Assembly: GCA_027563935.2 (NCBI GenBank)
Contig: CM050448.1
Location: forward strand, 122,562,493-122,626,492
Origin: Costus lasius
Taxonomy: Eukaryota > Streptophyta > Magnoliopsida > Zingiberales > Costaceae
Length of the DNA: 64,000 nt
Reading direction: 5' to 3'
This document shows, piece by piece, positions 1-64,000 of this stretch. Made by a program: the position numbers and the translations under genes. Every line of letters starts with the position of its first letter. Position 1 is the stretch's first letter. The notes under the pieces were generated by a model. The model ran no database searches. It saw only the letters and a list, made by a program, of their open reading frames with translations, and was not told the DNA's origin.

Positions 1-30
1 TATTCATGAAAAGCACTAATAAACTAGATT

Positions 31-472
31 ACGGTCCTGTTTGGCCTAGCTTTTGGGGCTGCTTATGGTGTTGCGGCCAGCAGAAATCAAGAAGCTGAGG
101 TGTTTGGCCCTTCAGTTTTTCTATTCCAACCCACAAATAGTTGCTTCTCTGAGAAGCAAGGGTGAAGCTGCTTCTCTAGCCCTCCACCTGCTTATGCTCA
201 ATAACCCTTATATATAATAATAATTTTTTAATAGTACAACTTATAATATTTTTAATAAACATTTTAATTATAATTAACTATAAATTTAATTATATAATTT
301 TTATCTTAGTAATTTTTTTAATAAAAACTTATTTATTATAAATAGAATAACCTAGCCATAAATTATGCATCCAAACACCCTCAAACTTCTTCAGCCAGCA
401 CTTCTTCAACCAATACTTCTTCAACTAGCAAAAGCTATAAGCAGAAGCTAGGCCAAACGGAACCGTAACATC
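31..472. mobile_element. hAT-like MITE with 8-bp target duplication
   Basis: The two ends are imperfect inverted repeats built on the core GTTTGGCCTAGCTT. The element is flanked by the exact direct repeat ACTAGATT at 23-30 and 473-480, and an 8-bp duplication is typical of hAT transposition. The interior is AT-rich and noncoding, so this is a non-autonomous element. Confidence 0.8.
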
Positions 473-706
473 ACTAGATTTAAGCCTTACCACCTCCCTT
501 AAACTCTCTTATGTCTAATTAAAAGAAAATAAAAATATTATTTAGCATTTATTTCACATAGTCAAAGAAGTGTATGGTTAAATATGTTAGTGTTTATCAT
601 AAAGACTAATCATTATATGAGAATTTTAATATATATTTTATTATATTTATATTTATATTTTACTCAAAAAATATTACTAATTATATTTACTTAATATCTA
701 CTTAAT

Positions 707-980
707 ATAAGTAATTATAATATTAACTCTAGAATAATATAATTATTATTCTTAAATATCTCTATTTAAGTATTGTTGTAGATTGGGATAGTAATAATAT
801 GTTAAGACTAATATGTGTTGTGATTAATAATAAGGAATTTTTAAATATCTCTATTTAAATATTGTTGTAGATTGGGATAGTAATAATATGTTAAGACTAA
901 TATGTGTTGTGATTAATAATAAGGAATTTTTATGAGAATAATAATTATATTATTCTAGAGATAATATCATAATTACTTAT
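707..980. mobile_element. Palindromic AT-rich MITE with internal tandem duplication
   Basis: An inverted repeat of about 45 bp closes the element: 707-752 is complementary to 935-980, and the inner 26 bp (727-752 against 935-960) are perfect. Between the arms an 89-bp unit occurs twice in tandem (about 752-840 and 841-929) with very few differences. No coding capacity is seen. The superfamily is not identified. Confidence 0.6.
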
Positions 981-1515
981 ATTTGGTAAGTTATGAGAAT
1001 AATAATAATTTTAATATATTATATTCACTGAGGATAGAGATTAAACTACACAAGCACGTTATACAAAAAAAGTTATATTAGATCTCAACATTCATATAAC
1101 TTAGCAATGATGTGTTACTAGATATCACTTGCTATTTGTGATATTATAATAGGATTATAATGTTACTATTAACATCACAAGGACCTAATGAGTCATATAA
1201 TTTAATCAAATTAGAATTTCAATTATGATAAGTGTCATCGAGTGACATAATAGTGATAATGATCATTGTCAAACAACAATAGGTCTTAGTTTTAAATTAT
1301 ATAAATGATTTTTTTTTCTTTTTACATAATCAAATTAAAGAATTTAATTCAAAATTTGAATTAAGTTGATGTATCACACATGGAGACATGGACATATGGG
1401 GTACGTGTGAAGATGATGTTTAAAACTAAAATAGTTGGTGCTTAAAACTCTAACCCTAACTGATTCTTAATCTAACATATGGAGACACCACTCTATATTC
1501 TTAAAGGCACCCATC

Positions 1516-1706
1516 TAGGGATGTCAACGGGTCGGGTACCTACGACTGTTGGCTAAACCCAAACCTGACTAAACCCGAGTCAGGTATTTAAATGGGTACC
1601 TGCGGGTACCCATTTAAATTAAAATATTTATTTTTAAATTATTTTTTATAAAATATAACTATAAAATAATAATAATAAAAATAAATATATTTATTAAAAA
1701 TTATTT

Positions 1707-1742
<36 letters not shown>

Positions 1743-1853
1743 CGGGTACCCGAATCCGTGAGAGTAAATTTGAACCCGACCCGATTAGCTAATCGGATAC
1801 TCGAATCTACCATAAACAAGTCAAATCGGGTAGGGTACCCATTGACCGCCCTA
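1516..1853. mobile_element. hAT-like MITE, GGGTACCC-rich ends
   Basis: The element opens with TAGGGATGTCAACGGGTC and closes with the near complement ending in CGCCCTA. Subterminal GGGTACC motifs repeat inside both ends. Flanking direct repeats CACCCATC at 1508-1515 and 1854-1861 are exact 8-bp target duplications. The centre is AT-rich and includes a (TA)n tract at 1710-1738. Confidence 0.8.
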
Positions 1854-2434
1854 CACCCATCACACATAAAAATCATAAGAATGCATGTCATTCTTATATA
1901 ACAAGGGAGTGCCATTATGCTTGATGGAATAAACAAAAAAGAAAAGATTTCGTTGGTGTGCCACCTCTTTCTCCTTGTGTGCCACTCTTTTTTTTTTTTT
2001 GTCACTCTCTTTTTTAGAAATAAGAGGAGTAAAAGAAAGCTTCTCGTTCTCGATACTAGGAAAAAAATATTTCATCCAATTGGATGTGGATACCCTTAGG
2101 GCAAGATGCCTATATGTTTTTGTTATAAAGGTTCAATCTTGTAATCTTTTAAAATATAATTTTGAACTGTCAATTAGTTTCTCTCTTTATAGAGATCCTT
2201 GACTGTAAATAAAATTTTATTTTATTTTTGACACAACTAGGAATGAAGTGAATCAAGTCTTGAAATACTCTACTTTTGGCACAATTGCAAATGATACACA
2301 AAATGATACAAATTATTGTTAAGTAGAGTTCTCACATTTATAACCATACACTAGTATCTTAATTTTTAAATAAATTTTTTAAGGATTAAACCCTAATTTC
2401 TAATCATATATTGATATCCTTGCGTAGAAAGACT

Positions 2435-2437
<3 letters not shown>

Positions 2438-2494
<57 letters not shown>
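2438..2494. repeat. (TA)n microsatellite
   Basis: Uninterrupted TA dinucleotides over about 57 bp. A shorter TA tract lies at 1710-1738. No gene is evident between 1862 and 3396; that stretch is AT-rich filler with only short chance open frames. Confidence 0.9.
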
Positions 2495-2496
<2 letters not shown>

Positions 2497-3396
2497 TGCA
2501 TCATCGAATGATCACTTTAAAATAGAAGAATTAAAGTTTTAATATCAAATTCACTACATAATGTGGTTTACAATTTATTTAAGATATTTTTTGAGCTAAT
2601 AAGTCAACTTATTATTACCTAGTGAAAGCCTTTCTAATCTCTACCTAAATTCAAGTTGCCATTATAGTAGGAAGACATTTGAATAAATTCTTATTCTTTC
2701 AATGAAGTAGAATTTTAACTATATACGTTGCCACGGTAGAATTTTTTTTTTTTCTCCAAAAAATTAGCTTCATATATGTTACATGAGAGGAAAACACACA
2801 GGTATTTGAGAATCACTTTTCTATGCATATGCAATAGTCCACTTGTGGATATGACTTTATTATGTCATGTTATGAAGTGATGCCTCTATATATATAATAG
2901 AACTCAACGTTAGTGTTATAAGAAAATTACAAATATGGAATGATAGATGTGGTGTTGCCATAGAGATGTCTTCATATTTGGTACTTTTTATATCTTCCAA
3001 CAAGAGTATCAAAAAAATTGATAGAACAAAATTTAAGATTATTACAAGAGAATTATCCTATTTGTAAGGAAACAGTAACCTACCGATTAAAATCAAATCT
3101 AGAACTACTCTCCTGGTCAAATGCTTATATGTTGGGTGATACAAAAGACGAAAGAGAAATTCTGTTTAACTTCTCCATCGTAGTGACTCGAGTCCTCTCC
3201 AAATTTCTATAGTTTTAAGCACGCCTTACAAATGAGGAATTTAGTAAAAGCAAAGCAAACAAGAGCCGCAATACACGTAGCCATTGTACAATTTGCCATA
3301 TAAAAAAGGAAACCAGAAAGTATATATTTAGTATAGTAAATTATATTTATATCTATATTGTAATTTGTACTTAACACTAACGTAAGTGCAAAATAT

Positions 3397-6300
3397 CTAA
3401 ACTAAAGGTTGTACGGTCGACGGAGGGGCATTTAGTTCAGTTGCAAGAGCTAGTGGCATCAGGCAGAGCCCTTTGAACTGAAGGTATTGCATAGCACTAG
3501 TGATATCGGTTTCCATGAGCTTCATAACTTCCTGCTCGCAAGCTGAGTTGTCCGGGTCGTCGTTTGAAGCGCCCTGGCCAACCGAGGATGAACGAAGCAG
3601 ATTTCCCTATAGGTGTGGAAAAATTAGAAACGCATAAGTGATAAAATCCTAGTGTTCTCCTGAAAGATATAAATGTTTAAGGTGAAAAAAATAAAGGAAG
3701 AAAGAGAACCACATCTTAGAAATCTTGGTGAAGAGAATTGTATATATGTTCCTGTTGGAACTCATAATCTTGTTGTCTCCAATCCAAAAGAAATGCCAGT
3801 TCAATGAACTCTCTCATTTACAATATATAATTTGAAATTTCTCTAACGTAATTGTAATAGTTCAAGAACTAACGTTCAACAGGTATTGTAATGGGAGAAC
3901 ACTGGAACCTACGCAGAATTTACTTCTATTTCATTTAGTTGATAGAATGAATGCCACAAACTCCTCACTTTCATACTATTAAATCTTACTATTTGCTATA
4001 TGTCCTGATTTGGCTGTTAGAAAGGCCAAACTGAATCTCGGCAGAAATAAAAATGATGTTTGAAAGGATCTTGATGTGGACTGCAATCTATTAATTTTCA
4101 TTGAATATTGACACATCTAGCCATCATTTCCCAATCAAGTGCTATGAAGAAATGGATATAACTAAACTTTCCCACATTCTTGATGAGAACAAATTGGTTA
4201 ACATTATGATGCTGTAGCTTATAGAGGCCAAAAGCTATTGATTACACTAACCAGTCGAAAAGAAACAAAGGAAAATGAGCAAATTCATCTCAAGCCGCTC
4301 AGACAATTGCGAATAATTCATATAATACTGACGAGAAGAAAAATGAATGAGCACCTCAGTTTGAGTGTGTGTTAGCAGGGGAACAACTGCTCCAGTTGCA
4401 CCCAGCCGGCTCATGCTTAGAACCTTCAATGAACATATCAAGAAACTTGAGGATAACGTAGTTGTAATTAGGTAAGCCGTCAACTATTGCAAATCTACAG
4501 ACCTTAACTTGATGTTGCAGAAATTTGACATAGTTAATTATTTCATCCAAGACCGATGCTTTATCAGCCTGCGAGACAAAATAATGAAGCATAATCGAAT
4601 CTTAAGCTGAAGTAAGCCATCAACTATTACAGAATAAAGAATCCTTGTAGAAACAAAATGAACTTTAGTCCACAAAGATAGTTGTGTTCTTATGAATGAC
4701 AATAAAAGGAACATATACGCAGACAAGCTCCCATTTTCCCTCATGCATAATTGCTATTACAAGCAGAAGACAGGTTACCAACTGTAGTAGTAAATTTTGA
4801 ATCAACGGAAATTGCACTAGCTACAGATTTGTCCAAGTGCTATTACAATTAAATGAAAAATGAGGAAACCTATAACATATTCTTATAATACAGAGAAGAA
4901 TTCAACTATTACCAATTAAAAGCTATACTGAATGGTATATTGACAGTCTTATTTAGCTCTCTATGGTCACCGACTAAATACCATATAACAAGATCAACGA
5001 GGAACATATAGATTATCGATTAACACTTTGCCATGGTTGACTCAACCCCAGCTTGTTTTTTTGATTCATCAAATAGAAGTTATTGCCATAAGTTTTTATT
5101 GACTTGAGAAGCAGAAAATTAATTAGATGTAATTAGTTAACAGAATAGGACTGTGTATTATGCTGGACAACAAATTTAAGTATGCGTAAAGTTTCACAAC
5201 ATTAGCATGAGGAAAAAAAAGTAGCATTACCTTATTTGAACTGGGGACGAGCCCTTGCAAATCCTTCAACCTTTCTGAAATTTTTTCTCTCCGATGCTGC
5301 AGCAAATGATTGATATACATAATTTTTTGATAGTAAACCATATTGTTCAGTAAAATTCAACAAAAAAAATTAGAGTAAAGAAGAGACGGTGAACACACAA
5401 GCAAATAAACTAAAATTGACTCAATGACTATAATAAAACATGAAAATAGTTCTCACTCGTTCAGCAATACTATGAGGATCAGTGGCCTGACCACGTCGAG
5501 CTCTTACACGTGGCTTCACTGCTCCATTACAACCACTACTATTAGCTGAAACAGCTTGAGACTGGGAACCATATGAATTCTTTATCTGACAGTCAGCAAA
5601 ATGACCTTCATATGGTGGTGAGGGCTACATGCGACATGGCATAGACATTAACCAAAAAAAGAAGAAGAGTTTTTGAATATGTCACGAACAAAAAGGAAGG
5701 TGAGCAAAACACCTTCTGCGCGCTTGGTATTCCTGCCAATTTGTTTGATGTCATCATACATGACCCAACAGGAACAGAGGGAGAACGCAACCCATTTTGC
5801 TCCTGCAATCCTACAGTAAGTTATTGGCCAACATCAAATCTGAAAACAACCAGTAAATGAGAAGGTTATGTTCCATTAACCATTTGTGGCTGCAAAGCTG
5901 TAGCAATTAAATTCGTCTGCGGCCCAACAGAGACAGAAGAAAGGCCGTGCAAATTATCCTGATCCTGCAAAATCAATCAATTTGTATATTTATTGACCAA
6001 AAACAATCAGACAAGTGTAAGAATAATTCTAGAAGATGACTACAGTACTTCAATTGGAATGGATGCAGAATGGCATCTGTCAAGATAAAAGCCCCTATTT
6101 TGAAGAGGTATTTCTTCAAATAAATTATTGCAGTTCTTATTTCCTTGATAAACAAAAGCTGGCAAGTTGTTCAATCCAATAGATGCGTCTGCAGCAATCG
6201 AATGGTCATTTTCAAGACATTGTGAAAAAGCAGAAAGTTCGTGACTGTTTCTCTCAATTGATCTTGACATGCCAACTACAGCACGAGGCAATGCTGATTT

Positions 6301-6690
6301 AGCAGTAGCTGCTGTAGTACTGGCTCTATGTTGGGTCACATAATCCATTGAGACTGCATCCGGAGTGTGATGAAATAAACTCTGGTGTGAGAATCCTTCA
6401 CCAGAATATACGTCTTTGAGAGCCTCATACTTCATATTCCTGTCTACGAAGAGGGAGGATGTAAAGTCACGCTCCTGCATATTAAAATATCCAGTAACTG
6501 TATTGCCAACAATATGACTCAATGGTGCCATGCAAATAGATGGATCCCTTGCATTTCCAAATTGTTCCTCGGAATTGGCATGGAAGTCATCTGTATGAGT
6601 TACTGTTGTACCACTCCATGTTACCATCGAAGCGGTATTTCTCTCAGACCACATCGGAGATGAGATGTAGGCATCAATTAAGTCATCCAT
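3397..6690 (-). CDS. bHLH transcription factor, LRL/UNE12-like (group XI)
   Basis: Eight coding exons on the minus strand: 6690-6049, 5964-5881, 5802-5713, 5624-5457, 5296-5231, 4568-4503, 4423-4355 and 3606-3397. All junctions are GT-AG and phases agree, giving 464 residues. Residues about 310-380 form the bHLH. The basic region follows the RARRGQATDPHSIAER signature with the His-Glu-Arg DNA contacts, helix 2 runs through LDEIINYVKFLQ, and the VLSMSRLG tail is typical of ROOTHAIRLESS-LIKE and UNE12 factors. The C-terminal block containing MQYLQFKGLCLMPLALAT matches the conserved end of that group. These proteins act in the nucleus on G-box/E-box DNA as dimers. The first 300 residues are Ser/Asn-rich and not recognised. 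The start chosen is the ATG before DDLIDAYISSP; a longer reading upstream begins with TTG and is not a start. Odd feature: AERHRREKISERL replaces the AERLRRERIAERM I expect in this group. Family is firm, exact orthologue is not. Confidence 0.9.
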
Positions 6691-8830
6691 GATAACGTCT
6701 AGGATCACAGACTCGTTGCTCAGAACAATAATCAAACTTAAATCACAATGTATCTGCAGTAAAAGGATATAGAATCAGCAATGCTACCTCTAAAAACCTG
6801 GCATAAAAAAATGAAAGTGACTTGCGTACCTGAAGCTTCAGTAGAAATCCTGATTTTACATAATAGAAAGGATAAAGAACCTGTAAGAGTAACAAAAAGA
6901 AATTATAAAGAGAATGTATTGTCCAAACACGTCAAATAAAATTATATAAAAACATAATTCAAGAACTAGGATGAATGAAATTCAAATAAATTATTTGTAG
7001 AACATGAAACTCCTGAAATAAACAAGCATTTATTTAGTTGTAAAAGAAAAAAGAGGCCGTTAATCCTTAAAAGCCTTACTGGGAGCTGCCAATGAGTTGA
7101 GATATGCAGAGATTTCATATGTTAGAGCATGTTTATTAGAACAACTAGTTGATCCGCTAAGCAGAAAATTACCAAATTCGAGCTTTGTATGGGTTAGGTC
7201 ATTTGTGAATTGTGTCTCAAGTTAGACTGTTCAAAACTTTGTTTTTCATGCACATTTGCTTGCTTGTCTGCAAGAAAGGTAGCTATTCCCATTCATGAGT
7301 AGGATAAATCAAACCCCTTATTCTAATACATTTTAGGATATGATAAACAGCAAATTATAGAACAATAAAGCAATCAAACCATAGAAATCTCTGTTGCTAC
7401 TAAGATTGGATCAATTTTGTAGAAAAAATGGTCAATTTAGTAAAGCTAGATAGTTTCAAATAAAAAATTATGTGACTGCAACAAATCATTTATCAAATTC
7501 TCATGTGAATAATCTCCTAATATAATGGGTAGTGCTCATTATCCGGTTGATTTGTTTCCTCGTGAATGAACTGTGATAGGCTAAAAGGACAGACATGTTG
7601 AAGCGCCAAACTAAGATCACCTAAGTAAGTTTTATTTTGTTTGTTAAGAATTGTTTGATTCAGCAAACTACAATAATTTATACAACGTAAGTCCAGTACT
7701 CCCAAGGAAGAAATGCTATGTCCAGTCTTTGGCCCTGTTTAGCATAGCTAGTCAGCTGCTTTTGCTGGTCAAAATAGTTAATTTTTAAAAGCTAGAGTGT
7801 TTGGCAAGCTGCTTCTAAGTTTGGAACCTAAAAAGCAGCATGGGTTTGGAAAAGCTGGGAGAGAGCTGCTTTTGGCTACTTTCTAACTATTTTTCTTCAT
7901 GCATCTTATGTCTACACCTATATTCATATGTCTTTATGATAACAAAATTATTATTTTAATTAAAAATATTAAATTTAAAATTATTTTTAAATATATTTTT
8001 AAAAAAATTTGACCAGCATAACAGCTTAACCAAACATCTTTTAACTTTTCTAACCAACACTTTTTCAACTAGAAAAAGCTAAAAATTTCAGTTACGCCAA
8101 ACTATATCACCGTATAGAGGTTACATGATTTCGGACTCAACAAAGTTCTCATATCCATGAGCTCACAAAACTCGTTAATGCTATGAACTACAATCAACAA
8201 CCAGCTTTTGACAGTTTCCCATTCAAGTATCATTCACTTTCCCTGCCCGATTCCTCATGTAGATATTTATTGACACTCGTAGATCATGCCTGTCTTGTTT
8301 GTTCTACTTGGAATTACCTCGGCAAATAAACGTTTATCACCATTTCCGGCAATAAAAATTGGTATATCTACATCCAGAAATCCAAAATCTCAATCATTTT
8401 CACTGATTGACGTCAAGCAAGCTCTAAGCTTCTGTTTATGTACCGAAATCACAATCTAAAGAGACTTCCTTAGTGATATCAACATATTTTGACAAAAAAG
8501 AACAGAGTATCAAGATGAGTCGTTAACATCTCAAATTCTACACAGGAATATCAGGATCGTCTCATTTTGAAGCAAACTCTCATCGCAAAAGAAACACCAT
8601 TCAAAAATTAACCGCGAATTCCAAGCAAAAGACGAAAGAGTACAAACGCATCTGATCGTCATCAAACTGCTCCAAGAATGGACGGAAGACAAGGACGAGA
8701 GGAAACCGAATGATCCGAAGACTCACCTTGGTCTGGAGCGGGGGAGCAAACCCTAAATCAGGTTCGGCGGATGCGAGAGACGGAGGAGAGGAGTTGCAAT
8801 CGCTGCAGCGAAACGAGAGAGGGAAGCAGA
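6691..8830 (-). other. Untranslated leader and introns of the bHLH gene
   Basis: On the minus strand, a leader exon near 8727-8800 ends at a strong donor (CCAAG|gtgagt). A small middle leader exon at 6880-6830 is bounded by ctcttacag and CTTCAG|gtacgc. The coding exon begins after the acceptor ctgcag at 6754. The 1.8-kb intron between the first two carries a MITE at 7731-8110. The transcription start is not defined from sequence; the upper edge given is approximate. Confidence 0.55.
7731..8110. mobile_element. hAT-like MITE in leader intron of bHLH gene
   Basis: Begins GGCCCTGTTTAGCATAGCTA and ends with the loose complement around TTACGCCAAAC. It closely resembles the copy at 48391-48770 along its whole length and in the same orientation, including an internal block from GACCAGCATAACAG to the right end. 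Noncoding. Confidence 0.7.
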
Positions 8831-10482
8831 AACAGCTCCACTTGGGCAGTTCAGCTTGATTCAGAAAACACTGCTATAATTAGTAATCAGCGTCAGCGAA
8901 AAGGAACTCGGCTGCGAGTAATCACGCACCACGTGGCATATTCTTATGGGCTGAATAGGAGCCAGTTTTCGGATGGCAACCGTTTCCACGCGGAATTAAA
9001 AGAACAGCTTACCGAGCAAGTCGTAAAAGATTCTTATTGGACCATATTACCCCGAGACTTATAAGGCTTTATTCATATTTAATAGGGGTAAATTGGTAAC
9101 TTAAAATCCCATATGACCCCGCCGGCTGCGTCCATCTCGGCGGAGCTGCGGGGAGCTCTGCGCGGGGCACGTTACAACTGTAACGCCGCAGCGATGTGCG
9201 GCGTTAACGGCCATCCAACCGGGGCCCACGCAGAGGGACGGTGCGATGGCGACCTCTCCCGTGATGACGTCACGAAACGCGTGATGTAGGGCTGTTTTGG
9301 TAATTTCAACAGACCGGCCGTCGGATTTGACTTTTGAGCGCTACGTCCAACCCCTCTCGGCGCTTGAGAGACGATTGCGGCACCGAAATGACGAAAGTGA
9401 CCGCTACAATTAATTTGTTTATTTCTTTTTTTTGGTTAGAACAGAAAATTGCGGGACCCACGACCGTCATATGCTTTAGCAAAACGCAACGCGTGGGATT
9501 GCGAAATTGGATGGCGTCGAGTATTTTTTTTTTTTTAAGTATTTTGTCGGATTATTGAACTGATTGTAATTTTGTTTGCAAATTTACAAGTATCGTTTTC
9601 AAAAATAACAATTTAATCCATGTTATTTTTTTTCAATTGGGCCCGATCCAAGATTTTATTATCAATCATTATATTAATTAATAAATAATTACTTAAATCT
9701 TTAATTTTCTAGAAGATAATCAATGGTGTCTTCTTTACAATAAAAAGTATATTTTGTACCAAAATATTTATTAAAATTAGCAAAGCTCCTAACTTAAATA
9801 AGACATCAATGACTAGTTAAAGCAAGTAAATTAACAAGGGAAAATTGTTTTTTTTTAATTTATTATATTATATTTTATATTATTTTAAATTAAATTTATA
9901 GTTAACATAATATATTTTTCATTTTTATATATCCGTGAGCATTAGCAACGTGACTCATTTTAAAATGCGTAAATCTTATATACTATATTATTATTTCTAC
10001 CACTTCTCATATGGGAGTAAACTCACAATCCCTCCCATTTTAAATAGGAGGTAGAATTATTAACTTATCTAAAAATAGCACAAACATAGTTGATAAAATA
10101 TATCACTAATTTGAGAATTAAAATAATAAGTCAAGCAAGATCATGATATAAGAGATTTATGGTGATAAGTTAGAGATTATAAAAAAAAAATCAAAGAACA
10201 TGAAAGGGAGAATAAGAATTAAATAAAAATAAGTAGAAAAAGTTGAGAAGGGTAAGAGATCAGAATTTAATAAGACTAAGAATATATCTTAAGATGTAAA
10301 AGAAGATTATATGTGACTATTGAGTGAACCACTTAGATTCATCACACATCCGGAAAAATGTAGAAAGATCAAAAGAACTACTATTAGTGGAATGGAATAA
10401 AAAATAATATTGCTAAATTTGTTTTATGCCAATAAGTAAAGGCTAAAAGACGGGCAAGGAGATTATAAAAAGTTTTTATCCC
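8831..10482. other. Intergenic region, no gene seen
   Basis: 8831-9330 is moderately GC-rich and lies upstream of the minus-strand bHLH gene. It contains a CACGTG core near 8930 and probably serves as its promoter. From about 9560 the DNA is AT-rich with no open frame or repeat structure that I can support. Confidence 0.5.
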
Positions 10483-11084
10483 TAAGCTGTGTATACTTAG
10501 ACAAAAAAAGAAAGGGACGGACTAAAAAATTATTTTTTAGTCATTTACGGATGGATTTTAATAAAAGAAAAATATGATAAAAAATTAATAAATTTTCCGC
10601 TGATTAACCATCCGCCCAAATCGATTTGGGCAGATAAACAAACTTTGGCTGCGTTTGGAAGTGTTCTGCGGGCCGCGGGTCGCTCGGGGTCAAAAGGCGG
10701 AACGTGCAGCGGGCCAAGCGCGTGCAGCGCTTGCTACCTGCTTTGCCGCATTGACTTCAATTGACCTGCATTTTTCTTCGGATCACGCCCGCAGCTTTCT
10801 TCTTGCTGGCGGAAAATCCCAATCACGGGTAAACAGTACGCATGTGCCATTCACTAACCCGGAAACCACTCCCCTCGGTGACGAAGATGTGTTATCCTTA
10901 CCCTAACACAGCTGCCGCTCGAAACATTACGGCTTAGTTTGGGATTGCTGGCCGCCCGCTTTTGCGGGTGCGGCCAGCTGATTCTAGGAGAATATGGGTA
11001 GAGGTGGCCAACGAGCCGGGCACGGCCCGGCCCGTTGACCAAGTCAACGGGCCGCGGGCGGCCCGTGGCCCGGCTCGGGCCGGG

Positions 11085-11265
11085 CCAGGCACGGCACGAA
11101 CCCGTGCCAGGCACGGCACGAACCCGTGCCAGGCACGGCACGAACCCGTGCCAGGCACGGCACGAACCCGTGCCAGGCACGGCACGGACCCGGGCCAAGC
11201 ACGGCACGAACCCCGGGCCGGGCCAGGCACGGCACGAACCCCGGGCCGGGCCAGGCACGGCACGA
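11085..11265. repeat. Left subterminal GC-rich tandem repeat
   Basis: Repeats of about 22 bp built on CCAGGCACGGCACGAACCCG, at least six units with small variations. They sit directly inside the left terminal repeat of the 10999-12849 element. Subterminal arrays of this kind are the usual transposase-binding regions of hAT elements (established for the superfamily, inferred here). Confidence 0.8.
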
Positions 11266-11615
11266 CAATTCTTCTGCATTTTTACCTAAATGCCCTCATA
11301 ATAGTTATAAAAATTTTAAAAGTTAGGGATATAATTGTCTTTATGGTATAAAATTACCATTTTAGCCCCTTTTAATAATTAAAAATAGGGTATAAATATG
11401 TAATTATACACCCAATTCATCCCTATAAATTGACCCCCCAACCCTCTCATTTCTTCACACAAGTTTCCAACTATCTTTGGAATAATTTCTTATTCTCTCT
11501 TAATACTCTCTTAATCTCTTTTCTAAGTCTTGAGTTACAATTAGTTTCTTAATTGAACTCAAACTTAAGCTTCTTTTCAGCCATCAAGAATTCAATGCTC
11601 TCTCGGTCTAGACTA

Positions 11616-11748
11616 GTCATTTTTTTCTATACCTCGTGCTCACCACGTGACTAGACGTGGAGAAGATCAAGTAAGTATTAAATTAATTTACTTTTATAAT
11701 ATAATTATCACGTGGTGAGCACGAGCACGAGGCATAGAGAAAAATGAC
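11616..11748 (+). promoter_or_regulatory. Inverted repeat over the RING gene start codon
   Basis: The arm at 11616-11650 is complementary to 11708-11748 apart from a 6-bp insertion (CACGAG duplicated) and two substitutions. Each arm contains CACGTG, a G-box core. The right arm ends over the ATG at 11744, so a transcript of both arms could fold to hide its start codon. A GTAAGT donor motif lies in the loop at 11671-11676, so splicing could remove the right arm instead. Confidence 0.5.
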
Positions 11749-12289
11749 AGATAATAGAAGAGTGAAGATAATTATCATTATGCCAAATTTTCAACGTTCA
11801 ATCTTCCTTACATCTACCTTAAATTTCTTCAATGCTGATCAATGGAGAATCACTATTTTAAGTATTATCGAACGTGTTAGTCAAATTATACGAATTGATG
11901 TATTCAGGTTTGAAGAACACTTTATCCACTTATCTGATCATGCAAGACAAGAATTTTTGGCTTCTCCCTCTCCTTCTGGGGTTGAGATTGAGATAGAGGT
12001 TGAGGACTTTGAAATAAGTAATAGTGAGGAGGATAGTGATAATATCAACGATGAGCCGGAGCAATCTATCGAAACAAACCAAGCGGTCCAAGCACAAGAG
12101 TCACTTGAATTTTTTATTATTGAAGAAGGAGGTAGAGCTGAAAACATAGAGTGTGCAATATGCATAGAGAAGATGGAGCACGGAGCGCAAGTATGCTTAA
12201 CACAATGCTCGCATATCTTCCATAGTAGCTGCTTGCGTAGTTGGCTACGAGTCAATTGTGTATGCCCATTATGTCGACAATTGATTTAA
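11744..12289 (+). CDS. RING-H2 zinc finger protein, probable E3 ubiquitin ligase
   Basis: Single-exon frame of 181 residues with a canonical C-terminal RING-H2. Cys137-x2-Cys140, then Cys155-x-His157-x2-His160-x2-Cys163, then Cys174-x2-Cys177; all eight zinc ligands are present with normal spacing. The middle (about residues 80-115) is acidic and probably disordered. The N-terminal 75 residues are not recognised; no signal peptide or membrane segment is obvious. RING-H2 proteins recruit E2 enzymes and transfer ubiquitin; the substrate cannot be told. The gene is the only coding cargo of a transposable element and has no frameshift or stop, which suggests either a recent capture or maintained function. 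A later ATG (MPNFQRSIF) is also a possible start. Confidence 0.75.
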   Translation: MTDNRRVKIIIIMPNFQRSIFLTSTLNFFNADQWRITILSIIERVSQIIRIDVFRFEEHFIHLSDHARQEFLASPSPSGVEIEIEVEDFEISNSEEDSDNINDEPEQSIETNQAVQAQESLEFFIIEEGGRAENIECAICIEKMEHGAQVCLTQCSHIFHSSCLRSWLRVNCVCPLCRQLI

Positions 12290-12489
12290 GCTTAAATGTA
12301 TAATTTATGAAATTGAAATTTAATCGAGTTGATTTTAACTTTAGTCATGTTAGTATTGTTAATAAATAAATAAATATTAATTTAATAAAATATATTAAAA
12401 TTAAAATTATATATGTTTAAAATAAAATAATTAATAAAATAATAATTAAATATTTTTTAAAAAAATTATGCAAATATATAATTCACATT

Positions 12490-12840
12490 CGGGCCGTGCC
12501 AGGCACGGCCCGCTGGGCCGACTGTAGCCCGCGTGCCGCATCTGGCCCGCGTGCCGAATCTGGCTCACGTGCCGAAACTGGCCCGCGTGCCGGATCCGGC
12601 CCGCGTGCCGGATCCGGCCCGCGTGCCGGATCCGTGCCCGCGTGCCGGATCCGTGCCCGGCCAAATTCTGAGTCGTGCCTGGGCCGGCACAGCTAAACGT
12701 GCCGCGGGCCATGCCGGGCCCAGATAAAATTCGGTCGTGCCATGCCCGGCACGGCACGGTTGCAATCGGGCCGTGCCTGGCACGGCCCGACTTCTGGCGG
12801 GCCGAGGCGGGCCCGGTCCCGGGCCGGGCACGGCCCATGG
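12490..12840. repeat. Right subterminal GC-rich tandem repeats
   Basis: From 12530 to 12660 a unit of about 19 bp around GCCCGCGTGCCGGATCCG repeats seven or so times. It is flanked by blocks of GGGCCGTGCCAGGCACGGCC-type palindromes. This is the counterpart of the left array at 11085-11265 but with a different unit. Many long open frames on both strands here are by-products of the GC-rich repetition. Confidence 0.8.
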
Positions 12841-12872
12841 CCACCTCTAAATATGGGTGTTTGTAGTAGCTA

Positions 12873-13904
12873 TTGCTGGGCGCACTAGCGTTTTTCAGCT
12901 GCGCGAGAGAAGCTGCCGATTTGCTGCTTCTGTCAAAATCTGTTCGCGTTTTCATGTTCACAGCATCCACGCGACGAGTTCTTTCTCTCCCGATCCTCGC
13001 CTACTTCCACACCTCGCCGGAACTGTGCCTGCTGACCTCCGTCGGCTCGTCCACCTCCTTCAGCAGCTCCGCCGACCTGCAGTGCCAGATCCAGCCGAGA
13101 GAGAGACCCTTCTCCAGATTCAGCTCGGCAGAATCCAGATCCAACCCGAGACCCTTCTACTCCGCCCCAGCGTTCACATCTAGCTCCCCTCCAGACGCCT
13201 TGCAGATCCAGGTAAGCTCTGGCCTCCTCCAGCTCCCCGCCTACTTCTTCAGCTTCGCGTTCCTGCTCCCCGCCTGGTTCCCTGCTCCAGCTCCCTTTTC
13301 CAGCTACACTCTCCAGCTCCGGTCGCTTCCGACTCCCCACCTGCTCCACCTCCCTCCAGCTCCGGTTGCCTCCAACTTCTCGCCTGCTCCAGCGCCGACC
13401 TCCTCGCTCCCCGCCTGCTCCAGCTCCGACCCGCCTGCTCCACCTCCCTCCAGCTCCGGTCGCCTTCCACCTCCAGGTAAGCTCCAGCCTCTTGCAGCTC
13501 CGCCCCCTCCAGCTCCAGCCTCGTCCAAATCTCCAGTGCCTCGCCGACCTCCAATGCCTCATCGAGCTCGATTAGCTGCGTCCAGATCTCCAGCCTCGCC
13601 GACCTCCAGCACCTCCTCGAACCTCCCCGCATGCTCCTTCCTCACTCTCTCATCCGATCTCACTCTCGACTCTCAACTGCCCTCGACTCAATCCTCGTCG
13701 AGCTCGATATTGAACCTCCCCGCCTGCTCCTGCCGACGCTTGAGCTCCTGGTTCCCCGCCTGCTCCTGCTCCCAGCCGATGCAGATCACCGCTGACGCTC
13801 GAGCTCCCAGTCGACACAGATCATCTGCCGACGCTCGATCACCCGCCAGCCCTGCTTCGAATCTTGTATCAGCATTAGTGAATCTTGTATCAACATTAGT
13901 ATAA
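12873..13904 (+). other. CT-rich low-complexity stretch with long Ser/Pro frame
   Basis: A 343-residue open frame begins at 12873, but from about residue 110 it is dominated by Ser, Pro and Ala encoded by a repeating GCTCCAGCTCC motif. The opposite strand is equally open. A possible donor (CAG|gtaagc) occurs twice, near 13210 and 13477, inside the same CT-rich unit. I read this as a repetitive leader of the nested hAT-like element rather than a protein gene. Confidence 0.4.
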
Positions 13905-15187
13905 TAGTAATTGAGGTTAGAATTTGTAAATTGATATTGCAATTTAGTAAAAAGATTGATGTTGTAATTTAATAATTGAGGTTCAAATGGTATTTGTAAG
14001 AAATTGGTAATTGATGTTGCAATTTGCATTTTGTAATCATCAATTTATCTTTAATCTTTCTTTAATTAGTATACTAATTTTAATGCTAACTAATCTTGTA
14101 TCAAATTATCTTTATTAGACTTAAAGATTATTTAGTATACTAATTTTGATGCTAATTAATCTTGTATAAAATTATTTTTATTAGACTTAAATATTATTTT
14201 ATATGTGAGAAGTATTATTTGTGTTGTACGAGATAATTATCCTTAAAATATTTTATTATATTAAAAAATTTTGCTTAATTTTATTTTGTTGACCAGCATT
14301 TGTAGTTTTCCTAACAGCTTCTGCTTCTCTTAGCCAGCTACCTTTCAACAAGCAATTCTTGAGCTAGCAACCAGCAAAAGCAGAATCAGCCCCAAACTGG
14401 GCCTACAGCCGCTCGAAACTTTATACAGCCGCCCGAATCGCCATTGACGCTCGCCGGAAAGCTTCGTCATCGCCCTTCCTCATCGCGCCGGATTGCTCAC
14501 TGTCCTTCCTCGTCGTCATTCCTCGCCTCGTGACCCGCTTCCTCACCGTGAATGCTCCCATCCAAGGTTAGGGTTCACTACTCGCGCCGGAAAGCTTCAT
14601 CAGTTTTTGCGCAGCTTGTTTTCCCTCGTGACCCGTTGCTTGTTTTCAGCTAAGTGCAATTTTCCCTTTTTATTTTGGCTCCTGTGTTCCAAATTGCATC
14701 TTCGTTCCCTAGTGCAGTCTCAAGTGCAATTTTTCTTTTCCTATATCACCTTGTCCATTTGAACTAGGTGAAAGCATTGCTGAGCGCATCTTGAGACTGA
14801 TGGAGATTAGATAGAAATTGCATGAATTAGTGATTATTATAAGTACTTTGATTTTGACATATGAGACAGAAAGAAGTGATTGTGTTATGAATGTGTGCCT
14901 TATTTTGATTTTAGCAATATGATGCAATTTGAGACCGTGCAAGTGAATGATTAGATTCAATTTGATGCAATATGGAAATACATATTGCATCAGATTCCTT
15001 TTACTTTGATTTGCATTAGATTGCTTTGAGACTGCGCAAGTGACTGTGTTATGAATGTGTACAGCTTTTATTTGATTTACATCAGATTGCTTTATGTCCT
15101 AATTATCATGAGATTGCTTATTTTCGTCAATTTGTTATTTCAGTTCATTCTTTAATTATGTCTATCTTGTTTTCATTTATAGGTTTT

Positions 15188-16038
15188 ATGAGAATGCCTC
15201 ATACAAATAACAAAGACAAAAGATCTATTATGCATCTCAACTTCCTCATTAGACAATCTCATCTTGCAGCTCTAGCTGGTTCTTATGTGACACAATTAGA
15301 CTCAATTCTAGTTGTGCTCTCACACTTATCATATGTTGATAAGTTATTGCTAGACTGTAATGAATCTAGAGAATATAAGCGAAGAGATCTTTTAAGAAAG
15401 TTAACTAGCTCTAATCAAATATGTCATAGCATATTGAGAATGAGCAAGACTTCTTTTATTAATTTGTGTGAGCTTCTACGTGACTCAAATCTAGTCAAAG
15501 ATACCAGAAACTCTAGCGCAGAAGAAAAAATTGCAAAGTTCTTATATTTGGTTTGACATAATGTGAATAACAGAGAACTTTATTTTTTCTTTCATCGTTC
15601 CCCTAGGAGTATTAGTCCTCATTTTCACGAGGTGTTGAGAGCTGTTATTAGCTTGCATGATTGCTTTATCAAACAACCTGATGGGATAGAAGATGCTCCT
15701 GAGATATACAATTCGACTAGATTCTATCCTTATTTTAAGGTATGCTATTCAATAGCACATTGGTAGTACATTGGCATGTAGAATTACATTCAAAATCCTA
15801 AATCATATATATAATATTGCAGGACTGTTTAGGAGCTATAGATGAGACATATATTCGTGTAAGAGTCCCTGGTAAGGATGCAGCTAGATATTGAGGGAGA
15901 AAAGATTGGCCAACAACAAATGTGTTGGCATCATGTTCGTTTGACATGAAATTTACATATGTCTTACCTGGATGGGAGGGAATAACTTCTGATTTACGGA
16001 TTTTAAAAGATTTGAATACTTATGTAATTGGTGTTTAA
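15188..16038 (+). pseudogene. PIF/Harbinger transposase (HARBI1-like nuclease), broken
   Basis: Reading from 15188, the frame shows the plant Harbinger-nuclease N-terminal region, with MSKTSFINLCELLRD followed by EVLRAVISLHDCF. An intron at 15740-15822 (AAG|gtatgc to ttgcag|GAC) leads into DCLGAIDETYIRVRVPG, where the Asp of GAID is the first catalytic residue. The second follows in GWEGITSDLRIL. Two in-frame stops break it (TGA after FLYLV at about 15554, and TGA after DAARY at 15892-15894). The third catalytic acidic residue and the C-terminal third are missing. It was the transposase of the surrounding element and is now non-functional. Confidence 0.8.
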
Positions 16039-16584
16039 TATTTGGATATTTTAAGACTTTGCTTATATGTTTTGAATATTTATTGATAATATGTGTTTAC
16101 AGGTATAATAATATTTTTGTTAGGTGAATTTTTATGTGTTGTATGATGTGTGTATAATTTGTGTTGATATGTGTATAATAATACAGGTTCACATGTAAAA
16201 AAATAAGAAAAATTGTGACAAAATTTTTAAGAAAGTTATGTGTTGTGTTTTTTTTTATGTTTTAATTTTATGATTTTTAATAGTACTAAATAATATATAA
16301 TAATTCTATGATATTTAATAATATTTAGTAATTTTAATAATTTTTAATACTATTAAATAATATTTAGTAATTTTAATATTATTTAATAGATTCGATAATA
16401 ATTTTATAATATTAATAGTATTTATGTAATATGAGTGAAAAAAATAAAAATTGGGGGTGTATATATAAATCTTTCAAATTATCCGTCCTTTTAAGTAAAC
16501 ACAAGGAAAGAAAATTTATAATATGTTCTATCCATCTATTATTCCTTTCCTTTGCATAATCCATCCGTCCAAGTAAACATAGTG

Positions 16585-17604
16585 TAAATGGAAATGAGAG
16601 CACATTACAATGAATATGTCACGATTTTCAAGGCCACAAATGGGATATGATTCAATATAGGTAATTTTTGATAGATTGACTAATCAACCCACTTTTAGCC
16701 GTTAAGAAAGTTGACACATTAGATAAACTAGCAAATTGGTATTGTAGGAAAATTATAAGATTGCACGGTGTATCTACTAGTATAATATCATCTAGACATC
16801 CTAGAATTACCTCTCATTTTTTAAGCAATTTACACATAACTTAGGGATTCAATTATATTTCAGTATAATATTTCATCCTTAGACATATGGGTAGTTAGAG
16901 ATGACTATTTAGTCTTTACAGTATTTGCTCAGAACATGTGTAGTAGATTTTGGTAGTAGTTATGAGTTTTATTTACACTTAGTAGAATTTGCGTATAATA
17001 TTAGTTATTACTCAGCAATCCAAATAGCCTCATTTGAAGCTCCGTATGGTAGAAGGTATAAATCACTAGTTATGGAATGAAGTAGGAAAAAAATTGAATT
17101 TTGTGTCCTAAAATAAAAAAGAAGATGCAAATACAACTCAAAAGATTAGATAAGTGTTGATAAATGCTCATAGTAGCAAAAAAATTATACTGATAAAAGA
17201 AAGGGAGACTTCAAATTTGTAGTAGCTTGAAGATGTTTACATAAAAGGTCTAATGAGATTTGGAAAGAAAGAAAATTTCTCTCCTAAATATATTGATCAT
17301 TTTAAAATATTGATAAAATAGGAGCTGTGGCTATTGATTAGCCGTGCCCTTATCTCTTTCTAGTGTGTATAACGTGTTTTATGTATTAATGTTAAGAAAA
17401 CATATTTTTCACGTAGTACTTTTTTAAAAAAATTGTTTACACTAATACACTCAGACACAATTTTTATTGAACACCCAATTTAGATATTAAACAAAAAGGA
17501 ACACTTTTCAGAAACAAGGTGGTTAAATTTGTTAAAATTGGATTATAGTATCACCTAGATCAATAGGCTATATGGGAAAGAGAATAAGAATGTCCTGACT
17601 CAAC
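16585..17604. other. AT-rich intergenic stretch
   Basis: No gene, repeat array or terminal structure was recognised here. Open frames are short and unsupported. Confidence 0.5.
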
Positions 17605-18389
17605 CGTAGGGCTGTCCAAAGTCCGGTTCAACCCGGTAAATTGAACTGAACCGAATCGATAATTTCGGTTTGATTCGGTTTTTATTCAATGGGTCAGGTT
17701 CGGGTCAGTTTTGATTTGAGTAAAAATCTATCGGGTCGATTTCGGTTTTTGGTTTTAAAAAACAAAAAAAATCGAACCGAACCGAATAAACGATTCGGCG
17801 GTTCAAAAAAATACATTTAACGTAATAACGTTACGCTTACGCGTAAGCGTAAGTCGTAACCTAACCCTACGCCGAGTCGGAGTCGCCGCTAACGCTTCAG
17901 CCTTCGCCCTTCAGCGGTTCAGCCTCCAGCCGACTGCCGACCAGGCGACCTGCGACAGGAACTCCACAGCTCCACGCCTCCACTCGGCGCGACGGCGCTC
18001 TCGCAGTCGGCAGTCGCAGTCCCTTTCCTCTGCTCGCGGCTCCCGGGCTCCCGGCTCCCGCAGTCCCTTTCCTCTGCTCGCCTCTCGGCTCCAGCTACGC
18101 GTACCCTACGCGCTCTCGCAGTCGCAATCGCTCTCATCGCTGAGCTTGAGAGGCTTGACTCTTGAGACGCCGACTCACCGCCTTCGCCAGCACAGTTCAC
18201 ACCTTCATCGGTAAGCTTTTAGGTTTAGTTTTGATTTTTAGGGTTTTATATTTCCTCTAACGATATCACTTCCAAGTCCTTTGATTTTTCTATAGCTGTT
18301 ACAATATATTCAAATTTCTTTGTTAAAGATCTGAGAATTTTATCAATTACTCTAATTTTAGGTATTTTGTCATCTAGCCTTCTCATCTG

Positions 18390-18830
18390 ATTGACTGATT
18401 TACAATTGAAACTACTTTAGAAATATAACCTAACACTTTGTCATATTCCTTAATTAAAACTGCGTCAAATTCACTCTGCAAATTCTAAAGATGAACCTTT
18501 TTAGTGTTCAGACTTTCCTTATAGGCAACTCGTAACATATCCCACACCTGCTTAGTTGTAGTGGCATTAAATATCTTCTTAAATATAGTTTCATCTAATG
18601 CTTGATAAATTAGTGACATAACTTTTTGATATTTCTTTCTTAAATCTCTCTAGACTGAAGTGAGACTACTAGAGTCTCTAGGGACAATATATTCATTTTC
18701 AATAATGTCTTATGCATCATGTGCATCTAATAATGACTTCATCCGAATGCGTCAATTATAAAACTTATCACTTGAAAATTTGGAAACTTAAAATGGAATC
18801 AAATTGTTCTACATTTTAATGACTAATGAC
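18390..18830 (-). pseudogene. copia gag fragment (UBN2/DUF4219 type)
   Basis: The minus strand encodes a degraded gag stretch in one main frame. Recognisable parts are RIRMKSLLDAHDA, LIYQALDETIFKKIFNATTT and KQVWDMLRVAYKES, in the order expected for plant copia gag proteins. Several in-frame stops are present, and no protease, integrase or LTR is attached. It lies inside the intron of the hAT leader, so it is a nested fragment. Confidence 0.7.
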
Positions 18831-19264
18831 TATATCTAAAGTAAAATTTTAGCCCCTCCTATTTTCTGTCTCTCCAATTTTTTTTCCTCCTATTCTCTGT
18901 TCTCCCTAAGCCCAAGATCCCTTTCTCATCTTCTTTCTCTACCTCACCTCTTTACCTGCACAGCCTCTCCTTTCTTTTCTTAATTTCTTTTCCTTTTTTT
19001 CACTCTCAATTTTCCTTCTTTTTCCCTTCGTTTTTAATTTGAAATTTGTTTGACAAATTTGGCTTGGCTCCTTGGTCTAGAAATTGGACGTGTACTGGTT
19101 TGAATTAAGTGAAATGGTTCATGCATCATTGTTGCCTTGTTGGTGAAATTAATTTATAATGAAATAACAAGATGTATAGTTTAATTTTTGATTATTCGTT
19201 GATTCATTGCTATTTGCTAAATGCTAAATTGCTAATTAGTCTAAATTTTTGATAGTTTAAGGAA

Positions 19265-19740
19265 ATGAGTGATAAACAAATAGATACAACCGAGGCTCAA
19301 GCAAGTAATACAAAGAAGAAAAAAACTATAAAACCAAGGGCTGAAGTTTGGAACCATTTTGAAAAATTTGAGAGTGATGGTGTATCAAAAGCAAAGTGTG
19401 TATATTGTGATGCAAGGGTAGAGGTATGGCGATTGAGATGTCTTCTTGCTTGGGGAATAAAGAAAGTTTTTTCCTATGACTGTTGATAATGCTTCAAGTA
19501 ATAATGTAGCCATCAATTACTTAGTTCTAGCATTGCCCGTTAAAAATATATTCACTTAAGATGCATTACTCATATAATCAATCTCATTGCGAATAATAGG
19601 TTAAAAGAAATAGATTCATCTATTCTTATGATTCAACATGCTATGTGAGTCTCTATCCAAATTAAGCAATTTTTTTATAAAATGGTAAAATTAGAAAAAT
19701 ACCGTCTAAGAGCTGATTGTGCTTTAAATGTAAGCACTAT
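19265..19740 (+). pseudogene. hAT transposase fragment with BED zinc finger
   Basis: A 73-residue frame starts at 19265. Residues 25-50 (RAEVWNHFEKFE, then KAKCVYCDAR) match the first half of a BED finger, with Trp and the Cys-x2-Cys pair. At about 19410 the sequence jumps straight to the central transposase domain (GIKKVFS, then in another frame VDNASSNNVAINYL and a block resembling HIINLIANNRLKEID). This skips the second half of the finger and several hundred residues. The frame is then broken by stops. The jump coincides with the left edge of the large inverted repeat. Confidence 0.75.
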
Positions 19741-21431
19741 ATAAAATTTCACGAATTTTATACTTGATGTTATTTAGAAATTTGAAAGAGCTTTTAAAAG
19801 ATATAAAGTGTTAGATCTCTACTACTAAGCACTCCTTTTAGTCCCATCTTTCATCATTAATTCATAACAAAAATTAGGATCTAACACTTTGTATCTTTCA
19901 AAGGCTCTTTCAAATTTTTAAGCGACATTAAGTATAAGATATGTGAAATTTCATTTAGTGCTCCCATCTAAGAACTATATGCTCTTAGACTATATTTTTT
20001 AAAAATTTTAACACATTATTTAAATTTGCTTAATTTGGATAGAGACGACTCATTGGCTAGCCAATTAAACTTTAAAAATAGATAACCTATCTCTTTCAAC
20101 CTATCATTCAAAATGAGACTGATTATACGAGCAATACACCTCATGTGAATATACTTAATGTGCAACACTATAACTCCAATTGATTATTTTATCTCTCAAA
20201 TAATTGATGACTATATTATTACTCAAAGCACTATCAACATTTATTAAAAAAAACTTTATTCCCAAGAAGACACATCTCAATGGTCATGCTCATATCTATG
20301 CCCTTACCAGCACGATCATAAACTTAGCAAAATTTTAGTTCTTATTCAATTTTCGCTCTTCATCAATATAGTGGGCTAGATAATTAGTTCTTTGCAAAGA
20401 GGCCCGTGTCTCAATTGTCAAAGAAACTCTTTGATTTGACTTTTGAAATAACTTTTTAAGCTTCAACTTGTCATCCACATAAAGTTATAAGCAATCACAT
20501 GAAATTGTCTATTACGATAGAATCTTAAATCTAGGGCATAAAAATAAATATCTAAAATCTTCACTTTGAACAAACTTAAAAGGTAGCTCATCAACAATGA
20601 TCATTTAAGCTAATACACTCCTTGTAGTTTCTTAATCAAAATTTCAAACACTACTAATATATACTTTATCAATTTTTAGTGTCTACCTTGAAATTAAGTT
20701 CATTGTTGGCTACCAATGTAGGGAAGCTTCTTATATATTTTGATATCAATGCATTCTATCCACATCACTCAAGAACCCCTGTATGAGTGATTTGTTGCCA
20801 CACCCTGACCAACAGAATCTATTAATACGCTTATATATTTTCAAAATCCAACTTACAATTATTCTGTACAACATTTATTTTATTTAATACCAACTAAGCC
20901 AAGTTCAAATTAGTTAATGATAGTCTAACATTCACAATCATCACAGAATAATATTCCTTTAGAATTCAATTCATGAACTCCAGAAGCTATCAATAATACT
21001 ATTGAACCCATACCAACTAAAAAATATCAGGCAAACACCTACTACTGTTATATCTAAAAAAAGCAATAGGGATTAGGTTTTAATAAATTTTTTTACAAAA
21101 GAAAGTCTATTAGTTTTCTAATATCACCCAAGGTTCTCAAAATTGATCTGAATTGGCTATTTTGTAGGTTCGTACCAGTCTGTCGAATGGCCAGTTGGGC
21201 AGAATGAAAGCTACGAGCAGAGCAAGCAGGAGGAGGAGAAGAAAGGATAAGAGAAGAAGGAGAAGGAGAACAAGAGAGGACGGAGAGGAAGGAGAGGAAG
21301 GAGAGGAAGAGGTGCAGCGGCAGCGGATGTAAGTGGGCGATCTCTTCCTCTTCATCTTTCTTTCTTCTTCGTCCTCCTCTTCTTCCGCTTCCTCTTATTC
21401 TTTTTTTCTTCTTCCTCTTCTTCTTCCTCTT
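19410..21431. repeat. Left arm of 2-kb inverted repeat
   Basis: This arm is the reverse complement of 22725-24731 with only scattered single-base and short length differences seen by eye. It contains hAT transposase pieces and the left part of a MITE (21130-21431). Within the arm, 19440-19845 and 19850-20290 are an older, more diverged inverted pair of the same transposase segment, so palindromes are nested. Confidence 0.85.
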
Positions 21432-21545
21432 CATCCTCTTCTTCCACTTCTTCCACCCACTGCTGCTCCGTCCGGTTCCACCAGTATGTATTGGTCTGGC
21501 CGGCCGGCGACCAATACAATCAGTCGAACCAGTTTTGAGAACCTT
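21130..21545. mobile_element. MITE with AAGGTTCTCAAAA ends
   Basis: Terminal inverted repeats are AAGGTTCTCAAAA at 21130 and its complement TTTTGAGAACCTT ending at 21545, followed inside by GTACCAGTC-type and CGAACCAG-type sequence. The interior is strongly AG- or CT-biased. The large inverted repeat ends within this element, at about 21431. In the other arm its mirror copy keeps only one terminus (near 23017). Confidence 0.65.
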
Positions 21546-22724
21546 AATATGACCACTTGGTCCCTAGGCATAAATTTAAAAATTATTATTATTATTATTT
21601 TAGATATAACATTTAACAAGTAGCGATGGGTTCAAAACCCCACTGCTCCAAAATTTTGCATTCATCACCCTACCATTCACCTATTAATTCATTTATTATC
21701 TATAACTATATATATACTGCTGTCAAGGATTGAACTCACACACCGGCACTTCGCATGCTCCACCTCATCGCATTCCTTATTTCATTGAACTGCGCACAAT
21801 ACTACTATGCACAATGAAGCAACACGGGAAGTGAATGAAATATGAAATAAATCAAACAATAGAGGCAAAAAGTTTTTGGTGTCCAAGCTAACACTTGGCA
21901 CCATACGAGATAAATAAAAGTAGGATCCCTAATTGATAAGTGAAATCCTCTGACAGTAAATCAATCACTCATACCCAAGTCTCTAGCACATCCAATCTCA
22001 AGTCCAAGATTTTTATTACCTTACAATGTCACATAACCAAGAAAATAAAATCAGTTACCAATTAATTATACCTCTAAAGCACATCTAAGAATACAAACTT
22101 GTAGTCTTAATACATCTAGCAACAAATCCACGAACTATAATATACCTATATCTATCCCTAAATTATTAAATCATCCATTCACATAAATATCATGTATTTA
22201 TTCTCAATTAATTTTTCCCTACACAATTTCATAATTACCAACCGGCTTACAGTAAGACCCGTCCACAATCAAATTACGGCAAATATACTGTTTACCCCCT
22301 ATGAATCTACCATCTATATAAGCAGTGTTATCACATAATCATACCTAAATCTAGGGTTTAGCATTTACCTGCCTAGCCACCAAAATCAACAAAAGAGGGA
22401 AGGAGGAAGGCCGCCGAAAGCCAAGCGCCGCCGCCCGCACTACTCTCGTACCGCCGGAAGAGGGAGAGAGGAGGCTGGCGTAACTTTCCTGTCACCGCCG
22501 CCGGAAGATAGACGCAAACGAGCAAGGGTAGCGGCAGCGCACGGGCAGGGGAGGTGAAGAAATGGGAAAAAAGAAATTTATTTTACAAAAAAGTCCACTA
22601 ATTTTCTAATATCACCATTTGTTTCCTGCAGAAAAACCCAAAAATTATAATTATTATTTTTTAATATACATTGTGCCTTAAAAAAAAATTTGGTCCGCAG
22701 GGTCCGCGGTTACCGCGGAAGCGG
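21546..22724. other. Spacer of the inverted repeat with GC-rich exon-like island
   Basis: About 1.2-1.3 kb of unique sequence between the arms. Most is AT-rich. The stretch 22378-22560 is GC-rich with repeated GCCGCCG motifs, like the first exon or leader of a plant gene read on the minus strand, ending by a TAGGGTTT-like motif near 22356. No protein could be assigned. Confidence 0.4.
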
Positions 22725-24731
22725 AAGAAGAAGAGGAAGAAGAAAGAAAGAATAAGAGGAAGCAGAAGAAGAGGAGGACGAAGAAGAAAGAAAGATGAAG
22801 AGGAAGAGATCGCCCACTTATATCCGCTGCCGCTGCACCTCTTCCTCTCCTTCCTCTCCGTCCTCTCCGTCCTCTCCTGTTCTCCTTCTCCTTCTTCTCT
22901 TATCCTTTCTTCTCCTCCTCCTGCTTGCTCTGCTCGTAGCTTTCATTCTGCCTAACTGGCCATTCGACAGACTGGTACGAACCTACAAAATAGCCAATTC
23001 AGATCAATTTTGAGAACCTTGGGTGATATTAGAAAACTAATAGACTTTCTTTTGTAAAAAAATTTATTAAAACCTAATCCCTATTGCTTTTTTTAGATAT
23101 AACAGTAGTAGGTGTTTGCCTGATATTTTTTAGTTGGTATGGATTCAATAGTATTATTGATAGCTTCTGGAGTTCATGAATTGAATTCTAAAGGAATATT
23201 ATTCTGTGATGATTGTGAATGTTAGACTATCATTAACTAATTTGAACTTGGCTTAGTTGGTATTGAATAAAATAAATGTTGTACAGAATAATTGTAAGTT
23301 GGATTTTGAAAATATATAAGCGTATTAATAGATTCTGTTGGTCAGGGTGTGGCAACAAATCACTCATACATGGGTTCTTGAGTGATGTGGATAGAATGCA
23401 TTGATATCAAATATATAAGAAGCTTCCCTACATTGGTAGCCAACAATGAACTTAATTTCAAGGTAGACACTAAAAATTGATAAAGTATATATTAGTAGTG
23501 TTTGAAATTTTGATTAAGAAACTACAAGGAGTGTATTAGCTTAAATGATCATTGTTGATGAGCTACCTTTTAAGTTTGTTCAAAGTGAAGATTTTAGATA
23601 TTTATTTTTATGCCCTAGATTTAAGATTCTATCGTAATAGACAATTTCATGTGATTGCTTATAACTTTATGTGGATGACAAGTTGAAGCTTAAAAAGTTA
23701 TTTCAAAAGTCAAATCAAAGAGTTTCTTTGACAATTGAGACACGGGCCTCTTTGCAAAGAACTAATTATCTAGCCCACTATATTGATGAAGAGCGGAAAT
23801 TGAATAAGAACTAAAATTTTGCTAAGTTTATGATCGTGCTAGTAAGGGCATAGATATGAGCATGACCATTGAGATGTGTCTTCTTGGGAATAAAGTTTTT
23901 TTTAATAAATGTTGATAGTGCTTTGAGTAATAATATAGTCATCAATTATTTGAGAGATAAAATAATCAATTGGAGTTATAGTGTTGCACATTAAGTATAT
24001 TCACATGAGGTGTATTGCTCGTATAATCAGTCTCATTTTGAATGATAGGTTGAAAGAGATAGGTTATCTATTTTTAAAGTTTAATTGGCTAGCCAATGAG
24101 TCGTCTCTATCCAAATTAAGCAAATTTAAATAATGTGTTAAAATTTTTAAAAAATATAGTCTAAGAGCATATAGTTCTTAGATGGGAGCACTAAATGAAA
24201 TTTCACATATCTTATACTTAATGTCGCTTAAAAATTTGAAAGAGCCTTTGAAAGATACAAAGTGTTAGATCCTAATTTTTGTTATGAATTAATGATGAAA
24301 GATGGGACTAAAAGGAGTGCTTAGTAGTAGAGATCTAACACTTTATATCTTTTAAAAGCTCTTTCAAATTTCTAAATAACATCAAGTATAAAATTCGTGA
24401 AATTTTATATAGTGCTTACATTTAAAGCACAATCAGCTCTTAGACGGTATTTTTCTAATTTTACCATTTTATAAAAAATTTGCTTAATTTGGATAGAGAC
24501 TCACATAGCATGTTGAATCATAAGAATAGATGAATCTATTTCTTTTAACCTATTATTCGCAATGAGATTGATTATATGAGTAATGCATCTCAAGTGAATA
24601 TATTTTTAACGGGCAATGCTAGAACTAAGGAATTGATGGCTCCATTATTACTTGAAGCATTATCAACAGTCATAGGAAAAAACTTTCTTTATTCCCCAAG
24701 CAAGAAGACATCTCAATCGCCATACCTCTAC
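22725..24731. repeat. Right arm of 2-kb inverted repeat
   Basis: Reverse complement of 19410-21431. The outer edge lies at CTCTACCCTT (24722-24731), matching AAGGGTAGAG on the left. Beyond it the sequences differ: BED finger on the left, more N-terminal transposase on the right. Confidence 0.85.
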
Positions 24732-25290
24732 CCTTACTAGTATGATCATGAACTAGGCAAAAATTTAGTTTTTTCTTATTTAATTTTCACTGTTCATAGG
24801 TATATATAATTCCCATGAGTTAGTTGTTAAAGAAACTCTTTAATTTTACTTTTGAAATAACTTTTTAAAATTCAATTTCTCACCCACACAGAAGTTAATA
24901 AGTACTCATATGAAATTGCCCATTGTGATGAAATCTTAAATCTAGGGCATACAAGTGAAAGCAAATGTCTAAAACCTTCACTTTTAACAAACTTAAAAAG
25001 AACTCATCAGCAATGATCATTTGAGTTTAATGCATTCCTTATAGCTTCTCGATCAAATTTTCAAATGCTATTAGTATATACTTTATTATTTTTAGCATCT
25101 ACCTTGACTTAAGTTTAGTTTGTTAGGTAACATTGTAGGGATTCTTCTTACATATTTTGATATAATTTTTTAATCTAGAAGTACCATTACTTTTAGGATA
25201 TGCTCAAATTTCTTTATCTCAATACTTCTTTTGCCATTGATTAAACCATCTATTTTCACGTATTTTGTAAAATGATCTCGGACCTTTGAT
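24731..25290 (-). pseudogene. hAT transposase N-terminal half, degraded
   Basis: Minus-strand translation in shifting frames gives a diverged BED region (HFTKYVKIDGLINGK near 25280-25230), then fragments like the PFKFV, CPRF and LKKLFQK blocks of RICESLEEPER transposases. It runs without a break into the central domain in the right arm (GRGMAIEMSSCLGNKESFF). Many stops and frameshifts make it non-coding today. This side is more collinear with a normal hAT transposase than the left side. Confidence 0.6.
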
Positions 25291-26900
25291 TTTGTATGTG
25301 ATTTTCAATATTTTTTAGCTTTTGAAATAGTTGCTATAGGTTACGTAGGATATGTGGTTTGTCATTTGTGTGAGGTCTTGTGATGTGCTATCTATTTGCA
25401 TGACTTCTGATATTTACAATATAAATAAAACTATAAATATGGTCATAAATTATAAACAATCTATAACCATTCATGTAATAAAAATAGAAATGATATTTTA
25501 ACTTAAAAATTAAAAAAACATTAAATAAAAACTTACATTTGAGGATTGAGGTGTAGAGTTCATAATGTTGTTGAGGCGGATCGGTTGATTTTTCTTGAGA
25601 GTTTATATTTAAGTCTTCAACCGATGAGTTTCACGGTATTTGGGGGCATACATTATGCAATGTAGAATAAGACACTTGACAGTCAAGGCTCAAGATAATG
25701 TATTAATGCGAATTGAGTGGCCATGGGTGAGTGATGAGAAGTGAGTTGATGCCAGCGATGAGAAGCCGAGATGGCATATCATACTCAGGCGAGGTCCAAG
25801 GACTGAGGAGGCAAAGTCAAGGGTGGCTTCAGGCTTCTTCGATTGTTTGTGGTGAGAGAGCCGACTAGAGGAATGGTTGAACAGGAAGTTGGGACTCACG
25901 AACATTAAGACGATGGCTTTGGTTCAGGCAATTGCCAATGAGGCCCCTAACAGGCAAGTGGTCGTGTCCCATGTGACTATGTCCATGTGGTTTAGAGAGT
26001 GAGTGGTTAGTTAAGACACCAAGCCACGACTAGGATATTTAGGACGGCCAGAAGCTTAGAATTAGGCTAGTGGATTGGGCAATTATCTACTAGGCTTGGT
26101 TGGCTAGAATCATCTATTCACCAGCCCAATCAGTAATATATATATATATATAGCAGTAAATTACTGAGCCATTTTTTTTTATTGTTACCGATATTGAAAA
26201 CCAAGTAATGAGAAAAATTAACTGAATTGGCAACTGATACCAAATTATCGATCGTACCCATTTTTGTGCACTCCTACGTATCCCTGCAAGCAGTATATGC
26301 AATGTATTAATAAAAAAAATATAATTGGGAGGGTGAAGGCAGATAAAATGTTAAATTCATAGGGATCTTTGAAAAGCCGATCGCCTAATCCTCAATACCA
26401 CTTAATTTGTGAAGTTCCATTACATAATTTCATAGTTGGATAGTTTTCACTAAAAAAAACTTATTAGTAAATCAGTAAATTACGGAATTTACAGATTGGT
26501 AAATTTGTTGTATGATGGGTAATTTCCTTATTTGGTATCGGTGTCAAAATTTTTGGTTTGCTATCAGTTTTTACCAAATGCTTACCCCTAATGATGGGCT
26601 TTATCATAGGTGCAGATGAAGCTGAAAATTACCTGTGTTATGTGAATTTTGGTTGTTTCTGACTTCCTTGCGTCATATAAATGACTTACAAAAGCATGTC
26701 GATTGAAGCATTGTAGATCATCATGATCTATTTGACTTTATCCTCCTGAATAAGTTTTTAAGATTGTACTCATGCTGAATATTTGTTTGCCCGAAAACCG
26801 CAGTTGTAAGCTGTCAAAACTCTTAGTTGGCTGTTAGAACTGGAGGTGTGTGTGGAGTTTTCATGTGGTTAATTGATCATTTAATCCTCTTAGTTTAGAA
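25291..26900. other. Intergenic stretch before small conserved gene
   Basis: No coding region or element with clear ends was found. A short (TA)n tract sits at 26139-26152. The part after about 26590 may contain upstream leader exons of the gene at 27086, but no donor could be fixed. Confidence 0.4.
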
Positions 26901-27090
26901 TTATATCTTATTCAATGATTTTGTAAGCAATGGGTATCAGCCTGGCATGTTTAATCTGCAGAAGGTTTCCACTAGACCCTAGATCTCAGGATGGATTATA
27001 TCTTATTCAATGATTTTGTAAGCAATGGGTATCAGCTTGGCATGTTTAATCTGCAGAAGGTTTCCACTAGACCCTAGATCTCAGTATGGA
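26901..27090 (+). repeat. 95-bp tandem duplication at the start of the small gene
   Basis: Copy 1 (26901-26995) and copy 2 (26996-27090) differ at about two positions. Each has a pyrimidine-poor but usable acceptor (aatctgcag|aagg), a leader segment and a downstream ATG. The ATG of copy 1 (26991) opens a frame that stops at a TAG inside copy 2. The ATG of copy 2 (27086) starts the real protein. Confidence 0.9.
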
Positions 27091-27429
27091 TGCACAAAAA
27101 ACTCAAGCAGAAAAGCCGAAGTCAATTGATCCAGCAATGACGTCATGTCGAAAGAAGAAATCAGATGATGCTAGTTTCTTGGAGGATCTGAGAGATCATA
27201 TTGATGAATTCATTAATGCCTCCATGGATGAGCACAAAACTTGCTTTCAAAAGACGATTAAAAAGGTCAGTAGAAAACCACCATTTTACATCAGGTTCGA
27301 TTATTTGAAATAATTTCTCACATATACTTTTTTCAGATGTTTGGACTATCCAAGGCTGTTGCACAGAGGACTGAAGAAGCTAAAGAAGCCGAAAGTGTTT
27401 TGCCTCTTCAGACTACTGTATCTCACTAA
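27086..27429 (+). CDS. Small conserved plant protein of unknown function
   Basis: Two coding exons, 27086-27265 and 27337-27429, joined by a 71-bp intron (AAAAAG|gtcagt to ttttcag|ATG) in phase 0, giving 90 residues. The protein is hydrophilic with an N-terminal Lys-rich part, then FLEDLRDHIDEFINASMDEH, a charged helix, and a C-terminal LPLQTTVS motif. I have an impression of similar short proteins in other plants but cannot name a domain or function. There is no signal peptide or membrane segment. The downstream 3' sequence to about 27900 is AT-rich and may be untranslated. The alternating charged residues suggest a coiled helix; that is inference. Confidence 0.7.
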
Positions 27430-28667
27430 GGAATGCTTGGAGTGTTTTCGTGGTTTCTAGCAGAAACAGAAAGTAACAATAAGTTGCTGCAAAATAAGAG
27501 CGTTGGCTTTATTAATTTTCAGAGATAGCAGCAGGTTTACAAACTTGATTTTGCTGTTCTTCAGGTCTTGATAATGCAAGGTGTGGATGCTTATTTCGTA
27601 AGTTAAAAAAAATGGAATTTATGTTGGATTCTTGAACTAAGGTTTTTTGAAATTTGTTGCTAAAATATTTTTGGATTAAATACTGTGAAGAGTCGAAATT
27701 TTGTAGGTTGGTTGGTATTTCTGTTAATTCTTGCTAGAAGTTTGCATAGGAGCTCAATAAGACGCAGAGTGGTAGAATTAGTAGTATCATACTAAAATCA
27801 AGAGATAAATATGGATTGTGATGGTTTCTTTACAGATCATCATTGCATTGATTTCAATCTCTGTTCGTATCAGAAGGAAAGCTTTGGTATATACTAATCT
27901 TTCTTATATTGGTTGAGTTCTTAATTAACACAATTCGAGTGGAATCGTGTACTTCTACTGTTACTGATGCTGCACAACTGAGCAAATATTTGTAGTTAAT
28001 ATATATACCAGTTCGGATTAGTAAATTTTACCTATCTGTTTAGTATGAGTGACATGCCTTACATGGAACTAGTCACTATATAAAATATATAGCAAAATTT
28101 AAAATTATTTATATGTGTGTGCACGCCAATGTAATAAAAGAGCCATATAAATTCACAAAATGTAAGTAAATAAGTTCAATTAGAGAATCAGAAAAATATG
28201 CTCAGCTTCTTCCTACTACATACTATTTGATAGCAAAGTTGACTGGACCTATGTTATCTAGTATCAAAACTAAGTGATCTGCCACTGTCTAGCATCAAGG
28301 ATTATCAGTTCTATATTATGAGGAGAACTTTAAAAAAAAAAAAAAAATTAGTGTTCTCAACCGGTAAAAGTATTAGTCGTTATTTTAATAAAGCCATATT
28401 CTAATTTAGCAGAATTATATTCTACTTTTAAAACTAGATTTTATCTTAACAAAAATCATGTTCTCCTTTTCTAAAATATTTAAGAATTCATGCTAGGAAT
28501 CTTGCTAAATCATTCCACAATTTCCAAATTCATCAACATAAGTGGTAAAGAACTATATACATTTTTTCTATCCAGTATAGGTTCATATACCTGTTACAAA
28601 AATTACAGTATGAACAATACAGACGCTTGCAAACAACAAATCTAACACCATCACAGTATCAGACAAT
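27430..28667. other. Intergenic stretch between two converging genes
   Basis: This region lies between the 3' ends of the plus-strand small gene and the minus-strand BTB gene, and presumably holds both 3' untranslated regions. No further gene is supported. Confidence 0.5.
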
Positions 28668-31600
28668 TCAGATGTGCTGCAACCGGCCATTATTGTTACA
28701 AGGAGGGGAATCATCATTGGTAGGCCTATCTGCTCGCCGAAACCAAGTTTCGAATGCTGAGATCAAGTGCGGGCAATCATCGACATTACGAGTGGAAAAG
28801 CTTAGGCACTGGTGCAGCAACTCCTGAGCATCTGACATTGGAAGAGTGGAAATTATACTCAAGAATGATTCTTCGAGTTCATGGATAACTGATCTTTGGC
28901 CTATTGGTGAGACAATATCTCTGCAAACATTCAGTACAGGAAGCCAATCTCTGACAAGCTTCATCCTTACCTGAAACAGTAATGTTCGAATAAAAACTGT
29001 GACTTCTTGCCTAGGATTTTGTATTATTTTATAAACAGGAAAGTTTTCAAACAGGAACAACTTGAATTAATTTTTGCGACACCATTTACCTACTATTATT
29101 TAAAGTCAGGTAACCTTTTATTTTAACCCATGTACTATACATGATTACATTGTAGAATGGAAGATATCATATATGTTGTTACGATCCGCCTGAGAAAACT
29201 GTGGCATTAACTTGATGAGTTTATAACAACATAGCCTAATTTAAAAATATTTAAGCCTTAGTGATAGTAATCTCATTAGACCTTATATTATGACAATTAT
29301 TTTCTTACTCTCTCTGGGACTAAACTAAAGTACAACAATCCCATTTATGCCCAGATATACTCAAAGCCTAACACAGCCTAAAACTATTTGACCTTATAAA
29401 CCATGACAATTTTTTTCCCATTATGGGATTAGACCGGGTTATAATAATATGCTATGTTATATATTTGCTAAATATTCAGTTATCTACTTGGCCCAACACA
29501 ACCCTCTAATGTGAATCAATTTTGTTGTCTGGGTCTAGGTGCTCAAATTTGGCTCAATTTATTTAACCTGTACAGATTTGAGATGAGCTAAAGCTCATTA
29601 TGCCTTTGCCAACCTAGCCGTATCACCTTCATAGAAAAGGGAGACCAGGATATCCCCGGGCATCCTACCTCATGCCAAAGTAAGCGCAAAGACTGCTAGA
29701 TAAATTATAAAATAAGTAAATTGATACTTTAAATGATAGTTAGGTAGTCTGAAGTCTAAACTAGTAATACCCCGCAAAGGGGTATTCTTACTTATGGTTA
29801 AGTCGCCCTTGAGTTAGGGAATGGAAAACCAATTAGGTTTTACATGACTTAGTCAATAATATGTCATCTCAAAACAAGAAATGAATTTTCCAATATCCGC
29901 ACAAGTCTGGCTGATTATATAAAAAGTGAAAGGTAAGAGAACAAGGTCCCAGATGCTGTTTGCATATTCTAGAACAGGTATTTGTTCGACAAATACATAG
30001 AATGAAAGCATGATTTTATTTTAACAGAGCTACCCAACACATATAATGTATACTCCCAATTTCATATGCAAGAGTGAAGTATAAGCCCCTTCTAGTTATA
30101 CAGTACCAAACATTAGGACACCACTAAAAACAATGACTTGGTCACAAAAGTAAAGTGACCTTATCATAGGGTTTTTGCAAAAAAGAAAAAAAAAACCCTT
30201 TTTGTTTATGAATTGTTTCATCATTAACAAAAAAAATTGTAATTTTTACTACATCTTCGGCAAGGACATCCCTAACTTCCAAGAAATTTACTCCCTGCAT
30301 GAATTATACAACTTATAATCTTGTATGAAAACATTGATGGGCAATGTTATGCACAAGAGGAGGCTCCATCCAAACACTCCATCAAACATGGGCCTCCTGC
30401 TTTAGGACCAATCATAGGCATCATTTGCATGCATGCTTTGACTTTCTGTATTGCATCTGCATGACATTTTTTGTATGTAGCTAGGTAACCTAGGTTTATT
30501 TTATAATTTTAATTTCTATAGAATTACATATTAGGTTGTAAAGTAGCCTAGGTTACATTATAATTCACACTGCATATGTAATTTGACAAGCCTCCTCCAC
30601 ATCCTAACGACCTCAACATATATACCTCAACCACCACATCATCAAGTGCAATGTCATCAATTACCACATCAACAAAAACCAGCCACATCACCATGCCATT
30701 TCATGACAGGACATAAACAACTAAGAGAAGGAAGAAAAGAGGAGTGGATGACAACCCAAATTCCACTCATGCAAGCATTTCATGAAGCTGACCACCCAAC
30801 CTCCCAAGCTAACCAATGCATGGAGCTTGCTTAAAGCATGTAAATGGCTAAGGAAGGGCGCCAACTTGAATTTCAAACCAAAAAGATCTAAGCCACTTCA
30901 AACCAAGAAGATCTAAGCCACACAATTCAAAAAGAACCATCATCCAACCAATGAAGAAGAAAGAGAGTTGATGACAATTACAAACTTGAGGGCAAAGTGC
31001 TAAAGTGTTGTAAACATTAAGGGTGAGAAGGATTTAAGGGCTTGTAGTTGTCATTTGCTTCATAGTTTAGCATATTGAATGATTTAGAAAATACTTGTGT
31101 TCTTAGTGTTAGTAATTGTAGCCTGAGTGACTCTCTTCTTGCTTAGCCAATCCTTCCACCATCTTCTTCCCCCTTGTGCGATTCCTTGCCTCAAGCCATG
31201 GATGTCCTTCCTTCCTTCCTTGGATGCAGCTTGAAGATAAGGAGACCTCAAAGTGGAGCTTGGGGCATGGAGAGTCCATGCCATCAATCTTGAAGACTTG
31301 AACAAGATCCACAAAGGACCTTTGTTAGTTTAAAGGGAGCTTTTCTCCCATCCCTTGTTCTTTCATATTATTGTATAACGTCCCATTTTTAATCTCATTG
31401 CCAAGATTCAGGGCAAATCAAGACGAAGGACCTTGGCCCCTTCAACATTGAAGGGGTGGCAATGAGACCCCTCCAACTCTCTCTTATTTGCATGTTATTT
31501 GTTCTTAGTTTATTTTCTAGATTTGCATGCTCTGTTTGCTATTTAGTTTGCTGTTCTTACAAGCTCCATACCCTAGAGCGACCCTTATACAATCATATAA

Positions 31601-33002
31601 CCCCCTCCTACTTCACAATGCTGTCAAATTCATTGTTCATCCCGGTAAATCTTCATATTCATAATTCCATTATCTCAAAGATATGGCTGACTGCAAAAGG
31701 AACCATTAGTCTCGGAAGCTTACTTTTTCATCTGCTTCCATCAAACTGCTGTTTTATCTTAACTTTTGTTTTTCCCTTGTTGAGTCCTGCACATATTAGT
31801 TCATACTAGTCTAATTTCAAAATGCTAGTCGTGGTCACATTTGGCCATTACTAGTTAATGCGTCTTCACAAAAGGAGAAAAGGCTAAATGCATGAAAATT
31901 TCATAGTCAAAACCTGTCGCGGAGCCAGAGTAGTTCCAGAAGCAACAGCATTTGCGAGCCGGAATGTGGACTTTATGACCAGCGACGGTAGCCCAGGAGC
32001 TATGTTTTTCCAAGCATCGTCCCTGAAAGTCTTCTGCAAGTCTGCAGCTAATGCCGCCTGCTCACTCCATTCCTCCACTGCCGCATCGGCCACTCTCAGC
32101 TCAATCATCCTCTCCACAAGCCAGTGCAGGTGCTTGGCATTCATCATGGCTGAATGCAGATTCAGCCTCTGCATTGCCTCTCTCTCATCATTGTTTCCCG
32201 CAACGCTGAAGTCGGGACTTGCATACTTCCCCAAATGGTCCTTCACCGTCTCCATACTCGTGTAAAAGGCTTGCTCCAGAGCTCTCTTCACGGAATCCCG
32301 AGAAGAGTAATCCCTTAGTAACTTCGCAACGAAGACCTTCACGGTCGCTACATTTGGGTGACTGCGAATGGCTGAATCAATCAATCGCTGGAGCATTGCT
32401 TCCGACGCAGAAATCCCGTCCCCATCCTCCGGTGCTCCAGGAGAAACCCTCGCGAGGAGTTCTTCAGACTCCTCTTTTTTAAGGAAAGGGATCACTTTTA
32501 GAACCCCCTTCTCCTCCTCCTCCGTCCAGGGCACGGCCTCGATGTACCGCACACATGCGAGGATACAATCCTCGAAGAGAAGCTCCGAGGCCACCGGGAT
32601 CATCTCCACAGCATCGGAGACAGATCTGATCTCTCCAGAGAAATCGAGGGTGTGGAGGAGGCGGAGGACCTGCACATGGGCGTCAAAGGGGCCGGGATTT
32701 GCGCGGATGCGGACTCTTGTACAGGGGGGTTCGACCTTATGGGTGAGATGCCGACAAAGTCCGAGGCTGCCCTCGACGAAGGGCAGCCACCGCTCGGAGA
32801 GGAGAGCGGCGAAGTAACCGCAACGGCTGAGAGCGGTGGAGTAGACGCTAAGGCTGAGCGATTTGGGGCAGGGGTCGAGGTCCTGAAGCTCGAGGCGGAG
32901 AAGAATGTCGCCGGATCGGTCGAAGGGGTACTCCTTTAGGGTTCCGTCAGGGTTGAGAGGGCCGACGGCGCCCCCGCCACGCTGCCGTTTCCGGTGTGAC
33001 AT
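28668..33002 (-). CDS. BTB/POZ domain protein (At1g63850-like)
   Basis: Two exons on the minus strand, 33002-31914 and 28970-28668, joined in phase 0 (CGACAG|gttttg to ttcag|GTAAGG), giving 463 residues. The first 25 residues are basic (HRKRQR). A BTB-like fold follows from about residue 30, including VYSTALSRCGYFAALLSERW. The C-terminal region is helical and ends with LPMSDAQELLHQCLSFSTRN and a WFRRA motif, as in plant proteins of the At1g63850 type. Such proteins are thought to bind CUL3 and bring substrates to ubiquitin ligases (family knowledge; substrate unknown). The start is the ATG before SHRKRQR; the longer frame opens with TTG. The intron of 2943 bp is long and carries repeat-like DNA. 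Exon 1 is GC-rich. Confidence 0.88.
30340..31460. other. Repeat-like insertion in BTB intron
   Basis: The composition changes here from AT-rich intron to a mixed sequence with short direct repeats (AAACCAAGAAGATCTAAGCC-like at 30880-30920) and an 18-bp palindrome CCCCTTCA/TGAAGGGG near 31440. GGCAATG occurs at both edges (30338 and 31455), which could be a target duplication, but the ends do not fit TG...CA. I suspect a retroelement fragment and cannot classify it. Confidence 0.3.
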
Positions 33003-33844
33003 GTAGAACTGTAGATTATCATTCAACCGACGTGATTCTTGAGGAAGAGACGGAAATATGACGTTTCACGGAAGTTCATTTTGTGTTGTAACACGAATCG
33101 TAAAGAGAATAGCTGCCACATGATTATGCAGGTGCACGAATCTTAACGCTTTCGCGGTGCAATAAATCGCCATCTCTAATTTTCTCATTGCTTCTCCCGC
33201 CTCGAGGATCCTGACCGTCGGATTGGGACACCCGTTTACAGATGAGCAGTGTATGAGGGTATGGTGATTGCGGTATCTGAAAAGGAGGTGAGCAGAGGCG
33301 GTGCCGCTGGTCGGATAAGATAAGATTGGGTCCACCGAATTATGAAATGTGGTCAGATCTGGGTGTGTCGGATTTGAAATGTTTGTGGGAATCATTATTT
33401 TATTATATTAAGAAAATGAAGAGGATAAGGTTAATTAATTAAGACTTCATTAGCGATTATGCTAAGTTTTGACCCATATTGACAAAATAAGCCAGCCCTA
33501 GAGCTCGACTCTTGTTAAGCCCGACTAACAACTTGAATAACTGTGCTCACAAGTGAAGGAAAGTAGGCATTAAACGCTATGTATTTATGACGTGCCGGTA
33601 CAAGGAATGTCACCGAATTTATACTGTCACGGACCACACGAGGGCACGCATCGCAAGCGCTATACCGTCCTCGGCTCCTTGCCTTCTCTTTGGCAGTATT
33701 TAAATCAACAAACCCAAAAAAAAAAAAAAAAAAAAAAATCAACAAACCAGTGTTTTGTGTACGATGACGTTGACACGCCGATTTGAGGTTGTTAACGTCG
33801 CGGCACAATATATCGGGTCGGAGGATTCTGCGCCGTAGCAATCA
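33003..33844. other. Upstream region of BTB gene
   Basis: Probable promoter and leader of the minus-strand BTB gene in the first few hundred bases. A poly(A) tract of about 23 bases at 33715-33738 is bracketed by the direct repeat AATCAACAAACC, which looks like slippage or a short retroposed end. No gene is supported. Confidence 0.4.
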
Positions 33845-34034
33845 TGTATTCACGATACTTCGGAGTTCGGACGTGTTCGGGTTCATCCTCTCTCGTCTTT
33901 GCAATTGCAGGAGATGAAAATTTTCAACCCAAACCCGATAAGGCTATCGGACTCGTTCACCTACATCCATTTCATGTCATGCGTTGTAGATCAATCACGT
34001 GGGTCAATCAATTACCTAGGGTGTGTCGTTCTTC

Positions 34035-34557
34035 CAGGATAGGGATCCTGATGCCAACACTAGGGTGTGTTGATGCCAATGTCTAAGGGCATTGATGCCG
34101 ATGTCAGGGACGTCGATGCCGATGTCAGGGGACATCGAGGGAGAACTCTATAAGAGCTCAGTGATTGCCAGATCACTTCCCGGAGCAGGGGCTCCGATGC
34201 CATCACTAGGAGGGTGATGAAGAGGGGTCAGCAGATCCTTTTTCCAAAGCAGGGGGCTTTGATGCCAACACCAGGGCGTGTTGATGCCAACACCAGGGCG
34301 TGTTGATGCCAATGCATAGCATTGATGCCAACACCAGGGGGTGTTGATGCCGACGCTAGGGGCGTCGATGCCGGTGTCAGGGACATCGAGGTTCAGCTGA
34401 GTTCAGCAAATATGGTGAAGCAAGATTATCCTTGACAAGTTTGTTGATGCAGGTTGCTATAAGCATGGTGCAGCAAACATTCATCATCAGAGGAGGGAGG
34501 ACTTTGAACATTGGAAGGCCAGTGTTCAACTTGCATGGAACATCGAGGGCGATGTTC
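34035..34557 (+). repeat. Array of short stem-loops with covarying stems
   Basis: At least fifteen small inverted repeats follow one another. Perfect examples: CAGGAT/ATCCTG at 34035-34050, CGGAGC/GCTCCG at 34181-34196, AACACC/GGTGTT at 34330-34345, GACGC/GCGTC at 34352-34366 and GAACATCG/CGATGTTC at 34538-34557. Loops are AGGG or a close variant, and most units are followed by GATGCC. Stem sequences differ between units but remain complementary, some through G-T pairs (34100-34114, 34373-34387, 34506-34527). The array lies just before a polypurine tract and LTR start. Confidence 0.85.
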
Positions 34558-34576
34558 AAATCAGGTGGGGGAGAAT

Positions 34577-36126
34577 TGTTAGGGCCCGGTTCAGGCGGTC
34601 TGGCCCAAGCCCAAACACAAGTCCAGGCCCAAGCACAGGCGACCCAAACAACGCGTGTCCAGCGTGCGAACGCGTTCGCCGAATGCTTCGGACGAGATGT
34701 TTGACGGAGCAGCGTTTTCAGCCACAGAGCTCGGGCGTGAGCTCTCCACCGGAAGCGGACGACGGCTTCGGCGACTTCGGAGGCGTGGACGACGTAGTCC
34801 ACGAGTGCAACGGAGACGCGAACTCGTCTCCAGCGCACAGATCGGACGCGGTTGGAGACGTCGAGCGGTTCCAGCGACACGGACGGAATCCTCACGCGAA
34901 GGACGCTGGCTCGACGAGAAAGGCGGACGCGGCTGGCGGCCGCTGAGGACGGAGTCTTCGGCGGAAGACTCGGACGGGACGCATGACGCGGAGCTCGCGG
35001 AGGCGAGATCTGCGGGAGACCTGTTCTACGCGACCAGATGGAGCAGAGGCGGCGAAGCTTCTCTATAAGAAGCTTGACGACGACGAGATCGGGGTGCGCG
35101 GAGGCGTCACCACACAGAGCGCCGGGGAGCGACTCCACTGGCGACGGCGAGGCGCCGTCGCCCTTCCAGAGCAGGGCTCTGATGCCGGTTCCAGGAGGGA
35201 ACTGATGCCGACGCCGGCGGGCGTCGATGGCGACGTTCAGGGCAACGTCGGTGACGAGGAGAGATTGAGAGAGTTGTAACCGGCGTCTAGAGAGACGACC
35301 GGTGAGAGGAGCAAGTGGGAGAGGGGCGGGCGACGGAGGCCGTCGGCCCGGAGAGCTTGTAACTTGTTCGAAGGAATAAAGAAAGCTTCCCCATCATTCC
35401 CCCGTTCTTGAGTATTTCCGGCGACAGCCCTCAGCAGCAGGCGGCTGTCGGGTCGGCGACAGACGGACGAACGCGGCGGCGAGCGTTCGTTCGCGTCGAA
35501 GAAGACGAACAGTAACGTTCGAATCGAGGTGCGAGTCAACGAAACGAGCAGTCAACGCTCGAATCGAACAAAATCGAATTGGATTTCGATTTCAGGCTGA
35601 CGTCAGCGGGGCGACGCTGACATAAGACGGTGATTACGCGCGGCGGCGAAATAAAATCGAGGGCTGACGTCACGCTGATGCCATCAAGGTGATGATTTTG
35701 ACTTTGGTCAAAATCAGAAGAGGTATTTGATTTAGGGTTCCGTTCTTTTCCGGATTTCTAAATTGGGGTTAGGGTTTTCTCCGTGCGATCTTGTATTTGG
35801 GGATAAAAATTCTTCGGGGAGATTAGGGTTTCCAATTTAAGGCCGGAAATCCTAGGGCGAGTTGCGTTCCGGTATTCCGCCGGACGGCTCTGAGACAACA
35901 GATAAGCGCTGTTCTCAGGCCGATCCGATCGGGGCGTGACACCTGAGAAGCCCGAAAGTAAAACAGAACCGACATCATCCACGGATGCTCTTTTTTCTTC
36001 CAAAACAGTTACACATTTTTACCAAAACCGCAAATTCTACCGAGCAGCGGGACTTCCCTTGCGGATTGAGCCACCCAGTGAGAGGGCGGGTACCAACTAG
36101 TTCGTGGCGGGCAAGCGTTCCATAAC
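34577..36126 (+). mobile_element. Probable 3' LTR of a copia-type retrotransposon
   Basis: A polypurine tract (AGGTGGGGGAGAA, 34563-34575) is followed by TGTTAGGGCCC, the classic junction of internal region and 3' LTR. A poly(A) signal AATAAAG lies at 35376. The right end is placed at CCATAACA (36126), because TGTTA and TAACA are complementary; no target duplication can be checked, since the left end of the element is not recognisable. The LTR is GC-rich, which creates long meaningless open frames on both strands. More stem-loops of the upstream type occur at 35167-35256. No gag or pol was found; only the 3' tail of the element remains, from perhaps 33845. Confidence 0.5.
35167..35256 (+). 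repeat. Second cluster of covarying stem-loops inside the LTR
   Basis: Consecutive inverted repeats: CAGAGC/GCTCTG (35167-35181), GTTCC/GGAAC (about 35189-35203), GACGCC/GGCGTC (35210-35225) and CGACGTT/AACGTCG (35231-35250). The first two are followed by GATGCC, as in the array at 34035-34557. Confidence 0.75.
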
Positions 36127-36672
36127 ATCTCTTTCTATCTCTTTCTGTGATAATAATAAGATTATCGAGCAATCCCCTCTTCCCCTACCCCCAAATACAC
36201 CTGCGTTGGTCGTTTTTGTGGGTCCCATGCGGTGACTTTAAGCAACTGTGGCTCAGCCTCACCACCTTAGCGGGTGATTATTATACTCGATACACATGTT
36301 AAAGTTAGTTCGGTAAGAAAAAGGGTAAAGGAATATGTGAACTGAAGTTTTTTTTTTCTTTCGAGTTAGTTGGATTAGTGAACAGTAAGTAGAACGACTC
36401 ACTCGCCACGCTTCAGCCGGGTCCGGCCAAAGGCATTAATTAAGGAAGGAAAACGGAGTGCATCGCTCACCCGTCGCTGTCCCTGCGACATTACACTACA
36501 TCCCATCACAGCAATTACTAGTACTCTCCCCTTTAAATTATCTCACGTCCTCCACCCTCCCTCCTCTCCCCTCTACGCTACGCTCCAAACCTAACGGTTA
36601 CTTCTCATCACGGACGAGGAGAAGAACGAGAACGATTAGGAGAGGAGCAGGTGATACCGCGCACCGCCGGAG
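36127..36672 (+). promoter_or_regulatory. Probable promoter and leader of the receptor-like kinase
   Basis: Sequence between the LTR edge and the kinase start. It becomes CT-rich from 36530 with TCCTCC repeats, as is usual for plant 5' leaders. No clear TATA box could be fixed. Confidence 0.35.
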
Positions 36673-39600
36673 ATGGGCTCGGGAACCCACTCCTCCGGCG
36701 GATTCCTCTTCTCTGGGACGCCGGTGCTCGGCCTCCCCTTCTACGCCCTCCTCCTCGCCAGCTCCGCCGCCGCGCTTCTCTTCGCCCTCCTCCTCTTTTA
36801 CCTCCTCAGACGCCGGTGGAGGGTCAAGCGACCCCGCGCCCCTCCGGTCATCCCCATCTGCACCAAAGAGATTGCCGAGATCGCCCTGAATGACAAGCCC
36901 GCGAGCATGCTGGAAGTGAAGAAGGCGGCTCAGCCGGCGCCGCCGGTGATGAATGCCGCGAATCCGTCGGAGGGGAAATCTTCGTCGTCCTCCTCCTCCT
37001 CCTCGTCGGTGGAGAAGGAGAGGAAGATGGAGAACATCGGGTGGGGACGGTGGTACACGCTCGCGGAGCTGGAGGCGGCTACCTCAGCATTCAGCGACAA
37101 GAATGTGATCGGGGAGGGCGGATATGGTATCGTCTACCGTGGCGTCTTGCCGGATCTCTCTGTGGTCGCCGTCAAATATCTACTGAATAACAAGTGAGAA
37201 CCACAAACTAGTACCCCACTCACTTCCCGTCCCTCTCAATCTTCTGCTTATAGGATTATTCTTCCTAATGGTATATGGTTTTGGGTGCTGAATTATAGCA
37301 TGAATGATGCCGAAAGATGTTAGTTTTGATCTGATTTCGCTCTAAATTATTTGTCTTGTTGACCTTTTCAAGTACCATTCTTTTAGATCTGTGATTGTAT
37401 TGTTATTTGGAAATTAGTTTTATTTGAAGTTTGTTGAACTTTCTCTGTCATCAAGCAATTAGGTAGAGTAGTTTTTGTTTTCCAGCTGAACCTCAACTGC
37501 TATTTTGATATTTGCTCATCTGTTCATTGCTATCTCTAATTATTGAATTAAAATCTTCAATTGATTCGGTCCACTTTGAAAGTCATTCATTTCTCATCTA
37601 GAAATATGGCTTATTTTATTGATGTCGGCATTGGATACTACTTAATTCTGTTACCGATCTGACCATCATTCGGCCACTAGTTTATGCTTTGGAGTGCTGT
37701 GATCACATTTCACTGTCAATGTATTAGGAAATGTATAATGTGCTTATATGAACATCTTGTTAAATCTTTTCGTTGCAGTCTTCACAACGTAAGTTTGTCA
37801 ACATTGAGATCTATCTTTAGCAATCCTAGAAGCGCTGTTGGTCCTTGGGTGGGTCTTTTTCACTTTTACTTTCCCAATCTCCTCTTTTTTTTTTACCCTA
37901 GTTGGTTGTTTTATTAGATTTTGCTGGGTTTATGGTACTTTTTGAAACTTTATTATGTCACTATTATGTTACTGAGATGTTCCGCCAAACCCAGTCTAGC
38001 TAAAAAAAATGTTGCATATGTTGAACACCTGCAAAACCCAGTCTAAAGTGATTCTTGACAAAAAGAAGAAAATAAAGTAAAAGTCACCCATTTCAGCTTT
38101 GTCTTTTTAGTCTTTAGACTTCTCTTGTGGCCTTATGCATCTTGTTTAACAGATATATTATTCTATCTACAATGTTTCATGTTTATGTAACCTTATGACC
38201 AATTATTTTGTTATGCTACTTTCACTTATTTAAGTAATGAAATTTTGCACGACAGGGGTCAAGCAGAGAAGGAATTCAAGGTGGAAGTCGAAGCTATTGG
38301 AAAAGTAAGGCATAAGAACCTTGTTGGACTTATTGGGTATTGTGCTGAAGGTGCTAAAAGGTGACCAAAACGATCCTGCCCTGGATACTTCATTTTTTTT
38401 AGCAAATTAAACCATTTACCTTGCTGGTTGTTTATCTATGCTTCTGAATTTCCAACCCTTCACTTGTTGGTTATTTAGCTAAACTGCAGAATTCCCTTTG
38501 CTGTCAGATTGCTTGTCTATGAATATATTGATAATGGCACTGTGGAGCAATGGTTACATGGTTCTGTCGGGCCCGTTAGTCCACTAACATGGAATGTCAG
38601 AATGAAGATAGCTATTGGAACAGCAAAAGGGTTAGTCTTTCTATTTCTTTTCATTTAGCTCTTGAAAGTCAGGTTAAAACTGACAATTTAATTACCTTTT
38701 CTTACCACTTTTTGTTGATTTTGCACTGCCTATTTTTTGCGACATTGTGATTACAATTAGTAGGTAAAGTTGGTGTTGCTTAACCAAGTTCAAATCAGAA
38801 ATTGATTGAGACTCAGCGATTCCTTTATCAACTTCAATTTTGAATAGTTGTAATCGTGGTGCTACATTAACAGACGCACACATACTCTCCAATCTGACTT
38901 ATCTTCTTGCATTTTCTTTCAAAATGGAGAAATTGTTGCTTTTCTTAATTTGATTATTGCTTTGCAGTATAGCATACTTGCATGAAGGGCTGGAACCTAA
39001 AGTTATTCATCGAGATATAAAGTCCAGTAACATTCTACTAGACAAGCAATGGAATCCTAAAGTTTCTGACTTTGGATTGGCCAAGGTTCTAGGCTCTGGT
39101 TCAAGCTATGTAACGACCCGTGTTATGGGAACATTTGGGTTAGTATATTATTTCGCACTTCTATGATCTTGTTTCTGTTAATTATAGTTTGCAATATGCT
39201 ATTTCTATATGAAAGTAAACATGTTTGCTTTATAAATATCATCTCTATTTGAATATCTCAACCTCCTAGCATATTTTTTCCTAAGAGTAGAAATTTATCC
39301 TTCCATGTTTCATCACTTCTATATATGAATTCTTTTGCAGCTATGTGGCTCCCGAATATGCATGCACAGGTATGCTTAATGAGAGCAGCGATGTGTACAG
39401 CTTCGGAGTTCTACTAATGGAGATAATCTCTGGAAGAAGTCCGGTAGATTATAGCAAGCCACCTGGAGAGGTGAGTTTAAATGGAATTTCTTCAAATAGT
39501 TTACTTTTCATACCCATTTACAATCGGCTGATCCTTTTACAGGTAAACATGGTAGAATGGTTTAAGCGAACTATACAGAGCAAGCGTGATGCGGAAGTGC

Positions 39601-40542
39601 TAGATCCACTGCTTGATGTTCAGCCTACACCGAGAGCCTTGAAGCGAGTCTTGCTGATTTGCTTACGTTGTACAGACATGGATGCTCAAAAGCGGCCCAA
39701 GATGGGACAAATTGTACACATGCTTGAAGGAGATGAGTTTCCTTTTCGCATAGTAAGATTTTAAGAAATCCTTTCTCGATCACCTAATAATAGCAATATG
39801 ACTCTACTTGTCTTTTTATTACTCAAACAGTCCAGAGATATCTTAAATATCTGATTCATTCTTACAAGGGCATAAATTATCTGCTATTTTGTATTTATGA
39901 GATAAGATATTTTCATATTACAATAGAGTATAAATTTTATCTTTCTCCCTAGGGGTAGTTGGTAGGAATTGTCCACTGTCTCTAGCTAACAGAAAACAAC
40001 CAAAACTACCTTGCAAATGACTGAATGAAAATGCCCTTTGGTTGAACTATCTTGCAGTTACAGCAAAGTGCATAAAGTATTCATTTATTTATTTTTTACT
40101 TTTGGACACTAAATCCATTAAGAAGACAGCGGAGGGAAGTTTTGGATGACAATTTATTGTTGCTTTAATTATGTAAAATAGGATTCATTACTTTCATTTA
40201 AGACTCTTGATGATGACCTATAAAATACTATGATTTCATATGTGAATTACTGAATTTGCTTTGTATTTCTTGTTATTATGTGGGTTCTTGTTCAGAATTT
40301 AGAAAGTAGGAAAAATTCTGCTGTAGATGGCGAGAAATTCTTTATCATTTTCAGTCCATCACATTTGTCACTTGTAAAGCACTGAAATTTCAATCCTTCA
40401 AGACCGTGTTATCTTATGTCTGAATGGCAATTCAAATGTACTTTGGCAGGAACACCGATCGGCAGCAAGAGAAGGAAATCTCACTTCATACATGTCATCC
40501 AAGGTGGCACCACCTGCTAGTTCTGAAAGATCAATGTGGTGA
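36673..40542 (+). CDS. Receptor-like Ser/Thr protein kinase (At1g01540/At4g01330-like)
   Basis: Seven coding exons: 36673-37193, 38256-38360, 38508-38630, 38968-39138, 39341-39470, 39543-39752 and 40450-40542, all GT-AG, giving 450 residues. Residues 21-45 form one membrane helix right after a short N-terminus, with RRRWRVKR on its cytosolic side, so there is no extracellular receptor domain. A Ser-rich linker leads to a kinase domain with the GEGGYG loop, the VAVKYL lysine, the HRDIKSSN catalytic loop (Asp266) and DFGLA (Asp284). All catalytic residues are present and it is an RD kinase. The order [15 protein letters not shown] and [11 protein letters not shown] is typical of this plant subfamily, which acts at the plasma membrane in signalling. 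The 1.06-kb first intron is the longest. Exon 1 is GC-rich and later exons are AT-rich. Confidence 0.95.
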
Positions 40543-42750
40543 CAACTGACAACAATGAACAAAAAGTTGATCTACAGTTTGATAGTATTCTCGATTCTTT
40601 TTCTTTTTATTTTTCAGATCCTGTTAATAGCAAAACAACAACTTGACTTAATTTTCTGGTTCTTGACTGTGTATACTTTCTTTTTTCCCTTCAAGCTGAA
40701 CTTCTGCGCATACACATAAAATGCATAGTTCCGTGAGCCAGATATTTCTTTCTAGAGAAATTGATGCACCTGCACCCTTTCATTTAGTATTCAAATATCT
40801 TTTCATACTACACAACTGAATCTGTGAACTTTTATTTAATGCATCATCCATTCTTTTCTATATTTTTTGAAATAGTTGTTCCAGTAAAGTTAGGTTTTCT
40901 TTTGAACCCAGGTAAAAAGCCACCACCAGATGGTTTAGACGATTCCTTCCGAGTAAAATGGAAAGAACATGGGTAGGTTAAGCTAATTGTTCATTAAGAT
41001 ACTAATGAGCTAATTGTTGAGGAATTTATCTTTGTATCTGAAGCCAAGATATAGAAAAAGGCTGAGCTAATTGTCCATTTAAATACCTGTGAGTTCCTCT
41101 GCAATTGTAATACTTCTAAAGCCAGCTTCCTCAAAATTAGAAAAAGAAAAGATTTCTTTTTACTACTCGATATGCTCACCTTCTTTCTCTTGTGCTAATC
41201 TTGCTGTCATTTTATGGAGGTTGCCTTCTTCCTTGGTCACGAACCATAAGATATCTGTAGCTGATCTATTCATGCCTAGCTTTAACTAAGCACTTTCTAA
41301 AAAAAGTTGCTGTATGCCATGCCATGGGTACAAGCTGTGTTCAACTGAAGACTTTAGTTATTAATAGCAAATGTATATTTTATTTGGCTCGGTTTAATTG
41401 CAACTATTTTTTAGAAAATATTTTATTAAATTCTTCTTTACAACCTTTTTGTATAAAAAAATATAATACAATATTAAAACATGTTTAATTAATTAAACTT
41501 GTATTGTTTTTGAAGCTTTCGCATACTTTTTGTTAATTCATTAAAGGAAACAACAATACTTTTGATTAACAAAATCAACTCTATGTTCAAAGATTTAAAT
41601 TTGAACTGATCCGAAAGGTAGAATTCTGCACTTACATGGTTTCTAAGGATTCTTATAATTTGGTTGTGCTACTTTTGAGTCAATTGTATCCTTGGTAGTT
41701 ATGAACCGTACATGTTATCATATACTAAAAAGACTAAACGAATAAGTAACCAATAAGTTGCGTAAAACGAACTATCAACATAATAAATAAATAACAGCTA
41801 CTTCGATAATTCGGTAAATGAACAACTAAGACCTAGTTTGATTCTACTGTATTGCATTGTCATTAGTACTTAATGTGATATTTGGGTAAATCTGACAATT
41901 ATCACTATAGCAAATACTAATTAAAGTTATTTGGGTAAATTTAATGTATTATAAATTATAATTAAGTAATCTAATTAAAAATTTTAAGTTTTTTAAATTT
42001 TTAATTTTATAAAATTATTAATTGGTATATTAACTAATAAATTATTTAAAAAAAACTATTAATTTGTATGTGATCAAATAATTATTTTATAATATAAAAT
42101 TTAATAATTAATTTTATATTAAAAAATTAATATATATATTAAATTAATTAATATTATATATTAGAAATGAGAGGGCAAAAGAAGGAGAGAAACAAATGAG
42201 CATAGAATAAATGGTGGGCACTAATCTCTTAAAATTTATCAGTAAAAAGTGCCCTAATCCCCCGCACGGGCCTCATGTCTTGAGATGGAAGTTTTGTTAC
42301 ATAATTAGTGTTCACTTAAAAAAATTATCAGTAAATTGATAAATTATCAAATTTATTAATCAATAATTTTCTTATTCAATATTGGTATCGAGCAAATTAT
42401 TGATTCGATAAATCAGTAAATTGAGTTTTTAGTTACTCAAAAAAAAACTTTTTTTCTGAAACAAACGGTATATTATGGCATTTTCTGGATTCGTCACTAC
42501 GCCACAAAAACAAGCAACCCGAATTCTTCAAACACTCACCGACGAAGATTCGAGAATAAATGAGTAGCCGTATGGTGGCGTCGCTTCGACCTTTCGGCAA
42601 GACGGACCGCGGTGAGCCCACCAACTCCCGAAAACGAAAAGGGCAGTGAGGCCGACAAGTCCACCGCAACCACGCCTTCGATTCAGTACAGACAGGCAGC
42701 CGCTGCTGCCGCCCTTCGCCTCGCCGCCTCTCCCGATCCTAGCCGTGATC
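40543..42750. other. Intergenic stretch between kinase and CAP1
   Basis: Kinase 3' untranslated sequence followed by AT-rich DNA. At 41831 a CCTAGTTTGATTCTACTG motif resembles one end of the MITE-like sequence at 49580-49602, but no partner end was found. From 42480 the sequence turns GC-rich and is the probable leader of the CAP1 gene. Confidence 0.45.
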
Positions 42751-45700
42751 ATGGAGAAGGAACTCGTGGCCAGGCTGGAGGCTGCGGTGGCGCGTCTCGA
42801 GACGCTCGCGGTCTCCGGATCTCGCACGACGCCAGCGGGACACGTCGCCGATGAGCCCGCCGCCGTGGATCCCACCATCGCCGCATTCGACGAGCTGGTG
42901 CAGAATTACCTCGGCCGGCTCTCCACTGCGGCAGACAAGATCGGGGGCCAGGTCCAAGAGGCGACCAAGACCCTAGCGGAGGCCTTCGCGGTGCTCAAGG
43001 AGCTGCTTGTTAAGGCCAAGCAGTGCCAGGTTCGTCGATCGTGATATGATCCCTATTCTACTTCTTACTTCTTTTTGGCAGTTAAAAATTTTTAACTCTT
43101 GCAAGTGGATCGGGGGCGATTCTCTTGATCAATTGTTGTTTGACTGTCTTGCTGTTGCTGCGAAGTGATTCAGCATAGTCCGATCTTTTTGCCGAAAACC
43201 ATGCATCATTCTTTTTTAAAATACAAAGCAGTGAGTCAACAATGCAGTTGAATATATTCGGCATAGGATAACAAGGAGCATATATTAATTCTAGCTTACT
43301 GCAATACTAAATGTGATGATTTATGCGTAAAAGAGTTTGATTATTTGATTAAATATTGTTTGAGAAAGTTTGATCTCTTCTCAATAATGATTTTTATGTT
43401 TTTTTATTTACATTTTTGTCGGCTTAGATATTTGCTTCAGTCAGTTTAGATTAATACTTTGCACTGTCCTTAAGTTTGAATTCAGTAATATAGCTTCATT
43501 TATTGAATGCATTGAGGCCTGCGTATCTGATTGCTTAATTAAAGATGTATGATCAGCATTTTTTTGCTTCATTAGCAGAAACCTGATCTGGCTGGTTTAC
43601 AAGAGTTTTTGAAGCCACTCAATGGAGTGATTCTTAAAGCAAATGCCTTAACAGAAGGAAGACGATCTGAGTTTTTCAACCATTTGAAGACTGTTGCAGA
43701 TAGCCTTGCAGCTTTGGCTTGGGTAGCATACTTGGGAAAAGATTGTGGTTAGTTCATTGCCGACTTTGGTTACCCATTTTCTACTTTCTTACTATGCCCT
43801 ATTTTTGCTTTTTATATCATATTCTAATGAAGTTATCATCTTTTCCTATATATCTTGCATCTACGAAGGCATGAGTATGCCAATTTCACATGTGGAAGAA
43901 AGTTGGCAGATGGCTGAATTCTACAATAACAAGGTACAAAGTTTTGCTTTCTTCAACTAAAATTTTGTCTTCCCATTAATAAGAGAAATGTATTAGTGAC
44001 TCGTGCACACAATGATTTTAACATATTCTCTCTTTTTGCTAATTGAATATGTATGTATCTATCTCCAGAGCTATCGAGGTCAACAAGTTTTGAATAAATT
44101 TTGCTGAGTCTACTTCTGTCTTTAAAGTTTCTTTTACGTTTATGTGTCTTAATGTATTTCTTGCAATTCGGGTTGTACCAATAGATGCACTGATGTTGAA
44201 CTTCATCTTTTGCACTACGTTGGAATGTGAACATGACTTCAAAATGGAAATTCAGATTCTTGTGGAGTACAGAACTAAAGATACAAACCATATAGAATGG
44301 GCAAAAGCTTTGAAGGAGTTGTACCTGCCTGGTTTAAGAGATTATGTCAAAAGCTTTTATCCTTTAGGTATCATTTGGGGATCTGCTGGTGCTGCCATTG
44401 ACGCCGCACCGTCATCTGCTTCTTTTGTGGAAAAAGATCCTCCGGCACGGGCTCCTGTCCTCGCACCTGCATCTGCCCCACCCCTAGCCCCTTCTCCTCC
44501 ACCTGCTCCCTCAGCACCACTTTTTAAAACTGATGTTGCGTCGTCACATCCGAACAAAGGAATGTCAGCTGTCTTTCAAGAGATCAGTGCCACAAAATCT
44601 GTAACTTCAGGTATGTACTGCATATTTCTCAAATCACTTCTATTTAAAACGAAATTGACATGTTACAATTGTCTATATATAAGGTCTAAACAAAGTCACT
44701 GATGATATGAAGACCAAGAACCGAACTGATAGAACAGGTGTTGTTGCTGCAACAGAAAAGGGTGCTCGTTCAGGTTCCTTTTCCTTTCGTAAAGAAGGCC
44801 CCCCCAAATTAGAGCTTCAAATGGGTCGCAAGTGAGGAGTTTTCTATTGGTTTCTTCCTGAACAACTCTTGCTAATCTTGAACTTATTTTCCTTCTGTAC
44901 TAGGTTATGATTTTATTTCTAGTTCTAAAGTGATATATTAGTTAAATTCTTTTTAGATGGTCTGTTGAGAATCAGATTGGAAAGTCAAACCTGGTCATTG
45001 ATGACTGTGATTCCAAACAAACTGTGTATGTGTATGGGTGCAGGGATTCTGTTTTACAAATCAAAGGTAATTTAATCAAGTGTTTGGTTTGTTTAAAAAC
45101 AATTACATTAGCATATGTGATCTCCTTAAAACATCAACAAAAAACTATTTTCTATGTTTGTTTTATGCAGGAAAAGTGAACAATATTACTGTTGACAAAT
45201 GTACCAAGATGGGCGTCGTGTTCATAGTTAGTGCCAAAATATGTTCATTCATGACTTGCAAATGCTTCATATCATTTGTAATGATCAGAGAATAACAATT
45301 CCTCTATGTTTATGATCAGGATGTTGTAGCAGCCTGTGAAATTGTGAATTGCAATGGTGTAGAAGTGCAATGTCAGGTATCTGACCATAGCCAGCAACTT
45401 ATAAAAAATATATTCTTCTTCCGTATAACCACTAGGAACGAATGACTTATTGTTTGTAAAACACACATTGTTTCTTCTGAAGGCGCTCAAAATTTTTTTT
45501 TGTCAACTTGGGGTTGCATTCAATTTAAGTCACCGAGACAATTTAATACTCTCCTCTGTAACGTTCTAACTATAGACTTTCAACTCTATTCTTGTTTGGG
45601 CTCTGTATACCTGTTGGACTTGTTTGTTACACTGACGTATGCTGGTAATGTGGCTGAAGGGATTCTTTCTATACCCCACTGCATTTATTAAATGGGCCAA

Positions 45701-47587
45701 AACAAGGCAAAGGATTGTTCAAATACTGCTCTATTATAGAAACTTCAGGGATTTGGTGATGCAGTGACATTATTGTGAGATGGAATATTGAAGCATGGAT
45801 TTAATGTCCAAAAACAGGCCTAAAATAGAATGAGAGAACAAAATAAAGAATGCTCCGCTGGGTTTTTTTTTAACAGATATATCTTCTAAACAATTTATTT
45901 CCAGACCAGAAATATATCCATGTTAATAAAATAATTTGATTTATCAGTAAACCAGCAACTTAAGGCCTTCATATGCATTGGTGTTTACAAATTTGGCAGT
46001 ATGCCTCCGAATTCTGATTCTGAGCAAAGCTGGTTTCAGTCTGACATTGTTTTGATGAAGAAATAGAATAGTTTTGGCGATCACGCTGCTAAATTTCAAT
46101 GGATTGTACTTATGTTACTTGAAATATTTCCATTTTGTAGGGTTCAGCACCAACTATATCAGTTGACAACACCTCTGGTTGCCAATTGTATATAAGCAAA
46201 AATGCCTTGGGGGCTTCAATAACTACAGCTAAATCAAGTGAAATTAATGTGTTGGTTCCGGGTGCTGGCACTGACAATGACTGGGTAAGATACTTGTTCA
46301 GATTCATCAATTTTTTTCCTTCATATTTTTCTGATCAAACAATTTCTTGGGCCTATTAACCAAACTAAAAGCATGTTTTATAACTTATTTTCTTGCGAGT
46401 ACGTTCCAAATTTACAAAACATTTTGCATTGCTATTCTTGTGTCTGTGGCACACTAGCTGTCGTGCTCACATTATGTATACAATATCGTGTAAAATTTGA
46501 AAACCTTCTGTTAAAATGCTGCTCTTATAGTATGTTGAACTTGGCCTTTGTGCACTTCACTGTATTGCCTTATTATACCCTTGCTTAAGATTGATGATAT
46601 TAATGGTGCAAAGTGATAAGACTGAAAATTTTCCTCGCGGCCCATCAAAATGACAAGGTTACTTACTATTCTCAAGTTGAGAAGCTGAAAGCTGCATCTT
46701 TTGGGTCTGCTAGCTTCCAATATTACTTAAGGATGTTGTTAGGGGAAAGTTCTATTTGATTGGAGCTCATTTGACGACCTATCAAACTTCATTAAAAACC
46801 TCAATTTCGGGATGAAGCAAGTCATTTGGATTTTGTCCTTTATGAGTCACAAAATAGGTTAAAATTTATTGAAAGATTGCTAGACTTTTGTTCAACAATT
46901 TCTTATTTTTATTTCTATGTTAGCTTAGCTTAAGTTGGAACAACCGAACAAGGGATCGTCAATGAATGGTGTTTATATTATGTAGAGATGAAGTGGTTGA
47001 GTTTCACACATGAATGGACGGAAAGCTGATGATCATGAATTCTTAAGTAGTAGATCCTACTAAGGCTTACAAAGCTTCGAGCAGTCTTACCCCGTAGGTA
47101 GTGCAAGGGTGCTTCATGAATGTTCCATGTACATCGACTACATTGATTTACAATCTAATTGACCTTTCTTTAGGAAATTTACATGGACGTTAATAGTTGT
47201 ACGATTTCTTATTTTCTGTGATTGCTTTATTTTGATACTCCTTCTACGTTCAGACAAAATTATGTTGATAATACGTGGAACAACGAATAATCTAAAATGA
47301 CCCATATTTGCCAACATCAAGAACTTGGGCTTATCGTAGAAAATATTACTGTTTTAATGCCTTCAAAAGTATTGGGGGACTAGTCATTACTAATGGTCAT
47401 GAATTGGCAAGTTATTTTTATAGTTCAAGATCAGAAATCAGCTTTTAAGTAAACCAAAATTTGGTTTGGAACATTCAACTATTCCTTGCTATGGTTCTAG
47501 GTGGAGCATGCTTTGCCGCAGCAGTTTGTCCACACTTTCAAGAATGATCAGTTCACGACATTACCAGTTTCACACTCTGGTGGCTAG
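42751..47587 (+). CDS. CAP1: Adenylyl cyclase-associated protein (CAP1)
   Basis: Ten coding exons: 42751-43029, 43579-43747, 43869-43933, 44256-44610, 44684-44831, 44957-45066, 45171-45226, 45320-45376, 46141-46284 and 47501-47587. All introns are GT-AG and phases close, giving 489 residues. The N-terminus has the RLE-type oligomerisation helix (LVARLEAAVARLE) and the helical-folded domain (HVEESWQMAEFYNNK). A Pro-rich stretch sits at about residues 230-265, a WH2-like LNKVTDDMKTKN after residue 288, and the C-terminal CARP beta-helix ends in HSGG, including CDSKQTVYVYGCRDSVLQIK. CAP recycles ADP-G-actin from cofilin and promotes nucleotide exchange; in Arabidopsis it is encoded by one gene needed for tip growth. 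The start ATG gives the family's usual N-terminus and full length. Nothing is missing. Confidence 0.97.
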
Positions 47588-48390
47588 ACTCATGGCAAAT
47601 TAATATATTTTATTGCTGAAAAATATAGCGTCGTCAATGTTCTTTTTTGTAAGATATTCTGTATTTTGGATCTATTATTCGAGTCGCATTTATTTCCTTT
47701 TCTTTCAGTTGAAGAGTTGTTTTGGTACTTTATATTCAAGGTTTCTAGCTGTATCTTCGTTCTTCGTGTTTCACACATGTAAAAAGAAAAACATGATCCC
47801 TTCTTATTATTGATAATGATAAATTTACCTCATTCTTATAATTTTTCCAATTGTACTGACTTCATGTCTCTGTTATGTGTATTTATTCGTAGACGTAAAA
47901 GAGTTTTGAGTGTGATTGTAAGCGGACTTAAATGTATATTTCTGGAGCAAGCATAAAGTTGAGCTGCCTGCTTCAAATTGTCCTACTAGAAGCAGTACAT
48001 AGGAGGTCATATGAACAATTTAATTTATGTTCTTGAAAAAAACCTCCATAGACGTTCATATTTTCCAAGTAACTTGTGTTGTTTTATGTTGCTTCAAGAG
48101 TTAAAAGTGACTGGGTTAAAATTTTCTGGTTCAAGTTCATTTTTTATTAGTCTTAAAATTTATCATGATACTTATCTTTGTGCACCTCTCATTTTGATTT
48201 ATATCACTTACATACATAATTTAATTACGATGCCTCATATAGAGACATCCTTAGGTCAACTCAGCCCCAAATGTAAAAAAAAATCCTAAGGTCAGGTTAA
48301 GACAAAGTGCTAGAATTTCCTAAGCTAAACATACCACCTTGCTTCTTGCTTTCTTAATGCCTAAGTGGTGGACTCTAGCCAACCAACATA
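47588..48390 (+). other. 3' flank of CAP1
   Basis: AT-rich sequence following the CAP1 stop codon, part of which must be its 3' untranslated region. No other gene is supported. Confidence 0.5.
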
Positions 48391-48770
48391 GGCACTATTT
48401 GGCAGCTGATCAGCTATTTTTGCTTGTCAAAATAATTGATTTTAAAAAGCTGAAGTATTTGGTAAGCTGCTTTTAGGTTTGGAACCTAGACTAGAAGCAG
48501 CATGAGTTTGGAAAAGCTGGGAGGGTGATGCTTTTGGCTACTTTTTAATTATTTTTCTTCTTGCATCTCATGTCCGCACATATATTCGTATGTCTTTACG
48601 ATAACAAAATTATTATTTTAATAAAAAATATTAAATTTAAAATTATTTTTAAATATTTTTTTAAAAAAATTTGACCAGCATAACAGTTTAGTCAAGCACC
48701 TTTTAACTTTTCCAACCAGCATTTTTTCAACTAGTAAAAACTAAAAGTTTCAACTATGCCAAACGTAGCC
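48391..48770. mobile_element. hAT-like MITE, sister of 7731-8110
   Basis: Starts GGCACTATTTGGCAGCTGAT and ends near ATGCCAAACGTAGCC, its loose complement. It aligns along its length with the copy at 7731-8110, sharing GCAGCATG, TTTGGAAAAGCTGGGAG and the AT-rich core. Noncoding. Confidence 0.7.
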
Positions 48771-49602
48771 TTAGTACCTATTGGACACTGTGCTGCTTCT
48801 AGTGCAGTGGCGGATCCACATGTACCCTGGTGTGGGCAAATGGCCCCACTTATTTTCTAAAAGTCACTAAACATGCATGTATATTTACTATATTATATAT
48901 ATATAAATTATAATTTACCCCTACTAAATTTTTTTTAATCATTATAATACTACCCTTATATAATTACTGCCCTCATATACCTTTGGGTCCTAGATCCGCC
49001 ACTTTTCCAGCGGCACAGTGAATGATAGCAAAAGTGAGCACCGTGCTCACGTTTGTTTTATCCACTTTGTAGAATTAAAATCTCTAATGTAGCATCATAT
49101 AGCATCACGCTTATATATAATATATATTTAGTAATTAATTACTAAATATTAATTTTAAATTAATTACTTTAAAAAAATTAATTATTTGATCTTGTAAAAA
49201 GTAATAAAATTATTAAAATAATTGTTTTAAATTTTAAAAATAAATTTTATTTTATTATAAAAATATATAATTTTAATTTCTTACTTTAAAAATAAAATTA
49301 ATAATTAAATTTTATATTAAAATTAATTACTTGATCTTATAAAATTTAATAAAATAATTATTTTTTATTTTATTATAAAAATATATAATTTTAATTTTAA
49401 TATGTTTTAATAAATTAATATTTATTTATTTATTAAGTATACCAATAATACAACAGATCTATCATAAACAACTTTAACAATAATTACTACAGTAATAACA
49501 TAGTTGGATTCACCAAACATCTTTAACAGCATGTGCTATAGTGACAGTGCAACTACCACAGCGCAGCTGCGGCAGCGTAGTAGAACCAAACTGGGCCTTA
49601 TG
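48771..49602. mobile_element. Probable MITE interrupted by a second MITE
   Basis: The left end (CCTATTGGACACTGTGCTGC, 48778-48797) and the complement of the right end (CCCAGTTTGGTTCTACTACG) look like diverged termini of one element. The interior is very AT-rich and noncoding. A second element sits inside at 48806-49003. Confidence 0.4.
48806..49003. mobile_element. Short MITE with AGTGGCGGATC ends
   Basis: Perfect 11-bp terminal inverted repeats AGTGGCGGATC (48806) and GATCCGCCACT (to 49003). The end sequence resembles a type common in plant genomes. Length 198 bp, noncoding. Confidence 0.65.
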
Positions 49603-50117
49603 TTGTGTAGCCTAGTGCTCACTTGTCATAATAAGATGACCAAATCATAAAGTCATGTTGTTCAGTCATACAAAACAAATGAACTTATTAAATGTTTAGG
49701 GTTTGAGTCCTAAAACATCTATCTCTAGTTAAAATTATTTTATTACTTTTATTAATAACTATGCTCATATGATTCAGACATGTCTTCTAAAATAATAATA
49801 ACATCTTCCTAATATTTTTTAAAATTTTCTATCATGAAATCAAGAAAAACATAGTTTGATACTTCTATAAAAAAAACTCTTCCTATTAATTTTACTTGAG
49901 CATTTGTAGTTTACTTACATTATATGCTTGAGCATTTGATCACTTTGTATTTTTGCATCAACTTGTTCAAAGAACAAACATCCATTTGATGTCACTCAAA
50001 CCTTTCTAGTAAATATGAGATTTAATTGCATTTAGCTAATGACTATGGTCTTCCAAGTTAGGTTATAACCCATGTTGCCAACCATCCACTTCTTCATTAG
50101 AGAAATAAGCATATTGA
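49603..50117. other. Intergenic flank of the LINE insertion
   Basis: AT-rich sequence with no gene. It is the original DNA left of the LINE insertion and continues at 57456 on the other side. Confidence 0.5.
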
Positions 50118-50132
50118 AGTTGCCTACCATTT

Positions 50133-52148
50133 GTGAAATTAACAATAAAAGTGGTTTTATATTGGATTGGAAGGTCAGTACACCAAGGATGTTTCAAGAA
50201 AGAAGTGTAATTTCCCTCACCAATCTTAATATAAAAACCCGATCTTAAAGTGTTGAGATCCCTAAGAAACCCACGCCAGCACCAACTTGAACTCTTTGGC
50301 CACTTTATGTTCCAAGGGTCAGGAGTACCATACTTGGCATTTACAACCCGAGCCCAAATGGTATTTTTATGGTTCAAAACATCTAAGGTTCGTCTAGCTT
50401 GAAGAGCAACACGAACAAGAGTTAAATCTTTGACCCCTAACCCCCCACTTTTCTTAGGTAAGGTCACAGTCTCCCAATTGATAAGATGCAAACCTTTAGT
50501 ATTAGGATTATTTTGCCAAATGAATTGTCTAGAAATGCTATTGAGCTTTTCAGTGTAAGAATCTGGGAGCCAAGTAGAGACCAAGGTATGAATAGAAGTG
50601 GCAGCAATAGTAGAATTAACCAAAGACACCCTACCAGCTTGAGATATAAACTTACTTTTCTAAGAGCACAAATGAGCCATAGCAGTAGTTTGACAAGCTT
50701 GAAAAGCCAAACGAGCAGGTGCCTTAGGAGAAATAATAGCCCCAAGATACTTAAAAGGGAAGCATCCTTCACCTACATTAAATTCCTTAAGGATGATATG
50801 CTTCAAACGGGAAGGACAAGACTTGGGGAAATAAATTTTGGATTTAGCATGATTGAGCTTAAGGCCAGCAATGTCATAGAAAATCTTAAGAGCCTTCTTA
50901 ATGTTTTTGCATGATTTAGGAGTAGCTCTAAAGCAGAGGGTTAAGTCATCAGCATAAATAAGATGAGAAATCTTAACCGAGCCTTTTATGGTAAAAGGGG
51001 TAATATGCCCAACTCTAACTTCATCATTCAAGATGATACTTAAAAGATTCATCACAAGGACTAAAAGATATGGAGATAAAGGATCGCCTTGTCTAACTCC
51101 TCTAAAGCTGGAAAAGTAATGGGAGGGGTTGCCATTGATGGTACAGGAGAATTGTGGGGATTCAATGCAAGCCATAATCCACTGGATGAATATAGGAAGG
51201 AAGTTATAAATTAGAAGAGCATTATAGATAGCTTCCCACTTAACACTATCAAAGGCTTTTTCAAGATCAATTTTAAAAAGGATCAAAGGAAATTTGCCTT
51301 TAGAAGAATACATAGTATGGGTAAGCTCCTGCACAGTTGAAATATTGTCATGTATGCTGCGACCCTTAATAAAAGCAGATTGTTCTATGTTAATGATAGA
51401 AGGCATAATATTCCTAAGCCTATTAGCCAGGATTTTTGCAAGGATACGATAGGAAACATTGCAAAGAGAAATAGGCCTATAATCCTTAATACAACTAGGG
51501 GAGCTGTTTTTAGGAATGAAGATGAGCTGAGTCATACCCCAATTTGGAGGAAGGGTACATTGCTGCTGGAAGTTGAGAAGGAATTGAGTGAAATCAGGTT
51601 CAATATTGGACCAAAAAAATTTGTAAAATTCATTGGTGAATCCATATGGTCCTAGACTTTTGCCATTAGGAAGATTTTTGATAACATAATGGAGCTCAGT
51701 AGGATGAAAAGGGAGAGAAAGATTCTTACCGTCATCTCTCATTGAATGCTGAAGTTGCATTACCTCAAAGCCTCTAGTGGCAGAATGAGGAGGGAGACTC
51801 CAAAGACAAGAATAGAAGTAGGCAAAAGCTTGGGCTATAATGCTAGAATCAGAAATAGTATCCCCATTATCAAGAGTAATATTGTGAATATAATTCACCC
51901 TAGCTCTATGGGCAACAAGGCGATGGAAAAACTTAGAATTACAATCCCCATATTTGAGCCATTTAAATTTGGCTTTGGTCCACCACTTGAGACTGATTTG
52001 TCTAGAGAGGGCCTTAGATCTATTGACACAAGAGCGGAGAAGGTTCTCCTCACTAAGGGAAAGAGGACGACTTGCTTCTAAAACTTGAAGAGAAGAAATT
52101 TGACTCAAGGTTTCGTCAAGAATTTTCTCTAAACTTCCAAGCCGATTA
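50133..52148 (-). pseudogene. LINE reverse transcriptase, inverted 5' segment
   Basis: The minus strand carries an L1-type reverse transcriptase. Recognisable parts are WWTKAKFKWLKYGDCNSKFF before the domain, RPISLCNVSYRILAKILANRL, RGVRQGDPLSPYLLVLVM and the catalytic LIYADDLTLCF. One in-frame TAG (50659-50661), where the family normally has Trp, separates the RT core from the downstream AGRVSLVNS region. Apart from that the frame is open over nearly 2 kb, which suggests a young copy. The coding sequence stops at the twin-priming junction near the left target repeat; residues read beyond it into the flank (50063-50132) are not LINE. Confidence 0.85.
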
Positions 52149-52160
52149 GAACTTCCAAGC

Positions 52161-52352
52161 CACTTTTATTGTTAATTTCACTGATGACTTTCAAGTGTGT
52201 TCTTTGATGCAGGATGGAGCTTGGGATCAAGAGCAAATACTTAACATTGCTGGGATAGAACTAGCTTGCAGTATCCTGAATACTCCTATTTTATCGGATT
52301 CTAGTGATGACTTTTGGTTGTGGGGAGAGGATGCTCATGGATGTTCACTAAC
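52161..52352 (+). pseudogene. LINE ORF2 linker segment, split by LTR insertion
   Basis: The plus-strand reading TFIVNFTDDFQVCSLMQDG followed by WDQEQILNIAGIELACSI and DDFWLWGEDAHGCSLTK is the region that normally follows the RT in plant LINE ORF2 proteins. It ends at the 5-bp repeat CAAAT bordering the solo LTR and resumes at 56393. Confidence 0.75.
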
Positions 52353-53174
52353 CAAATTGTTGAGCCACTTATTTCGCCCGGGATTAGCAAAAGAATATCA
52401 CCGTAATTTAATTAAGATCAACTTGAAATTAACAGTTCAATGACCCCAACATTTCATTAGATGACAATAAAAGGGAGCAACTGCCCTCGTCTGGCCGTGG
52501 CTTATATAAAGAAAGGCTAGCCAAGAAAACAAGAAAAAAAACGCGCACAGCCGCTGTAAGAAGGAGTACCAAGAAGCTGTTCGAATCTCCAAATATGATA
52601 ATCCAAGCGCCAGATTATACTTATAAGAATTGCTTGGAGAAAATGTCAAAGAAAACCAAAGAAGTCAAAGAAAACCAAAGAAGAATTAATGGGTCTTTGA
52701 CAACGTTGACCCCAGGCGCGCTTGCGAAGGATAAAGTAACCGAGTTAAGATTAATGTTGACTTTAGGTGAAATAAAAAAAAACACATCAGAATGGGGAGG
52801 CGTGTAATAAGAAGAAAGGGCCGATACTCAGACAAAACAAATCCCAGCTCAGACCCATGCACAGACAAGACAAATCCCAGCAAACTAGAAAGAAACAAAA
52901 GAGAAGGTGAGAGCAGGGGTCGGCAACGAAGAGGAAAATGGTCAGCAGGTGAGAAGCGACCGGGGCTGGTAAGAAGAAAGAGAGGGAGGCCATGACTGCG
53001 GGCAGAAGAAAAAAAAGGGAAGTGCAAAAGAGAGAAGAGGGGAGCTGGTGGAGTACTCTATAAAGCGGAGAGCTTGGCAAAAAGAAAGAGGGAGGATAGA
53101 AGAGACGCACGGCTGCTACAAGGAGAAGCACCAAGAAGTCGTTCGTAGGTAAGAAAGGGAAGTTCTCTTACTCA

Positions 53175-53305
53175 AGTAGGCCTGAGGTGCAATAAGCACC
53201 GGTGGCATCACAAGGTGCTGGATGGCACCACCGCACACACACACACACCTTCCTTCATTTTATTCATGTAGGCCTGAGGTGCAATAAGCACCGGTGGCAT
53301 CACAA
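53175..53305. repeat. Duplicated GGTGC/GCACC module in solo LTR
   Basis: TAGGCCTGAGGTGCAATAAG and the following ACCGGTGGCATCAC occur twice (53177 and 53269). The stem GGTGC-aataa-GCACC is at 53186-53200 and 53278-53292, separated by a (CA)n stretch. The same two-copy module is found inverted at 63186-63310. Confidence 0.75.
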
Positions 53306-55502
53306 AATACTGGTGGTGAAGGAGTGAAGAGATAAAAACGCTGGCGAAGGAATGAGGAGATAAAAATGAAGAGGAGGTGAGTTTAAAAGATGAAGAGAGG
53401 CACGAGAGGATGAAGAGTAAAAAAGAAAGGAAATGCCCAGCATAAAAAGAGAGAAGAGAAGAGATGCAAAAAAGAACGAGAAGAGAGAGGCAGATCGGCA
53501 GCGAAAGGGCTGATCTTGAAGGCTGACATAAGGAAATGAAAATAAAAAGGGGAGAGAAATCATCTGGCAAAAGAAAAGATTAAAAGCCCAGAAGCTGATC
53601 AAATGAGAAGAGATGCGGGGAAGCTAAGAAAAGAGGGGGAGGCCAGCAAAACCAAAAAAAATATGTTTGCAAAAGAGGATAGAAACTACATAAAAAGGGG
53701 GAGAAAGAAAAGGGAACAAAAAAAGCAAAAGGATGCATGAGCTGAAGAAGACGTGTGAGTAAGAAGAAAAGAACACCTGGTTCGGGCCTTCTGCCGCCTT
53801 TTCTCGTCTACCCAAACTCCGACAGGATGGAACTCAAACTCCTTCTGCTGATATTTTCGTCTGCTGCATCTATCCGTTACGAGCTTCGTGAGGAAAACAT
53901 GCAGAAGCGCATTTCTGGCTCAAGCTGAAACAAGAAGAAGACCGAGTTAAAAAAAACGTGGCAGGAGTTTCTAGCCCAAGCTTCGCTGTTCAGGAAGAAG
54001 GGGGGGAGGCTGGGACAAAATAAACGAGAAAAGAAATCCAAGATAGAAATGGAGTCTATCACCTTACCGAGAAATCCGACCCCCTCTTTACCATACAGAA
54101 GATGATCGAGAGTGATTCTCCGTCAAAATGCTGCAAAAAAAAATGGATCAAATCCTCAGCAAAAGTGTTGAAAAAGATCGAAGTGTGCACCCCCACAAAA
54201 AAGCTCATAGATAGATTTTGGCAAAAAAAAAAGAAAAAAAGAAGGGACCCTTTTCTTGACTGAAGCATACGAAGAGGAGACAACCTTGACAAAGAGGAAC
54301 CGAAGAAATCTTCAGGCGGCGAAGCATCGTGATTTGAAATCGAACCCTAATTAAGTTTCGGGTTCCAAGCAGAAATAAAGATCCGATACCATTGGACCTG
54401 ATCCAATAGGAGCCAAGAGGCTCCTCTTTTCAACCCCCTTGCCAAGCAAGGTGATTCCAATATAGAATCTTAAAATCCGCAACGAAAAATACCCTTGCAC
54501 CATTAAGACTTGCATAAAATGGGAATGATTAATAAAGTCCTTGAAATCTAGAACTCGATCTTGAGTTTATACAACGCAATCCTGAGTTTAAAAGGAGCAG
54601 ATGCCCACCAAGCCCAGGAAGCGGCAAGGAATGGACAGAGAGGGGAATCAAGAATGAACCTAGCCAAGGTGGCGATAATAGGTCAACACCCTGCCACCGC
54701 CGTTCCCGACCACCTGTAATGATGATTAGCCATCCCCATCTCCGCCGACTCTAACCCTTCCTCGTCTCCTCTTCGTTCGGTCCAGAATCACCAATTATCG
54801 GACGAACTGAGGTCGTGGCGGAGCTCACAAAGGCGAAGAAGAAAGCTCTGCTCGCTGTTGAATAAGAACATCCGAATCCAGGGAGATTCAATCGCCTTCA
54901 GCACTATCACTCTCTTTCTTCATCAATCTTTCCCCTGCACTTCCATCGGAGGCAAAAGTCACGAGAGATTTGACCATCGAAAGAAAAGAGATCGGACGGG
55001 GTCAAAGAGGGATCCTCCACCAGAAGCTCGGCTGCGCCGTGATTTCACCAGCTCCCGCCGCCTCCCGCTACAAACAAATGTTGATCCCGGATTTTTCACT
55101 TTCCTTTGGATATGGGAGAATTCTCCTCCGGCGCCAAGATCATCAACCTCATCGCGCTAGCCTCTCTGCCTCTTTCGACGGACCCCATGCAGCGGCATCG
55201 TCGCTCTCCCCCACGAATTTCTCGCCGGACACAGTCTCGCGGAAGAACAAAGCTGTTCTTTCGTGACGGGATAAAAGGCGGAGGACGGAAAAGAGAAGCA
55301 AATAGAACATATGCGGCGCAAAATGACGATGCATCACCTTCCCGAATGCTATCGGTCACGTGCGGCTAAATGGCAAAGTCAATATTGAAAATAAAATTCA
55401 CCTTTGGTTTAGCTGTTTGGCTCGCAATCTAAGATCAAGTTACTTAAAGTTAACTCCAAAATGATAAAAAGGATGAAATCAAACTATCTGATACCGCCGC
55501 GA

Positions 55503-56040
55503 TGAAATATTGTTTGGAGGCGCGTACGTCGACGTTTGACGTCGGGGCGTAACTCCCCAATATGGTGTCGTGTTCATTAAGGCCAGATAAATTTCAAATT
55601 AAATTATCCAACATGCTACAAGGCCGGATAAGTTTCCAAATCGAATTATCCAACACGTCGCAAGACCAAATAAATTCCCAAATCAAATTATCCAATACGC
55701 CATAAGGCTGGATACAATTTCCAATTAAACTATCCATCACGCCGTAAGGCCGGATAAACCCTCAATTCTAATTATCCAACACGCCACAAGGCCGGATAAT
55801 TCCCGAATCCAAGTTACCCAACACGCCGCAAGGCCGGGTAACCCTCAAGTTCAAATCATCCGCCACGTCATCGAGGCCGGATACGATTCCAAATTCAAAT
55901 CATCCAACACGCCGTCAAGGCCGGGTGATCTTTTAAATCCAATATCCAACACGTCTAAATGCAATTGCGATGGAATATTGTTTGGGAGGTGCGTACGTCG
56001 ATGTTCATCATCGGGGCGTAGTTCCTCAATATAACATTTA
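55503..56040. repeat. 42-bp tandem array with hairpin borders, solo LTR
   Basis: About nine units of roughly 42 bp with AAGGCCGGATAA and ATTATCCAACACG repeat between 55575 and 55955, more diverged than in the right LTR. Each side is closed by a block with a small stem: CGACG-tttga-CGTCG at 55530-55544 and CGATG-ttcat-CATCG at 55999-56013. Confidence 0.8.
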
Positions 56041-56392
56041 ATTGCCTAGACCGGATATCACTTAATGAGATGCTCCAAAGCCAAACGCCCAACGGACACG
56101 AAATATCCAAATTGATGAAAGTTTGCTTTCTTATCGTTTAAATATTATGTCAAATCTTGTATTTTCAATACGTTTATAAATGATATTGTTCAACTTATTT
56201 AATTTATGTTTGTTGCGTGTTGTAGATCTCTTAATCAAAGGTTCCCTAATTTTAGGGGTAATTAACAATGAGCGCTTGCGCTCATTGGAAGCCAGAACCC
56301 ATTGTAATAAAAAAAACAACCTTATTAATTTAAGGTGGATTTGAAACGGTCATAATACATTTTCAATGTAATAATTTTGGCCCCACACAAAT

Positions 56393-57414
56393 CAGTTTAT
56401 TTTTGGTTATTGAATAACCATTTAGACCTCAAGGACCCTTGGGTTGGTTGGCGGAGACTTTGGATGTTGTATGTTGCCCCGAAGATAAAGCTCTTCGGTT
56501 GGAAGCTACTACATCGGCGTCTCCCTACCTCCTCTTTGTTTGCTTCTTTTGGATCTGGAAGGGCTACTCATTGTGTTTTTTGCAATAGCTTTCAGGACTC
56601 GATCTCTCACATATTTTTTTGCTGCGATTTTACTTTGCAAATTTGGGATGAAATTGCTAATATTCTAATGATTTCTCTTACTCCTAACTTAAACTGGATT
56701 GATGGTTTATGGCTTTTTGAACCCAATCTTAAGTCTGAATTAATTCTTCTTGTTTTTTGGCACATCTGGAAAGCCCGTAACTCATTGATATTTTCTAAAG
56801 CCAAACCGAATTTGTCTAAAATTTTAAAGCTTGCCCTTCTAGATTTCAATGAAGCTCAAATTGCTTATAATGCTGAGGGATATGATGTTATAAATGGAAA
56901 TTCATTTGACAGGGCAAAGTGGACTCCTCCCCCACCAGGATGGTTTAAGATAAACATAGATGGCTCTCAGAAGGGGAGGTCAAATGAGGGAGGTATTGGA
57001 TACCTCATTCGAGATCACACTGGCAAATGTTCTTTTGCTGTTTCTGCTTATGCTCAAGCAAGAGACTCTTTGGTAATGGAATTGTTAGCGATTAAGTCTG
57101 CGGTTAGCTTTGCTTATTCCAAGCAATATCAGAAGGGGAACAAGATAATATTCAAGACAGATTGCAAGAATGCTATTGCGGTGCTGGGAAATGACTGTAT
57201 CCAAGAAGGTATCCAACAACTAGTTCGGGAAATTAAGTTTATGTTGTCAAATTGGAATGTTAAATCCATTTGTTTTGTAAAACGTGAGGCTAACAAAATG
57301 GCTGACTGGTTAGCTAACTTTGCAGTTTATTCTAAATGTTGTAATTCTTGGGATGATGTTTGGCCTCAGGAACTAAAATGTATTTTGGCCTTTGATGGCG
57401 GCAATTATATATAA
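56393..57414 (+). pseudogene. LINE ORF2 C-terminus: zf-RVT and RNase H
   Basis: An open frame of about 340 residues begins directly after the target repeat of the LTR. It shows the reverse-transcriptase zinc-binding region (WRRLWMLYVAPKIKLFGWKL, then CVFCNSFQDSISHIFFCC) and an RNase H-like domain (WFKINIDGSQKG, then MELLAIKSAVSFA, FKTDCKNAI and REANKMADWLA) with the acidic catalytic residues. The stop at 57412 is followed by a short 3' end and the poly(A) tail. It has no ATG of its own: the apparent first residues come from the LTR end. Intact in frame, but cut off from the RT by inversion and insertion. Confidence 0.85.
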
Positions 57415-57455
57415 TTAGTTGTTCTGTTCAAAAAAAAAAAAGTTGCCTACCATTT

Positions 57456-58032
57456 TATTTATATAAAAATATTAAATAATGTTTAAAAAATGTCAAAAAA
57501 AAAAAAATTCACCCCATAAATTTAGAAAACCAACTTGTTAGTATTTCATTAAGCGACTTTTCCCAATTCATTATTTTAGATTTTGTAGACAGATATAATT
57601 GACATATATACATCAACTTTGTTTCGAACAAAAGTGTTAGAAGATACGAAAGGTGATCAACTAAGAAGCTACCTTTACGAGAGTTTCAGGCATAATTGTA
57701 CTAGGATTGCACATAACATGTTAACGTTGACATCAAATTACACTAATTTATTATATACCTAATATTTTTCACATTATTATTTAATGATTTCTTGAATTAG
57801 ATTGAAGAAGCGAATCCACAATATAGACTTACTGAATATCCAGCCATTCTGGTAGACAAAAAATTCTTGCACCATATATTGCAGACATTCCTGCAATTTG
57901 AAATTTGCAACTCTTGAGTGTCCCCGAGATGTGACTGTCTCATGCATGTCTTGCCCTGGTTGCGTGATCACAATGAGAAGAGCTGCTTGCTGAATATATG
58001 ATCTTAGCACTCCACACAAAAAAAGAAAAAGA
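57456..58032. other. Intergenic flank between LINE and LIKE-COV gene
   Basis: AT-rich sequence continuing the pre-insertion site, then the 3' untranslated part of the minus-strand LIKE-COV gene. No other gene seen. Confidence 0.5.
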
Positions 58033-59298
58033 TCAGTCCTTCATGCTGGCAAATCTTGCATTTCTTAGAATCATCACTTGTTCTTCGAGAAAATCCTTCA
58101 CCTCAACAGTAGAAAGAACACGAGGAACTGACATGCCACCCGAAAGAACAATCTCTGCAAAACCAGACAGGCAGATACGAATATTTACCAGTTAGATCCT
58201 TCCAAGTTAGCTAATTTCATGAACAGCAAACTACAAGTAGGCAAATTTCTTGTCATAAACTATTGAAACTGTTTCAGCAATGTTTCTATCAGCCACCAAT
58301 TGACTTAAGTTTAAGGAGTTCAATAATTCAAATAGCAAATTGAAACCAAAAAAGTCTGTATACTCGCAGCTTATGTAGTCCTACATTTTTGCTCTTACCA
58401 ATCCCTTCTCGAACAGATAAGTTTGGCCTGATCACGTCCATGGCGTTAAAGAAATAGATGTCTCCAAGATAGAGGTTATTGGTTGGTACATAAACGCAGG
58501 AGAGCTCCTCATCTCCGCAGCTGCTCCGTAGGATCACACTGGATGTGATGAAGCCAATTGCATACTCTCCAATGCGTGGATGTCTTAGGATGACTACCTC
58601 CTTGAAAGCTCGAGATGTTTGGTCTGCCACATATTAAGATATGCTCAGTACTTCCAGTTCTTTGATCATTGAAGCAAACCATTTTTGTTTCATTTTGGTC
58701 ATTGAGACTTTATTTTACTATTCTCTCCCTAATTTTTAATTTAGATTTTAGTTCGAGTTCATACCAATCCAAATTGTCATAGTCAGCGAAATTGGACAGA
58801 ACTTGATGCATTTAGCAAGTATATATCACAGAGCACACAGATTGTTGGCTGAGAAATCTGAATATTTCGTTGCTTCATTGCAGCTCAACTTTTCTGTGGA
58901 TGGGGAATAAGTTTATTTTAGTTCATCTCTCCAATCTACGAGTCATTTTGCAACAAGGGGCGACTTTGATCTTAAATTTCTAACATATTGTGAACTTTAA
59001 GATGAAGTTTAGAAAAATAAAGCTTCGATCACCAAACTGAAAAAAAAAAGTTGAAATTTTCTCTTTTTTTTCTAGAAAAGCTCATTTGCTTTGCTTTTAA
59101 ACATAGAGAATGTGAGGTAAAAAAGATAACCTGGTGATATTGCAGCACTGATTTGCTTTGATGCAGAATAGATATGGCTCACAAGTGGCATTTTCTTGAT
59201 GAACCACTCACCGAGACCAAGAAGAGAAGCTCCCAACCATGAGGACATGAACACTCCAACGAGAAAGATGAAGGTGATAGAGGTAACGAATCCAAGAC
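58033..59298 (-). CDS. LIKE-COV (DUF502) membrane protein, C-terminal exons
   Basis: Three minus-strand exons, 59298-59131, 58623-58399 and 58154-58033, all GT-AG with agreeing phases, encode the last 171 residues. They begin in the second membrane segment (GFVTSITFIFLVGVFMSSWLG). The DUF502 core follows: GEWFIKKMPLVSHIYSASKQ, FKEVVILRHPRIGEYAIGF, VYVPTNNLYLGDIYF and NLSVREGIEIVLSGGMSVP. The protein ends in FASMKD. COV1 and LIKE-COV proteins sit in membranes of the secretory pathway and affect vascular patterning and vacuolar sorting in Arabidopsis. The 5' exons, with the first membrane helix, are not between 59299 and 59877. They are probably beyond 64000, behind the LTR element, so the intron would exceed 4.7 kb. 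If the LTR has truncated the gene, this is a pseudogene. Confidence 0.85.
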
Positions 59299-59877
59299 CT
59301 GTAACTCACTGAAGTAAATTAGGTACGGGGATTATGAAGTCAGAACAAAGAACATAGGTAACTTAAAGAGTAAAACAATGATTTCTTTGATAAATTTCAC
59401 TGGATATCTGCAGTCTTGATAAGCTATGTACACTGGCAAAAGAGAGTTTCTGTTTGGTTGAAATTATTTCAGTTGGCCATAACTGAAGACATTTACGAGG
59501 AAAATTACAATGAAATAATGCAAAAACACGGAAAAGGTTTCTGATTTAGTACCAAGATAACTTAGTCTAACCAACATATTAATTTATAAACTATCAGCTA
59601 CATAATTTGTATATAAACTTTCTCCATCTGAGCTAATGTGCAAATGCAACATGAATGACATCTTAAACAAAACTCGTAATGAAATTATGAAAAGATTGAC
59701 TAACTTTGATCTCATTTTGTGATACAGCATTTAATAACCGTGTTACTGGTATAGTATTGTCTTAGACTAAAAGCAATCCGAACCATCCATGATGCATTGC
59801 ATCAAGATGTTCTGTTAAACTTGTATTAGAGTCCAAAATATTGTGAAGCGCATACACTCAGTATCTGAAGGCAAGAT
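59299..59877 (-). other. Intron remnant between LIKE-COV exon and LTR
   Basis: AT-rich sequence without coding potential, read as intron upstream of the exon at 59298. It ends at the LTR border, where AAGAT (59873-59877) would be one target-site copy. Confidence 0.5.
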
Positions 59878-60235
59878 TGTGGGGTCATTTTTGTTACATT
59901 GGGGATGTATCATGACCGTCTCAAATCCACCTTAAATTAATAAGGCTTTTTGTTTAAATGAGTTCTGGCTTCCAATGAGCGCAAGCGCTCATTGTTAATT
60001 ACCCCTAAAATTAGGGAACCTTTGATTAAGAGATCTATAATACGCAACAAGATAAAAGCGATAATCAGATGATGTCATTTACAAAATTTCATTCATGAAT
60101 TTGATTTGATGTGACACATATTTTCGACATGAGAAGAGAAAAAAGAGTTCCCATCAACATGGGCAATTTGTGTTGGTCGAACTTTAGCCTTGTAACGGCG
60201 TGTTGGGTAATATCCGGCCCAGGCAATACAACGTT

Positions 60236-60905
60236 ATATCGAGGAGCTACGCCCCGATGGTAAACATCGACGTACGCACCTCCCAAACGATATTCCATCG
60301 TAATACATTAAGGCGCGTTTGGATATTAGACCGGAAAGATCACCCGGCCTTGATGGCACGTTGGACGACTTGAAGTAGAGGAAGATTATCCGGCCTTGCG
60401 GCGTGGTGGACAATTTGATCTGGAAATTTATCCGGCCTTACGGCGTGATGGATAATTTGATTTGGAGATTTATCCGGCCTCACGGCGTGATGGATAATTT
60501 AATTTGAAAATCTATCCGGCCTTGCGGCGTGATGGATAATTTGATTTGGAGTTTATCCGGCCTCGCGGCGTGATGGATAATTTGATTTGGAGATTTATCC
60601 GGCCTCGCGGCGTAATGGATAATTTAATTTGAAAATCTATCCGGCCTTGCGGCGTGATGGATAATTTGATTTGGAGTTTATCCGGCCTCGCGGCGTGATG
60701 GATAATTTGATTTGGAGATTTATCCGGCCTCGCGGCGTAATGGATAATTTAATTTGGAGATTTATCCGGCCTCGCGGCGTAATGGATAATTTAATTTGAA
60801 AATCTAAGATACTTAAATTTTAACGAATGCGACGTTATATTGAGGAGCTACGCCCCGACGATTGACGTCGACGTACGCACCTCCCAAACAATATTCCATC
60901 GTAAT
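60236..60905. repeat. 42-bp tandem array with higher-order repeat, right LTR
   Basis: About eleven units of roughly 42 bp built on TTATCCGGCCTCGCGGCGTG and ATGGATAATTTGATTTGGAG. A block of three units (about 124 bp) is itself duplicated (near 60508 and 60632). Borders carry CGATG-gtaaa-CATCG at 60255-60269 and CGACG-attga-CGTCG at 60856-60870. A weaker border copy lies near 61040. Confidence 0.85.
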
Positions 60906-63185
60906 GCGTCAAAATTTTGGTGTTATGAGAACGTCCCTTCCAGAATTAACACTCAGTCAGGTACGACTTGTTGGGTAATCTAATTTGAAAGAAGATACCA
61001 TGATTTTAACGAAAGCAATGTCACACTGAGGAGCTACGCCTTGGCGATAAACGTCGACATGCGCGCCCCGAGCAATGATTCATTATGACGCGTTAAGACC
61101 CCCCCTTTTTTTTCTTTTAGTATTTAAATTGAGGATATTTTAATTAGTCAAATATGGCCCAAGTTAAGTTCGCGTTTAAATGGCTAAATTAGCCATAATC
61201 GTATTAGCGTCCTCTCCCGTGTCTTAGATCTTATTCCGACACCAGAACCAGCGGTTTTGTGGTGTTAGGAATGTACTTATTCTTTAGTCATAAGAGTAAA
61301 GTTACTCTTTGACTCGGTTCGGCATCTCGTTGATGGCCAAATCCCCCGTAACTTTGTCCCCGTGCGAGTGCAAGCGAGGGATTAACGACGGAAAAAAAAG
61401 AGCGACATCGTTGTTGCTTTCCCGGCGACGTTGGGCCTTTTGTTGGCTTTGCTGATCTCAGGCTAAGGTATTACTGACGAGAGTCTGGGTCTCCGATTAT
61501 TCCAGTGGAAGCACTGGCAAATCGCAAAGGTGTTCGTTATTTGTTGGAGAGACACTGATGATAGACATTCGTCCGAGCTAGAAGATAGGATGGCGTTTGT
61601 CCATAATCGGGAGCGGTGGCTGAGCGATTCGCATCTCAGCAGAGAAGGAAGCAGTCTGCTTATGACGATTTCGACGGCGGCAGCAACTTCCAGCAACGGT
61701 GGTGAGAACTGTAGCAAAGGCGGCCAGCGGACGGGCATTTGAGACAAGGTGACGCTAGGGCTGGCAGAGATAGTGGCAGAGAGATGCTGAAGAAGATGCC
61801 GGTGATGGCTTATTGGGGTCAAATCGGGGAAGGTCCGGCAGCAGCGGGTGGATGTCGAGATAGATGGACGTAGAAGGAGACAACATGAGGCGGCCGCGAC
61901 TACTCCGATATCGTCCGAACCCTTATGCTTCCAGATTCGGTGTGTCCATTGACCAGATGGCAGGACGATTCTGTTCGTCTAACATAAGGTTTCCAGTAGT
62001 TTCCATCATAATCTCGGAAGGAACTTCAAGGTAGTGGAGCAAAGAGACTAGGACATCCCTGGGATAAAACTTAGTAGGAGCTCGATCGATCGACATTATG
62101 CCCATCTGCGTTGCTCTCCAAACCAAAGTTCAGTCAACATTGTTCGAGGTAAGGCCTTGATCCGAATCTTGCTTCTCGGCTTCGTAGACTATTTTTGGCC
62201 ATTTCTGGTAATGCTCGCTAGGTTCATGGGCTCCTAGGGCGATATGAGACGACGATTTAGAGAGTAATCACTTAGTAGCAGACTCGGGGGCAAGCTTCTC
62301 CTCTTAGGACGGCCGTGAGTTCGGGCTCAGATGACAAAATCGAACGAAATTTCCTCTGTATTAGGTTGGATTTACTGTGGGTCTTAACTGGTCGGCGAGA
62401 TGGGCCTGGGCTGGGCCCGCCTGACGAACGACGCACCTTTCTATTTGGCTTACTTCTCTTTTTATTGACTTCCCTCGTTTTCTTTTATCATTTCCTCAAC
62501 GGCTCTTATTTTCTCCTAATCTCGATAGCAGTCTTCGGCGGCGACTGGCGGTTCTCATCAGGTAAGGAGTTGGGTTCTGTTCGAATTTACTTTGCTTGTG
62601 GTTTTTATTTGTTCTTATTCCTCGTTATTCATTGCGAAACCCTGAAGTCCAGAATCTTTGCAGCGTTCTGGTAAGGGGTGTTCTTCAATGATTGTCCAAT
62701 CCCCCCTTTCTTTCCACCAGAGGACAGGAGAGTTCTGACCGGTTAAAATCTTCTCAACACCCCTTTCGTTTGAACTGAGATAATCTCTCAAAGAGGGAAA
62801 TCAAGGGAGGGACCCAAGGAGGCAAGCCGCTCCTGCAGGTAACCTTCATTGGCTTCTTCTTTAGACCCTCAAGTCATTCTCGCCATGCCTTTCATGGTAT
62901 ACGGATTTTGGTTCGGTTCTTCGGCTTGTCTGATTTCTCTTCTCTTTGTAATTTCCAACTGTCCATGAAGACAGGAGCAACCCTCCTTCTTTCCCGCTTG
63001 AACACTTTCCTACAGCCTCACTCTCTTTTCTTTCTTCCTTCTCCCTTTTTTTAAGTCTCCCCTCTTTCTTTTATTCTTTATGGTTTCGTATCCCTCTCCA
63101 TTCTTAACCTCGCCTCCTCTTCATCTCCTTATTCTGTGTTTTTTTTTTTAGCTTTCATTTCTTCATCCTTCCACCTCCAGCGTTT

Positions 63186-63310
63186 CACGATGCCACCGGT
63201 GCCTAGTGCACCTCAGGCCTACGTATATAAAAGCAAGAAAGTGTGTGTGTGCGGTGATGCCCTTTAGCACCTTGTGATGCCACCGGTGCTTAGTGCACCT
63301 CAGGCCTATT
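63186..63310. repeat. Duplicated GATGCC + GGTGC/GCACC module, right LTR
   Basis: GATGCCACCGGTGC, then TAGTGCACCTCAGGCCTA, occurs twice. Its stem GGTGC/GCACC is at 63198-63212 (loop ctagt) and 63285-63299 (loop ttagt), and a (GT)n stretch lies between the copies. It mirrors 53175-53305. Confidence 0.75.
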
Positions 63311-63914
63311 CAAACAAAGCAAAGAAACTTCCCTTTCTTACCTATGAACGTTCTTCTTGCAGCTTCTCTACACTCCACTTTGCGACCCCCCTTCTCTTCT
63401 GCCTCTTCTCCTCTTTTATAGGCCCCTAGCTGACCTAAAGACCCTCCCTTTCCTTTCGCGCCTCTTCCATCTTATTTTACTGCCCTAAACGTCTTCCCTG
63501 CCCTCTTATTGGTCCTGACAATGGTCTCCTTTGTCTGCAACGTGTTCGTCTCCCCTTTTCGAAAATTTTTTGGACTTAGTCTCGTTTTGGTCATTCAGTG
63601 GGATTTGGTGACCTTACTTTCTGCGATTTTTACTGACACACGCCAGGTTGCGCTGGCTTTATCTTCTTTCTCCTTACCTCCTGGCCCTTGGCTATACTTG
63701 TGGTTATGCTTGTAAAGTGCCGTGAGGGATTTTTTGCTCTTTCTTTAGTTAAGATCGACTCCTTTGTGTTGTTCTTTGCATGCACGGTTAATGGTGTGGT
63801 GTTCACCTTTCATGCTTTTTTTAAATGAAGCATCAGTGGCCCAACAATTATTTCTTATTAGCATCTTGTCAAATATCGTTCTCCTTCCGGTTGGTGTATA
63901 TTGTCAATTCACCC

Positions 63915-64000
63915 TTTCTTCATGCAGCGAAGGTCTGGCGTTGAGCATTCCCTTCTCGACATCCTTTCTTCAAGCAGCGGAGGTCTGGCGTTGAGCATTC
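63915..64000. repeat. Start of a further tandem repeat at window edge
   Basis: TTCTTC(A/AA)GCAGCG followed by AGGTCTGGCGTTGAGCATTC occurs twice (ending at 63950 and 64000) with a spacing of about 50 bp. It probably continues outside the window. Confidence 0.6.

Follow-up and report, generated by a model that had tools for sequence, protein, structure and literature searches.

Covarying, AUGC-spaced stem-loops before a putative LTR of Costus lasius: a possible protein-binding RNA array

Introduction

It is known that the 3' untranslated regions (3'UTRs) of alfalfa mosaic virus and of ilarviruses are arranged as arrays of stem-loops with AUGC spacers and bind coat protein (PMC9414508, PMC11166343, PMC5382211), whereas a preliminary description of the locus presented here knew of no described element with such a plan. 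In ilarvirus 3' ends, multiple AUGC motifs lying between the stem-loops are described as jointly binding the coat protein (PMC11166343); mutations of the AUGC motifs lead to the loss of coat protein binding, and the coat protein promotes pairing between linkers (PMC5382211). As an example, passages on prune dwarf virus report four AUGC linkers per RNA (PMC8541084), and those on alfalfa mosaic virus number five AUGC motifs (PMC9414508). The RNAs of alfamo- and ilarviruses are described as lacking polyadenylation (PMC11166343, PMC5382211).

Plant LTR elements of the Tat lineage harbor tandem repeats in their 3' untranslated region, and the unit number and sequence of the Tat/Ogre/Retand repeats are reported to vary between elements (PMC7004042, PMC11963269). 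The word "hairpin" is absent from the main texts of both papers, "palindrom-" from the main text of PMC7004042 and "secondary structure" from that of PMC11963269. Hepatitis B virus is described as carrying dispersed packaging-signal stem-loops with RGAG loops, which bind the assembling protein (PMC7612645).

The locus analyzed in this work is embedded in a window of 64,000 nucleotides of Costus lasius (positions 122,562,493 to 122,626,492 of contig CM050448.1, assembly GCA_027563935.2). It shares with the alfamo- and ilarvirus 3'UTRs a linear array of AUGC-spaced stem-loops at the 3' end of the sense RNA, with 11 AUGC linkers compared with the four per RNA of prune dwarf virus and the five motifs of alfalfa mosaic virus. 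Unlike the viral arrays, its loops are mostly AGGG, it is chromosomal, and it precedes a putative LTR with a poly(A) signal; a polypurine-tract-like run and a TG start follow it, and no virus domain was found in the 11 frames scanned out of 26 nearby. It lies just before the putative 3' LTR, as the Tat/Ogre/Retand repeats do, but its stems covary and the putative LTR also carries the array. With the hepatitis B virus signals it has in common several stem-loops sharing a purine-rich loop motif; however, these are not dispersed over a genome but arranged head-to-tail with a fixed linker, and their protein binding is putative.

To our knowledge, little is understood of the marks by which the RNA of plant LTR elements is selected for packaging. 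Covarying stem-loops arranged in a row, with loop and linker constant, represent a testable candidate for a packaging signal.

Results

Organization of the array

Fourteen hairpin units of one plan, 11 of them distinct, are located between positions 34035 and 34388 (Table 1). Each unit is about 19-23 bases long and is composed of an outer C-G pair, a variable 5-bp stem, a loop, and, in most cases, an AUGC linker. AGGG is contained in the loop of 11 of the 14 internal units, and AUGC lies directly 3' of 11 of the 14; in the unit at 34310-34324 the loop is AUA. The constant AGGG loop of the preliminary description is found in most units. In its GATGCC linker, the first G closes one stem and the last C opens the next, so that the linker proper is AUGC. 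The stretch 34035-34388 contains 12 copies of ATGC where 1.29 would be expected, all but one of them serving as linkers.

A scan of 34030-34576 that allowed a single mismatch gave 18 rows, and the total rises to about 20 hairpins once 34278-34293 is counted as two neighbours and the helix at 34219-34244 (11 positions, three of them G.U) is added, in agreement with the more than fifteen stem-loops, with the right coordinates, that had been claimed for 34035-34557. As for the hairpins devoid of a linker, the one at 34143-34159 pairs GAACTCT with AGAGCTC around a TATA-like core, with one A.C, and the other has the arms AGTGAT and ATCACT. The two longer hairpins have the arms TTGAACATTGG/CCAGTGTTCAA, with one G.U, and GAACATCG/CGATGTTC, with the loop AGGG.

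Table 1. Features of the array and of the putative LTR (positions of the window).
Feature	Positions	Strand	Description and basis
Hairpin block A	34035..34137	+	five units, 5' arms CAGGAT, CAACAC, CAATG, CGATGTC, CGATGTC; AUGC after units 1-4
Two hairpins without AUGC linker	34143..34177	+	hairpin scan
Hairpin block B	34181..34244	+	CGGAGC and CATCAC units, then helix 34219-34244
Hairpin block C	34245..34388	+	seven units, each of units 1-6 followed by AUGC; two units identical
Weak hairpin	34402-34419		hairpin scan
Two longer hairpins	34504..34557	+	hairpin scan
Polypurine-tract-like run GGTGGGGGAGAA	34564..34575	+	by eye; function presumed
Putative 3' LTR, TGTTAGGG...GTGACA	34577..35941	+	signals by eye; right end tentative
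TATA-like box	35064-35068		by eye
LTR copy of the array	35157..35273	+	units from 35167, 35186/35187, 35209, 35231
AATAAA	35375-35380		by eye

Perfect hairpins directly followed by ATGC number 12 on the + strand of the whole 64-kb window, 11 of them in the element, and three on the - strand, none of which is inside the element. Pairs of GATGCC spaced 12-20 bases apart are ten in the whole window; nine are in the element, each enclosing one unit, whereas no hairpin could be seen by eye inside the remaining pair, at 63256. Over the whole window, the commonest neighbours of hairpins are not ATGC but tetramers made only of A and T (as an example, TATA, with 58 hairpins in 445 occurrences). A lone perfect 7-bp hairpin with the loop ATGGG, followed by ATGC, is located outside the element at 30330-30348 and is probably due to chance.

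Excess over chance and predicted fold

Non-overlapping perfect hairpins with loops of 3-10 bases were counted and compared with 200 dinucleotide shuffles. The stretch 34035-34557 contains 13 hairpins with stems of at least 5 bp (3.30 in shuffles, maximum 9) and 12 with stems of at least 6 bp (0.93 in shuffles, maximum 4), so that matched stems exceed those of shuffled sequences of equal composition; one of the latter 12, at 34278-34293, bridges two adjacent units. In the upstream stretch 33000-34000, two stems of at least 6 bp were counted against 1.82 in shuffles. When folded against dinucleotide shuffles, as had been proposed for this locus, 34000-34576 reached -228.1 kcal/mol (z -5.36), and none of 100 shuffles was as low; the z values on the two strands were -1.64 and -1.24 for the upstream flank, and 0.65 and 0.38 for the downstream one. 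Chance or composition as the source of the array is ruled out by the hairpin counts, by the folding energy, and by the covariation compared with shuffles.

In the lowest-energy local fold, each of units 1-3 forms a hairpin of its own, with four unpaired bases between one and the next, and several others also stand alone; the units of 34035-34094 are kept single in the lowest-energy fold as well. Units 4 and 5 of block A, however, are paired to one another, and in block C neighbours merge into longer helices over much of 34262-34390. The row of covarying single hairpins is thus not fully what the energy model prefers.

Covariation of the stems

In the 11 distinct internal units, 63 of the 66 cells (six stem positions per unit) are Watson-Crick pairs and the other three are G.U; when the 3' arms were redealt among these units, the mean was 37.8 Watson-Crick pairs and the maximum 56 in 5000 trials. 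The analysis of 14 distinct units (11 internal and three from the LTR) bore out the earlier claim that the stems covary: all 84 cells are standard pairs (80 Watson-Crick and four G.U, with no A.C) compared with 74.6% in shuffles, and none of 500 shuffles matched this figure. Since the units were picked for forming hairpins, this paired share is partly built in, and the weight is carried by the both-sided changes, which were found in 28 cells against 8.6, a number that no shuffle out of 500 reached; the same is true of the covariation score (0.940 against 0.351). The units, all from one locus, are related copies, so that the shuffles overstate the significance of these figures. Further pair types were 13 against 10.2 (reached in 6 of 500 shuffles), and the stem positions with a both-sided change, five of six against 3.8, are not telling alone (130 of 500 shuffles). 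When the partner was slid out of register, 19-58% of the cells were paired. The differences by wobble only that had been noted before were also recovered, the exceptions within the 14 internal units all being G.U.

Since a MAFFT alignment of the raw units shifted the left arms against one another, the counts were performed on arms of equal length. Reading the LTR unit at 35186/35187 one base further out leaves the totals unchanged. By contrast, a 22-bp palindromic tandem array located at 11080-11265 of the same window shows unmatched changes in four of its eight copies (three in one arm and one in both). The palindromic core of this repeat is CCGTGCC a GGCACGG.

The putative LTR element and its copy of the array

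Read by eye, the run GGTGGGGGAGAA, the start TGTTAGGG, the TATA-like box, the AATAAA, and the possible GTGACA end would fit an LTR element terminating here on its 3' side. The array adjoins the 5' side of the polypurine-tract-like run and of the TG start, recognized by eye, in agreement with the preliminary description, which placed it directly before a polypurine tract and an LTR. No second LTR was detected among the self-matches of the window of at least 60 bases, and Pfam revealed no pol, Gag, or virus domain in the 11 frames scanned out of 26 open frames of at least 60 aa near the array. The element is called putative because these searches gave neither a second LTR nor pol; a truncated copy would lack both. 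On ten nearby frames, the only Pfam hits were LapA_dom (E 0.24) and DUF3682 (E 0.87), both below the cut-offs. The element is flanked by the long open frames 31884-33065 (-) and 36655-37197 (+), which look gene-like and neither of which has a Pfam match.

A second block of the array lies in the putative LTR, and its alignment with the internal one (34025-34143 versus 35157-35273) has 66.7% identity over 123 columns (E 6e-9). By eye, the loops and the linkers are mostly kept and the differences fall mostly in the stems, with the exception of the last third. Since this copy is located between the TATA-like box and the AATAAA, it would be expected in the R region of the RNA. Fourteen comparisons between homologous hairpins of different blocks were carried out, with homology assigned by order, some units reused, and units 5, 10, 11, and 12 left out; of the 84 stem positions compared, 51 are the same, 26 differ on both sides, seven differ on one side through G.U, and none is broken, while nine of the 56 linker positions differ.

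The row of hairpins that had been described up to 34557 is present, but it does not end there, since hairpins continue into the putative LTR (34577-35942), which contains 12 perfect stems of at least 7 bp against 0.84 in shuffles, with unlike loops. One example is the perfect 8-bp hairpin AAGCTTCT ctata AGAAGCTT at 35055-35075, whose loop holds the TATA-like box. When mismatches were tolerated, the hairpins of the element showed six G.T, one A.C, and seven other mismatches, six of the latter in the LTR. The internal hairpin at 34143-34159 resembles the TATA-loop hairpin of the LTR, except for its one A.C.

A repeat that codes for protein was also considered and was rejected on the basis of the unit lengths of about 19-23 bases, which break the frame. 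For an antisense frame that crosses the array, seven candidates included no homologue at E 1. For the long antisense frame that crosses the LTR, there was no homologue at E 0.01 among the 8000 candidates sharing most words, and no Pfam domain.

Strand tests

If the pairing is kept in the sense RNA, G.T mismatches are expected to outnumber A.C mismatches. A scan scoring the two alike gave 18 G.T and eight A.C in the element (p 0.038), compared with 194 and 200 in the rest of the window; this excess varies with the cut-off (p 0.026, 0.072, and 0.21 at other cut-offs), and two rows joining neighbouring units supply four of the eight A.C and four of the 18 G.T. The folding z of 34030-34576 is -5.20 on the sense and -5.31 on the antisense strand, those of two parts of the LTR are -3.37/-4.97 and -3.89/-5.73 (sense/antisense), and unrestricted folding of 34000-34576 gave -5.36 for the sense against -4.37 for the antisense strand. 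Taken together, these tests give weak support at best to a constraint on the sense RNA.

Search for relatives

The scan of 34000-34600 with 4227 Rfam families at E <=10 disclosed a single match, RF00252 (Alfamo_CPB), on the + strand, with AUGC aligned on AUGC, at 14.9 bits (E 0.16), far below the gathering cut-off of 70 bits. No match was found when 3001 bases were scanned at E <=1 or when the scan was performed on 34110-34600, and the LTR block gave no Alfamo_CPB but only four weak, unrelated matches. The array at 11 kb, used as a control, gave 30 weak matches to other families, the best at E 0.018. Given the low score and the chance matches of the control, the likeness is best described as one of plan, not as membership or demonstrated homology.

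Among the matches listed in a literature search, whose reach excluded subscription papers, no retroelement with an AUGC hairpin array was mentioned in titles or in the opening of abstracts. One pattern scan of virus contigs gave no relatives; another one, and a scan of bacterial and archaeal genomes, gave at least 120 and at least 119 stretches, respectively, which seemed to be unrelated repeats or matches due to chance. When the element was compared by BLAST with non-plant loci, the matches listed were all 17-28 bases long. The collections scanned and searched by BLAST were non-plant and hence uninformative on the family of the element.

Discussion

The explanation tentatively preferred here, to which slightly less than even credence is given, is that the 3' end of the putative LTR element harbors a protein-binding array of structured RNA, which selection on folding maintains. 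The stem-loops, with mostly G-rich loops and AUGC spacers, would sit ahead of the polypurine tract, with a second set in the LTR 5' of the poly(A) signal; their pairing would be kept by selection on the sense RNA, and the loops and AUGC linkers might be the contact points of a repeated binding site. The ligand could be the Gag nucleocapsid of the element, with a role in packaging or in a switch between translation and packaging, and the array would then act like the coat-protein-binding 3'UTR of alfamo- and ilarviruses. Stems that change beside a largely constant linker and loop are what would be predicted if a paired scaffold carried a binding site. The likeness to the viral plan suggests that AUGC-spaced hairpins may arise repeatedly as a protein-binding scaffold. 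It is a very improbable extension of the same idea that a plant retroelement evolved or captured an alfamo-/ilarvirus AUGC array and that its RNA is handled like virus RNA, its own Gag binding through AUGC and loops instead of through a classical packaging signal. In this scenario, alfamo- or ilarviruses that infect the plant would perhaps contribute their coat protein as a further ligand, which could carry the RNA of the element between cells or plants.

In favour of a binding array are the 28 both-sided cells against 8.6 and, between blocks, the 26 both-sided changes among 33 differing stem positions with none broken; the concentration of hairpins followed by ATGC on the + strand of the element; the exceptions, which are G.U and never A.C; the match to Alfamo_CPB on the same strand; and the unmatched changes of the repeat at 11080-11265. 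Against it stand the folding z without preference for the sense strand, the dependence of the G.T excess on the cut-off, the merging of block C, and the hairpins with unlike loops across the LTR, which one loop-binding protein does not explain. The LTR hairpins also carry mismatches beyond G.T and A.C, Gag and pol were not found in the 11 frames scanned out of 26 nearby, the Rfam match is weak, and all the units come from one locus.

The main rival, judged rather unlikely, is that a template switch, in reverse transcription or in the replication of DNA, copied one arm of a quasi-palindrome onto the other, keeping the arms matched without any selection on the RNA; selection on folding and a templated mechanism were already named in the preliminary description, and these are the right pair of alternatives. 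The creation and repair of stems by template switching is published for RNA genes (PMC8794818), and a retroelement might be prone to it. This process would fit the perfect hairpins with unlike loops throughout the LTR, the folding excess alike on both strands, and those positions that hold both A-U and U-A, which G.U does not bridge; taken alone, however, it leaves unexplained the AUGC linkers and AGGG loops kept beside diverging stems, as well as four exceptions that are all G.U with no A.C. The pair types cut both ways, since template switching is proposed to favour G-C and U-A pairs, 5' base first (PMC8794818): at positions 2-6, G-C exceeds C-G (21 against 12), which is one half of the proposed bias, but A-U exceeds U-A (21 against 12), which is its reverse. 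Should selection be excluded, the array would instead document, with unusual clarity, how template switching proceeds in nature arm by arm. A reading at the DNA level, in which dimeric host transcription factors, or other proteins that bind DNA, recognize the palindromes of U3 and of the 3' end as an enhancer array, is improbable: the palindromes surround the TATA-like box (35055-35075) and run through U3, and the folding excess is strand-symmetric, but a protein reading DNA should keep the stem sequence, whereas here the stems vary and it is the loop and the linker that are largely kept.

The array might derive from an alfamo-/ilarvirus 3'UTR, acquired through recombination with the element or by integration; plant chromosomes are reported to contain RNA virus sequences, although matches to plus-strand viruses are described as far fewer than those to other RNA viruses (PMC3136472). 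Despite the same plan on the same strand and the weak Alfamo_CPB match, such a capture appears scarcely probable: an Rfam score of this size could arise by chance, no virus domain was found by Pfam in the 11 frames scanned out of 26 open frames of at least 60 aa near the array, and the divergence of the LTR block from the internal one makes the array look old within the element. The least probable explanation, and a disfavoured one, is that of a plain tandem repeat like those reported from the 3' untranslated region of plant LTR elements, palindromic by chance and unconstrained. Its position is that described for Tat-lineage elements (PMC7004042, PMC11963269), but decay should have produced unmatched changes, and none of the 84 cells is broken.

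Other features of the window

An inverted repeat of about 2 kb, with arms 99% identical, is formed by 19414-21432 and 22718-24735. Two related 42-bp tandem arrays (55579-55924 and 60386-60806) are located about 4.5 kb apart in inverted orientation. The frame 50660-52165 contains a reverse transcriptase domain (RVT_1) and the frame 56356-57414 contains RVT_3 and zf-RVT; both look like parts of non-LTR elements.
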